Shown: positions 1-64,000 of the stretch, in pieces | Position numbering within the stretch: position 1 is the first letter of the stretch | Layout: every line of letters starts with the position of its first letter | Source: Clavelina lepadiformis | Lineage: Eukaryota; Chordata; Ascidiacea; Aplousobranchia; Clavelinidae | Assembly: GCF_947623445.1 (NCBI RefSeq) | Contig: NC_135245.1 | Location: 20,591,501-20,655,500, forward strand | Length of the DNA stretch: 64,000 bases | Direction: 5' to 3' | The notes under the pieces: generated by a model | What the model was told of the DNA's origin: nothing | The model's input: only the letters and a program-made list of their open reading frames with translations | Databases searched by the model: none | Program-made: the position numbers and the translations under genes

Positions 1-1994
1 AAGTAGTCACTGTGGTCTCGTGGACTTTATTAAAGTTAAGTTGTTGCTGAGGACATACGGAATGAATGACTATCCAATAACCAATTTATACGTTTTCTCT
101 ACAAAAATCTTACTAAACCAGTTATTGGTAAAACAAAGCATGAGTAGAGGTGTAGTGGGGGTATAAGCCCAATAACATTTTTGTCTTTGCTACAAGAACA
201 AATGATGTATAATTCGTTGCTGAAGTACCAACAGTATTCATTAAATCGTTTTGAAAGCAATTGCTTGTATGGCAATGTTAACGTGGTAACATTTAACAGT
301 TATCGTCTTGTCAAATTCCACCATACTGCATTTGAAGACTATCAAAATCGCGTATGATTAATTTTATTACCTTTGTTTTGTTTATCGATTCATCTTGGGT
401 TCCGTTATACACTCCTACACCTCCGTTATCAGTGTCCTCAGTGTTATCAGTGTCCTCAGTGGGTAGATAAGAACAAAATGCAAATGAGACCTAACAGCTT
501 CATGGTGATCATGAGTTGGACGCATGGCAAAGGCGTGATTTGCATGAACTTAAGCAATTTTTAAATTTTTTGGGGTATCCAAGTAAACGTGTGAACGCAA
601 CGAACGGTGTTTGAACGCAATACATCAGAATATATTTTGGGTGCCCAACCTTTTGTGTCCCAAGATCTACTCTTTAAGCAGCCAACCTCCCGGAATCTAC
701 CAATCTAGTGTCAACATCACAAATTCATGTGCATCATTCTCGGTGTTTCTTCACAATCTCAAATGTTTTCAAATTCCCCATTTCAAAACATACATTTCAT
801 TGTGATGTCAAAATGAAATTTACCAAGCAAAATAAACTCGGACGTAAAACTTAAACGAGCAAAGATCTGCTCGATCCCCTACACTAAAGAAAAGTTTAAA
901 TTTTTTTACAAAACAAAAACACATTTAACGTATTTAAACATGTAATCACAGCTAAATTGCTTTATTTGGTAAAAACAAGCAAAAGCACTAAAACTGAACT
1001 TCCTCCCCATCTCCTTTTTTGGAAATTTTCTTTTTTTTTTTTTGATTTTTTTCTAAACTTAAATTTCTTGCTTGCTGAAAGCAGACATCACATCACAAAC
1101 ATATACCTATAGAGAAAAGTTCCTTCATAAGCAGAGCTGAGGCTGGTTATTTGTAAGCGATAGCTATCAATCACGAGCATCTTTTGATAATTGAATTTTA
1201 TGTAAAATAAATCAAGATTTGCGTTGAGCAACCGATAGATCATTCCATCAACTACTTTTCTATTGAACATGGCATATAATAAAGAGTTGTGTTGATCACA
1301 GACTGCACTCAATCAAACTTGAGCATCGTTTCTTGTTACGAAAATAACACATCTTAAAGAAGTAAAGGAAGAGCAACATGCACAGTCTAAACAACTTAAA
1401 ACAGCAACATTGCTGAAAGAACAACTGGCTACAAAACAGTTAGAAGTATTGTTTATTTACTATGATGACTAGCATGATGTTGAAACTAATGCAACAAGTT
1501 CTTAAACTGCTTTGAAGTTGGAAAAACCACTTCATGAATATTGCTTAAACCTTGAAAGATGCTTGAAAAGTTATCAATTTTATTGCTCCAAACATTTGGT
1601 TGATTTGAATCAACTAATATACTATTTATAGATCACAGTAATGCACAAAAAGTGGTATAAAGCTGCTTATTCAAAGTTTATTCGATTACTCGGTAGAAGT
1701 AATCTCCTTAACTTACAAAACAAAACATATAAAAAACATTATTTTTTTGTAAAGACCTCGCAGTCCACTGGTTGAAAACTTCTGATTTAAATGTAACATT
1801 TATTTTCTGCACTTGTTCTACTGATAAAAAAATTGTGTCAAAGTAATCTAAGTTCATTTCTTTCAACAGTACATAGAAATATGAAAAACAAAGATATAAG
1901 TTATTATCTGCAATTTGTAAAAACCAAACAATATTTCATGACACTTTAATACTGATATTAATCAAAATAATACGAAGAAAAACAGGTCTCTTAC
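1..1994. other. No gene recognised; possible 3' intron or flank of the astacin gene
   Basis: I see no convincing exon here on either strand. The final astacin exon (the usual C-terminal LY-x-C end of the catalytic domain) should lie downstream of the exon at 1995-2135 on the minus strand. I could not identify it, so it is either here and diverged or beyond the window. An 18-base unit occurs twice in tandem at 426-461. Confidence 0.5.
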
Positions 1995-4900
1995 CGTCTA
2001 ACAGTGTCATTGTAGGGAGACCTTTTTTTACTCTAAAGAAATAAAATCCATAATGCAGGATTGATTTATAATCATATGGAGAACCCAAGTCAATCACTTC
2101 TTTAGGGTCACGCTTTTCATAGTTATCTTCGAAACCTTTAAAGATTGCAACAACAACCAATTCTTAAATCAAACAATAGTTGCCGGTAAATATAATAAGG
2201 AAAATATCTTTTATGATAAGGCCAGTTTATCACCTAAATTGTGTCGCAAATTTGGCCTCCTATTATGATGATGAGGGTGATCATTATGACGTCACAATGT
2301 AAAAATAACATGCTTGATGACCGGCATTTAAATTAGAGTAGCTTTGGTAGATGTGATATAGTTTAACTACCGCATTTCAAATGGAATACGTCTCCAAATT
2401 GTAATGATTATGACCTGGTTTGGAAAAGATTTTTTGAAACTAGACTTTACGGGTAAAAAAATTACTCATGCGCTCAGTCAAGCATAAAATAAAACGATCC
2501 TAACTTTCCCTATAGCTTATACCTTGCACAATTATATTTTTCAAACAACATGCTCACAAGAAAGAATATTCAAAATATTTAACAGACTTTTGGTCAGAGT
2601 AAAGAACTTATAATAGACTGATAATAGTCAAACACAGCAGGTTACTTGTTGTTCTAGTTGTTGATGGTGATAGTTAATCGATAAATATGCGATTTTTGCC
2701 ACTTATTTATGGCAATAATTGTTTAACCATTACATATTAATACAAATCCTTCCTCCAGTATATTTAACGGCAACTACTCTTTGATTTAAGATCATCTTGG
2801 TTTTGGACTTGCCCCTTACTTTAACCATATTATAAATATGTATGATATGTCTTTTACCAATAAAACAGTACGATGCAATTTCTGTAATTTAAATAGAATA
2901 ATTTTATACAAGTTTTAAAATCTAGCAACAAGCACAAAAATGAGGTGATTGATTTACAATTTTGTGTGGTTCATGTTCACATTGTTGTAAACATGAGTCG
3001 TTAACATAATATGTTGCACTTCAGGAATAAATGTTATTACGTCAAACTTCAACACAAGCTCTTGCTGGCATAAGCCTGCTTTATCAGGTGTAATAAGATA
3101 TTGAAGTCATATTCTTTTGAGTTGGTGTCATCAGTTGGTAAATCTATGTGGTTCATTATTGCTGGTATATGATCCAATTTTTTATTCACAATGTTTGGCT
3201 AAGAAAAGATAAATGTTGTGGAAAAGGCCATGGTTTGAAAACCTTTGGCTTTCCAATTCCCACACCTTATGTTTATCTAAGCAGTGGCTTTTGCATATCT
3301 GTGTTTTATACTTTGTGCTTTTTAGACATCTGCTGCCAGCAAGTACAGTAATTCTAGAACAAGAAACAATCGTTTTGAAAAAGGCACAAATGAAATATGG
3401 CTTATGTGCATGGTTTATTGAATTATTAAATCGTATTATCAATTTTGTTTCTCTTGATACCAATGATTGTTAGCATAAATTTCAAGTGGGAGACGAATAT
3501 TGAATGCGATGTGTATGTTGTGTTTATGTTTTTCTTGGCTAAAAGTACGGCAATAAAAATGCAAAGTGTGATTAAATCGAAATAAGAAATAACATTTATA
3601 TGCCTTTGAATCATTTCGTTGCAATTCTAAGAATGCGTAATGTCAAACTCAGTTATTCCTATTGCTAGTCAAAATGCTATTTTGAGATCAACACCAAAGT
3701 ACATGAGCCCGGCCGCTGATATAAAAGGAAGATTTTTGTTGTGTGACTGGCCTGTAAATCCCATTTACATTGATAATAACGCGGCTTGAGCTGGCATTTA
3801 TAATCAACTCACCTTCCATAATATTGTCAAATTTAACTATGACGTGATCGTCACGGTCTGGTCTTGATTGCTCGTGGAAGAAACCCAACATGTGTAATAC
3901 TTCATGGAAGACATTTTTCCATTTTCTGCAGAACCAAGGCATCCCTATCAGCTGAGGCTTTTCAGGATCATCATACGACTTCCCAATGTCAGACCTATAA
4001 GTCATTCAAGATGATGCTTCTAACAGTTACAGTTGAAAATAGTAACAAAACTATGATTTTTTTCGTTAAAAATATGAATTGCCCAATTAATTGTTTCAAC
4101 ACAATGCTTTGCTCAATGACGTTGTAAGTCTGGTTGTGAACATTTATTAGGGGCAGTAAATTATTTGTGGCTGAAAATTTGGTCACTTTTGTGCTGTTTC
4201 ATGGCACCACTTTGCACCAGGTTGTTAAGGCTTGGATAAAATTTAAAAATCCCAGGATCAGGATTTTCTGAGTTTTTTTTTACGTAATCAACAATCTCCA
4301 ACCATCAGATCAATTTCTAAAATCGTCTGCAAAGATTCAAACGACATGATTTCAAAATTGTCTTCAATGCCATCATATGTGAGCATGACTTGTAGCATCC
4401 AGCTGTATTGACACCGATAAAGTCTTGGAACATCTAACGAGAGTTTTACTTAAGATACTCGGTCAAAGATAAGTACAAAGCTAGAAAGTGCCAGTTTGAT
4501 AGAGTTAGGCCTAACATGTAGTACAGCCCACCCTGCTTCATTACTACAAGCTTGATCTACGTATAAGCAATAAAAGTTCATTTAAAAACAATTTTCGGCT
4601 CTTATCTGTTCATTCTATATAGGCTATTATCTATGAATTACTGACAGTTTAACAAAATTAATTATGCAAAAATTCATTGCCGTCAAGTTAAGAGGTACTT
4701 TCCATTAAAAATTCTATGATACAGAAATAGCAAAAAGCGTTAAAATCACGAGATCACGAGATTTCCTGGGGTCCAACCCTCCTTGCTGACCATGCTGATT
4801 GTTTAAATTCAAAGAATTTGTAACTCAACGCCAATTGATTAACTATTACATCTCGGCGCTTCAACGTGCAATAGTAACTGCTGCAGGCAAAAATGTTAAC

Positions 4901-7900
4901 AAAAAAAAATTTGATGCTTTAACAAAAGGGTTTATGAAGATATCTTAAAAATCATCTGAAATAAAGTCACAAGTAACTAAGCGTTGCACAGAAAAACAGG
5001 ATTCTACGTCGTTAAACCAGTTAAAACTAAACCTAGTTTGCTTGCGTCAAAATTTGCGTTTTGTCTCAACAATATGTTTAATCAAAAATAAGTTACTTGT
5101 TATGTATAGTACATATTACATAACAACAATACAATATATACTGTATTATACATATACAATGAGAAGTCGTTAACCCGAAGAACCGGAATCCCCGTTATCC
5201 GACACAAAACTGCTGGAAACGGATTTCTTCCTATGAATTTTACCCCTTTAATCTGGAATTTAATCCCATTTAACCTACTGTCCCGACTCCGACATAAACT
5301 TTTTGGAAAAAATGTGCAAATAAATAGCAATAAAATCCGATAAACCGGATTATTAAGAGTGAAGCGAAAATGATTCACGATTGTCCTAGATACAGTAGTT
5401 AGTTGACGAAAACAATGGCCGGTTATCTATGCATAATAATGTTGCAGTTTCACTCTTTAAACTCCTACACATACTTTGAATTGGAGTAAGGGCATACTGC
5501 TTTTTGAACACCGTGCTACATTTGCAACATTGATTGGTTTTTTGCTTTCCGATAATCCTGATACCTCGCTAAACCGACATTTTATGACGAAACAAAATGG
5601 TCTGTATTAACGAGGTCTGACTGCATTAATATATAATAAGTTACACATTGATTAAATCATCATGCTGTTAGTCATTTTGTTGTTTGAAGCTTGCGTACCA
5701 CCTTTTGGGAGCTGTATAATTTCACAAACTGTTTAATGGTGAAACCTATTGTTTGCATTTTAGATACATGAAGACTTTTAACTTAAAATTTAACTACCTT
5801 AAACAAAAATATATGAACACTGATCTCAGCTGGTTCAATAAAAAGTGTGTTAGTTAGCACATACCAACATCCACCATCTGAAATATATTTAACATGGAAA
5901 GAATTTGATGATGGTACATAAGGTTTAAATTTGAAGCAGGATTTTTCTTCAAACATTTTATGTGCTTTTTTTATCTCCTTCATTCCAACTGCATCTGTAC
6001 CTAAAACATCACCAACCCAGAACTTTAGGACCAGAGTGGCAAAAAAGTTTGCAACAATGAGGGAAACTTACTTGCATTGTCATCTGCTGTGAAGTAAATT
6101 ACATATTTTCCATTTTCAACTTCATCGTCCCAAAGAAAGTTTTTTACCGTTTTGGTGGTAGTTTGTTTTATTGCTGACCCAACAAGGAGTGAGAAATCTT
6201 CATTCTCTTTATGATAACCATAAGCCTGAACAGAAGCACAATGTGGTATTAAAATATTTAAAATGACAGAAATCTTCACAGGTCATGGATCAGCCTCTTT
6301 CTTACAATGGAATACCAAGCTGTTCCATACATCTAACAGTTTTTGTTGAAGTTCAACAATCATGTTTGTCAAGAATCAGCAAAGGAACCGTCTGCAACTG
6401 TAAGATGATTTATGGGTGGCTTTGAGCAAAACTCAACAATGAACAACAAAAAAATGAATCCTCAAAACTTTCACTAAATTAAACCTTGAAACTACACTTA
6501 GAATTTACTAACACTTCAATTGCTTGTTGAATGTAGTTGCTAAGAAATAGACGCAATTATGGCTTTCTCAATAACTGTGTTTTGTAAGCCTGTATTACAG
6601 TGCAACTACCAACAATCACCCATTTTTGTTAGACAGTTTTTAATGGTCGTGTACCATAAGGTTGTCACCCCCGTCTTAATAAGTCCAAAGAAAGTTTTCG
6701 GTGCCCTTCACCAAACCAACAATGAAACATGCCAATAAACAAACAAAAACACACATGTGTGTCATAAGTTAACAAAAATTGGTCACATTTTTGGACTGCA
6801 GTGCAGTGTTCCTCACAGCTAGTACAGATATCGAACCCTGAAGATGCCCAACGATGCCTTTGTCAAACCTTGCCGGTTAAATTCAAATAAAAAATGGGAT
6901 GTAGTTATGTTTTAACACTATAACGGCCAATATGGTCATTTTGAAATTTTAAGGCGCAGAATATCTTGAGTTTTCCGAAGTAATAAGCAGGAATTCTTAT
7001 GCTGAGCCGAAGACTGCGTTTAGAAATATTTTAGAAGGTGGTTTACCTCCAAAGGCCGTTAACGGTCAATATGACCGCTATACTAAAACTATCGATTCTA
7101 AACATTTTGTTATCTTCAGACATTGTCTTTCTATTTTCTGATGAATTGATTTGATTTGTGATGTCATAGAGTCATTTACCGAGAAGAAATGAACACCTCA
7201 GGAAGCAGTTATAATAAGTTTTCCCAATTATCCCTTAGCATTGGAAAGAGACCGACTTCAGATAATGGAAGAATTTGTGAAAGGACGAGGTTTCAAGATG
7301 AGGTTTCATATTCAAGCTTGCCACAGAACTACGTGAAGATTATATCCTTGAAAGATCATATCCTTGAAAGATCATATCCTTGAAAGATCATATCCTTGAA
7401 AGATCATATCCTTGAAAGAACATATCCTTGAAAGATCATATCCTTGAAAGATCAAGCAGAAATGTTACAATTGCTGAACCTCACTCGCTATCGAACAGGC
7501 TCATTTTGGGCTTGTTAAGCGGATGGACTTGCAAAACGAGATGTGTGTTTTCGTCAAGCTAGAGCCTATAAATGACTGTACACAATACCCACGCAACAGA
7601 CCAGTTTGTTGTCGCATGTCGCATGTCGCATGTCGCACAACTTAATTAGCAATTTTGGCTGCACACTTCGCTAAGATTTCACGTTACTGTAGTTCTTAAA
7701 ATTCTGATTCACACATCGCTACAGTTATAGTACATCAAACTATGATTACATGTACAAATAACGACCAACAATCACGTTTGTGACCCAACAGCTGCTTGGG
7801 ATACTGTAGATAGTTTGCCGACCAGATTGAGGACTTATTAAACAGACTTTTAGGCTTATAAATTGGGGCATTTTACTACAGAAACAAATGGAGTAAATCG

Positions 7901-10900
7901 GGACCGTGCTAAATTGGGCTTAACAGGTGGCTGGGCTTACAAAGCGGCGACTACTGTACTTACAACCCTTTACCAAGTTAAATTAACCTGAAAAATAACA
8001 ACAACACCATTTAAAAGTAGAAGCTAAAGTATAGGATTTGTGGTTTACCTGCATGAATTTTGGCAGTTCATTCTCGCTGATATGGATGTCGCCTTCAAAT
8101 GTTTTGGTGTCCCCTGCACACAAACAGCTCACTGGGCATCTATTGCTGTCTTTTTCATAACCAAAAGGGCAGGGCGAGGAGCACAGTGACATATCAAATT
8201 CACAATCCACTTCTACGAAACAAATATTATTGTATTATTGCAGCTAAGACAGGGTTCTTTAACTTTTTGGGACATGCCCCTTTGACGGTACCTAAGCAAT
8301 CCCACCCCCCACATCATCGCAAAATAAAAGAGTATTAAAGAAAACAAAAATTTAATTGCAATTAAATTTCATTAATGGGAAGGATGAAGTTGTTTTTGGA
8401 AAACCAAACGTTTAATTCGAGGCTTTGTAGAAGATAATGCATATCTTAGGTCGGCTTCACAGTCAAGTTTGTTCCTAGGTTTTGTCTTTATATTGACGAG
8501 TGTAGAAAAAGCCACTTTCACACAGGAATGTGGATGAAAATGGAAGAAGTGTACGTATAGCCACACTACCCACACTCTTATATATGTGCCAATGTTTCGC
8601 CCAGAAATTAGTTAGTGGCATTGCCTCAAAGTCATCTTTTGTAGTGGAACTGCACTTCATTTCCAAGAATTCCTCCTGCAAATCGTCCGAAAGAATGTCC
8701 TCGTTAAGCCGAAAGGGATTCCTTGTCATTTTCCATTCTGGAAGTTCAGTGTCACCCAAGTCTGGGAAATAGCGTTGGAATTCCTGTTTTAAAAGTCGAA
8801 GGTGGGTTTCAACTTCAGTCTTAAGCTTGCCCTCCAGTTCAATTCCTTTATTCTTGAGTGCAGTATCTAAGTTGGGAAATGAAGCTGCGTTTCTTTTTTA
8901 AACTCGGCGATGCTACAGGACCAGTTTCACCACGAAAGCAAGAACGGCATCGTAGACACTGATACGGTTAGCATTCTTACTTTGTAAGAGCAGATTTAAG
9001 CTATCAAGGGCCTGGAAAATGTCTGCGAGGTATGCCAACGCCAACTGAAATCCCTCTGATGAAAATGGCAGAAGGAGATCCTGTTTCCCATTAGCTTCAA
9101 GAAATAGCTGTAGTTCATCTCTCATTTCATACACACACGTAGAATGATGACAGAATGTAATGAGATCTGCCAACTGCTGTACTTCAGCGTGATAATAGGT
9201 GTATATACCAGAATATATTCTGGCTACAGCAGCATTGTCGGCTTCTATATATGAACAAACTCAAAAATAACAAATGAAGCGAAGAAGCTAAAAATCTTAA
9301 AACTATTAAGATCTGATACTACTAACATCAGGGCTTTGGAGCAGGCGTAAATGTTAAATTGCTTCAGCTCCGTAGCTCTCTTTTATCATAAATTAGCTCC
9401 AGCTCCAGAGTTCATTATGTCAAAAACTGAGGTTTATGGATGAACGCTCAATTTGGAATATCTAGCTCAATGGGTCGGTCAGTAGTCAGTGCCATCAGTT
9501 GCAGCTATGAACATGTGATTGCTCAGCTGTCAAATCTCCATCAATTCTTAATTTTGGAAGGGTTGCTGTTAAATTATGTGAATTCAGCCAATAGTAGTAG
9601 GTTAGTAGCATGGCATCTTATGAAATACATCAGTATTTATATATCGGAAATATATCGGTATACACCTCCGTTGAAAATGCACGGCTCCAGGAACAAAGAC
9701 CTGACTAAAACACAAAGTTTGAACAAAATTTCAACCTGCAATTGGCAAGTAATGACTATAATTAATACAAGTACAGAGTAAACAAATCAGTAAAAACAGC
9801 AAAAGCTCAGAACAAACGAAAAAGCTGAGACTGTGCAGGGCTGCAAGCTTAGCCTAAAAAACTTCACCACAAGGTCTGATTTGTCATTAACTAAAAATCC
9901 CTTGCTTTCAAATTTTAAAAACCTTGTTTTCCACTGCAAAAATGTGGCAAAAGCACAATTTTTGGGTTCAGGGAAACACAAATCGGAAATATTAACTTCA
10001 TCAAGATCATCGAAAAATTGTTGCTCCAGGTTCCAGCTTAGAACGGGGCTGCAGGTGTTTAAACTGGCTGTTTGGAGATCGAAACAGGCACTAAAAAGCT
10101 CTACTGTAGTTTCTAATGCAACATATGCGTACACCAACAGCAACACGACCAACAACTTTTTCCATGATGAAGCTGATATTGAGGTAAATAAAGCTCAGGT
10201 ATGTGTCAAGATTGGTCACAATGTTGATCAACAAACCAACAACTTGGCATGTTGCTGCTTCACTCAAGAATAAAACCTTAGGAATGTCAGCAATTAAAGG
10301 GTTATTAGTGAGCCTGTAAATCAGGGGTCGGCAACCTTTTGCTAGTCACGGGCCAAATGTCGAGTATACAACTCTTCAGCGGGCCGGAATTTTTACTAAT
10401 ACTATAATTCAGACTCAGTTCAGTATAATACGCTACATTACTGCAAACTCAATCATACCAATCACAAAGAGAGCAAAATATATATATTCACACTTCAACA
10501 ACACAGCAATAATGTGACACTTGAAGCTGCTTGCTTTGTGAAAGTTTTTCAACATCTGGTGACAAGTCAGATGAAGCAAGAAACAGAACACTTTCTAAAT
10601 GGGCGTCGGAAATGCGTGATCCTAGCTTGCTCTTCATGAAATTCATTGATGAAAACATTTGCTCACATGTGTACGTGCAACCAAACATCGATGCCATGTT
10701 TTTGCATTGTTGGTCAAGCTGGTACTTTTTGTAAAAGTCAAGCAGCGATATGCCCTTTGTATGAAATTCTGCCTTCAATTCGTCACTCTTTGTATCTATA
10801 ACGACTAGTCTAGTCTACAAACGATCTCGTACTTAGTACGATATACTAGTCTACCGCCTTCGCACCAGTTTTATGGCGTAACAACACTAATACGACGTAC

Positions 10901-13080
10901 TTATGGCGTAACAATACCACAGTTTTTTCAAACAGTGCTAACACTGCAGTATGAAAATCAATAAGAAACGGCGGGCCATATTCTTGTGATAACTAATTAA
11001 TATGTATCGGGCTGGACAATTGCGCTTGGTGGGCCGTAGGTTGCCGACCCTTGCTGTAAATCAACGATTGTACAGATACAGAGTGTAATGAAAGTGACAC
11101 CCTTGCAAACCTAGGTGAGCGCATTCTTGTGTTTCAGCCAGGGCTTTAGTTGGCAGCTACCTGGGTATGTTTACGCCCACTTTTTACAACAAGTTTTAAA
11201 ATTATGGAAGACGTTTATCGAAGCAGTCTGTGTAAAAGGATCAGGCCAATGATGAAGCTGATTGGATTGTTGGTAAACACACAGCAGACGTGGAAGATAC
11301 CTTGTAGTAAAGTAGATTCAATGCAGGAAACAAAATGTTTGAGAAGCAATGCTGCAAGAGTTCTTCCAGGTGTATGTTTTGGTCAGCAATAAATCATGAA
11401 AGTTTGATGTTGTCACAGTGAAAATTTCACAAAAAATTAGCTTTTAAAAAACGACCATTAAATTTTATTTTATAATCTATTCACTTTGTTTAAAAGAGTT
11501 TTTTTTACGTTTAGGAAAATTACTGCACATAGCATTACGCATGCCTCCTGCTAAAAAGTGAGAAAAACAGATAAACTGTGGGGTATTACAGCGATCATAG
11601 CCACATAGATATGACTCAAACAGAAAAACAATAAAGAAATTATGAGAAGATTGTATTCTTTATAACTGAGCCATTCTCAAATGAAACAAGTATCTGCCCA
11701 ATTGCTGCGGGAGACAAGACAACCTTAGAATAAATAAATAGCTTTAACAGCTCACCTGGACATGTCATCCGTTCCCAGCTATCTTCATAGCTGCTTCTGA
11801 CAATCTGGCATGGATCCGACGGCCCTGTTTAAGTGATCAACTTCATTTTACAGTAAATAGAACATGTAAATTTATGAACATTTAAAATTAAAAGCAAATG
11901 TATCATAAAATCATTTAAAATAAAACTGTTATCTACCAAGCAATAAAAAACACTCTCCCATTGTAGTTATTGAGTCTGAATCATTTCAATTGTTATTCGG
12001 TCGAGTGCTCAGTATATATCGTTATAATGACATCACCTAATTATATTGCGTATACACAGTGGGATTGCATGATGTCAATAATTAGTAAATCCACATCAAA
12101 TGCTCGTGAAAATATCATACAATGCAGGCAAAAAACACCTGGCAAAACTAGTTAATGCTACAGTTGCGTCACTTTGTTCGATATAACACTTATCCTGGCT
12201 TAATAAAAGGTACAACTGTATATTGCAGATATGTGCACTGGACCATGTCCAAGAATGCCAGTACTTGGGTAAGTACTCGTCCCATCCCAAGTTTGATCAA
12301 ATGAAGCACAGATTGCTGTTCAGTGTAGTAACCACTCGAGTCAATGACTCGACTTGTGTCGACTCACATTTTTAAAGTACTAGTTGTTAATTTATTAGCC
12401 AACTTAATTACAGACATTTGATTTCGTTACGAACAATCGGTTAAACGTACAGCCAATGGCATGACTTGATTTGACGACTTGCATTATACTTTAACTTGAC
12501 TTCATCCAATTAGTAATTTGACTCGAATTGACTTAAGTTAATTTCCAAAATAACTTGACTTGACTCGAGTCTTCAAAAAATGACTTGGTTACTATATTCT
12601 ACTGTTGCTGTTTGATATCTGCATTGTTATTGAATTGAGGGTTAAAAAAATTGACTAAATTTAATCTAGAATGCATTGGAACCTCACATTTGAAATATTA
12701 AGGTATCATGAATTTCCATGCAGAAAACAGCTTTAAAAGAATTTTTAATGTAATTAGCAGTTGCTGCTGATGCTACAAAATGTATGCAGACTGGCAGCCA
12801 AAGCTAAGGCAATGCTATTCAAGCTACCTGTAAGTGTAGCAGCCAAAGTGGAAGCAATACCAGCAACGACCAAGAAAACAGCTCCAATTTTTAGATATGT
12901 GCCATTTAGGTTTTCCACATCCTTTTTCTTTACACTTGACAATGGTTTTTTTTGTATTGTTGCTAGAAATTAATAAAAACCTCAGAGGTTAGCAAATTTA
13001 TGAACAATAAATAAAACCCAAGCAAAGATCGTACCATTGGTCTTTCCTCCAGAAGGTGAGATAGCTGAAAAGCCTTCCAT
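1995..13080 (-). CDS. Astacin (M12A) zinc metalloprotease with antistasin-like domain and probable type II membrane anchor, 3' partial
   Basis: Exons in reading order: 13035-13080, 12828-12962, 11756-11824, 8049-8212, 6072-6225, 5865-6000, 3813-3994, 1995-2135. All junctions are GT/AG and the phases agree (about 342 codons). The last exon(s) are missing. Domains in order: a lysine-rich cytosolic start, a hydrophobic stretch (IGAVFLVVAGIASTLAATL) that would act as signal anchor, an antistasin-like Cys cluster (CPFGYEKDSNRCPVSCLC), and a pro-segment with FEGD, the aspartate-switch motif of astacins. The catalytic domain has GCW-SDIG, the zinc motif HEVLHMLGFFHE followed by QSRPDRDDHV, and YDYKSILHYG. 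Known of the family: secreted or membrane proteases that cut matrix proteins and growth-factor regulators. Odd: the Met-turn reads SILHY, with Leu in place of Met. The link of the first two exons to the rest is inferred only from matching phase 1 and a CAG/GT donor; otherwise that ORF would read on to a stop at 12754 as an 84-residue membrane protein. The catalytic exons are secure. Confidence 0.8.
6915..7084. repeat. Imperfect inverted repeat pair, possible small MITE
   Basis: A segment near 6917-6942 (CACTATAACGGCCAATATGG) is matched imperfectly by the reverse complement of about 7055-7083 (CGGTCATATTGACC core). TTAA precedes the left end, while the right flank reads TAAA, so a decayed piggyBac-like MITE is possible. 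It lies in an astacin intron and has no coding content. Confidence 0.3.
7343..7454. repeat. 16-bp minisatellite, seven copies
   Basis: The unit TATCCTTGAAAGATCA is repeated seven times without gaps. Only copy five differs (AACA instead of ATCA at its end). It lies in an astacin intron. Near identity of copies suggests recent expansion by slippage or unequal exchange. Confidence 0.95.
7611..7637. repeat. GTCGCAT heptamer tandem repeat
   Basis: Nearly four head-to-tail copies of GTCGCAT. A short intronic microsatellite with no other evident role. Confidence 0.9.
8250..9250 (-). mobile_element. Decayed hAT transposon with SCAND3/ZBED5-like transposase remnants
   Basis: Minus-strand fragments in three frames together resemble the C-terminal half of the hAT transposases related to ZBED5, SCAND3 and FAM200. 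At 8913-9173 there is LADLITFCHHSTCVYEMRDE and a run through YLADIFQALDSLN. At about 8475-8870 there is EFQRYFPDLGD and NPFRLN, then FWAKHWHIYKSVGSVAIRTL and TFLCESGF (the hAT dimerisation region). At 8380-8515 there is LVNIKTKPRNKLDCEADLRY. At least two frameshifts and several stops interrupt it. A hAT-like terminus (CAGGGTTCTTTAACTTTTTG) starts at 8250, on the transposase C-terminal side. I found no matching terminus on the other side, so it is probably truncated near 9250. It sits in an intron of the astacin gene. Confidence 0.75.
9251..10313. other. Intronic DNA with unassigned open frames
   Basis: Overlapping open frames of 146 codons (9833-10273, plus) and 122 codons (9787-10155, minus) occur here. 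I recognise no domain in either and see no signal peptide, exon borders or repeats that favour one strand. The stretch lies between two hAT relics in an astacin intron and may be older transposon sequence. Confidence 0.4.
10314..11061. mobile_element. hAT element with 8-bp target duplication and transposase C-terminal remnant
   Basis: The element spans 10322-11053 and is flanked by the direct repeat CTGTAAAT at 10314-10321 and 11054-11061. Its termini CAGGGGTCGGCAACC and GGTTGCCGACCCTTG are inverted repeats with one mismatch. An 8-bp duplication and CAGGGGT ends are typical of hAT. Inside, minus strand 10488-10778 keeps a transposase tail (FGCTYTCEQMFSSMNFMKSK, SRISDAHLESVLFLASSDL) like that of GTF2IRD2/ZBED-type hAT transposases. 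It is therefore an internally deleted derivative (732 bp), not able to move by itself. Confidence 0.9.
12326..12594. repeat. MITE-like repeat rich in GACTCGAGTC
   Basis: The ends TAGTAACCACTCGAGTCA and TGACTTGGTTACTA are inverted, and the inside holds many variants of GACTCGA / TTGACTTGA. Related sequence occurs at 50909-51015 and 51190-51230. No coding content. Superfamily not assigned. Confidence 0.6.
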
Positions 13081-16000
13081 AAGTTTGAAACCAAAATTTA
13101 TTCAAGAACCAGGCTTCATATAATAATTAGTATAAACCTGACTTGCTGCTTAAAAATAGATTGGGTCGGATTTCTTGACCTGAGATCCACTTTAACAAAA
13201 TCTAATCTTGAATTTTTGCAAATTAATTTATAAATGCAATTTTCTCAGTTGTAATGGTGTCTATCTACTGTAACTTTAAATTGACTACAGAATCAATAGT
13301 TTAAGCAATAGTCATTAAAGCATCCAAATGCATATAAACATTATATTTTATATATCCGTTTTCAGTAACGGTCTTGTTTTGCACCTGAAGGTGATTAAGA
13401 TATGAATTTTCTTCCTAGTTTGTTATAGTTTTGAAGCTTCATTTCATTCACTTATGACATAAAGTTATAGAAACATGCTTATCACATTACGAGAAAATGT
13501 GTTTATGTTACAATCACAAGGCCCAGACTTCCTTAGATGTGTTGAGAATAATAAACAGCATATCTATACAATGTCCTGTCTTATGCTATGATGTGCACGA
13601 TTTTCAAGATGTAAGTATAATCGTTTTGCTTGTATCATCCTTTTTCAGTGTAATTTGGAATTTCATCTGCTGTCGGCTACTAAAGCCTGCATCTCGTGAT
13701 GTTGTTCTAGTCTGACTGATATCATGATATCAATGAAATTAACATTTACAGTGACAATCTTTGTCGAGTAGAATGCAAGTTCAATCATATCATAATTCTG
13801 GCAGCAGAAGATTTCACGACCGATTGATGCAAGACTCATTGAATATAGCCTGAACAACTCAAGCTATAACATACCATGTAAGCATGAACTATAAGCAAAG
13901 TCAATACAGGTATGTATTGACTACGCTACAAGTCTAATTCAATACCAACTGAAGAAGCCTAGCTGGTTTTCTAGGAGTTTAAAACATTTTCTTTCAATTT
14001 GGACTTGTTAGCTTATCAAACTGTGATAATATTATGAATTAATGTAATATAAGTTTGTGGAAAACATAGAATTCTCGTCTATCGAATCAGTGAAGCATAA
14101 CACTGCGTGACGTAATCAATCTCTTTGTGCTTGTTGTGAGTTATTCATTCCTTTCTTGCTATTAGGTTCAACACCGCAACATGTCTTTATGCTGTTGCTG
14201 TCACAATGTTTTATCTTGATGTATTCGTTCAAAGAAGCTTCAATATAATCAGAATATACAGTTGTCAAGGTGTACAATTAATTCTAAGACTAAGAAAAGC
14301 AGAACAACGACCTTGAGGCTCATTTATCATCAAGGATAATAAACATTTCAACCGACAAACGTTGTAGTGATTTGGTCGCCCTTACAGGATAAGGTACGAC
14401 ATACAACCATTTCATTACAAAACCATTATTATAAAGTATACAAAGAATTCCTTCAAAATTAAAAATACATTTTTGAAGTGACTATTTCACCGTAAGTAGG
14501 TCACGCAGCCTATTGAGATATGCGGTAATATTAGAAGGACCTGCGGAACGGGTAGGCTATGCAAAAAGTTTATTTTAGGTATTTAAGTTTTTTTGGAGTT
14601 AGATTTTGATTAGAAAGTAGCTTTAGGTTAGGCTTAAGTTATTATGTTTTATTGATTAAGTTATGTTAACAAGAAACTGCGAAAAATAGTTTCGAATACA
14701 CGATTTTTTCAGTAAACTACAGTAGTGACAGCAATACTTTTTGACAACAACTTTTCACTTTGAATACGACGTCAATTGACATTTTTCGCGTGAGTGAGCA
14801 CCGTAACTAGGAACGTTTTGTGGTTTGCCAATATGGTTTCTTTAAAAATATGGGGGACTTAGCAACTTTTCAATCTGAAACTTTTCGTAGTTGAATTTCG
14901 GCTCAAGAAAGTAATTGATAGCTTAATAGATTTTAATAATAAAATATTTAAAACATAAAATTGTACATAGGACATTTCAAATTTCTTGTTTTATTTGTTT
15001 AGAACTACAAAGATATAAATACCGTAAACAAACAAACCGCGTAAATTTTGATAATCTTGTTTTTTAAAGAGCTGATAGACCACTTTATTGTTTATTATTT
15101 CATTTTGCATTAGTATCTTTATGGTGCTTGTCATCTGTCATTTTTGAATCGGAAACTGTTTGATTATTTTTCAGAAAATATCGGTTGTTTATGCATTCGA
15201 CTGACGCGTAGTTAACCACCCAACGCCATTCCCTGTTGATATTTTTGATCAAAGGCGTTTTAGAATGGTGGAGAGCGAAGGTTACCAACTTACCATTACC
15301 GTAAAGCCAAGATCCTTGTACGAATACAATCCTGGACTGCCGATTGTTTTTGTTACGGTTCTAGTATGAAGAATGTTATTTAGCTTCAAAGGCCGAATAT
15401 AGTCTAATATTTCAGTTCAGCTTGTTGATTTTTTTGACTTCAAAAGCTAAAGATTTCTATACCGTATCGTAGCCCATTGTGAAGTTAGTCAAGTGAAGCG
15501 TGCAAATAGACGCGTGTTTTGTAGGAAGGCTATATAGGATATATGCAACTTACTGCATTTTGTAGCCAGATTTTGGCATAAGCGTACTCAATACTGATTT
15601 TTATGAGCTTCGGTGTCGAACTTGAGGTGTGTTATTTTGCACTTAAAGATAACAACTTGGATAGAATTTCTGTTTAATCAGTTTTCATTTGATTTACAGA
15701 TTGAGTAAATCAAGCTGTGTACATTACTGCGTGAGTGTGCACTTGCATTGCGTCTGTCCATCTTTGCACACCGCACTTGTCATTTTTGGTTTGGAACAAC
15801 CAAGGTGTTAGGCCTAGTAAAAACGGCCGTAATCGGCCACCTCATGGCCATAGCAATCTGGTAGGCCTAGGCTTCTGAAACAGGCAAGCGGTTCACCCTA
15901 GGGTGAATGAAAAAAATTACAGGTGTGAACGAATGGAGAGGGATGAATGAAGTTTTTGTCACTGTTTTTTTAAACACTTTGCAAGCCTGCATCTATTTAA

Positions 16001-18163
16001 TTTTTGACATCAGCAATCATAAGTATTAACCTGTTTAACTGCAGTGAGCTAAACTAGAACTAGTACAGAATAGAACACTTGCTTGTCAGCACCAGTCAGA
16101 GGCAATCCACTCTTTTGTGGTGCAACAGTAAATACCTGAATACTCACTGAACTGCAGAGGTCACTGCTTGTCTTAACTTATGCTATTCGGTCTTAATTTA
16201 CCTGCCGAATTAATAATCTGAATGGAAGGTTGCATGCGGTTAGAATTCTCTAACCTTACGTCTACTAACCGCAAGTTCTTATGATTAACAGATACCGTTT
16301 ATCAGAAGCAATCCTTTATTGTAGGAACTGTACAGATTCCGATTATAATACGTTCACAAACTTAACATTCATCATTTAAAACAAGTTTAACAAATTATAA
16401 TTTACGCGAATAATGTAGCACGTTCGTACGATTCTGTATCTCTCTGTCTGAGCGCTTACTCGCACAGAAGTTTGAGCTTATAACAGCGTAGAGCGCTGTG
16501 AACGGAAATATTCAACACAAAATACACAAACATTTCAAAACGCGCGAACGATGAACACAAAGCGTTGGCAATGGGAATTACCTTCAGTTAAAACTAGGAT
16601 GTTATGAAATCACCTGGTAACGTACTAAACGGCGTTTTCACATAAAGTTATTTAGAGCAAGTTTCCAAATATTACATCACGAGTGCAGTTTTCTCAAGTT
16701 GCAGCTGCAGCCAAATTGCAGCTTGCAGAAATGCTAGTTGCAGTTTTATCAATGAACAATGTTTCAATAGTTAAATGGCGCATACGTTTCCACAATTGAT
16801 ATAATGGTATTGGTTGTGGCTCCCAAGCCACTACAGAACTATGCGCAGCGATATTTTGTAAGATATTGAAAAACTAATTGCTTAAGTTCAGGAGCATGCC
16901 AGTCACTAGCGAACAGCTTTCTGTTGTAAATATGTGAACTAATATTTTGTTTTATAAGGTTTTGTTGATGTGTTTTCAGTAAGGTGAAGGTCGCAACGTA
17001 AAACGTAGCCTATGTCTGCTATTATGTTAATTAATTTTTATCTTTGGTGTGAGGAAAATATTTGAACGACCTAAACCCAGTGTTGATTCCTCACCCTAGG
17101 CCAGACTGAAAAAGTTGGATGTACGGAAGTTTTCAATGAGAAATCATGAAATCGTGCAAACTCGCAAATTTTGGGTTTTTTCTTCCATTCAGTCGCACAA
17201 GGCTATTCCATCCAGACTGTGACCCCAAGCCATAGTATAGCCATGATATCCCATAGCCATGATATCCTGCCAAGTTATCAGCTTAATTTTTGTTTTATAT
17301 AAATGTGTTTAAATTATGCTTTTGTAATTTGGTTTGACATGGCTTTGCTGACAATGGTAACTTTTTTATTATAGGGGCACAACTTCCACTATCAACCCTA
17401 TGGGAAAGCTTGTTTTCAGTCCGAATAATAAATATCTGCATGTCATGTTCCCTATCGCTCAAGTCCCGGCTTCTGAGCCTTTGGGCAAGTTTCAATTCTC
17501 ACGTAGGCCAGTACTCAGTCATCCATCTCCATCCAGTGAAGAAACTAGCTGCGCAATAGAATAATATGGCATTTGCTATTCCAACCTAGTACAGTCTACT
17601 AAATAAGTCTGCGTCATGTAGAAATAGCACTCTACCCGATAATTAATATTTGCAGTGGTTTGTTGGATTGGCGCTAACTTTTGCAGCAAATTTATCCAGC
17701 TCGCTTAATTAAAGCAAAATTGTCAATAAGTTTGGTATATTGTGTACTTCTATTGCAGTCAGCGTATTTGATGATCTCCTTAAAAATTGCCCATAAAATG
17801 CTCAACATATTTCTCCCCGAGCAGTTGCACGGATTACATCAACCTCTATAATTGCAGAAAATTGTAATTTGGTCTCCAGATTTTTGGTGCCCGCAGAGGT
17901 TGATATTAATGGCATCTAACTAGCCAGAAACTGTACTGCCTTGAAGTTTTTGCATTGTTAAGTTTATCCATAACCTTAGTTTTCTTAACAATTGTGTGGA
18001 GCAAAAAGTACAGTTATAAAAATAAAACTTCACAATAAAACACATCTTGCTGACAGACAATTAAGATAAAAATGTGACAATAACTTGCAGGCGTCATTGC
18101 AATAATCTTTCAAGATGAATAAGTAATGAGCTGCAAGTGAGAAAGGTCAAAGGTTGCACAAGG
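13081..18163. other. Intergenic DNA, no gene recognised
   Basis: No open frame here shows a known domain or a chain of consistent splice sites. It separates the divergently transcribed astacin and AGBL5 genes, so promoters of both may lie at its two ends. It contains one copy of a dispersed repeat at 14479-14513 (see 39007-39043). Confidence 0.5.
14479..14513. repeat. Dispersed repeat, copy 1
   Basis: Begins TGACTATTTCACCGTAAGTA, then GGTCACGCAGCC and TATTG. It closely matches 39007-39043 in the same orientation. Weaker similarity follows about 200 bp (here) and about 900 bp (there) further on (AGAAACTG.GA.AAATAG.TT), so both may be ends of a larger diverged element. Confidence 0.6.
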
Positions 18164-21100
18164 ATGGAAGTCAGGTGTGGTGGTCTCCTTTTTACTTCAA
18201 AGTTTGACTCTGGAAATCTTGCCCGAGTGGAAAAGGTGGAGCGGCCAGAGAGTGACAGCGATGGGGCAAATGGTGGCTTGTTGTATGGTTGCACAGTTAC
18301 TCCAGATTATGAGTTTAATGTCTGGACAAGACCTGATTGTGCAGGCACTCCGTATGAAAATGGCAATCGGTCCTGGTTTTACTTTGGCGTGCGTGGATAC
18401 ATTCCGAACAAACTGATCAAAATCAATATTGTCAACTTAAATAGACAGGTAAGCATTTTTATGCCTGGTACACCTTGCACTTGAAGGTCTGATACTCTTT
18501 CCTTAGTAGTATATCTGGTTATTTTCCGCTTACTATTGATACAGCAACCATTATTCTGTTGGTGTTCGCTGCATACGACATGTAATTCACAGCTTCCACG
18601 TTTTGTGTCGAATCCTCTGCAGAAAAGTAAATTTAAAAAAATTGTGTTTCAGGGCAAGCTGTACAGCCAGGGCATGAGCCCTCTCGTTAAAACTGTTCCG
18701 TCAAGGCCAAAGTGGGAGAGAATACGCGACCGTCCTTCCTATCAAATGCTGGATGGCCAGTTCATGCTTTCCTTTAGCCACAGACTTTCTGAGAGTCGAG
18801 GAGGAACAACGTATTTCGCTTTTTGCTTTCCGTGGAGCTACACCGAGTGCCAAGATATGCTGAAGGTGAAATTATCAAAATCTCTCAATTCAGAGCAATA
18901 ATAATTTGTGCTGAGTAAGATTTTGGTCTCAGTTGTCGATAAAACAAGATCATAATGCGGGTAGGATCTGTTAAGACCAAGTCGTTTGTTGAAACAGTGA
19001 GAATGACGTGTTGCAAGCTTATTTTTTTGTATTTCCAAACACATGATGAGGATTTGTTTAACTTCATGTGCAGGAATATGATGAATGCTTCAAAGGTTGT
19101 GCTGAGTTGAAACCAAATGAATTGAAAGACAGCGCCATCTACTATCACCGTGAGCTTGTATGCCGCACCATAGATGAGAGAAGAGTTGATTTAATCACCG
19201 TCAGCTCATGTGAAAATATGACTTGGCAGCGGGAGCCTCGACTTGAAAAGTTGTTTCCCGAGAAAACCATTTCAAGAGCACACCAGTAAGAATTGCCTGT
19301 TCCCGGAACAGCTTGCTTGGACTATGTTGAATATTTTGTCACAGATTTTACGGGAAACGAGTTTATTTTCTGAGCAGCCGAGTCCATCCCGGGGAAACCC
19401 CTGCCAGCTTTGTCTTCAACGGGTTTCTCAAATTTATTCTCCGTGAAAATGATCCTCGGGCTCAAGCTCTCAGGAAAAGGTTCGTTGCCGGAAAATGGCA
19501 GAACAGAAAATGTTTGTTTTGATGAAGACTCAGTATTTTTATTCAGGTTTGTTTTTAAACTGGTGCCCATGCTCAACCCAGACGGGGTTTACCGGGGTCA
19601 CTACAGAACAGACCAGAAAGGGGTAAATTTGAATCGAGTTTACCTGAACCCTGACCCCGAACAGCACGCCCCGGTATTTGCAGCTCAGACCCTTATTTTG
19701 TTCTACCATCATTACTATGCGACTTTCAAGTCAGAAGCTGAGGTCACTGATGATGTCACAACAATCTCGGACAAAGACAATGGGACACCACAAGAAAAGG
19801 ATGAAACATATGACGTCATGGATGAGTTTGAAAAAGTCAATCTAAAAGTCAGTGCTTAATGTTGCTGTGATCTGAATAAGCAGAAACTTTTGATAATAAT
19901 TTCACCCAAGGTCGAAGGGATGAAGGCAACGGCGGGGGTGAGCGAGAGAAAGTATTCCCCGTTTCATGGGGATCTCCTCAGTATTCCGCCCAGAAATAGC
20001 GGTGTTGCATTCTATGTTGATCTTCACGGACATGCGTCGAAGAGGGGTTGCTTCATATACGGCAACCACATGGACGATGAACAAGACCAGGTATATTTCA
20101 TATAATCACAAAATCTTTTATGTGAAGCAAACCTCGTGTGCTTCAACCAGGTGGACAACCTCCTATTTCCCAAGCTCGCATCCATCAATTCGGCTCATTT
20201 TGATTTCAATGGATGCAACTTCACGGAGAGGAACATGTACCTGAGGGACAAGAGAGACGGGATGTCCAAGGAAGGAAGTGGAAGGGTCGCCGTGTTCAAG
20301 GTCATAGCACAAGTGCAACTGCTTTTCATGAAGTAATCTCAACCTAATGTTGCATCCTTCCATCCCAGATTGCTGGGTTGATCCATAGCTACACTGTTGA
20401 ATGCAATTACAACACCGGTCGAACAGTTAACTGTATACCCCAGGCATCACACGACCATGGGAGAGCCACACCACCACCTGCAGCAGGTACAAGACTATGA
20501 GGTCTCCTGCTGACTCAGCACTCTTCAACACAAACTGGTTTAGGTTTTCCACCAAAGTATACGCCGGAGATCTTCGAAGAAGTTGGAAGGGCGCTTGCAA
20601 TTTCAGCCCTCGATATGCTCCAGGAAAATCCATGGTCACGCATTTTGCATTCAGAGTTCACGACTTTTGAAAATTTGAGGAACTGGATGTTGAGGTTTGT
20701 TGGTCTTTGTAAGTTTATCAACACGAAATGAATTGAAACTTTGGCTGATTCAGATATGTCCGAAGTTCCCGTGGCAACCCGATCCTTCCGAGGAGGATGG
20801 CTCGAATAAGCACCAGAGTTTCCACGACTACCAACAGCTTGACACAAATGAACAACAACAATCAGCTTGTGAGGAGAAGGTACAAAGAGCACTGAAGTTG
20901 TCAATTGTTGCTGCATGTTGTTCGAAATATTTCTCTTTTGGCAGATATTCTAACACCAACATATCAAAGGCATCAAACCCCAACAACAATTTACGCTTTT
21001 CCTCAAACACGTCAGTGCGCAATGTTTACAACAACGCACAGATCCCAGACATGAACCCACGCACAGAATCACTGAAACCCTCCGTCACTTCACGACGACG

Positions 21101-22442
21101 AGTCAATCAATCAAATCCTGACGCTATAAAACGACAGAAGAACTTGATCAAGGCGATGGTGAACAGCAAGGCAACGACAGGAAGTGTTCCCTCCAATCTC
21201 TCGTTAAGCAAGATGCAGAGCTTTCATCTTCACGATCATTCTTCACTAAGCAATGATCCTGCATCCAAAAAAAATGTCCTTAACTCGTCTTCCTACTCTA
21301 ACCCCGAGACGAGCTCGCAGACTCCGGTGTCGTCAAGCTCACTGGCAAACAATTACAACTCTGACAGCGAGTTGGTCGGTATGGGCGCACAGAACCAGCA
21401 CAGGACTCTGGTCAGCTCCAATCCCATGGATGTGAGCATCGCTAAGCCCTTGGAGTCCTTGTATGGGACAGGTGAGATGGTGCAGCCACCAGAGCTATCT
21501 TCTTCTTCCCGGGCCTTTTACTTCCCAGGAAGAGAGACGTCATCTAGCATCCAGAGAAAATCAAGAACTCCACCGTCGAGACTTCCGGTTCGTAAAGATT
21601 TCATCGGCCCCCAGATAAGTAAACCTCCATCCTTGTCATACAGAGGCAGGAGCCCAGGGATGCAGCAATTTCCTCGTAACACAACAAAACCATCAATAGT
21701 TGGCGCTCTGCCAAGTGCTGGTCAGTTGATTGTTGGCCCTGGTGGTGTGCTCACCATGCCGACAAATCAACAGACTTCTAAGCCATATTCGTTTATGATT
21801 CAACAGCCATCATCTAATGACGTCAGACAGGTCCCCTTGACAAGTTCAGTGTACGTGACAAGCAATACATCAATGAGCATGCAACCGCTCAACGTGACTG
21901 CGAAGCCACTGCTGCTACCTGCACAAAAGGAAGGACACCCAGTGGACAGGATGCCAATGCAAGCTTACCAAAGCACCCTGCTCACGAGAAGGATCAGCTC
22001 GGGTTTGATGGAGGCGGCGAACCAAGATGAAGGTGGGAGTGTGAGGATGGGTGCGAGGAAGTCGGCGAGAGGCAAGCTGGGAAAGAAGAAAGCTGTCTCT
22101 CAGATCGCGCAATCTTCATCTGAGCGAAGCAAAACACCGGTTGCCAAGGAAACTTTAGGGAAAAAGAAATTCAAATCTCGAGTTGTGAGGAAGCCAGAGA
22201 ACCTGAAACCTCACGTAGAAATTCAGAACGAGTTGTCAGGAGAAGCCATCAAACTTTCACCGAGGATTTCAATATCCCCTTTGTTCTTTAGCACCGCTAG
22301 TGGTGATGATGAGGGTGTAGGACAGAATGATGAAGAAATCAACCTGAAAGTCGCGAAAGAAATTGATCTAAAATTCTGGAGTTTGGAAAAGCAGATTCAT
22401 TCAGCGGAACACGAAGCAGGTTTAAAAATATTCCAGGATTAA
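18164..22442 (+). CDS. AGBL5: Cytosolic carboxypeptidase-like protein 5 (tubulin deglutamylase, M14 family)
   Basis: Eleven exons: 18164-18448, 18653-18865, 19074-19285, 19345-19479, 19547-19847, 19911-20090, 20151-20300, 20369-20486, 20544-20694, 20754-20879, 20945-22442. Phases agree throughout, giving 1122 residues. The start [20 protein letters not shown] matches the vertebrate CCP5 N-terminus. The CCP N-domain ([31 protein letters not shown]) precedes the M14 domain. Zinc ligands are in HPGETP and in the [10 protein letters not shown] stretch; [15 protein letters not shown] and VNLNR are substrate-binding, and the catalytic Glu lies in [11 protein letters not shown]5 removes branch-point glutamates from polyglutamylated tubulin, acting in cytosol, cilia and spindle. 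The last exon is a 499-codon Ser/Asn-rich, basic, disordered tail, making the protein longer than human CCP5 (886 residues). The start of exon 6 is uncertain: an AG 30 bases upstream would also keep frame. GTG at 18137 was rejected as start. Confidence 0.93.
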
Positions 22443-22660
22443 TTCCATGTCTATTGTTACCATGTCACACCACATTGCTGGCTATCATTTTATTATGCAC
22501 TTCTCCGATTTTCAAAATAACTTTTTACAGGTGCCAAGTACAATAGTAGATATAGTTACATATCGCTACAAATTTTGTGGACGTCTATATTCGTGTGTTT
22601 TTGGTTTATTATGTTGGACATTATATTTTAGTAGTTTGCTTCACTGTGATTGATAACACT

Positions 22661-22666
22661 AATAAA
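22661..22666 (+). terminator. AGBL5 polyadenylation signal
   Basis: Canonical AATAAA about 220 bases after the AGBL5 stop, ahead of the convergent epoxide-hydrolase-like gene whose stop is at 22808. Confidence 0.7.
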
Positions 22667-22807
22667 GTGAATTACACTGTGATAAACTGCATACTCGTAC
22701 AGTGTTGAATATGCATAGCAGCAGTGATGATTTCAAAACCATATGCATGCGTTGCAACCGACTTCAAACATGATCATGTAGAGATAAAGTCCGTCTTAAA
22801 TCACTTT

Positions 22808-24930
22808 TTAGGAAGAGACGTCGTCATCTCTTTCCAGGAAATTCTCCATGAATAAACAAACTTCATCTGGCCTCTCATGCACCACCCAGTGACTGGCTTC
22901 CTCAAGAAATCCAACGGAGAGCTGGGGAAGATATTTCTGTGGAAACGACGAATCTTTGATTTTGCCAGACAACAACTTTCAAAGCAAACCCCGATTCTAT
23001 TAACCAGCCAGCGACAGTAAAGATAAGATCAAGCCAAGGACTTTTTACCTGGATGTAGTCGATGCATTTGTGGCTGATGGCCTTGTCCTTCTTCCCCCAA
23101 AGCAAGAGGGTGGGTTGGACAATTTGTTTCGTCACTCGTTTCATTTTAAGCCCTTTATACATCGGATTACCTGCATTAAGGACAAGCTGTTGGTTAGGAA
23201 GCTTTTGTGGAGAATGTGTTCACTCACATGCCCGGTAGTAGTTGATTCCATAGTTGAGGCAACTGAGTTCTTGTAGATTTCAACTTCTTCGGAGGATAAC
23301 TTGTTTTCACCCTGGTTCATAAACTCCTCAAAAAACTGATAATCATTCACAGCGAAGACAAACTCAGGCAAGAACGGAATTTGGAAGAAGAATATATACC
23401 AGCTGGACAAAACTTGTAGTACGTTGCCCATCAGGTATTCCCTGCATGGCATCACATAAACATCTCTTAATAGTGCTGACAAAACCAGTATTGTGAGGTA
23501 GTTGTCTGGGTAGAAAGCTCAAACTCACATAAAAGCTTTCCGACTTGGTGCGCTCATTATAATCAGTTTGTTCACCACTTCTGGGTAGAAAAGGGGGATT
23601 TCCCATGCAATGACGCCTCCCCAGTCGTGACCAACTATGACGGCTTTCTCGTACCCGAGCCCAATTATCACTTCTCGGACATCATTGACCAGGTAGTCGA
23701 TGTGGTATTCGCCAATTGCTGTCAATGAAACTCTGTTTAAAATTTCATAAACTAAATTATAGCAGGCATGGCGTTACGGTAATTAATCAAGCCACAGACG
23801 GGCAGCATTCATCTTCTTATAAACAATGAAACAGACACTATGCAATCGCCTTCTCAGCTTATCACAATGACTTCACACTTTACTATTTTTAAACTAACGC
23901 CCGTAGATTGTAAAGTTGCAAATCTAAGTGCATTGTAAGTATGTATTTCGTTTTTTTTGGGCAAAAGTTTACAAATAATTCTAATAATGGTCCAATATGC
24001 AGAAAGTTGCATTCTCGGACGTGTTTTAAGCTGAGTTTGAGTGAGAACTGAGCCAAAACAAACATTCTGTGTGGATGAGATGCCATCCAAGTATGAAGTC
24101 TGAGCTTTTGACCACAATCATTGTCGCATTTCGGTCAAGCCAAGACTTTCTTCAAGAATAAAAACCATGATACCGAGCAAAAATGATCAGGCCAAATTTG
24201 TAATCAAAAGATGTTTAACGCAGCCGCAAGTTGTTGAAACTCACAACTTGGTTTGTCTGATTCACCATACCCCCTCATATCCAGTGCCACGACATGAAAC
24301 TTTCCAGAAAACTTTTCCAAAATGTGTCGCCAGCTGTACCTTAAAATCACATTGGAATTAAACAATCGAGAAATAATTTAGAGATTTACATCAACTTACC
24401 AACATTCAGGGAATCCGTGAAGACAAAGCATCAGTGGACTGTCTTCTGAACCAGTGTGAACATAATGAAACCTGGTCCCAGATTTCGTTCTCACGAAGTC
24501 ATGCTGGAATTTCATTTCTGCAACTGAAATTAATATTTTCAGTATAAGAACAATCCATATTGCAAAGCATGGCAGCTGAACCCCAGAAGTATGTGCAAGG
24601 TTTTGCAACGAATTGCATTCCAATAACTAAAAAACTTATTAAAAGCCACCAACGTCCAAGATATTAATTTTACAAACATCCCCATGATATTTTGCTAAAA
24701 CAAAATCAGTCCGTTAAATTTAATGAACTGGGCTGGACTTAAGTTTATCTAAACAATGAACCTTTAGGAAGCTGATTGTGCAATCTGCGCTGGAAAAGTC
24801 CTCGAATTCCTTTGCTTCCACCAAGAATAGCTTTCACAATCACAGCTGGAACAACCAACAGAGAAAGAAAACCTCCTATAAGGAAGTATACCACGCCGAC
24901 AAGCAAGCCCATCACCCAACTGGTAGTCAT
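22808..24930 (-). CDS. EPHX4-like alpha/beta-hydrolase, tandem copy A (frame break in exon 5)
   Basis: Exons in reading order: 24762-24930, 24400-24523, 24248-24339, 23529-23718, 23228-23441, 23049-23170, 22808-22936. The protein has an N-terminal membrane anchor (VMGLLVGVVYFLIGGFLSLL) and the epoxide hydrolase fold: HGFPECW (oxyanion region), GHDWGG with nucleophile Asp, lid residues WYIFFFQIP, NYYRA, LLWGKKDK (acid) and EASHWVVHE (catalytic His). The family (EPHX3/EPHX4, ABHD7) acts on lipid epoxides at the ER; the substrate of EPHX4 itself is poorly known. Exon 5 does not keep frame: its end reads INYYRA only one frame away from its beginning, and both neighbouring splice phases also demand the shift. 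So there is an indel of one base (or equivalent) in about 23240-23290, by mutation or assembly error. Copy B lies 0.8 kb upstream. Confidence 0.85.
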
Positions 24931-25580
24931 TTCTTAACAGGGTAAGTGCACAACCATTAGCTAAGTTGGATTAATAACAAACACTAAACCTCAACTGATG
25001 TCAAAGCGTTTTACGCATCATTCTGAAGACGAAAAGAAGAGACACTTCTTCAGAACATTGAAAAAAGCTTTGCTGCACTTCCCCGGCTATCAGTTCAAAA
25101 TTATTCGAGCATAACCATTTTCTCTTTCGCCTTCTCAATGGTGAGTACGAAGCTCAAGTATAAATATAAGATAAACACATTTGTTATAATTACTGTATTA
25201 TGCAATTTCTATGGCTTAACCATAGAAATCTAACAACTAGTATTCTATGGCTCAAGCCGACTGATGAGACAACACCGTTACCAGATAGTAAAATTATTTA
25301 CTTTCAAAGCTAGGGAAATGTTTGAAAAGTTCAGAATACAAACATTGCTAATTTTTGCTTTAAAAAAGCGTGCAATAACTAATCAGAATCGATAATTCAT
25401 CTGAAGCATCGAATCGAAAGAAAAATGACGATATCGTATATGTTTGACTCAAATATGTTTGACTCATCCGTGGTACCCAAAGTGGTTGGGAGACAGAGAT
25501 AAATTTTGGAGAAATCATGTATTCGTAATAATTACAAGAACAAAATTATTCACTTAGGCTACAAGTGATTCGATGAAAGG

Positions 25581-25586
25581 TTTATT
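25581..25586 (-). terminator. Polyadenylation signal of epoxide-hydrolase-like copy B
   Basis: AATAAA on the minus strand about 105 bases beyond the copy B stop codon. Confidence 0.55.
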
Positions 25587-25690
25587 GCATTTTCACAGAT
25601 TTCTTGAAAGCTCGAATGATCTTTAAGGCAGCTGGAAAAGTTGAAAACCATTTCACTACTGTACAGTGATAAGTGTCACACGGTTGGACC

Positions 25691-27692
25691 TCAGGCGTTA
25701 TCTTCAAGAAACTTCTTCATCAATTCATGAACTTGCTCGGGCTCATCTTGTGCCACCCAGTGGGTGGCCCCATCAACAATTTGAGTTTTTATTCGGGGAA
25801 CGCCTTTCTAAAGATAACATTGCGCATTAAACAGCAGATAATTACCGGATTAAAAACTCCATATTTGCTTAAAACTACTTACAGCACAGTAGGGAACCAT
25901 CCTGGCATCCAGAGCCAAGTCCTTATCACCCCAGATGAATAAAGTGGGTTGGACAATTTGTTTTGCCTTCTTGCGCAAATCCATTCCACAATAAATTGGA
26001 TTGACTAAAAGCAACGTGTTAAAATAAGAAAGCTGCACCAGATATTAACCAGCATGAAAATGTCTGCGCATTTATATCCACGTCAAGCTGTTCAAAACAA
26101 AGTTTCGAAATATGTAAAGTTTAGGCTATTCCGATAATTTGTCAAACAATAAAAACAACAACTTAATTCGAAATTGAAGAGGTGAAAAATTGTGCACGGC
26201 AAACTTTGCATAGTGCGCCGTGTCTCGTCACCTGCACGGTAGTAGTTGATGGCGGTTCCAATAGAACGACCAACAACATATGCTTGTAAAGCTCGGTTTA
26301 AACGATTGCTTTGTTTTGAATGCCGCCTTCGTCTTTATTTAGCAATTCGAAGGTTTCATAATCATTATGAGCCAGCATCCATTGAGCGAGGCACGGAAGC
26401 TGGAAGAAGAAGATGTACCAACTTTTTAACAGCTGAGATGGATGAGACGTAAAGAAATCACTGGGAAAAAGAAAATGGGACAATTTAAACATTAATTTTG
26501 TCAGTGAAGGTCAATGTATCAATCAGCAAAGACATCGCTTAAACACTTCTTAATTTAACATTTGTTGTAGTAAGATAGATTTTTATCACACTTTTGCAGA
26601 GAAAACTATGAAACCCTGACAACAAGATTTTTGCGTCTCTATGAAAAATGTCGACAAATAACACAAACTACTTAGTCTTTGTCTTAACTGCCATCGCCAT
26701 CTAGCGATCGTTCCTGCGCTGTTTTCCTTACGAAAGGTTCAAACTGAGACTTACGTCAATACCCGCAACTTTGGGCAGTTCATAACGATGAGCTTGTCAA
26801 CAACTTCAGGAAAGTAAAGCGGGACTTCCCACGCGATTACTGCCCCCCAATCGTGCCCCACAATAACCGCTTTCTCATATCCGAGCGCTTTTATGATTTC
26901 TTGGACATCATTCACCAAGTAATGAAGGTGATATTTACCAATTGCTGCAATAGAACCAGCGACTGGTTAATATTGAATTATGACAAAGTGTGAGGCAGGC
27001 GTTTCAAACCATTGTATCCAGGGGAGCATTGTCAATGTTTATAAGTATCGAAGCTCTGTACGTAGGGCCTGTGCCCTTTCTATTTGTCATATCTTCCTAC
27101 ATTTTGGTTTGTCAGAGTCGCCATAACCTCTCATGTCATACGCCACCACGTGGTACTTTGAGCTAAACTTCTCCAGGACGCCTCTCCAGCTGTTCCTGAG
27201 CAATTCAGTTGAACAAAGGTGGTATCAAGAAGGAAGTAATCTAAGATTTACATCAACTTACCAACATTCAGGGAATCCGTGAAGATAAAGCATCAGTGGA
27301 CTGTCTTCTGAACCAGTGTGAACATAATGAAACCTGGTCCCAGATTTTGTTCTCACGAAGTCATGCTGGAAATTTTTCTGCGCAACTAAAACCAAAACAG
27401 AAAGCAAAAGTGATGACAACTAAATTTACTCGGGGAAGAAAATCTTGCCTTCTATCAAATATATCTCGGTGATGTGAAATGCAATTAAGGACGGGGCGAT
27501 GCTTTAATACCACTTACATTCCGGCAGCAAGTTGTGTGATTTTCTTTCAAGCAGTTTCCTCACACCACTCGATCCCTCAAGAACAGATTTAATTAGAATT
27601 GATGGAATCACGATCGAAGCCCAGAAGCATCCAATCGCAAAATAAATTGAACCAATCAAACAACTCCATACATAAGACACCATAATTTTCAT
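25691..27692 (-). CDS. EPHX4-like alpha/beta-hydrolase, tandem copy B (frame break in exon 5)
   Basis: Exons in reading order: 27518-27692, 27262-27385, 27101-27195, 26755-26944, 26232-26460, 25883-26004, 25691-25807. The seven-exon structure and phases are those of copy A; exons 2, 4 and 6 have equal lengths in both. The N-terminal anchor is SCLIGSIYFAIGCFWASIVI. Motifs: HGFPECW, GHDWGA with nucleophile Asp, WYIFFFQLP, INYYRA, FIWGDKDLALD and GATHWVAQDE. Exon 5 again fails to keep frame: it runs to a TAA near 26300, while a second frame carries ALQAYVVGRSIGTAINYYRA to the correct donor phase. The break lies in about 26300-26340, at a different place from copy A. Exon 2 is almost identical to that of copy A (two differences in 128 bases), whereas exon 4 is only roughly 70% alike. 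The copy may be functional with an assembly error, or be decaying. Confidence 0.83.
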
Positions 27693-28921
27693 TGCACTTT
27701 GATCCTAAAGCGCTCCACGCTGCGACAAATACGGAGTTTGTCAATGATTGGTCAGCATGACAGGACAATTCCATACTGCGGTGAAACTGCTGACGTCACA
27801 CTCCATGCTTTCTTGCTGTGAAATCTGAGTATGACGATGATATTACGTCATACTAGTGCGGTCTTTGTCGTCTTCTTAACTGATAACACCCAAAAACTTT
27901 TCTCAGACAGATCAAACAAAGCTGCAAATCACGCTCATTTATTGTGAAACAACTGACTTGCAATTGCGGCTGTGGCAACCAGCAGTACGCTTGAGAGATA
28001 ATTGCACGAAGAGAAAAGTTGAACAAAAATTTCTCTTCTATAAAGGAATCTTCAGCAAAAGACATCAAACCAGGTAGTTAAAACATCATTTTAAAATGGT
28101 TCTTTAATGCGAGACCGAATCAATTTTTGCAACAATGCGTTCTAATTTCTATTAATCGTACTTTTCTGCGGTCACAGTCAAATCGTTTCTACAAAAAAAA
28201 TGCCACGCTAACCCACTCCGACTCAAAACCTTCACTGCAATATCGGCAGAAACATATTGGCACAACCACCAGGTCGACATTCAATTAATTATTAACTGCA
28301 CATGTTTACACAGGAGTGGCAGAGCGAGCTTAAAATAACAATCTCACAGGTTCAAAGGAAAAAATTGTTCGAAGACATCACTCTCTTAAAAAGAAACAAA
28401 CCTTGCGTCAACGCCGATGTTTTTCAACATTTCGTGTGATTTTCGGTGAAATCGCTTCCACGCTCGGCCAGGTCATTTAGAGCGCTGGGAACAAAACCAC
28501 AGCGCGCATATTTGTTGTTATAGCGCAGGGGTGGAATCGGCGCCAACTACGGTCACAGCAAAGGCCAGACAAATCGGTCGCATCGGGCTGTCAGTCGTTT
28601 CGATCAAGCCAAGACCTTGTGGCTTGTCGCGTACATTCCGGGCAACTACGTAAAGAATAAAATCTCTCGAAACTGCAGCTCGTTGTTTCAACTTGGTAAG
28701 ATTTCTATGGGAGCTGCTGGTTTGTTCTATCAGTCAAGTCACGATGTTGCAATTAAAGCAAATTTTATAGATAAACAGTAAATTGGATTTTCTAACTAAA
28801 AGAAATGCAACAGCCTCATTGACAACAAACAATTGCATATTTATGTGGCGGCGTGATAAGTAGCGGCCATGCGCCATGAAATGGCGTGGTTTCTCAAACA
28901 GAATCTTGATCCTAGACGGTG
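27693..28921. other. Intergenic DNA between copy B and FKBP8
   Basis: No gene recognised. The part just above 27692 should hold the promoter of copy B, and the part below 28922 the 3' UTR of FKBP8. Neither a TATA box nor a clear AATAAA for FKBP8 stood out. Confidence 0.45.
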
Positions 28922-31900
28922 CTATCTGGAGAGATAAACACCTAGCAGCACAGCGGCTCCTAGCGCAACCAACGAACTTCCAACCACCAGAGATTTACTG
29001 GAGCTCTGTAATTAGAAGCGAGAGTTAACACGGGCAACGTAATATAGTACTGGCCACATGCAGGACTTTAAGGGTGACACGCAGATAGAATCAACACAAC
29101 AAGATTGTGCAACTTGCCCACCCAGAAAGAATGTCCTTTTGGAACTTTCTTTTCTTTGGCGTCATCTATTTTGGCGCCGATCATCCTTTGGTACATTTTC
29201 TTCTCTTTCTCATTCTGGCTCGCTAGGCGTCGCTGCTGGCGGGTTAGTTCATTCTGACACATATTACAAGGTTAAGGAGGAAAATGACGAAACCGATATC
29301 AATGAAGACAAGTTCAAAATTTCAAAGGGTAGGCATTTGCTGACCAGGATAGCTTTGTCGTTTGGGCTAAGTTCTGCCGCTTTCTTCAGAGCTGCTATGC
29401 TCTTACCGGTGTTTCCTAGTTCTGCCAATATCTGCAAATATAATCAAGTTAAAGAAATTAGGTGCTGTAAAAGGTTTATTTTCGAAGGACCATGTTAGTC
29501 CAAAAATAGTTGTGTTTTGCAAAAACGCATCAGAAGCCAATCTACACCAGTTGTCAATTTAGGAACTAATTGGGAAGTGATATTAGATAATTAGGGAAGG
29601 GCAAATCAAACTTGCTTCAAAAATACATTCCATATTTGGTGGAACTTCTGCACTAACTTCATTGCAACTTGAGTATTGAGCATTTTTGAACAAATTTTTG
29701 AACTAAGTGCTTAATAAAAGTTTATAAGCAGCATTCTTACTTTTCCTTTTCGAAATAAAGTTTTGACATTTGTTGGATCAATCCTCTCCGAGACGATGCA
29801 AGATTGCAATCCCTCCTTCCACTTGCCGAGCTTCATCTGGGAGGCGGCAAGGTTATTGTGACATTTGACACTGTATGAGTTAATCTGTGACATCACTTTA
29901 TCAGACTGTTTCTGATTGGATGCTGGGGAGAAATTTTTGGAATGAAACAGCAGCAGAATCACTCTGAGTTGAAGCCGGTTATTTCCTGATTTCATGAAAA
30001 GTTTAGGCATTGAGATCTACCTTTTTGTAAGACTCGAGTGCATTTTAAATATGTCATCGCAGCTTCGGGAAATTTTTGCTTCGAGTAAAAATTGTTTCCT
30101 TTCGTGCGTTTTGCATCCACCCAGTCTAACCTCTTCTCTACGGCAACATCGCTGTTGTAAGGTCCTTCGGCGATTTCTGCAGAAAACTCTCAAGTTAACT
30201 ATTAAAAAGTGATCAAGACATATTGGTCAGCGCGACACCCAAAATATTTTCATCAGCTGCCCATAATAACCCATACATACCCAATAATTTGACGTTGTAA
30301 GTAAGACTTGCATCTGGGGGTATACTAGGGGGTTTCCCTTCCTTCCCGTAACAATATTTTGAGTCCGACTCAATCTCACATTCTTCGTTCCTCTCCATCA
30401 GGTTGACAGTCAGGTCAAGGGCCTGGTTAAAAAAACGCGCAAGAGTTCACTTCATAGGATCTTAATTCATCAAAATTGTGCCATAAGTGACAACCACAAC
30501 CACTTCTTCCAGAAATACAGTTTTGCAAGAAATGTCAGCCCTGAATGTCACTTTTTTCGGTGGTCGGACGACTCAACTCAGGACCTTTCAACCCACCGTT
30601 GATTCAACTGACTGACGAGCAGAGTATTCTCGTGGCAGTGTGGACTTGTAACCAGTGGTATAGGTGTATTGTGTTGCTCTACTGACATTGCATAATCTAG
30701 TATGGTTAGGCTATCCAACATGTAATGGGTGGTCATTGTATTCTGTCACAGTAGGCTAGCCTGTATGGGCTAATGAAACCATTTTAAATCTGCTATAGAG
30801 TACTATAACAAACGCCAGATGACAAACCGCATAGACGTTTTAGTAAACGGGTTAAATTGTCCGTGGGTTGAAAGGTCCGCGGGTTGAATCGACCTAGAAC
30901 CCACTTTTTCCAATGAGCACCACATAGTGGAGCCCATGGGTGGGTCACACATAGGAGCTGCAGCAGCTCCTCCTGTAAATGCCCAAGTCAAATGAAACAA
31001 AACCCTAAAATGTTTTAATTTTCTATCCGTCTTTCAAAGTGCACAATATTTTGTATTTTTTTTTAATTGGAAATACTTAGGACTTGTGTTTTGTGTTGTT
31101 GTTTTTCTTCAACTCACAGAAGGGAAATACCCTACTAGCAAGTCGGGAGCAAAATAGCTGGTGGTTTGAGGAGTAGCGACCCGAAGTTGTACAAAACTGT
31201 GCAACATGCCTTGGATTTATGCTGGTTTGTAACAACAAGTTATTACTGTGGTAGGCCAGTGCTACTGCAACAGAACCTTTAACTTGTAGGCTAGGATGAT
31301 TTTAAATTAAAATCATTTTAAAGGTGGAGTGGGTTAAGGCAGGACACGTTGAAAAGGACTAGGCCTGAAGGCTGTGTCCAAACAGAGTGGGCAGGGTTCA
31401 TACTTAATTGGGTTAGCAACCTTTAAAGAATCAAGATTATTATCTGTGAATTTACAGTAGCCCATACCAAAGATTTCGTTAGGTTAGCCACGCCCCAAAA
31501 CCTTGCTGAAATAGAGTTAACCGTAAGTGATAGGCATATAAAGTGATGTACTCTATATGTCAGGGGTGGGCAACCTTTTTGAACCTGAGAGCTGCTTTGG
31601 TTGTTAAATCTTTACTGACGAGCCAAGTCATAAGAACTTATGACGTCATAAATAGTTTATGTCATTTAATTGTTCCATATCTGCATTCCTCAATCGAAAA
31701 ATATCATTAAATTTGGATAATTAACAACTTGTCATCAATGCTGGCCTAAATAAGGAAAAGAAAAAGAGAAAAACGTTCATAAACGGTACTCTTGGTAGCC
31801 TTTACAATTTTTTTGAAATTTTACGATTCGACTAGAAGAGCCACAAGAAACATGCGGGCGAGCTGCACGCGGCTCGCGAGCCGCAGTTTGCCCACCACTG

Positions 31901-33492
31901 CTATATGCCTACGAATGTGACAATGTGAATAATTGTTTGTGATTGCATATTTGCTACAATTATGCTGTACATAGCACTTTTATTGTTTAAGCACAATATA
32001 GATTGAAGATAGTGAATAGACCCTTTCTGGGTTACGGTCGCAAGCTTGTTTTTGAAGGCAAGAGTTTTTCAATCACTTATTACTTAACAATGGAAAATTT
32101 CGACCCACTTTGATTCTTTTTTTAAATGGCAAGACTTCTTGGCATCGGCTTGTAAAGACTTTGCTGAGGTGGGTAACATATGAATTTCTTTACCCTCTAA
32201 AAAAATATCTAATAAAGATTGACTAGTTGATATTTTACAGTGCATTGAATCCCACTACATCTGACATGAAAGTTTGTGCGGTTACTGCGATTTGTTACAC
32301 ATGTAATTTTGCTTCGCATTTCAAGCAAAGTTTAAAACAATAGACTATCAGTAAATAGGAGCTGAATTATTTTTATTACACGAACAGCAGATACCACGCA
32401 AACTCCTTCGCATTTCACGTCTCATGCTTCGCTGACCACGCAACATGACCTCAAGTCTTACAAGACCAATGCGTAGGATTCAAAGCACTTTGAAATATGA
32501 AACATAGGCAACATATTTTTTCTTTATTGCGTGAAGGAATTCATACGCAACTGACCTGAACAAAGTTCTTCAAAGTGGTCCTAGAAATCCCATTATTAAG
32601 TAAGTAAATATCTTGCCATTGAGACAGTAACTCGAAAAGTGTCTATGCCAGTCAATACCTTCAATTTGTTCATTTGAAAATGGAGAAATCATATAAAGTT
32701 TAAAAGTGCCTAATTAAGCTGCAGCCAATTATAAAACTCACAAGCCGGCACTGCTTACAGCCCAGCACAAACGCAAGGAGTTATTACAACATCACTTCTA
32801 CTCACATCTGGCACATCACGGTCGGCCAAAATAAAAATCAATTTCTGATTTTCCTCCGCAATGCTCCCATCAGCAAGTTTGCTCGAGTACTCGATGGTGA
32901 CTTCCTGGCCATGCTCCGGCCTGGTGTCTCTGCCAGCGCCACCAAAGATCGTTCGTTTTCGAAGCAAACCATTTCCTGGGAAAAACAAAAATTATGCCTG
33001 GCAGGTGGGTGGGCATTAAACTATAATTTCATCATAAAATCATACAAGAGTGGAAAATATTTGGGTTGAGAGATAATTCAAGAACTAACCAAGAACATCG
33101 ACCCATGTCTTCTGCTTGTCCTCTTCAAGAGAACTTCCCTTCAAATCACTCATCAGGTCATTCTTCTTCTCTTTATCAACCTTTTTAGCATCAGTCGTGT
33201 TCACAGGAGCATCGTCCAAGAGAGAAAAATCTCCACTGCTTCTTAAGCTGAGAGAAGCAGAATCGATCGCACGATCGACCACGTCAGATGCTTTTCTCTC
33301 AATATCATCGTGTCCATCTTCAACTACCTCGAACCCAATCTCTTTATTGTCCTTGGCGCTTTGTCTCTCGTCATCTTCATTTGAAGAAGTCAAGATTGTA
33401 AACGACTCTCCAGCGACATCATAAGTACCACTTTCGTCTGCAGATTTGAGTTCTTCTTCGCAATGACTCAGCAAATCATCACCACCTTCCAT
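28922..33492 (-). CDS. FKBP8: FK506-binding protein 8 (tail-anchored PPIase-like co-chaperone with TPR repeats)
   Basis: Exons in reading order: 33090-33492, 32806-32975, 30281-30422, 30021-30176, 29741-29922, 29345-29431, 29122-29253, 28922-29005. Phases agree, giving 451 residues. An acidic N-terminus ends in WVDVLGNGLLRKRTI, as in vertebrate FKBP8. The FKBP domain follows (GQEVTIEYSSKLADGS, ADRDVPDALDL, SDSKYCYGKEGKPPSIPPDA), then three TPR repeats (GNNFYSKQKFPEAAMTYLKC, KCHNNLAASQMKLGKWKEG, VKTLFRKGKILAELGNTGKS). The last exon is a C-terminal tail anchor (VVGSSLVALGAAVLLGVYL) followed by SR. FKBP8 sits on the mitochondrial and ER outer membrane, binds BCL2-family proteins and HSP90, and acts in mitophagy. 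Intron 2 (2.4 kb) carries a hAT MITE. The start lies 169 bases after the RRP36 stop with an AATAAA/acceptor junction between them, which suggests it is the last gene of an operon. Confidence 0.93.
31553..31908. mobile_element. hAT-type MITE with 8-bp target duplication
   Basis: The element is 31561-31900. It begins CAGGGGTGGGCAACC and ends GTTTGCCCACCACTG. Flanking repeats are CTATATGT (31553-31560) and CTATATGC (31901-31908). It has no ORF. Its right end, with GGCTCGCGAGCCGC, matches the left end of the MITE at 48994-49405 in inverse orientation. It lies in FKBP8 intron 2. Confidence 0.85.
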
Positions 33493-33516
33493 TATTTAAC
33501 ATATTACCCTAAGACA

Positions 33517-33529
33517 CCTAAAATTTATT
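33517..33529 (-). promoter_or_regulatory. Overlapping polyadenylation signal and splice acceptor between RRP36 and FKBP8
   Basis: On the minus strand AATAAATTTTAG lies here, 25 bases before the FKBP8 start codon. The hexamer would end the RRP36 message, and the TTTTAG could receive a spliced leader for FKBP8. This is the kind of junction seen in trans-spliced operons; the function is inferred. Confidence 0.55.
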
Positions 33530-33661
33530 TGATTTGAATAAAACAGTTGCAAAGAAAACAAAACACGACATATTATGTTACACAAGTAGATCTTTTGTGT
33601 TTTTGCTTCCTCCTCACAAAGTCTTCCATGGCTACCACTGGACACGCTCTATACTTCGACC

Positions 33662-34601
33662 TTAATCGGTGATTAATCTTCTACTGTGTGGCATCAACTT
33701 GCTTTCTTTAGATTTCAGTTTTTTGTCTTTTCTTCCATCAGCTTTTCTCAATGAACCACTTTTTTCAAGTTGTTCATTTTTAATTTTTTTAAGAAGTTCT
33801 TTTTTCTCGGAGTTTTTTAAGAAGTACGGTCTCTTAATCCCCAGCTCAACCTACATTTGGTAAAGAAGGATTTAGCAACTTAGCGCACATCACAGCAAAC
33901 AAACACATTTAGTTATCTATATGATGTCTTTTTTATTAGTAAACTGACCTTTAACCTTTCCTTCTTCTTTAATGACCTTTCCAATGACCTTTTTTCTTCC
34001 CTGCTCTTTCTCGCTTCATCCTGCTGCTTCATCCGATCGAGAAGATATTTGATCTTTGTCTTTTGCGATTCGTCACGACTTTTGTGAAGCTGTTTTCGAA
34101 GAGTTTGCATTTCGCGCTCTCTTATATTGTTTAAAAATGAGAAGCTTTTATTAAAAATTTCTTCCTGGAATTCTGAGCCGCATAAATTGTCAAATCGTGG
34201 GTCTCGAGCATTTGACTGTTTGGTTGGCACCACCTGGGAAAAAATGTTGATTATTTTTGCTTGTTGGCAGCGAGAACTAACTCTTTGTTCTAAGCACGCA
34301 CCTTTTGCAATTTGTTCGCTCTTATCTTGGACGATATTTCCTGAGGCCGATTTTTATTCTTCCGCTTGAAACCTGATTTTGGTTCATTTTTATTATTTTC
34401 CTGCGTGTTCATGCCAGTGGAAGCTTTGATGGCCTTGAACTTCTTCAAACCGACTTGTTCCCGCAACTGAATCATTTGTTCCAAGGTCATGTTCGAGTCA
34501 GTGGATGGCCACAACCTTGAGGAAGACTCTTGTTCAAGTTCATCACTGGAAATTGCTTCGTCCTGATCGCTGATGTCACTTTCAGATGAATCTTCTTCCA
34601 T
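33662..34601 (-). CDS. RRP36: Ribosomal RNA processing protein 36 homologue
   Basis: Three exons in reading order: 34302-34601, 33949-34233, 33662-33850, all phase 0, giving 257 residues. The acidic N-terminus is followed by MTLEQMIQLREQVGLKKFKA, EISSKIRANKLQKVVPTK and ARDPRFDNLCG, then FNKSFSFLNNIREREMQ, a long charged coiled coil, and the C-terminal RPYFLKNSEKKEL with a basic tail. These are the conserved blocks of RRP36, in the family order. The protein works in the nucleolus in early pre-rRNA cleavage and 18S rRNA maturation within the small-subunit processome. ATG at 34601 is chosen because the longer frame upstream only offers TTG. It lies 332 bases after the GPKOW stop and 169 bases before FKBP8, all on the same strand, which suggests co-transcription. 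Confidence 0.9.
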
Positions 34602-34649
34602 TAAAACAACCAAAGTGGTCCTAGCACTAGTCAATTGTTCCTAGCAGGT

Positions 34650-34671
34650 CCTGTACAAAAAAAATTTTATT
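34650..34671 (-). promoter_or_regulatory. Polyadenylation signal followed by strong acceptor between GPKOW and RRP36
   Basis: On the minus strand AATAAA (34666-34671) is followed within a few bases by a run of eight T and GTACAG (AG at 34651-34652), 49 bases before the RRP36 start. No donor for a conventional 5' UTR intron was evident, so a trans-splice acceptor is the simplest reading (inference). Confidence 0.55.
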
Positions 34672-34933
34672 TTCCTGATGAGTCGAACGTTTTACATCAA
34701 CAGAATATGACTGCACATGGTGGTCATCAGGGGAAGGTCATAAAGTCAAAATTAGCGACAAATCAAAACCAATCCTTTTTTATATATCGTCCACAAAAGT
34801 AAACACATTTTGCAGCTTACACACAGAATAGTGAAAAAGTTGTCAAGTATAGAATAATTATGAGTTAACCATGACTGTGTTCATGAAGTGAAAACAATTG
34901 TTTACAGAAAATTGACATTTTGCAACTAGTTGT

Positions 34934-37900
34934 TCAAAACATGGAGTCAGCTTCAATATCTCCGATGTATTCACAAATATCATCGAAACTCATCCGGAGC
35001 GCAACTTCCCGCTTCTCGATGAGCTGAAGATAAACCTCGCAGGACTCTTTGTCTTTCTCCAATATCCGAGCCAACTTGCCATCGTGCTTCGATTTTCCCT
35101 TACTTGTGATTTTGACGTAAGCGTCCGAGTTGGACCTGAATGAAACAACACAAGTGCACTTGTACAAGAGGTTATGACACCTTGTTCAATACAGAGTGAC
35201 AGGGATGAATGAAAGTTTACCTCGGCACGACCGTTTCCAACATGTCTTCGTGGATGTCATCGAGCAGGTTGCCCTTCTCCGACCTGCAGCAGCAGCGCCC
35301 TTTGCTGTCCAGCACATCGACCACAATCATCTTCTCCCGATAAAACTTTCCTTTCCTGTAGTTCCGGTCGACCATGCGCACCCTCAAATGGGGTTGGAGC
35401 CAGGTTTTCCTTCGCTGGTCATCGTCATCATTCAGTGTATTTCTCTTCTTTTTTGTCTTCTTATGATGCTGCTTTTCCTTGGATTGCTTTTTAGCGGATT
35501 TTTCATGAGCATGTTTGTGCTGTTCCGCTTCAGTGAGCTCAAGTTTTCTCTCCTTCTGATGACGACCTGCACTGCCACCTACTGGATGTGATTCATCACA
35601 GTGACGCCGTTTTTTCACATGCTTGAAAGATGCTGACTCGTCATGATTTTGATTATCACCATTTTTTGCAAGTTCAGCATGATCCTGCAGTTTTTCTTGG
35701 ATTTCGAATGCCTTGCTCAGACGACTTAGATCTTTGCCGAACTTCAAATAATCCGATTTTGTGACAATATCCAAGGCGTATTGGGCCACAGTGGCTGAAG
35801 AACCACCCAGTGCAAATCTGACAAGACACTGGGCATTATCAGCGTCGATGCCTTCAATCACACCGTACTTGCGCTTGTTGCTTCCCGATATGACTTGAAC
35901 ATAAACACCCTTTTTTAACTCAAGCTGTTCTTCCTTGCTTGATTTTTTCTCTCCCTTTTTAACTAAATTTGGATTTGCAGCAGCGCCAAGTCCAAGGCCT
36001 TTCGGCCTGACCACTGTTTCAAGCATTTTTGTGTTTTGCTTAAATGTTTTGCCGATTCCTACATTAGGGTCCCAGCCCATTCCCCGCAGCATGGCCATCC
36101 CGAAAGCTTCAATGGGGATTGCGTCGTAGTCCGTGAGCGACGACTGCAACAAAAATCTAAAGTTGATTTTCTATTTAACGCAAAGTATAACAACGCAAAA
36201 CAACTTCTACTCAAGTGGATATGGATGATGTTATGTCAGATTTTATGGGTGTCTCGGTGCCATTTAAACCAAATTTTGAATTGGGCATCCAACATTGAGC
36301 TGAATGGATGCCCACCGGGTACCCATTGTTTTTCTATGGATTGCTCTATAGATTGACATATCATGATAGATTGTATCAGGAGATGTATTTGCAGGAAATG
36401 ACTCGGGCTTTTGTGACCAGACCATTGGGAAGAAAAAGAGCAAAAATTTTATGAAATTTTAGACTTAAGAAAACTGCATCGTTGATTGTGTCTGTTGGCA
36501 GATTAAGCTTAGTTTTCCGGAGTTAGGCAACCAACATTTTTAAGGGGCACCCATTTTTACTGAGCCAGGATGCCCAAGGGCATTAACTAAAACCAGTTAT
36601 GGGTATTCACTGGGCAACATGGCATGGGAGCTCCCCCTTCTTAAAATTCTGCATATCACATATATATAGTGCCATTTTGGTGCACACAATTTATTCATGG
36701 GGGGCATGAGTCTATTTCTCAAATACATTCGCAATTAACAGTAAAACTTATACAGAAGTTACTGAGGTTACAATTATCTGGTTGGGTCCTTGTAATATTA
36801 AACCGATAAAGTGTGAGCAGCTCAGAAAACCCAAAAAGGTCAATTTTAAAAAAGTTAGGAAGCGCAAAAATATCAGAAAAAACAAAAAGTTGGTGAAAAG
36901 AATTGAAATACCTCCTCGGGACGCAAGGAAACATTCAATTTATCGTCGGTTTCAAAGCCCTCGGGCACTTTATTCTTCATCAGAAGTGGAACTTGCATCA
37001 TCTCAAACTACAATAAAATTAGTTTTATTAATTGTCTCTCAAAACCTTGCAGTTGCCAGAATATGTCAACCGGATTCACCTCTTTGTCTTCATCTTCGAT
37101 CGAGCGCTTCTCCAAAAATTTTTCTGATTCCTTCATAATTTCTTGAGCAGCTTTTTCATCGAGATTGTCTTTTGATTGTTTGACATCATTTCTTTCTTCG
37201 GCGTCATCTTTGTGTGTAGTGCACCACCTAGTGCCAAAAATGCAAATAAAAATTCGTATCAAATTTTTTTATTCAGAATTTAGTAACATCCATAAACCTA
37301 AGGATATGTCGAAGAATTAAGATTTGATAAAATTTAACTCAAAGTTACAAAAGTTAAATCAGTCTTAGTTACTTCCATTCCTCTTGAAAAGTCAAGCATT
37401 TTATGTAGAAACTACTTTGACCGATTCCGCAACAGAAAAGAGCTGGGATTTTTGATTAAAAGAACTGAATGATTCTGTTTATGTGTCGCAAAACCTATTT
37501 TACTCAGTAGGCTCGCTTATCATTGCACAGAAGGAGAGATTTTGATCAAACGCAGCGTTTAACGCATGGGGTGTGGGTGATTCCTTGCTTTTTCTCCTTT
37601 CAACTGCCTTGAAATGAATCATGGCTATTTAAAACTATTTCTGACTACTGCACATGCTGTGGAGCGAATCAAGCGTGGTTTTGTGAAGAACATAACATAA
37701 TTGCTTTACTTGAAAACAAGCGTGTTATAACGTCAATATTGTTGCTTACCTTATATTAAACCTTAGCATTGCACTAAGATCAAGTGAATTTTCAACATAC
37801 AACAAACAATGCATTATAGCTCGTGCAAAACCTGTTTTTCTGGATAAGGGGAATCACCAGCTCTTCTCTTTTTTTCTTGATCTCTGCGTCTTCTTCGTGC

Positions 37901-38001
37901 GGATCAACTTGAGCTTCTGCCTCATTTATCACTTTGCTTATGTCAACTTTGCTTTCAATCTTCTTCTTGAATCCAAACGATAACGAAGTCTTTACGGACA
38001 T
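34934..38001 (-). CDS. GPKOW: G-patch and KOW-motif spliceosomal protein
   Basis: Five exons in reading order: 37832-38001, 37071-37227, 36912-37001, 35221-36143, 34934-35135. Phases agree, giving 513 residues. The start [14 protein letters not shown] matches the GPKOW N-terminus. Conserved blocks follow: [25 protein letters not shown]; the G-patch at about residues 170-215 ([29 protein letters not shown]); the first KOW motif ([20 protein letters not shown]); a Lys/His-rich linker; [19 protein letters not shown]; and the second KOW region ([19 protein letters not shown]). GPKOW (yeast Spp2 relative) binds the helicase DHX16 through the G-patch and works in the catalytic activation of the spliceosome. 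Exon 37071-37227 uses a GTTGAC donor, which is needed to keep phase. The start lies 133 bases after the MED10 stop, on the same strand. Confidence 0.93.
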
Positions 38002-38047
38002 CACGACGAGGTGGTGGTTAGTTTGATGATTCTCTTCAGTTAATCTT

Positions 38048-38064
38048 CTAATAATAAAGCTGAC
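38048..38064 (-). promoter_or_regulatory. Candidate trans-splice acceptor upstream of GPKOW
   Basis: A pyrimidine-rich tract ending TTTATTATTAG lies 46 bases before the GPKOW start codon and inside the 133-base MED10-GPKOW spacer. No minus-strand AATAAA is evident in the spacer. Assignment as a spliced-leader acceptor is inferred from the spacing. Confidence 0.4.
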
Positions 38065-38134
38065 CAAAATAAAACAAGAAATATGTCTTTTTAAGGAATA
38101 AACTTGATGAATAAGGATCGGGGATGAGAGTAAA

Positions 38135-38530
38135 TTAACTTTCTTCACGAATTTTTTTGTATTCGGAAATTTGTTCTGGAAAGATTGTTGTCAATTGGCT
38201 CATCAATTCTTTTCGGAACTTTCTATAAACGTCGGTTTTCCCTTTCACAAGCTCATTTTTCATCAACGCCTTCTCAATGCAATCTTTTGTGTAGAGTTGT
38301 GGGTTCTTTCCTGCGTCGATATAATCAAAAACTTCCAGAGGAATTTGCACATCTGCAAAGGCCGACTTACAGTTTTCAATTTCCTTTAAAGTTGTTATCA
38401 TAGAATTGACCTTTTGGTTGAGCACGTTTTGCCCTTGTGGAGGGAAGTCACTGACTATAATGCCGAGTCGACGAACAGTTTCGATAAATTGCTCCAAGTT
38501 TTCTTCAAGAACTTCAAACTTATCTGCCAT
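38135..38530 (-). CDS. MED10: Mediator complex subunit 10
   Basis: A single exon of 131 codons, close to the usual length (human 135). MADKFEVLEENLEQFIETVR, RRLGIIVSDFPPQGQ, LNQKVNSMITTLKEIE, VPLEVF-like IPLEVFDYIDAGKNPQLYTK and ALMKNELVKGK are the conserved MED10 blocks along its whole length. MED10 is a middle-module Mediator subunit that transmits activator signals to RNA polymerase II in the nucleus. It is the first gene of the MED10-GPKOW-RRP36-FKBP8 series; a pyrimidine tract ending in TTTATCAG lies about 25 bases before its start. Confidence 0.96.
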   Translation of the reverse strand: MADKFEVLEENLEQFIETVRRLGIIVSDFPPQGQNVLNQKVNSMITTLKEIENCKSAFADVQIPLEVFDYIDAGKNPQLYTKDCIEKALMKNELVKGKTDVYRKFRKELMSQLTTIFPEQISEYKKIREES

Positions 38531-41479
38531 ACTCTTTCTTCATAATTTTACAACCTGATAAACCTTAAGCTGGAATAGCCTGTTAAAGTTTGTATAATAT
38601 ATAATATCACGAGGTATCGCGTATTTTTTTTCAAGAGCTTTTACATAATGTCCCATGAATGTACCGACCGATGAACAGAAGAGTTTTCCAATGCAGGGCA
38701 TCTCTAACAACAACATATTGGTACCTCAATCGAGCTATGTGTCCATTAATTACGATCGGAAAGAAATACACTTAAATTATGAATTGATGTTCAAAGCATA
38801 TCTCAGCGGACCCTCTAACTCTTAATGACTCGTAGTGGAAATTGTGAATGCAAGATGCTTAACAACCTGCACGCTGAATTTATTGGTCTTCACACTGATT
38901 CCTAATAAACAAACAAGGCAATGAAATTAGGTTGTTTGCGTGCCAAATTTGAAAGAAATAAAGAATTCATATTTAAGTGCATGTTCACATGCGGCATTAT
39001 GAGGAATGACTATTTCACCGCAAGTAGGTCACACATCCCATTGTTAAAGATAGGCGGTTAGGTTATGGCAAAATTTATACCATCACATGCAGAATTTCAT
39101 CCTGCATGACACACTGTTAAACTGCATCATTTCACTAAAAAATTTTCAAATAATTGTAGCTTTTTTGCAATGAACTCAGTTTTATCCCAAATGGAGCCAG
39201 TTAACAAAAATTCCGCTAATGTACGAAAACAAACTTTCACACGTACTCTAGCTGAGTTTGCTGTTTTCTGATTGGTGGGTGTTTTAAACAGCCATCATGT
39301 TTTCAGAATTAAATTTTTGGACAATTTTTTTATTGGTAAATTCAGCCTTATTCTGCAAAAATTTTCTTCAAACATCACCAGAAAACGTCAGATACACTTA
39401 ACAAATTGTTTCTGTCACACAATGGTTCAAAACTTGGTCTAAGATATTTAGCAAATGCAAAACGATAGGTATGACAGGAAGTCGCGAGATACTTAAAATA
39501 AGCCAAACAAAATAATAGCATTTAGGTTTAATTCAATTGGAAATATTTAAAGACCAACTGTTCATGCAAGATGACTAGACAAGTATGCTTTCTTTGTCTG
39601 TTTCCGTACCGACAATTAAGGTTTAATCTAAATGGAAAAGATCATTGTCGTTAGGCTTGATACTCAGGTTTTTATGAGGTTAATCACTTTAACGCGATGA
39701 CATTTAAAATGTATTGTATGTAAAGACTTGAAGTTTGGTGTACATCAGTTAAAAGAATCTTGCTTACTACCTGGTAAAACTCCATTAACTTTGACCAAAA
39801 TATAACAACAAAAAAGCAATTTTTTGGTAAAATTCGTACTTTCGTAGACTGGCTAGCCAAATAATACGACCCAAATATATGTAACTTATCTAAATTATCG
39901 GTGAACCAGAAACTGTGACAAATAGCTTTAAACGCCCGATTTGTTCCGGTGAAATATTGGCAGACTATGTTAGCCTATGCCAAGACTCCATAGTGGAAAG
40001 TATGGCAGCTGTTCACCCGAGGTTTATAAGCCACCACGCCTATCTTTTTATCTATAAACAAACAAAGAATTGAGGCTTTGGTGCGCACCATCACGCCAAA
40101 GTTTAAGTTTTGCGAGTTCTCGTCAAAAACTGTTTCCTTTCCGGTCGGGTTTACAGGTTTATGACCAGCCTATAGGCTAAATTACCTTGCCTTGATATTT
40201 TTTCGCCATTAACAGCGCAGAGCGAAAGTTAAGATGTTAACCGTTGCAGTTATTGCGCAATAAAATACTTGCTCACGAACAAATACCAAGCAAGAAAAGT
40301 GGCAAAAATTTAAGGCTTAAAACATGAGAGGCAGTTACAACCACGCGCCACATAGTCTACTTATGCGAAGGTGGCGCGTATAGATCGTGACGTAATACAC
40401 GGTGGCGCTTAGCGTAACGTAATGTAAAAAATGACGTTTGCTCATTTCTTTTTTAAGTCATTCACAACTTCAAGTCTGGGGCTCCCCAGTCCCCACCGTT
40501 TTCATTGATTCATTTTATTTTTCGTCTTCAACGTGACGGACAAAAAATTGTGCTGACGCAAGTGGTCGCAAAGTTATTAGCAGTTAATGACAATAATTTC
40601 CACAAGCCGGACAGGCAAATGTGACAAGGCCTCGACGGCAAAAACTTGCATTACGGACCAATAAGAGAATGTAAAAAGGTTATTAGCGTCAGCACAGCCA
40701 CCTAACCCAAATTACAAACACAGAAACACATTCAATATAAAACAAAGTTATGTCCTGCCAAACTATCAGCTTCAAGATTGAATCGACATCTTTTTAGTCG
40801 CATCACCCGGTTGCCCAGACTGCAGAATTTGGCACACGCGCAATCAACACTCTTTTCGATGAGCTTCAGTGGCGCACTTTAGCTGCTTCATTTTTCACTT
40901 AATGACTAGAACAGAAATTCTGAGCACTTAATTTTTAACTGATCAGTCAAACTATGTAAATGCACACTTCTAGTGCGTCCGACCATTTTTGTTCACCACC
41001 ATATGTCATATTATGTTGCTTGGCGTACGTAAAATCTAAATCTTACTGAAAACGGCCATACCCTGAGTCTGGCCGATTGCGAAACATTGCACTAAGTGTA
41101 TGTCAGATCCTGCACCTTACATGCTAAACTTTACCAGGTTGGTATCGAACGTTAAGCTAGAAATGAGCAGAGAAGTTTGCGTCCTCAATTGAAAACCACT
41201 GGTTTATACCTAAACGCTGCATCGTTAAATAGGGGTTAGTTAGCTTAAACTTTACTTCAACAGCATCACTGAACTGGACGGTGGAGTGCTTTTTAATCAA
41301 ACACATTTTGGCAACTACATTCTAGGTACAGGAAAATTACAGTATTTGCTAAAACAAAGCACAATACACATAAGTTGCATGTGAATATTGTGGGTGGTTT
41401 ACCATACATAAATGTTATCGGTGTAAACTGCTTACAAATCTATAATTGTTTAAGTTGAAATTCACTTCAAAAACAACTT
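38531..41479. other. Intergenic DNA between MED10 and LRRC42
   Basis: No gene recognised. Should contain the promoter of the MED10 series at its left end. A dispersed repeat related to 14479-14513 lies at 39007-39043, and a weaker related patch at about 39905-39970. Confidence 0.5.
39007..39043. repeat. Dispersed repeat, copy 2
   Basis: TGACTATTTCACCGCAAGTA, then GGTCACACATCC and CATTG. Same orientation as 14479-14513, with a few substitutions. Confidence 0.6.
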
Positions 41480-41485
41480 TTTATT
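41480..41485 (-). terminator. LRRC42 polyadenylation signal
   Basis: AATAAA on the minus strand 13 bases beyond the stop codon. Confidence 0.7.
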
Positions 41486-41498
41486 TATGTTTATGTAA

Positions 41499-42770
41499 TT
41501 ATGACAAATAAAAATCAATTATTGACCTATCAATTGCAACTGACTTCGAACAACAACCCAACTGTTTGTTTTTGTCAATACACTGGCGTTTGGCAGCTTT
41601 TTCAACACACTTCTCCTCGGCAGGATGTTTCATTGCATTATTTTTAGTCAAAATTTTTTGTTTATTGTTTTTCAAGCAATCACAGATGACAAGATGATTT
41701 ACAACCTGGCTTCTGGGACATGAAGAATTCTTTACTTTGGAACCAATACGAGGTTTCCTTCTATAAAATGACATGGTTTTCTTTTTGGTCTCATTTAAAG
41801 ATTGTTCGTGTTTTTCTTCAAAGTTTCTTTCAATTTCTTTGATATATGAGTTTATCAAACTGACCGCCCATCCCTTCCCAATGCAATCATAAGAACTTCT
41901 GAACACACCTATGTGATACCTCGCGGGATGGGGACAAACGTTAAACTTACTCACTTTTTTTCGAGAAATAATTCCATCAATTATCATCTGAGTATGGTCC
42001 ACAACAATGGTTGTTAATTTTTCAACTGTTTCAAGGTAAGGAAAAACATCAACTGTTATCTGTGCATTCCCATCCAGTCTCAGACTTTCCAAATTTTCCA
42101 AGCCCTTACCAGCTCTTCGATGATGCTGAGTTAAGTTCTTCATACCTTTTAATGATATGTTATTATTGCACAAAACGAGTTTTTTTAAACATGAGAGGGT
42201 CCCAACATAAACCAATGCTTCGTGCTCGTTTCCAATTCTGCAGCTTGAAAGATCTAGTTCTTCTAAATATAGATAAGGAGTAATACAATCAAAAGAAGAT
42301 GATAGAAACATCCACTTGCCACACAACTGAAGCTTTTCTAACAACTTCTTTTCATAAGCATCAGTAAATATTTGCAATGCTCTTTTCCAATTTTCATTGT
42401 TGTTAGGCTCAAAGTGGCCAAATTCAACACAAGAATCAAAAATTTCTTTCCCAATTAATTCTGGAAACCCACAAAGTGACTCCACAAGGTGCAAGTTATT
42501 GGCAACATACAAAATACAAATTTTACGGAGTGGAAGAAGAACGTCAAATTCAAAGTCCGACTTTGTTGTAAACTGGGAAGCACTTTTCATGTAATGCTGT
42601 GCTTTTGACACAGCGTTCATTGATTTAGAAACTTTGTAACTTACCTCATTGGAATGTTGTTTAATAGAATACACAAATGTACACCATTTGTCTGTCTTCA
42701 TATTACAATGGTATATTTTCCCGTTACCAAATGGTTCCATTCCAAAGAGCACAAGTTTCTCATAGAACAT
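41499..42770 (-). CDS. LRRC42: Leucine-rich repeat-containing protein 42 homologue
   Basis: One uninterrupted ORF of 423 codons. Conserved blocks in order: HLVESLCGFPELIGKEIFDS (human has a DSLIGFPEQIAEKLF block here), ALQIFTDAYEKKLLEKLQLC, then leucine-rich repeats at about residues 165-265 (YLEELDLSSCRIGNEHE, CLKKLVLCNNNISLKGM, GLENLESLRLDGNAQITVD, EKLTTIVVDHTQM). The C-terminus is basic and low in complexity. LRRC42 has no settled molecular function. The gene is intronless here, whereas other genes in the window are split into short exons; an old retrocopy that replaced the parent, or intron loss, are both possible. The N-terminus is less well conserved, so an upstream coding exon cannot be excluded. 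Confidence 0.82.
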   Translation of the reverse strand: MFYEKLVLFGMEPFGNGKIYHCNMKTDKWCTFVYSIKQHSNEVSYKVSKSMNAVSKAQHYMKSASQFTTKSDFEFDVLLPLRKICILYVANNLHLVESLCGFPELIGKEIFDSCVEFGHFEPNNNENWKRALQIFTDAYEKKLLEKLQLCGKWMFLSSSFDCITPYLYLEELDLSSCRIGNEHEALVYVGTLSCLKKLVLCNNNISLKGMKNLTQHHRRAGKGLENLESLRLDGNAQITVDVFPYLETVEKLTTIVVDHTQMIIDGIISRKKVSKFNVCPHPARYHIGVFRSSYDCIGKGWAVSLINSYIKEIERNFEEKHEQSLNETKKKTMSFYRRKPRIGSKVKNSSCPRSQVVNHLVICDCLKNNKQKILTKNNAMKHPAEEKCVEKAAKRQCIDKNKQLGCCSKSVAIDRSIIDFYLS

Positions 42771-43027
42771 AAATTTAAACTATGGCAAATAATGAAACTT
42801 AGACACTATTGCCTTGGTACATCAGCACTTGCTCTGTGAAAATTTTTACTCTTGAAAGTCACTCTGGCCTAATCACCATCAACCACTCAGAGTGAAAAGT
42901 ATGGCAGTTTTCAACAAGAAAGTGCATTGGCATGCTTCGGACTATTTGTTAATTACTGTACTTATTTCTCATTGAAATTCACGTATTTCTTAACACACTA
43001 AAAATTATCCGGATTTTACTAACCACA

Positions 43028-45635
43028 GAGTCATTCCATGTATAATCAACCAATTTTTTAAAAATTTGTAACCACTACTCTTGGATTTTGATAATTTCAA
43101 TATATGTTATAGACCTTGGAAAAAGCCGAAGATTAAAAAAAAAATTTTCAAAATATCTCCAGGCGTTTTCGAGTTATTCAAATTTGAAATTTTCGCCACA
43201 CGATGGCCTTTGGCTAGTGAGCACTGGTCACGCTTTATGATTTTCTTTAATATCTTTATTTCTGAAGGTAGAATAATGAAACAAATGTTGAATTTACCAT
43301 TTTTGGGGTCAAGGAATTCATTTAAGCACATAAAAAAACCCATATCACACCTCCTTCATGGAGTAAATTAAGTTTTTTCATTAATCTCAAAGTTCAAGTT
43401 TACGATGCAATTACAAAAATAGCAATCGCATTGGAAACATAATTTTTGCACTTTTGTGTAGCATGGTTCATGTATTTTCATGTATCCAAAAATTGGAAAC
43501 TTGTTTTTTGTTCTTTAGGAATAAAGTTGGTTTTAAAAGCAAGCACGATTTTTAAGATTCCTATAAGATATACAATGCAGATTTGAGCAATATCGTATAA
43601 CTGGTCATGCATATATGCAAGGTTGCAATTCCAAGGCACCAACTGCTAGTGTTTAAAGATTATTCACCAAAAACATTAATTACTGCCTGCTAAAGGTGCA
43701 CTCTGAGCGTGACGCGACACCTGATCGAAAGACACTTTATCGAACGACACTTAATCGAACGACAGTTTATCGAAAGACACTTAATCGAACGACAGCTGAT
43801 CGAAACGACACCTGATCGAAACGACAGTTGATCGAACGACACTTTATCGAACCGACAGTTGATCAAACGACACTTTATCGAACCGACAGCTGATCAAAGC
43901 GACAGTTGATCGAATCGACTGTTGCTTCTCCCGCACACAGTCATAGCAAAACGTGGCGTACCGTTGCATTGTTTGCTGTAGAAAATTAAAATTTGGTGAC
44001 TTTTCATAAAAAATGTTCAGCTATCTGTCCATGTTTGTTTGATAAAGTTGGATTTTGTAATTTTTGAGATATTGTGATATTTATATAATTTTGCTCTCTC
44101 TCCGCATTGAAGCGTATTACTCATTTACGCACCAATAACTTGACTAACTATTCTTTTTCGTTCTCTTTTCACAGCGGGGGCGCGGCGTAACAAGAAGAAT
44201 TTATAGAAATGTGTCACTTTTAGAAATACCTAATTTACACTAAATTCACTTTCTTTAGTTTTACAATTATGATGTATACAGGAAGCCAGATGATGTTTCT
44301 ACTAACCTGTAATAATCTCATCAGTCTACGACGCATAGGTTTCTAGGTTACTCTCGTACTTAGTAATTCTCGTGCGTATTCTTGTGATATCTTATTAATA
44401 TGTGGGCGGGCCGGCCGCCATGCGAAATCGTACACTTTATGATACAAATATAAAATATAGATATAAAATATAAATCGTCAACTTTATGATATATACATCA
44501 CAATTCATTAATGCACACCATTACAAAGACCGCACATCACAATGGCTCATTGTTTCAATGTTTGAGAAACACGCAAAAATCTTGCTTGAACTGTCGGTTC
44601 GATAAAATGTCGTTCGATCAACTGTCGTTTTGATCAACTGTCGGTTCGATAGAGTGTCGTTCGATCAGCTGTCGGTTCGATAAAGTGTCGTTCGATCAAC
44701 TGTCGGCTCGATTAACTGTCGTTCGATAAAGTGTCTTTCGATCATCTGTCGTTTCGATCAGGTGTCGTTCGATAAAGTGTCTTTCGATAAAGTGTCTTTC
44801 GATAAGGTGTCATAGTACCCACTCTGAGAGAGGTTACAGTAAATTTGACTTCCTTTTTGAACTTTAATTTTGCCTACTCCTATTTTGATTCTTATTATTT
44901 TATTATTGTTATTATTATTTTGATTTCATCTATGTATGAAAATGATGAATTTACCCGTTTAATCCCTGGAATTAAAGATTATGTAAGTGTTTTCAAAAAT
45001 GTTCATAAGCAAAAGAGGCTCATTTTGTGTAATTTGAAGAAATTATATGCCACATTTTGTGAAAAATATCCCGAGCTGAAGATTGGATTCTCAAAGTTTT
45101 GTTCACTCAGTCCCAAATGGTGTGTCCCCGTATCGTCCAAAGGCAGTCATTCTGTCTGTGTGTGCATCCAACATCAAAATTCAATCCTTGTGGTTGAATC
45201 TACCAACAACAATGAAACACACAAAACATTGATTGACAAAATAGTGTGCAGCACGGAGAACAAAATGTGCGTGTTGCATCGTTGTGAACAATGTCCTGGG
45301 TCTCAAGCACTAAAAGGCTTTTTACTTGCACAGTATGATGAGGAACTTGATGATGAAGTCCAATGCCAGCAATGGAAGTCTACAGACACGATGGATCTTA
45401 TCACGGTGTTAATGACGAAGTATAAATGGATTCAAGAAATTGTAAGAGTTTTGGATGATCTTACAAAGCATTCATTCATAGCTAAATGCCAATCTAGATA
45501 CTTAAACTCCAAAAAGAGTTCTGTAACAGATGATACTTGTGTGATTTTGCTGGATTTCGCTGAGAATTACACTTTTACAATCCAAGATGAAGTACAAAGC
45601 TATCAGTGGAACCAGCAGCAATGTACAATCCACCC
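43028..45635. repeat. Left arm of large palindrome
   Basis: The inverted copy of this arm is 45994-48888. Without its insertion (43708-44820 plus one 8-bp duplication), the part from 43067 inward is about 1448 bases against 1447 in the right arm, with few differences: translated ORFs differ at one residue over about 260. The outermost 25 bases (GAGTCATTCCATGTATAATC) pair with the far right end beyond the CACTA-like insertion. A direct CACA flanks the whole structure at 43024-43027 and 48889-48892. Confidence 0.93.
43700..44828. mobile_element. DNA transposon with 8-bp target duplication and arrays of subterminal repeats
   Basis: The insertion is 43708-44820 (1113 bp), flanked by ACTCTGAG at 43700-43707 and 44821-44828. 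The right palindrome arm shows the empty site with a single ACTCTGAG. Both ends carry arrays, inverted to each other, of a short unit such as GACACTTTATCGAAC / GACAGTTGATCGAAC (43715-43920 and 44593-44815). No transposase frame was found, so it is non-autonomous. The 8-bp duplication fits hAT-like or similar superfamilies. A central patch at about 44320-44415 resembles part of the hAT element at 10800-11010. Confidence 0.85.
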
Positions 45636-45678
45636 GCTGTTGTGTATTACATGCATGATCACATCTGGTCAGATGTAG
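44845..45678 (+). CDS. Transposon-type protein, left-arm copy (5' part only)
   Basis: 277 codons. It belongs to a repetitive protein family common in metazoan genomes. Recognisable blocks: LKKLYATFCEKYPELKIGFS, KFCSLSPKWCVPVSSKGSHS, VCVCIQHQNS, CVLHRCEQCPGSQALKGFLL, HSFIAKCQSRYL and LLDFAENYTFTIQDEVQSYQ followed by QCTIHP. I know the family only as uncharacterised, transposon-associated proteins. This copy leaves the homologous region at the palindrome's inner border (45635), so its C-terminal half is absent. Its mirror copy lies at 45705-46784. Confidence 0.6.
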   Translation: MTSFLNFNFAYSYFDSYYFIIVIIILISSMYENDEFTRLIPGIKDYVSVFKNVHKQKRLILCNLKKLYATFCEKYPELKIGFSKFCSLSPKWCVPVSSKGSHSVCVCIQHQNSILVVESTNNNETHKTLIDKIVCSTENKMCVLHRCEQCPGSQALKGFLLAQYDEELDDEVQCQQWKSTDTMDLITVLMTKYKWIQEIVRVLDDLTKHSFIAKCQSRYLNSKKSSVTDDTCVILLDFAENYTFTIQDEVQSYQWNQQQCTIHPLLCITCMITSGQM

Positions 45679-45993
45679 GTCTTTGTAAGCTAGCTGTCTT
45701 AACCAGTCATTTAACAGTACTTCCAACACCATCACATGGAGATTTCCCGTGACTGCTTGGAAAAAAGGACCAACACGCTTCCAGGTTGAAATCACACTTG
45801 TGATTGCACAAATTCAGCATATTTTTATACTGTCCAGCGCAACCGTCCGAGAAATATTCAACTTTAGTAATGGACAATGGTGCTGGACAAGCTTGGAATC
45901 AATGCAGTGAGTTTGTACAAAAGCCCATGCACAAAAGCTGTGTCATGTGTTAAGTCATCTGAAACAAAGCAAAATGACTACTGCACAATAGCT
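45636..45993. other. Single-copy spacer at the centre of the palindrome
   Basis: 358 bases between the two arms. Read on the minus strand, it continues the right-arm transposon protein (FVSDDLTHDT, FSDGCAGQYKNMLNLCNHKC, SSHGKSPCDGVGSTVK), so it belongs to the original unit, and the left arm is the duplicated piece. Confidence 0.8.
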
Positions 45994-46784
45994 GGGTGGA
46001 TTGTACATTGCTGCTGGTTCCACTGATAGCTTTGTACTTCATCTTGGATTGTAAAAGTGTAATTCTCAGCGAAATCCAGCAAAATCACACAAGTATCATC
46101 TGTTACAGAACTCTTTTTGGAGTTTAAGTATCTAGATTGGCATTTAGCTATGAATGAATGCTTTGTAAGATCATCCAAAACTCTTACAATTTCTTGAATC
46201 CATTTATACTTCGTCATTAACACCGTGATAAGATCCATCGTGTCTGTAGACTTCCATTGCTGGCATTGGACTTCATCATCAAGTTCCTCATCATACTGTG
46301 CAAGTAAAAAGCCTTTTAGTGCTTGAGACCCAGGACATTGTTCACAACGATGCAACACGCACATTTTGTTCTCCGTGCTGCACACTATTTTGTCAATCAA
46401 TGTTTTGTGTGTTTCATTGTTGTTGGTAGATTCAACCAGAAGGATTGAATTTTGATGTTGGATGCACACACAGACAGAATGACTGCCTTTGGACGATACG
46501 GGGACACACCATTTGGGACTGAGTGAACAAAACTTTGAGAATCCAATCTTCAGCTCGGGATATTTTTCACAAAATGTGGCATATAATTTCTTCAAATTAC
46601 ACAGAATGAGCCTCTTTTGCTTATGAACATTTTTGAAAACACTTACATAATCTTTAATTCCAGGGATTAAACGGGTAAATTCATCATTTTCATACATAGA
46701 TGAAATCAAAATAATAATAACAATAATAAAATAATAAGAATCAAAATAGGAGTAGGCAAAATTAAAGTTCAAAAAGGAAGTCAA
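45705..46784 (-). pseudogene. Transposon-type protein, right-arm copy with its C-terminal part, interrupted
   Basis: The intact part (45978-46784) repeats the left-arm protein with one substitution (ILLVEST instead of ILVVEST). After CTIHPAIVQ a stop follows, then the spacer carries further family blocks in two frames: SFCFVSDDLTHDT, then FSDGCAGQYKN, and HGKSPCDGVGSTVK ending at about 45705. At least one stop and one frameshift interrupt it, so it is decayed. The family is a widespread uncharacterised group of DNA-transposon-like proteins. Confidence 0.65.
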
Positions 46785-47452
46785 ATTTACTGTAACCTCT
46801 CTCAGAGTGCACCTTTAGCAGGCAGTAATTAATGTTTTTGGTGAATAATCTTTAAACACTAGCAGTTGGTGCCTTGGAATTGCAACCTTGCATATATGCA
46901 TGACCAGTTATACGATATTGCTCAAATCTGCATTGTATATCTTATAGGAATCTTAAAAATCGTGCTTGCTTTTAAAACCAACTTTATTCCTAAAGAACAA
47001 AAAACAAGTTTCCAATTTTTGGATACATGAAAATACATGAACCATGCTACACAAAAGTGCAAAAATTATGTTTCCAATGCGATTGCTATTTTTGTAATTG
47101 CATCGTAAACTTGAACTTTGAGATTAATGAAAAAACTTAATTTACTCCATGAAGGAGGTGTGATATGGGTTTTTTATGTGCTTAAATGAATTCCTTGACC
47201 CCAAAAATGGTAAATTCAACATTTGTTTCATTATTCTACCTTCAGAAATAAAGATATTAAAGAAAATCATAAAGCGTGACCAGTGCTCACTAGCCAAAGG
47301 CCATCGTGTGGCGAAAATTTCAAATTTGAATAACTCGAAAACGCCTGGAGATATTTTGAAAATTTTTTTTTTAATCTTCGGCTTTTTCCAAGGTCTATAA
47401 CATATATTGAAATTATCATAATCCAAGAGTAGTGGTTACAGGGCCTGGTTGA

Positions 47453-48873
47453 TTACACTGGACAACAGCAAAATTATTCCTCAAATGAAAATAAACTGCC
47501 TAGACTAACTTTGGGACGCTGATTCCAAATCTGAAATCAGAATTGGTCTATCACGTCAGGTTTTCAAGATATGAAAATTCACGAAATTCGGATTTTGCAT
47601 TGATTGGCACTATATTATAAGGTTCTACAGTACAAGGTATTGTGCAATTTTCTTTCCCAGCGAATTGTTGGTCATATTATGTCACAATGCATGTTATGTA
47701 AGATTAATATTGACATTATTTTGTAAATGCAATGTTCTATCTTTTCACAATTAATGCATTCTTGAATGTTCTTGGCCATGACTATAGAGGGGAGGGGGTA
47801 GGGGTAGGGGGGGAACATATGTGGAGACCTTAAAGTTGTGTCACTTTTGCTCGGATTGCAGTTGGGTTACACCAAGCATATGTGCTTTCTCTGTTTGTGG
47901 GACAGTCGAGACGATGCAAACCACTATGACACAACTGAATGGCCAATGAGAACGGACTACTTTGTTGGAAGATATAATGTTAAGTGCCAACCCCTAATTG
48001 ATCTGAGCAAAGTGTACTTGCCACCACTTCACATTAAACTGGGCCTGATCAAACAATTTGTGAAGGCAATGGATTTCAATGGAGATGGATTCCTGCATAT
48101 AAAAGAAAAATTTGGTGCAATACCAAGTGATGCTAAACTGAGAGCTGGAATATTTGTTGGCCCCCAAATACGTGATTTGATCCGTGACCCAGTATTTCCA
48201 TCCAAGCTTAATTCAATTGAATTAAAAGCCTGGAATGCATTTGTACAGATTGTACAAAATTTTCTTGGGAAGTACAGGGCAGAAAATTACTCGGAACTAG
48301 TGGACAATTTGCTGGAATCATACCGCGAAATGGGCTGCAGAATGTCGGTTAAACTGCATTTTCTTCATTCACACTTGGAATTTTTCCCGCCAAACCTGGG
48401 TGATGTGAGCGACGAGCATGGGGAAAGATTTCACCAAGACATCTCTGTGATGGAATCGCGGTATAGAGGTCGATTTAACCCAAACATGATGGGGGACTAC
48501 TGCTGGTTTCTTCAGCGTGAAACTGACACTGAACATACTCGAAAGAGCAAGTGTATAAAGCACTTTTGAGGGAATATAATGTTATTTTCGTCTGATTTAA
48601 TTATCCTGGGTTGTGTTAAATTGTGCAGTATGATAATGCTGTTATTTTCAATAGAAATTACTGGGTTGATTACATGTAATGTTTTGTTCCGCTCAGCCAA
48701 AATTAGCCAAAATCACAGTTATGGGTTGTCGTGAGCATATATCATATCTCAAAAACGTGACGTGTTAGAAAAAATCTAAGACCAGATTTGGATTCAGCAT
48801 TGCAAAATTAGTCTAGGTAAACTTGAAATGAGCGAGGAATAAAAAATAAGTTGTAAATTGTTGTCCAGTGTTA
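47453..48873. mobile_element. CACTA/EnSpm-like transposon with TTA target duplication
   Basis: The element is 47456-48870, beginning CACTGGACAACA and ending TGTTGTCCAGTG, between direct TTA at 47453-47455 and 48871-48873. Beyond the 12-base termini, about 150 bases at both ends are inverted and clearly related: CCTAGACTAA, then CCAAATCTG, then CACGTCA and AAGATATGA on the left, with their counterparts on the right. CACTG ends with a 3-bp duplication fit the CMC (EnSpm/CACTA/Chapaev) superfamily. It carries one protein fragment (47838-48569) and is inserted in the right palindrome arm only. Confidence 0.82.
47838..48569 (+). CDS. Transposon-associated protein, C-terminal fragment
   Basis: 243 codons inside the CACTA-like element. 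It matches a repetitive metazoan family known to me only as uncharacterised proteins: KHMCFLCLWDSRDDANHYD, LPPLHIKLGLIKQFVKAMD, KAGIF-like RAGIFVGPQIRDLI, AWNAFVQIVQNFLGKYRAEN, MSVKLHFLHSHLEFFPPNLG and DVSDEHGERFHQDISVMESR, then the end block GDYCWFLQR. The family normally has a longer N-terminal half, absent here, so this is the tail of an element protein. No function is claimed beyond its link to the transposon. Confidence 0.65.
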   Translation: MSLLLGLQLGYTKHMCFLCLWDSRDDANHYDTTEWPMRTDYFVGRYNVKCQPLIDLSKVYLPPLHIKLGLIKQFVKAMDFNGDGFLHIKEKFGAIPSDAKLRAGIFVGPQIRDLIRDPVFPSKLNSIELKAWNAFVQIVQNFLGKYRAENYSELVDNLLESYREMGCRMSVKLHFLHSHLEFFPPNLGDVSDEHGERFHQDISVMESRYRGRFNPNMMGDYCWFLQRETDTEHTRKSKCIKHF

Positions 48874-48985
48874 TACATGGAATGACTCCACAGTATCATA
48901 CCTTGTGGTTTCACCTTTTGTGACAAGTCTTTAAATGGGGGAATACCCATATCAATAGACAGAGAAGCAATCGCATACAGACACC

Positions 48986-49413
48986 TTATATGGCAGACGT
49001 GGGCAAACTGCGGCTCGCGAGCCGCATGCGGCTCTCCGGCATGTTTTTTGTGGCTCTTCTAGTCGAATCGTAAAATTCCAAAAAATGTAAAGGCTACCAA
49101 GAGTACCGTTTATGAAAGTTTCTGTGTAGTTTTTCTTTATGTAGGCCAGCATTTCGTTTATGACGTAACACTAGACATCGATTCCGACATTGTTTTCAGG
49201 TATAGATTCTATACTCTATTGCAAAGGTTGTCAAAATGCACCTCACCAACATGTTTTTATGGGTCTTTTAGTTAAAAAGTAATATCCCAAAATGACTACT
49301 AATAGTATAATAACCAAATTGACAATCATTACTGATTTTGCGGCTCGCTGGTGTTTATATTTTTCTGCAAGTGACTCTTTCATTGAACAAATTTGCCCAC
49401 CCCTGTTATATGG
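48986..49413. mobile_element. hAT-type MITE with perfect 8-bp target duplication
   Basis: The element is 48994-49405, flanked by TTATATGG at 48986-48993 and 49406-49413. It starts CAGACGTGGGCAAACTGCGG and ends TTTGCCCACCCCTG, with GGCTCGCGAGCCGCATGCGG near the left end. It is related to 31561-31900 in inverse orientation, and is longer by about 70 bases. Confidence 0.9.
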
Positions 49414-52400
49414 CAACAAGGACACATAAAAATAAACTTTCTTTAGAAAATTCAGGATGACGATTCAAGATAAAGCAATATTTGCTTTGATTTTGTGAAC
49501 ATTTTAACGAATGTCTGGTGGCTGCGCTGATGTTCAAGTTTTATTCTTTCACATTATCCTACCGTAAAGCACGTTTTTGCCCTCGAGGTCTTGCCACATT
49601 GCCCGTCTAATCTGTGGAAGCTATCATCATTGTTAATATGTTTGCAACCACCTACATCAGCACAATGTTTCGTCTCTCACATTTAAAGCGAAAAAAAATG
49701 ATTGAATCTTTCTGTTGTGACAGTTTTCAGCCTTGGCATTTATGACTTATTAACCAAATATTCTAGAGTAATAGCGTAGAACGCAGCTATGTAAGTGCAA
49801 TAGTTTAGCATTAGCACTGTAGTAAACAATCCACACACTGCATTTCTGTTACATCACAAAAAAAACCTACACAATAGCCTTATTTTTCGTAGGTAGGCTA
49901 TTTCGTTGTGGCGGTCGTTATAGTAAATTGTAATAATTTATATAATTGGCATTCTAAACAAGCATTGTGTTTGTCCCAGTTAGATGCAATTGAATATTTA
50001 AACAAGTTTGTTATTCGTGGTTAAAGCCGTTATTCAAACAATGAGTTCTAAACCGACATACTGGCCGAGAGTTGGAGTGTTTCAATTAGCATTGTATTAT
50101 ATCGTGTGTAAGGTAGATGGTAGCGTACTTGTGATGAACAAGCTTTGGTGACATAGTACGATGCAAAATGACATGTTATTTGCTGATTGGCTGATGTGTT
50201 TGGATAAAAGCTTAGGCTTGGTTCAAACCGCCCGTTGTCCCTGAGTCTCTTCTCATATTATCAGTTTACCTTCTGGATTATTCATTATTGAATTCAAGTG
50301 ATAGCTCTGTTTGAATATGAAATGGTGATGAAATTGTTTCTGATGCTACTACGACTATATTTCGGACAATATAACAATTTAGACTTTATGAATGTGGTGC
50401 TGATTTAAAGAAACAATTAGAGAAAGCAGGCGCAACGGAGTCAAAGACACAATTGTCTAGGAGTTCTAAAAGAAAGACTAAAAGCCTTTGGCTTTAGGCC
50501 AACCTTAACACAATCAACATCGCCATCCCCACATCGTCTTGCTGATGCATGAGGTAAAATAACATTGTCTCTGATTTTGTATCATCTCAGTGCGCTTACC
50601 TTATGAGTGCTCTTACGTGCAATTTGAGCTGAAAGGAACAGACATGTAATGGTGCTATAATTAAAGTGCTCTCATACACAAAGTCACTGCAGAAAAAGTT
50701 ATTTCTATATTAAACATAGGCTTTGCACTGTTTGCAGCAGGCATCATTCGGCTACACATGATATGTCAACATAACTCCGGCCACTACAAATGATTTTTAC
50801 TGCCTTTAATAAATTACTAAGTTACAGTATACTTTATAACTAGTCTATAACGATATCATAAACATAAATTTTTTGAAATTTTTTTATTTAATAGCCAGTA
50901 TTGCAATGACTCGAGTCACATTTTTTTATGACTCGTCTTGACTAGATTGAAAGATCTTAAATGACTCAACTTGACTCAAGTCAAATTCCAAAAAGACTTG
51001 AGTGACGTCATGACCATTGTAAGAAAAACACGAAAAATTCAAAGAACAAAAAACAAATTGTTTTCTAAAAAAAGTACACTCTCTGTAAAAAGTATCAACC
51101 ATAATGAATTGCAGACAGCCATGACGTCATAGTTACCGATTTAATGCAACGCATGGTGTGACGTGAAAATAGTTTTTAAGTTAAAGGCGTTGGCTTGACT
51201 CGAGTCACAGATAAAATTGGCTCTACTCGGTTCCAGGCAGAAAAATATAGTTGGGTATAACTCTGCCGATAGAGAAACTGTCTATATACCATTGTGATGT
51301 AAATTAAAATGGCGAAATTGGCGTTAAAACTTGAAATGAAATAATTTTAGTTTATTTTTAGCTTGATGGGCCACTTGGAACAGCAAGACATCCGCATGTG
51401 CAAGATTTATAACAGATACCAGTCTTAGGCCTATTGCTAATGTGTTGTAATTGTAAATATAAATAATTGTAAATGCAGATTTCTCGCCTTTCAACAAGTA
51501 ATATAGTCTTGTCATCCACGCATAGATCGCTTGAAAAGTCACTTCGCCCAAGGGTCTCTTATCTTCCGCTTTTACAAACTCTAAGATTATTATGTTGCTT
51601 AACAAGTTTCAAGCAAGAATGCGTTATTTTATTGACAAAAGTCGGCTTTATTATTTCAAAAGGAAGCCTGCCAGACAGAATGCGCTGTGTTTATGATTTA
51701 ATGAGTGTTGGTGGTGTAAATAGCTTGTTGCTTGGTTTTCTGATTTCCTTCGGGCAACTGGAAAGGAAAAACTTACAGACTACGTGATAAGCTTCAATCC
51801 TTTTAAGTTTTTAATCGTTCATATGTTCATGAACAAATAAAATAAAATACAGGTTACACGGCAGACAGTAGTTTTGCAATTGCAAAAATAAGTGAAAAGC
51901 AGCAAGGTTTTCATGCAATGTGGAGTTATTATCACCTGCTCGAGATAAAAGTAAGATATCGGAGCGTTCATGAACGTGACTTTGACGAGCAGATTGGTTT
52001 TATCTCATCGCTCTATCGAATAAACTGCAAGGTTAATCAGACGAGTGTTGTGTCTTCGTTCTTGCTTGGGCTGATTTCTGCGATAAATCTGCAAAGTTAT
52101 GTTTCTTGATTTATATCTTTTCCAGGAAAGTTCGCAGAAACTTTGCTTTATCTTTTTCCCGTCCGCTGCCACATCCCCGACAAGTCAGTAACCATTCAAA
52201 CTTCCACATAACTATAGGAGCGCGCGAGGAAGTCTTTAAAAATACTTTTGCATTTTCCAGCTTGCTGAGTGTTGCAGGGACATTAAATCCTAGATTGTAT
52301 AAATTTTGTAGAAAACGTCAAAATGTTGTTCAAATCGATTTGCCCTCCTTTATTTTCAGTGTTCCAAAAATTGAGTGGTTGTGTTTTTACAAAATTAAAT

Positions 52401-52499
52401 TAAAATTTTGCAAATTTGTTGCAGATATTGTGTAACAGGCTTCTCTTGTTGAACCTGTCGGAGCAATCTCTTTGGTCGGAGTAAAACTACCAGCACGAA
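49414..52499. other. Intergenic DNA before the cysteine-rich cluster
   Basis: No gene recognised on either strand. Copies of the GACTCGAGTC-rich repeat lie at 50909-51015 and 51190-51230. I looked here for further exons with the C-x2-C-x3/4-C ending of the downstream cluster and found none. Confidence 0.5.
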
Positions 52500-53614
52500 A
52501 TGAGAACATTTTATCTATGTGCAATACTTGCCTGGTTTGTGTTGCATTTAGCGTACTGCGGTGGGTATTTTTAAGGCTTGCGATGTTAAGACTAGCCGGA
52601 TATTGCATCATAATTGTGTTTATGACCAGATGGAGGTGGTCATGGTGGAATTTCTCATGACAGTCACGAAAATCTTCAGGATTGCTTTGAGGACTGTGAA
52701 GGGCCTCACAAATGTGTTAACATGGACGAAATGAAAGCGATGATGTCACCAAATTGTGGGCGTTGCGTCACAATGGCTTGTGGTAAGTTTTAGGGTTTGT
52801 TCCCAAATTAAGTTTGGTTTTATGAACTTGTCTATTAGAGATCAGATTCTTAATGCTGTAGTTGACATTTCTGCAGAGGATTCCTCTCATCCGAGAATGG
52901 ATTGTATTGAAGAAGCAATTGCCGGATGTGACGAATGTCCTTCGCCTACACCGGAAATTCTTTCTAGGCGAATGAGATGTGTCGCTTGCAGGAAAGAATG
53001 CCACAAACATCATGGTAATTAGGACGTAATTAGCACTTCATTATGTCAGCTAGGCTAAGCAACATCATCTTTATTGTGAGGATGCTAAAGAAATATTGTA
53101 CGCTGAATGATTTCACCTCTAGGGGCAGCAAAGCCTAAATGCCAGGAAAAGAATTTAACGAAATATTTCCAAGAGTGCCAGGAATCCGGGGAATGTCCCT
53201 TACACGAAACCGAGCATGCCCTTACAGTGGACGAGGAATGCCGAACCTGCGTCAGTGAAGCTTGCCGTGAGTTACCTCTGCATGACGTTACTAATCACTG
53301 GCTGCCACGGTCAAACTCTTTTGTAAACCGTTGTTCAAGTCTTTGACATCACAATCGTTTCTCTGTAGAATCACATTATGACGTTGACTGCGCACTAAGG
53401 CAAAAGATTCTTTGTGAGTCTTGCAGCTTTCCCACAAACGACCAGTTGAGGGCGATGGCGAGATGCGCAGCATGTATGGCAGGAAGGAGCAGCAATGGGC
53501 CCCATGACGGTAACCATGGAAACAAACTTGAAACTGCTCACCATGAAATCTAACGAATCTTTCTTGTACATTGGTTAGATCATGACGTTGATGGCGGTGA
53601 AAGACGTCATTAGA
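52500..53614 (+). CDS. Secreted cysteine-rich A/B-module protein, cluster gene 1
   Basis: Six exons: 52500-52560, 52630-52782, 52877-53014, 53123-53266, 53369-53509, 53580-53614. All introns are phase 1, with GT/AG, giving 223 residues. Exon 1 is a signal peptide (MRTFYLCAILAWFVLHLAYC). A short Gly/His-rich stretch (GGGHGGISHDSH) precedes module A1 (C-x3-C-x5-C-x13-C-x2-C-x4-C), then B1 (C-x7-C-x2-C-x13-C-x2-C-x3-C), an aberrant A2 and an aberrant B2, and a hydrophilic tail DHDVDGGERRH. In A2 the first Cys of C-x3-C is Tyr and a new Cys lies eight residues before it; in B2 the last Cys is missing. No membrane segment follows, so it should be secreted. I do not recognise the family. ATTAAA at 53656 may be the poly(A) signal. 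Start choice: the only ATG giving a signal peptide in phase. Confidence 0.85.
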
Positions 53615-54711
53615 GTCATAACTTCCACAACGATTGAGACCTCTCCATGATGTGGATTAAAAGATTTTCTTGGTCTTGAAAAAAATACACACTTGTTAGA
53701 TTGCTTTGTGATTTCAAAAAAAAAATGCTCCTCGCTTTCAAATGCTATCGAGCAGTGTAGCGTAAAGCTTTATTAAGTGAACATGAACAAAATTGATGAA
53801 TTAAAACAACAGGGAGAAAATCTTTCGCTTATAGCTCGCTATAAGCTTGTTGAATATGTATTTAGTTAGGTTAGTTATTTAGCAAAATCATTCCGACAGT
53901 TGTTGTCGCTTCCAGATTTTTTGCTGTTGAAGCAATGTTGTTGATTAGCTGGGCGCGATGCTGCGTCGTCTTGCATCTATAAAAAAAAGAGTATCTGAGA
54001 AAGTTTATTTTATTTAAGCAAATCATCTAGTGTTTGAAATCAATACAAAAATTCAACGCTGTTGGCGGCAGCACTCCGCATTTTGCAAATAGCGCGGTCA
54101 GAAATGTCGCTTTTATGTTTAACGGGTTTGACAACTGCAAGCCATCTGTAGAGCTATTTGAACATTTCGTGAAAGATGCTAATAAAATCCGAGATATGTT
54201 CAACAAAAAGAAAAGGCAAATTAAGATTTCATCATACTGTAGCAAATGGAGGGTTTACCTGCCCACCATTGTAATTACACATCGCACTCTTTATAAAATA
54301 ATCACCACTTGTTTGTTTTTCCAATACTGTCATCAGACTCATCACTATTGCTTCACAAATATAGATTTAAAACGAAGTGAAACATTGTAGACTGATCTAA
54401 AACTTAAACCAAGTCACGAGGCGCGATTGACAAACACAAGCACCGAGCATGACTATTATGTCATAATTAACATTTAATAGTTATCAAAGTTCGAACTTTT
54501 CTGGTTTAGTTAATGCTTTGTCATTGACCCGAGGCGTCCAAGATGTCACGTGACTGTTTTGCGACTCATTTTATAAGCGCGGGAGCAAGTTTAGTTGTTC
54601 GTTGACTCGCAGTAAGTTTGATAAAACACTTTACCCTCGCCAAGAGTAACGTCTACACTTTACAGTAAAAAGTTACTTGAACCAACTTTATCGCGCTGTT
54701 TAAGTTTTAAG
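53615..54711. other. Spacer between cluster genes 1 and 2
   Basis: Holds the likely 3' UTR of gene 1 (ATTAAA at 53656-53661) and the promoter of gene 2. A 118-codon plus-strand frame at 54034-54390 shows no recognisable domain, splice context or Cys module. Confidence 0.5.
54545..54580 (+). promoter_or_regulatory. Likely core promoter of cluster gene 2
   Basis: GTCACGTGAC, a palindromic E-box of the USF/MITF type, at 54545-54554 is followed by TTTATAAG at 54570-54577, about 135 bases before the start codon. Spacing fits a TATA promoter; function is inferred. Confidence 0.4.
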
Positions 54712-56344
54712 ATGAGGTTTCTCCGCTTTCATTTTGGGTTAGTCGTTCTGCTTCAAATGACCTCGACAGGTGAGTAAAATAAGTAGATTTTCTTTCCCAA
54801 ACTTTTTATGAGTCAAATGATTTTGATTGTTTAAGTTTGTGCCAAGTCAAGTGTGTCCCACACTGAGTATGCGAATATTACTATACTTGATAATAGTTGT
54901 AGCTCTGATATAATGAAATATATCGATTAGAAGCAAAACTCCATTTTACCACTTTTACACACACAACCGCTTGAAAGGCATAGTTCTTTTCCATATTAGG
55001 ATATGGAGAAAATAACGCCGGCAATCTCCGACAATGCCTGAGGTCATGTGAGGGCGCCCAGCGCTGCCCATCGAGAAGCGACATTCCAGTATTTCTGAGG
55101 ACCCTGCCGGCGAGATGCACACAATGCATCACTGACGCCTGCGGTAAGAGAAAGCGAGTGACATTTATGAAAAGCTTTCGCTGTTAATTGTTATTGCCCG
55201 ATTTTCGGCCGATTTTTAAATTAGTCGTTTTCAACCAGTTTTCACAAGTTTGCAAGAAATGTTGGAACTTTTTCTTTAATTATTTTGAGCAGGAAGAACA
55301 CCGGAGGGTTTGTGCCTTGGACCAACTTACAATGCGTGTCCCGCTTGTCCCGGTTTGTCGCTGAACCAGCAGTTGCAGCAGAAGAGGTGTCGAAATTGCG
55401 TGAAAACCTGTTATAAACAGTCCGGTAACGGAGCACGTTCATGTAGAGCTGGAAACTTGCGAAACATTATGGTATAATATTTTTGTTTGGTGTTTACGTA
55501 GGCGCCAGAGTTCCACGACGCCAAAGAAAGACTTTCCGAGAATATGGATGTTTGCTTGATTGTCGCCTGAACGCGATGTGTCCGGATGAGGAAATAGAGG
55601 CGAAGATACGGGAAAATCTCCCGGAAACCTGTGGAAGATGTCTCGGTCATGTTTGCGGTAAAACCATAAAATCTTTGGCGCTATGAGGAAGATTTTTCCT
55701 TTTTTAAGGCTAATCTTGAATGAACTGTGGCTGAGATGAAACATCTTCTGCGTTGTGACAAGTTACATTCGATGGTTTTTCCAGAAAGAAACCAATCTTC
55801 TGACGTCAGAAACGATTTTTCCTGCATCGAATGTCTATCGATCCAACTTAAAGATCAGGGTCGGTGGGAAACCTGCGGCTCCTGCATTGACAGATGTTTC
55901 AGCGGTTTGTGAGGACATTTGTCTAAACGTAAGGAAAATTTCTTCAACAGACGTGTATCTGTCTCAATAGGTCCTATAAAGCATCCCTTTGCGAGGTTCA
56001 GCTGCATGAAAAACTGCGAAGGTCTCCGATCGTGTCCATCGAGGAACTGGTACGCGAACAGAGTGCAAGGATTTTCACAGCCATGTCTGCGATGCATTAG
56101 GAAGGAATGCGGTGAGATGTTTTCTGTTCATTCCACCGCCGCTCTCGCTATAACCTGAACCTTTTATTCAGGCAAGTTTGATAGCAGCAACCCCGCTGAG
56201 ATCGCGGAGATTCCAGATTGCATCGAGGAAGCTTTCCTAGAATGTTATAATTGCCCGCCATACTCTTACGAGGAACAATCGCGTTTGAAAAGCTGTAAAT
56301 TCTGTTTAAACAATTGTTCCCTTGATACAAGGAGTTATAGATAG
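54712..56344 (+). CDS. Secreted cysteine-rich A/B-module protein, cluster gene 2
   Basis: Seven exons: 54712-54769, 55000-55143, 55293-55424, 55502-55657, 55785-55904, 55971-56111, 56172-56344. All introns are phase 1, giving 307 residues. The signal peptide MRFLRFHFGLVVLLQMTS is followed by six modules A-B-A-B-A-B, one per exon. All three A modules have exactly C-x3-C-x5-C-P-x15-C-x2-C-x4-C. B1 and B3 have C-x7-C-x2-C-P-x12-C-x2-C-x3-C. B2 (exon 55785-55904) lacks the first Cys and the CP proline, leaving five Cys; with one free Cys it could pair between chains. This gene shows the pattern most clearly. Every A exon ends right after its last Cys, with the Gly codon split by the intron. Poly(A) signal AATAAA lies at 56391. 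Role unknown: an extracellular, disulfide-rich protein of defence, matrix or recognition type is possible but only a guess. Confidence 0.9.
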
Positions 56345-56390
56345 ACGATTCAAAAATATCCAAGTTTTCTGTGCAAGTGATTGTTTTCTC

Positions 56391-56396
56391 AATAAA
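56391..56396 (+). terminator. Polyadenylation signal of cluster gene 2
   Basis: AATAAA 47 bases after the stop codon at 56342-56344. Confidence 0.75.
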
Positions 56397-59100
56397 AGAT
56401 GATTACGTCATTTACCCTATTGGTTATACACGAACTAAATCTCACTTTTATAGGTTAACAACGGTATGTCAGCACACTATTGTAGGTAGAGCAACATATT
56501 AACAATAAGTTTGTTCAAAACCTTTCTTGTTCTTTGAACAAAAACTTTAAAGTTTTAAAATTGTAAAAACAAAAAGATTTCATTGAAGCCAAGTGACGTC
56601 AACGAGAAGTCCCAAAATTAACTTTTTCATACGTCACAATTTATTATTGAAGTAAAAATGATTTGTAGGCAAGGATGGGTTATATGTTATGTTTGCTGTT
56701 TTGTTAGTAAATTCAAAGCAGCCCATAATTACACAACCTGTATCAATTATGCCGACGGCATCAATGTATCTTAACATCAACGCACCTGAAAGGTTTTTGA
56801 TAATATTTTAAAATCTTGCTTGGTGAGTTATAAGTTTGCTGAACTCATATAAACAGCACAGAAGCAAATAAACTCACATATTTCATTCGAATTATGACGT
56901 AATACCAGTTCAACCACTGAATTGCTAAAAAGAAAAAAAACTTCCCCGGAAATTGCCCACCCCTCCCTTTTATATGTTTTTTAAAAATTCTTGTCAGTAT
57001 TTGAAAGACAGAAGATGTCTTTTGACATTTCTCGGATCAAGGCTTGCTGAGGTCATTTGGGCGGCGACCGTTAAGCTCGTTAAGCGTTGGACGTTAAACA
57101 CAAGTTAGATGCTATTTCAACGATAGAAAGCATACGTGCGAGTGAATTAAATTTATTTAAATTTACAAATGCAACTTTAAAAAAGCGTTTGCTTTAATTT
57201 TGAAGATATATGCAAGCCATAGAAGCAAGTGCGAAAATATGCTTAAGATTTCCTCAAATCTCTTACAACTGACGTTAAACTGAAATGGACCATTTAACCT
57301 GTTTTCAGCTGCAGCGGGAGATGGGCGAGCTTTATTTAACGTTTAAAAAGTAACACAATTTCAGGAAATGGTCACCTCGTGGTTTCATTGCGAGTTGAAG
57401 CTTACACGCAGGATGGTTGACACCTTTCGGAAGGGTTTTGTGTCGTCACTGAAGGGTAGAACTACTAGCTGTAAGTCATAGTGAGAATGTGACTCAAGGG
57501 TTCCTATAGCAACGTTCACAACAAGTTTGACTATTTTGCTTTATGTTTCGTAAAAACTCGTTGTCCTGGCTCTTGAGGTCAAAAGTTATATTTATAACCA
57601 CGTGACCTGAAACGGTTCTTACAGAACTGCATCAGTCGGAATCATTATGACATCATCATCCAGTTCTTTTGGAGGAGAAAAAAAGATGGTGACGAAATGG
57701 ATTTTTGTGCAACAGAAGATATGGTGATGAGTGATGACCACCAGTGTATTTAGGGGAAGGACCATATTTTAGGGATCATATTTTAGGTATAATATACTGT
57801 ATATATATATAATACCATATATAAGGACCATATTTTAGGGGAAGGAGCATATCTTACTCTCGGCTTTCAATAACTTTTGCACACCCTTTAACACAATCCT
57901 TAAAACGTCACTGGTGATGACGTCAAAGATAAAAATCAAAAACATCCAACACTTTCGATGAAACCAACTTCAAGTTACAAGAGCCCGCAAAAAGCATGGA
58001 TCAATGACGTAAGAAAGATGTTTCTGAAAATTTGCTCGAAACTTTTCACCAATGTCCAGGTTCGTCCAATGTGCAGTTGGTCGTGTTCTGGAAGTTGAAG
58101 ATCAGGCTACAAGAAGAAGCTAAGTTTAAGAAGCTACAAGACATTTGTCAGAAATTGCTTCTCCCTAAACATTGAGCACTTTGGTTGAAATAGAAAATCA
58201 GAAGCACCCGCAACAATCTTTATCGGTTGAATTGTGTATTATAATAGAGAAGATAGATCAGGTTCTTCCCTATAATGACTTTTATTCGTCTGAAGAGGAA
58301 GCGATATCTCGATGAATGCGTCATTCACAAGAAAGAAAAGCAAAAATGTCAAATAAACTCATACGCAAACCGGCACCAACGTTGATATGCGGAAAACACG
58401 CGCGACGCACAAAACATGAAAGTTTGTTTAAAGAGTCTCTGCTTTAAACTTACATCGGTATCAAGGTAAGATTAACCGCACGAATGGTAAATCGAGTCCT
58501 AAGGCTGGTCAAGTTTTTAAACCTGAACATATTTGCACAGGCCAAGGGATAAAGCTTTTGGTCGTCTCTCTCGAAGGCGTTCAAGGCGTTCAAGTGCACA
58601 TGACAAGGTCAAAAAAGTTTGTTGTGGTGACGTAAAATTTTTGACGCTCTGATTTAAAATAAGAAACTAATTATGTCTTGTCATTGCAGTTGGTTCTTTC
58701 CGTGGCAGTAAAAAACACGAATTCTTGTTTTTGCCAAATCAATTCTATTTTAAGAAACCCGGTCTCCTTCAGGCAAAATAAGAAAACATTCTTTGGTTCA
58801 ATTGCGAACAAATTTGCAACAAAAACATTTCTTTAACTGAGTTGAAAGCAGATTTTAATTTAAGACTTACGCATACACAGGCTACTAACTGTTTAGTGCG
58901 TTCGCTTGTCGATAAACTGTTCTAATTCCCAGCGTATTATTTTTAAAGATCAGAAATACATCAAAAGTCAACTAGAACGTCTGCCCAGGTTCTCAGAAAT
59001 ATCAATAAAATGAAGGTTAAGATTGAACCAGGACAATGCTGCTCAATTACAACGAGCTTTGAATAATTTTGTGTTGCTCTGTTTTGGCTCGAAATAGAAA
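56397..59100. other. Spacer between cluster genes 2 and 3
   Basis: No exon with the cluster's cysteine pattern was found on either strand. At about 57764-57850 a short unit (ACCATATTTTAGGG) is repeated imperfectly around an AT-dinucleotide run. Confidence 0.5.
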
Positions 59101-60827
59101 ATGAAACTGTTCATTGCAGCGATCCTACTCGCAGCATGCGGTTGGTTTTGGCTATATAGCAATTTGAATTTATAATAGTTTACTACGACGCTGATCACGA
59201 TTAATTTCTGCACGAGCTTGCGATTATTAGCTTCAGAGATAGACAAAAACAAAACCTATTTTCTCCTAAGCGCTTATTTTATTACGTAACTACAAAATGT
59301 TTTCCTTTTTATCGCGGTTTAGATGCTCAAACAACAGAAGGTTCAGGTTTTGAACCTACACCGACACCTAACGGAGAAGTGGAAGACGCGTCTCAGATAG
59401 AGGAAAGGTTTAAAATGGTTAAAAATGCGAGCGATTGCTTCGACACTTGCCAGTCATCAGACGCTTGTATGACGGAAAAGGAACTCCAAGACGAGAATAA
59501 CAAAGACCTCCCGTCCCGCTGCAAGGAGTGCATCTATTGGATGTGCGGTGAGTCACGTGATATATACATGACGGCTGATTGGTCAACGCTGGGTGAGACG
59601 ACAGATTTCGTTTGAACGATTTTCAAGCGAGCGACTTTCAAGTGACGTGTTGGAAGGAAACCGAGAGAGGCTTCCAGAATGCGCGGGGAGAGCTCGATCT
59701 TTTTGCTTAGGATGTCCACCGATGACGTGGCAGCTCCGTCGAAGAATGGGGAGATGCAAGATGTGCATCTATCAATGCAAAGCCAGAAAAAGTAAAGATA
59801 CCTCTAAATTCGAGTTAATCATTACTAGAATGAGCGGTAGAGAGAACATCTCGCATCCATGGACTGAAGCCTTTTTAACGCTTTCGTAGGAAGAGTGTCG
59901 AGGTTTGGATCGAGATCATTTTGCATGAGGAGATGCGAGACTCCCACCAGGTGTCCGGGTAAGGAGGAGATGACGCAGCAGATGACGAAAATGGATGGGG
60001 ATTGCAAAGATTGCTTCATTGAACAATGCGGTCGTTTTCATCAAATGTTAATCATTCTGACTCTTAGTTGTGCAAAATAATCAATAAATCTCACGCTTCA
60101 GGTCGCTATGATCAAAGCAATAAAACCGATGTGGCGGAATGCACGATGCAAGCGCAATCCGATTGTGACGTGTGTCCCCCGATGAAGGTTGAGGAGAGGA
60201 TAAGGACGATGAGTTGTAGGAGGTGCGTCATCAGTTGTATGTCAATCCCCCAACCAACTGCTCGTCCGCCCTCGGCTCCTAGGAGATCGTGCCGGGATAT
60301 TTGCACTTCCCCTGTGTCCCGCCGCCGGTGCCCGACCCGCGACCAGGTTATTTTTACGATCAGGAACCGAACCTCAGCCGAATGTCAAGTATGTGTCAAC
60401 GAAACTTGCGGTGAGAATTAGATTAGACATAGAAAGTTTTAATGTTTGCAAACGAACACGCTTTGTTGACGTCGCAGAGAGCTTGAGCGGAGACGAGATG
60501 GCGGACTGCATGTACGAGGCGAGAGCGAATTGTTCGGTCTGTCCACTGAGCTATCAGTCAATGATGCAACGAAGAGATTGCGCTTCTTGCATTAGAAGAT
60601 GCAACAGCGGTAAGCCGCCATTACACACAAAAAATCTTAATGACGTCAGCAGTAAGCCTTTGTTTTATTCAATGCAGGATTGCGTGTGCAGAGCGTCACT
60701 CGCCCGACCTTTCACTCCGTCTACTTCCGGCCATTCAGGTATTCCTCCAGATCCTTGTTTCAACGATATCATTGGTGATGGCCTCGGCAAAGAGCTGGAG
60801 TATACTAACCTTGAGCATCGATTTTGA
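59101..60827 (+). CDS. Secreted cysteine-rich A/B-module protein, cluster gene 3
   Basis: Exons: 59101-59140, 59323-59547, 59657-59791, 59890-60030, 60102-60410, 60478-60609, 60739-60827. All introns are phase 1, giving 356 residues. The signal peptide is MKLFIAAILLAAC. A Thr/Pro/Glu-rich linker follows, then six modules A-B-A-[B-A]-B. The fifth exon (309 bases) contains a B and an A module joined by a Pro-rich linker with no intron, unlike all other modules. A3 has a longer second spacing (C-x8-C). All six modules keep six Cys. The last exon is a short acidic tail (LGKELEYTNLEHRF). Two points are less sure: the 3' splice site of exon 3 (59657 chosen on phase and pattern; others are possible) and the last exon, where an alternative acceptor at 60680 would give a different short tail. 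AATAAA lies at 60865. Confidence 0.85.
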
Positions 60828-63085
60828 CGTTTTAGCAATCGCTTTATGTAAATATTTCCGTGCAAATAAAAACGGAAGCGAGCAGAAACTTTCCCGGCAA
60901 ACTGTGCAGATTACTTAAAGTTATTTTTAGAGAGAGCGCGGTCAACGCCCGACAAGCATTGCTATGTTGTTTATCAAAAGTCGAAATTTTCTGCCAATGC
61001 TATTATCTCCAAGCAAAATCTGACCAGACGGCTATGTACGGTTTGTGGAACCTTACACTGGTTAAGAACGAAAATCGAGTTTACAGTTGATCGCAAGTCC
61101 TTGAATACTTCATCGGAAATCAAAGTCATCGGCACAAATTGTTCGATGATGTCATCACAGTGACAACCTCTATGCCGTAAAACGCCCATTTACGTCGCTC
61201 GTAAAGCAAAATAATCAAAGAATTGACGTAGTCGTCAAAATCGTGGTACAAGATGTGCATTGTTACACAACCTAATAGTCTCCAGGAAAGGAAAGCTTGA
61301 ATACAACGCCAACTGCGACAGCCATTATTACCGCCGTCGATTTGCTCTTTATGAGTTTCCACTTGCCACAGACCGCCAAGACTGGTTTATCAAAGCCTTA
61401 AAAGAGGTCATCGCAGTTCACGCTTTATAACACATGCACGATGTTGTGGCGTATAGAAGCGCACGATGTTTAGCCAAACACGATCTTTTGATTATTGCAC
61501 AATTGTCTCAAAATACACATTGTTGCTTCACAATAAACTTGCTGCTTCATCACTCGCAACCAAGTGTTGTACAGTTTTTCTCACAAAAAACAGGAAGTGA
61601 CTTAATAAAGGATGATTATTACTTAATGGTGTTTTCCATAATTTTGTAAATTTAATTACTTCTAAAGATTAAAACCGAGAAAGTGAAATCGCGGGTGACA
61701 GAAATGCTACTCATTTCGTGACGTCATAGGAATCAGAACTGAAAGGAGAAGGAACAAGTCATGATGTGAAAGTGTTTTTTCCTTTTTTGGGATAGAAGCA
61801 AATAAGATCGTTTTGAATTCTTGAAGTATTTCTTTAATCTTTTGATATGAAATATTTTGGGATGCTCATTTGCTGCATTTCGTTCATACAAATATAAGGT
61901 TCGTCAAACCAGAGCCAGCTATTTCCTGGCTCTCATTCAAGACAGATATGATGACGCATATTGCAAAAGCTGAGTAGCATACCAACTACATGTAATGCTG
62001 ACATGCGCCAAAGCATTGTTTCATGTTATGCGCGTCGCTATATCCAAGTTCAGAAGATTTCTTCACCTACTCCGCAGTAAGTTATCATTTGCATTTTGGA
62101 TTTCTGCCCAATCAAGACATTTGCGGCCATGTTGTTATGCCCAGTACAAACATAATCATGCTGAGGCTCTAAAAACCGATGTGGTTGAAGTTCTTGTGGA
62201 AATCATCTGGCGACATTAAACCGGAAACCTGTGTTCATTTTGTGAAACCTGTTCATTTAATGAAATGTGCAGCTTTGGGTAAAATATTTCTCTTTTCATC
62301 TGTAGCGAGACTGAGAAATTATAGTTTCAAGACGGCAAGTGACAAAAAATTTCATAAAGGAACAATCTGAATTGGCCGAGCAAATTTTTCCACCAAAATT
62401 TCTAATGATTGACAATGACAGATTAATGATTGACATACCAAACCAGGATAACAATTTACCGCAAAACCTGAATCAATGTTCATATTAACTGACGTCATCG
62501 CTGCTTCCAGCTGCCAGTCGCTCGAGGCCGTGAAGTTTTTAGGTTGGTCGCGTTGGTAGCCGAAAGAGATTTTTATCTCGAACAAACATAGCTGATGTTA
62601 AAAGATTTACTGTTGTTTCGGAGCTTGCGCGGTAAAAGCTTCCTCTATTATTTGGGGAGTGTCTGCTCATTACTTGTTTTATTATTCCTTTTAATTGGCG
62701 CAAATAGCGCGGATGACGAGGCAAAAGAAATTTCGATGTGCGTTGGCTCGCAATAAATAGCTCTCGGTGTAAACGTGCCGATATCTGCTGCTTCGTTGCT
62801 ATATATAATAAGCAGACTGAAGAGAACTCGCATTTTTTGTGATTGTTTGCTCGCAATAACAGAACAAGCAGATGAAAAACTTTCTAGTTTGCATTATGTT
62901 AGGACAAGCTTTTAACAAATCGGAGTTTTTTATGAGTGAGATTTTGATATGCGTTTGATATATAGATATTTTTGGAGCACACGAACCATACACGAGATAC
63001 AGATAAAAGCAAAACTGAATTAAAAAAACAAAGGAAGCAGTTAACTGGCCTTTATTTTTAGACTTGTTCTGAAAAATTTCCCAAA
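60828..63085. other. Spacer between cluster genes 3 and 4
   Basis: Contains the AATAAA of gene 3 (60865-60870). No further cluster exon or other gene was recognised on either strand. Confidence 0.5.
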
Positions 63086-64000
63086 ATGCTGAAATCTGTT
63101 TTAGAGTTTATCTTACTGACTGGTTTCTTGTTAAGTGAGTATAATTGTTGGAGCATTTGTTTGAAAATTCGTGTAGATTGCTCTTGAAAGCTTCTCAACG
63201 CAATTTAGCGATGAAATCATTTTTTTGCAGGTTGCTCTGGACATGACAATCCAACTGGAGAGCTCGTGAAAGACGGCGACTGCAGAGAGATGTGCAAGAC
63301 GTCGAGTGGATGTCCATCGGATGATGTGATGCGGAGAATGATGATGACGGACAAAGACTGCAGGGAATGCGTCCAGGATCAATGCGGTGGCTATTTCGAT
63401 CGACATAAGACATATAAAAACATTTGCATCTTTGTCATACTGGAGAATAACTTAACCTTTAGGAAACCTGGCCAGCTCCAACGGGACTTCTTTGATGACG
63501 TGCATCGTGGAGGCGAGAGCTGGATGCGAGAAATGTCCGACTCCTGGAAAACCAGGCAGGATGGCAGAGTGCATGTCGTGTTTGAGAAAATGTCCTCGAG
63601 CTGGCAAACGCGAAACCGGTTGGTTGTGGCTTATTGCAGTGTTCAAAGATATTGTCGCGGTTGAATGGATAAAAAGAGCAGCGATATTATTAGACTTAAT
63701 TGATAATTAAGATGTATTTGGCGCCAGGTATGACGACATGTCGCAGACGATGCGTCTTTTCACTCAATTGTCCTTCAACAAATGGAATTATGACGTTTTT
63801 TCAAAACACAACCTTGGTCAATTCTCAATGCCGCGAATGTGTGATGGGAATGTGCGGTGCGTCACAAAGCAATGACGTCATGTCTATTGTTACGAAATGT
63901 GGTCTAATTCTTTGTTTGTTTTTCGTTAGAAGATACAGACAGTGCAGAGGTGGATGAGAAGGCCATCTGCATGTTCAACGCGCGAGAAGAATGCGAGGAC
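63086..64000 (+). CDS. Secreted cysteine-rich A/B-module protein, cluster gene 4 (cut by window end)
   Basis: Exons so far: 63086-63134, 63231-63386, 63463-63618, 63728-63856, and 63930 to beyond the window. All introns are phase 1. The signal peptide MLKSVLEFILLTGFLLSCSG is followed by A1 (C-x3-C-x5-C-x15-C-x2-C-x4-C), B1 (C-x7-C-x2-C-x11-C-x2-C-x3-C), A2 (C-x3-C-x5-C-x19-C-x2-C-x4-C) and the first half of B2 (C-x7-C ...). The repeated B motif (C-x3-EARA-x-C) is shared with gene 3, so these two are closest relatives. The gene continues past position 64000; how many modules it has cannot be told. Confidence 0.87.

What the first reader, a model, noticed from the sequence alone, without database searches (positions are those of the whole stretch)
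52500..64000. Unrecognised tandem family of secreted proteins built from two alternating six-cysteine modules
Four adjacent same-strand genes each encode a signal peptide followed by strictly alternating modules: A = C-x3-C-x5-C-x13to19-C-x2-C-x4-C and B = C-x7-C-x2-C-x11to13-C-x2-C-x3-C. About 20 modules are present, and outside the cysteines (and a frequent Pro after the third) they share little sequence, as in fast-evolving extracellular proteins. Neither spacing matches a disulfide domain I know (EGF, kringle, Kazal, WAP, ShK, saposin, CHCH). The A-B pair may be the true 12-Cys folding unit. Known: the pattern, signal peptides and exon map. Inferred: secretion, disulfides, novelty.
Basis: partly seen in the sequence, partly recalled or inferred. 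Interest (0 to 1): 0.92.

Follow-up and report, generated by a model that had tools for sequence, protein, structure and literature searches.

The report
Sea-squirt secreted proteins, twin cysteine modules
This stretch of a sea-squirt genome holds a row of genes for probably secreted proteins strung together from two small, cysteine-rich building blocks that always alternate; the family matched no catalogued protein family we searched and may be distantly related to the vanadium-binding proteins and antimicrobial peptides for which sea squirts are known.

Summary
Four + strand genes in the window (a fifth just beyond) encode a signal-like exon, then strictly alternating six-Cys modules A and B: 28 modules in five genes, 19 whole ones in the window, 16 of them with every canonical Cys. 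Random sequence gave 0 hits against 25. Modules are mostly single exons with phase-1 splice sites. A second cluster lies 2.1 Mb away (46 modules, dN/dS 0.39), and one decayed pair elsewhere. Pfam, NCBIfam, PHROGs, PDB sequences and Foldseek gave no convincing match. A-to-B linkers are short, acidic, never dibasic; B-to-A linkers are basic and often dibasic, so A-B is the likely 12-Cys repeat and B-A a hinge or cleavage site. AlphaFold makes module A all-helical (pLDDT 78). The genome carries vanabins (PF11437), so the host is an ascidian. Module tails (CxxCxxxC, CxxCxxxxC) equal those of vanabins, but profile tests do not establish kinship. Side result: antimicrobial turgencins match the middle module of vanabins (hhalign 91%). 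Best reading: a lineage-specific secreted host-defence or metal-binding repeat family. Function, secretion and disulfides are not shown.

The parts
52500..53613 (+). gene 1, 223 aa, SP-A-B-a-b; exons 52500-52560, 52630-52782 (A), 52877-53014 (B), 53123-53266 (degenerate A), 53369-53509 (degenerate B), 53579-53613 (tail, stop)
   Evidence: GT-AG introns, frame kept, one stop at the end
54712..56344 (+). gene 2, 307 aa, SP-A-B-A-b-A-B; exons 54712-54769, 55000-55143, 55293-55424, 55502-55657, 55785-55904 (B lacking C1), 55971-56111, 56172-56344
59101..60778 (+). gene 3, 360 aa, SP-A-B-A-B-A-B plus a basic C-terminal tail; exons 59101-59140, 59323-59547, 59657-59791, 59890-60030, 60102-60410 (B and A fused in one exon), 60478-60609, 60678-60778. 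Weakest model: last exon and the 59657 acceptor chosen by eye
63086..64000 (+). gene 4, cut by the window end; exons 63086-63134 (SP), 63231-63386 (A), 63463-63618 (B), 63728-63856 (A), 63930-64070 (B, past the end); four more module exons lie outside, at least 438 aa, SP-(AB)x4; its 3' end was not modelled
52683..52781 (+). first A module, Cys core
52903..53001 (+). first B module, Cys core
60102..60410 (+). single exon holding a B module, a Pro/Arg linker and an A module; used for structure prediction

Best explanation
These are ascidian secreted tandem-repeat proteins (known so far only from this genome). The repeat is an A-B pair of two helical, three-disulfide mini-domains joined by a short acidic linker; A-B pairs are joined by longer, basic hinges that often carry dibasic sites. 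Most likely the chain folds in the secretory pathway, each module closing its own three disulfides (by analogy with turgencin: C1-C6, C2-C5, C3-C4), and is delivered as a multivalent or cleavable chain of A-B units to blood or mucosal surfaces, where it acts in host defence. Repeats multiply because a phase 1-1 exon can be duplicated without breaking the frame. Shown: gene anatomy, alternation, splice phases, linker asymmetry, purifying selection between the two cluster-2 copies. Inferred: secretion, disulfides, cleavage, defence role.
For: 25 modules against 0 in 100 random sequences. Open spliced models from ATG to stop for genes 1-3 (the automatic models used phase-1 sites only). Phase-1 donor after every A. 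Strict alternation in 5 genes of the window cluster and 2 of the second cluster. Linkers in the window cluster: dibasic 5 of 9 B-to-A, 0 of 14 A-to-B, Fisher p 0.0037, mean net charge +3.1 and -1.6; second cluster, distinct linkers, 15 of 17 and 0 of 10 (not independent). In a midpoint-rooted tree 35 distinct A modules form one clade, support 0.76, apart from 32 B; the three degenerate modules were left out. dN 0.031, dS 0.079 over 17 of 18 module exons of the shorter cluster-2 gene. Module A predicted all-helical, pLDDT 78, pTM 0.47. Helix propensity: C4-C6 of both modules and C1-C3 of B are the most helix-prone, C1-C3 of A only moderately. Turgencins, six-Cys ascidian antimicrobials with a helix-loop-helix-like fold and nested disulfides, are a precedent (PMC7024374, passages).
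Against: No expression, proteome or activity data. Dibasic pairs are expected in Arg-rich linkers, 4 of 9 window-cluster hinges have none, and I did not test them against a convertase motif. Modules are near neutral, not strongly cationic (mean +0.8 for A, -0.5 for B), unlike typical antimicrobials. Three of five genes have odd Cys counts after removal of 20 residues (23, 35, 25; genes 4 and 5 have no modelled 3' end), so some thiols may be free or pair between chains. The B-A model is of low confidence (pLDDT 48.5). The A/B split in the tree is partly built in by the different Cys spacing, and profile comparison does not prove A and B to be sisters (22 of 150 permuted as good). Helices of turgencin B are only partly populated in water (PMC7024374).
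Confidence: 0.4

Rival explanations
1. The modules are distant vanabin relatives: a giant, modular branch of the ascidian metal-binding or metal-reducing family. Vanabin's 18 Cys read as three six-Cys modules, of which the second (C-x3-C-x4/5-C-x4-7-C-x2-C-x3-C) and third (C-x4-C-x3-C-x9-13-C-x2-C-x4-C) have the same tails as B and A, in the order B-A.
For: Tails identical; the coding intron of four vanabin genes here, read by eye, is also phase 1 and lies between modules; vanabins are clustered too, on contig C4. B against turgencin plus vanabin M2: hhalign 38%, 8 of 120 loop orders as good or better, the true order included. PF11437 is not sensitive: it missed the VanabinX-type open frame of this genome, so its silence on A/B is weak evidence.
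Against: No PF11437 match in 25 single modules, two B-A exons or spliced genes 2-4, and none listed on C6. Profile scores do not beat loop-permuted vanabins (37, 40, 27 and 37 of 150); other single-module tests are no better: A-turgencin 114, B-turgencin 24, A-turgencin/M2 16, A-M3 43, B-M2 34 of 120. Foldseek of module A does not list 1vfi. Vanabin2 is Lys-rich (14 K, 5 R); A/B chains have more Arg than Lys.
Confidence: 0.25
2. Structural matrix proteins (tunic, egg coat, mucus) in which A-B repeats act as cross-linked rigid beads on basic hinges, without cleavage.
For: Long regular repeats (10 and 13 A-B pairs in cluster 2), alternating acidic and basic linkers that could zip chains together, odd Cys counts in three of five genes allowing cross-links.
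Against: Chains vary from 4 to 26 modules, and modules of the window cluster are only 17-35% identical to the reference module of each alignment, more like fast-evolving effectors; no expression data either way.
Confidence: 0.2
3. Not expressed: decaying duplicates that merely keep the pattern.
For: Three of 19 whole modules in the window lack a canonical Cys; a clearly decayed pair exists on contig C1.
Against: Open frames through 6-7 exons with GT-AG introns in three genes; dN/dS 0.39 between the cluster-2 copies; near-invariant free spacings.
Confidence: 0.05

Closest known systems
Vanabins (Pfam PF11437; Vanabin2, PDB 1vfi)
   Same: Ascidian proteins; six-Cys stretches ending CxxCxxxC and CxxCxxxxC; phase-1 intron between modules; tandem gene cluster
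   Different: One 18-Cys domain of about 90 residues with a different first half of each module and short C3-C4 loops; PF11437 does not match A/B
Turgencins A and B of Synoicum turgens (PMC7024374)
   Same: Ascidian six-Cys peptides, C4-x2-C5-x3-C6 tail as in B, helix-loop-helix-like
   Different: C-x3-C-x4-C-x7/8-C-x2-C-x3-C, free 35-36-residue amidated peptides; B has x7, x2 and A has x5 in the first half; no profile support for A. The authors had no gene sequence
Viscotoxin/crambin-type C1-C6, C2-C5, C3-C4 peptides (as cited in PMC7024374)
   Same: Nested disulfides on helix-loop-helix, the topology proposed here
   Different: Plant peptides, typically with two adjacent cysteines; a topological analogy only

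Membership tests
Vanabin (PF11437) | Match to PF11437 over the curated cut-off | tested here: not met
   No match in 25 single modules, 2 B-A exons or spliced genes 2-4; five places on C4 do match. Caveat: one VanabinX-type open frame of this genome also fails this test
Vanabin (PF11437) | 18 conserved cysteines in about 90 residues (16 in VanabinX) | tested here: not met
   A/B chains are repeats of 12 Cys per about 100-130 residues
Vanabin (PF11437) | Bow-shaped structure with nine disulfides (PMC9486056; four helices recalled) | tested here: inconclusive
   Module A predicted helical, but Foldseek lists no 1vfi; 43 residues give little power
Vanabin (PF11437) | Binds V(IV) / reduces V(V) | not testable with these tools
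   -
Turgencin-like peptide | Cys spacing 3,4,7/8,2,3 | tested here: not met
   A 3,5-8,13-19,2,4; B 7,2,8-13,2,3
Turgencin-like peptide | C1-C6, C2-C5, C3-C4 disulfides, amidated C-terminus, antibacterial | not testable with these tools
   -
Catalogued disulfide domains (EGF, kringle, Kazal, WAP, ShK, saposin, CHCH and the rest of Pfam-A) | Match over the curated Pfam score | tested here: not met
   Single modules: best E 0.0033 (C1_1) and 0.0059 (DUF3640), each in one module only (cut-offs not shown there). Spliced genes 2-4: only DUF3640 in gene 4, 14.4 bits against a cut-off of 25. Genes 1, 5 and the two cluster-2 chains were not scanned whole

The most novel reading that the evidence does not exclude
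A modules, B modules, vanabin modules and the antimicrobial turgencins all descend from one ancestral ascidian six-Cys helical hairpin spread by phase 1-1 exon shuffling: the same fold serving as a free antimicrobial, as part of the vanadium carrier, and as beads on long, cleavable defence or metal-carrying chains of up to 26 modules.
Probability: 0.22. Interest if true: 0.75.

Novelty: new variant of a known kind. Interest (0 to 1): 0.5.

Why it matters
If the kinship with vanabins and turgencins held, it would give a testable origin for two ascidian puzzles: the vanabins (identified only from vanadium-rich ascidians, PMC9486056) and the orphan turgencin antimicrobials, whose authors state that their relationships await the genes (PMC7024374).

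Tried and rejected
Alignment searches of the genome and conserved-stretch searches of viral and prokaryote collections were not possible with so diverged an alignment. GH6 as a tunicate marker: silent here and in all 14 controls, so uninformative. Weak extra hits: C1:26758540 (zinc-finger-like ORF, my reading) and C4:24667760 (gag-like ORF with a zinc knuckle, my reading) rejected; C4:22483880 (E 0.57) and two weak hits of a vanabin query (C4:17639593, C3:297416) not inspected. Turgencin A finds nothing in this genome, with no positive control. Vanabin homology of A/B by profile: not better than loop-permuted controls. A-B homology by profile: 22 of 150 permuted as good. B-A structure: too uncertain to use. 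Papers: the listings (titles and starts of abstracts, capped lists) and the texts I opened (PMC9486056 parts 1-4 of 5; PMC7024374 and PMC10888236 passages; PMC13208793 part 1 of 6) showed no description of alternating A/B modules; the library lacks most subscription journals.

Full report
What is there. The window lies at contig 6, 20591501-20655500, of a 209 Mb genome. Six-frame scans find modules A and B only on the + strand between 52683 and the window end, and on to 72388 when downstream DNA is added: 25 modules with six canonical Cys (13 A, 12 B) in 93.3 kb, none on the other strand or elsewhere. One hundred order-2 Markov sequences of the same length gave none. Spliced models give gene 1 (223 aa), gene 2 (307 aa) and gene 3 (360 aa), each from an ATG with a hydrophobic first exon to a single stop, gene 4, which leaves the window, and gene 5 beyond it (3' ends of genes 4 and 5 not modelled). 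With three degenerate modules counted, the order is ABAB, ABABAB, ABABAB, ABABABAB and ABAB, 28 modules.

Exon grammar. With splice sites of all phases scored by a simple score of my own, all 36 A modules of both clusters have a phase-1 donor one base after the C6 codon, the best-scoring one in 35; the best acceptor of B is phase 1 in 32 of 35. The automatic gene models then used phase-1 sites only, so they do not test the phase again. In cluster 2 B exons commonly have the acceptor 38 bases before C1 and the donor 13 bases after C6. B and A sit fused in one exon in gene 3 and in five places of cluster 2. Symmetric 1-1 exons are the known substrate of exon shuffling in extracellular proteins (general knowledge).

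A second cluster. A protein query found relatives 2.1 Mb away on the same contig; the cluster spans C6:18482378-18499359 by module cores. There two genes lie in inverted orientation, with 20 and 26 strictly alternating modules, 1109 and 1446 aa in my models; their arms share 5.75 kb at 91.7% identity, introns included. Over 17 exon pairs (3096 bases; each exon of the shorter gene paired with its closest equal-length exon, one exon without such a partner dropped, one partner exon used twice) dN is 0.031 and dS 0.079, which points to purifying selection; gene conversion was not excluded. A third place, C1:8609196-8609536, is a decayed A-B pair that lost several cysteines. Other genome queries added no further cluster; counts are lower bounds.

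A-B as the unit. In the window cluster the A-to-B linkers are short (7-16 residues, one of 31), acidic (mean -1.6) and never dibasic (0 of 14), while the B-to-A linkers are 12-43 residues, basic (mean +3.1) and dibasic in 5 of 9 (Fisher p 0.0037). Cluster 2 shows the same more strongly, 15 of 17 against 0 of 10 distinct linkers, though its repeats are not independent. N-glycosylation sequons occur in 15 of 35 A-to-B and 1 of 29 B-to-A linkers of both clusters as first parsed, repeats included. A midpoint-rooted tree puts all 35 distinct A modules in one clade with support 0.76, as expected if an A-B pair was duplicated as such; Cys spacing alone drives part of this split.

Fold. Module A, predicted from nine window modules, is all-helical with mean pLDDT 78 and pTM 0.47 (helices 4-10, 20-29, 32-42; the five models 67-78). 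The B-A exon, aligned for the B half only, is of low confidence (48.5) with two helices in the B half. Foldseek with module A found no solved structure at E below 7. C4-C6 of both modules and C1-C3 of B are the most helix-prone stretches; C1-C3 of A is only moderately so. I propose helix-loop-helix with nested disulfides, as derived by NMR for turgencin B, whose helices are only partly populated in water (PMC7024374, passages); the pairing in A and B is inferred.

Is it known? Pfam gives no match over a shown cut-off for spliced genes 2-4 and only isolated weak hits for single modules; NCBIfam nothing relevant for A, PHROGs nothing for B below E 0.06, PDB sequences none for A and nothing better than E 0.016 for B. 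The host carries a vanabin cluster: five places over the PF11437 cut-off at C4:8747031-8776431, none in 14 control genomes, and at least one gene of VanabinX type with an acidic tail, which PF11437 itself misses.

Vanabin and turgencin link. Cutting the 18 vanabin cysteines into three sixes gives a second module 3,4-5,4-7,2,3 and a third 4,3,9-13,2,4; their tails equal those of B and A. The vanabin coding intron lies between the first and second six and is phase 1 in four genes, by my reading of the DNA. Yet profile comparisons do not exceed loop-permuted controls: 37, 40, 27 and 37 of 150 for pair profiles against vanabin, and for single modules A-turgencin 114, B-turgencin 24, A-turgencin/M2 16, B-turgencin/M2 8, A-M3 43 and B-M2 34 of 120 loop orders, the true order included. 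So membership is not claimed. By contrast turgencins match vanabin M2 at 91% with 2 of 120 orders as good, the true one included, and the same spacing 3,4,7,2,3 occurs in turgencin B and in one vanabin of this genome; turgencin against M3 is at chance, 61 of 120. I saw no mention of this in the passages of PMC7024374 that I read, where the authors report no overall similarity to known peptides or proteins.

Verdict. Function, secretion, disulfides and cleavage remain to be shown.

Noticed in passing
L064 and L065 (G000:C4:8745525-8753500) and PMC7024374: Ascidian antimicrobial turgencins have the Cys spacing of the middle six cysteines of vanabins and match their profile (hhalign 91%, 2 of 120 loop orders as good): turgencins may be free vanabin middle modules.
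   Followed up: partly
G000:C4:8746-8777 kb (L064, L065): Vanabin gene cluster; four genes read here have one coding intron after the first six Cys, and one has an acidic C-terminal tail like VanabinX.
   Followed up: partly
window 43067-47440: Near-perfect inverted repeat (arms of 816, 375 and 274 nt, 99-100%), each side with nearly the same long ORF (44806-45675 +, 45981-46814 -); the + one has no Pfam match over its cut-off. Looks like a recent fold-back mobile element, with short inverted repeats at 43716-44811.
   Followed up: no
window 47808-48566 +: 253-residue open frame without Pfam match (E 0.01) beside the inverted repeat, possibly from a mobile element.
   Followed up: no
G000:C6:18482368-18499369 (L029, L030): Inverted duplication of a giant A/B gene with internal repeats of about 1.45 kb; the two arms hold 10 and 13 A-B pairs.
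   Followed up: partly
L061, G000:C1:8607564-8609557: Decayed A-B pair near an open frame that looks like a hAT-type transposase by eye; perhaps moved by a transposon.
   Followed up: no
window 3691-42779: Ordinary neighbours: astacin exon 3691-4005 -, carboxypeptidase-like exons 18119-19856 + (just below Pfam cut-offs), GPKOW 35220-36170 -, Med10 38138-38539 -, weakly LRR-like ORF 41502-42779 -.
   Followed up: no
window 60678-60778 +: Gene 3 seems to end in a basic, aromatic tail of about 33 residues not seen in genes 1 and 2; exon chosen by eye.
   Followed up: no
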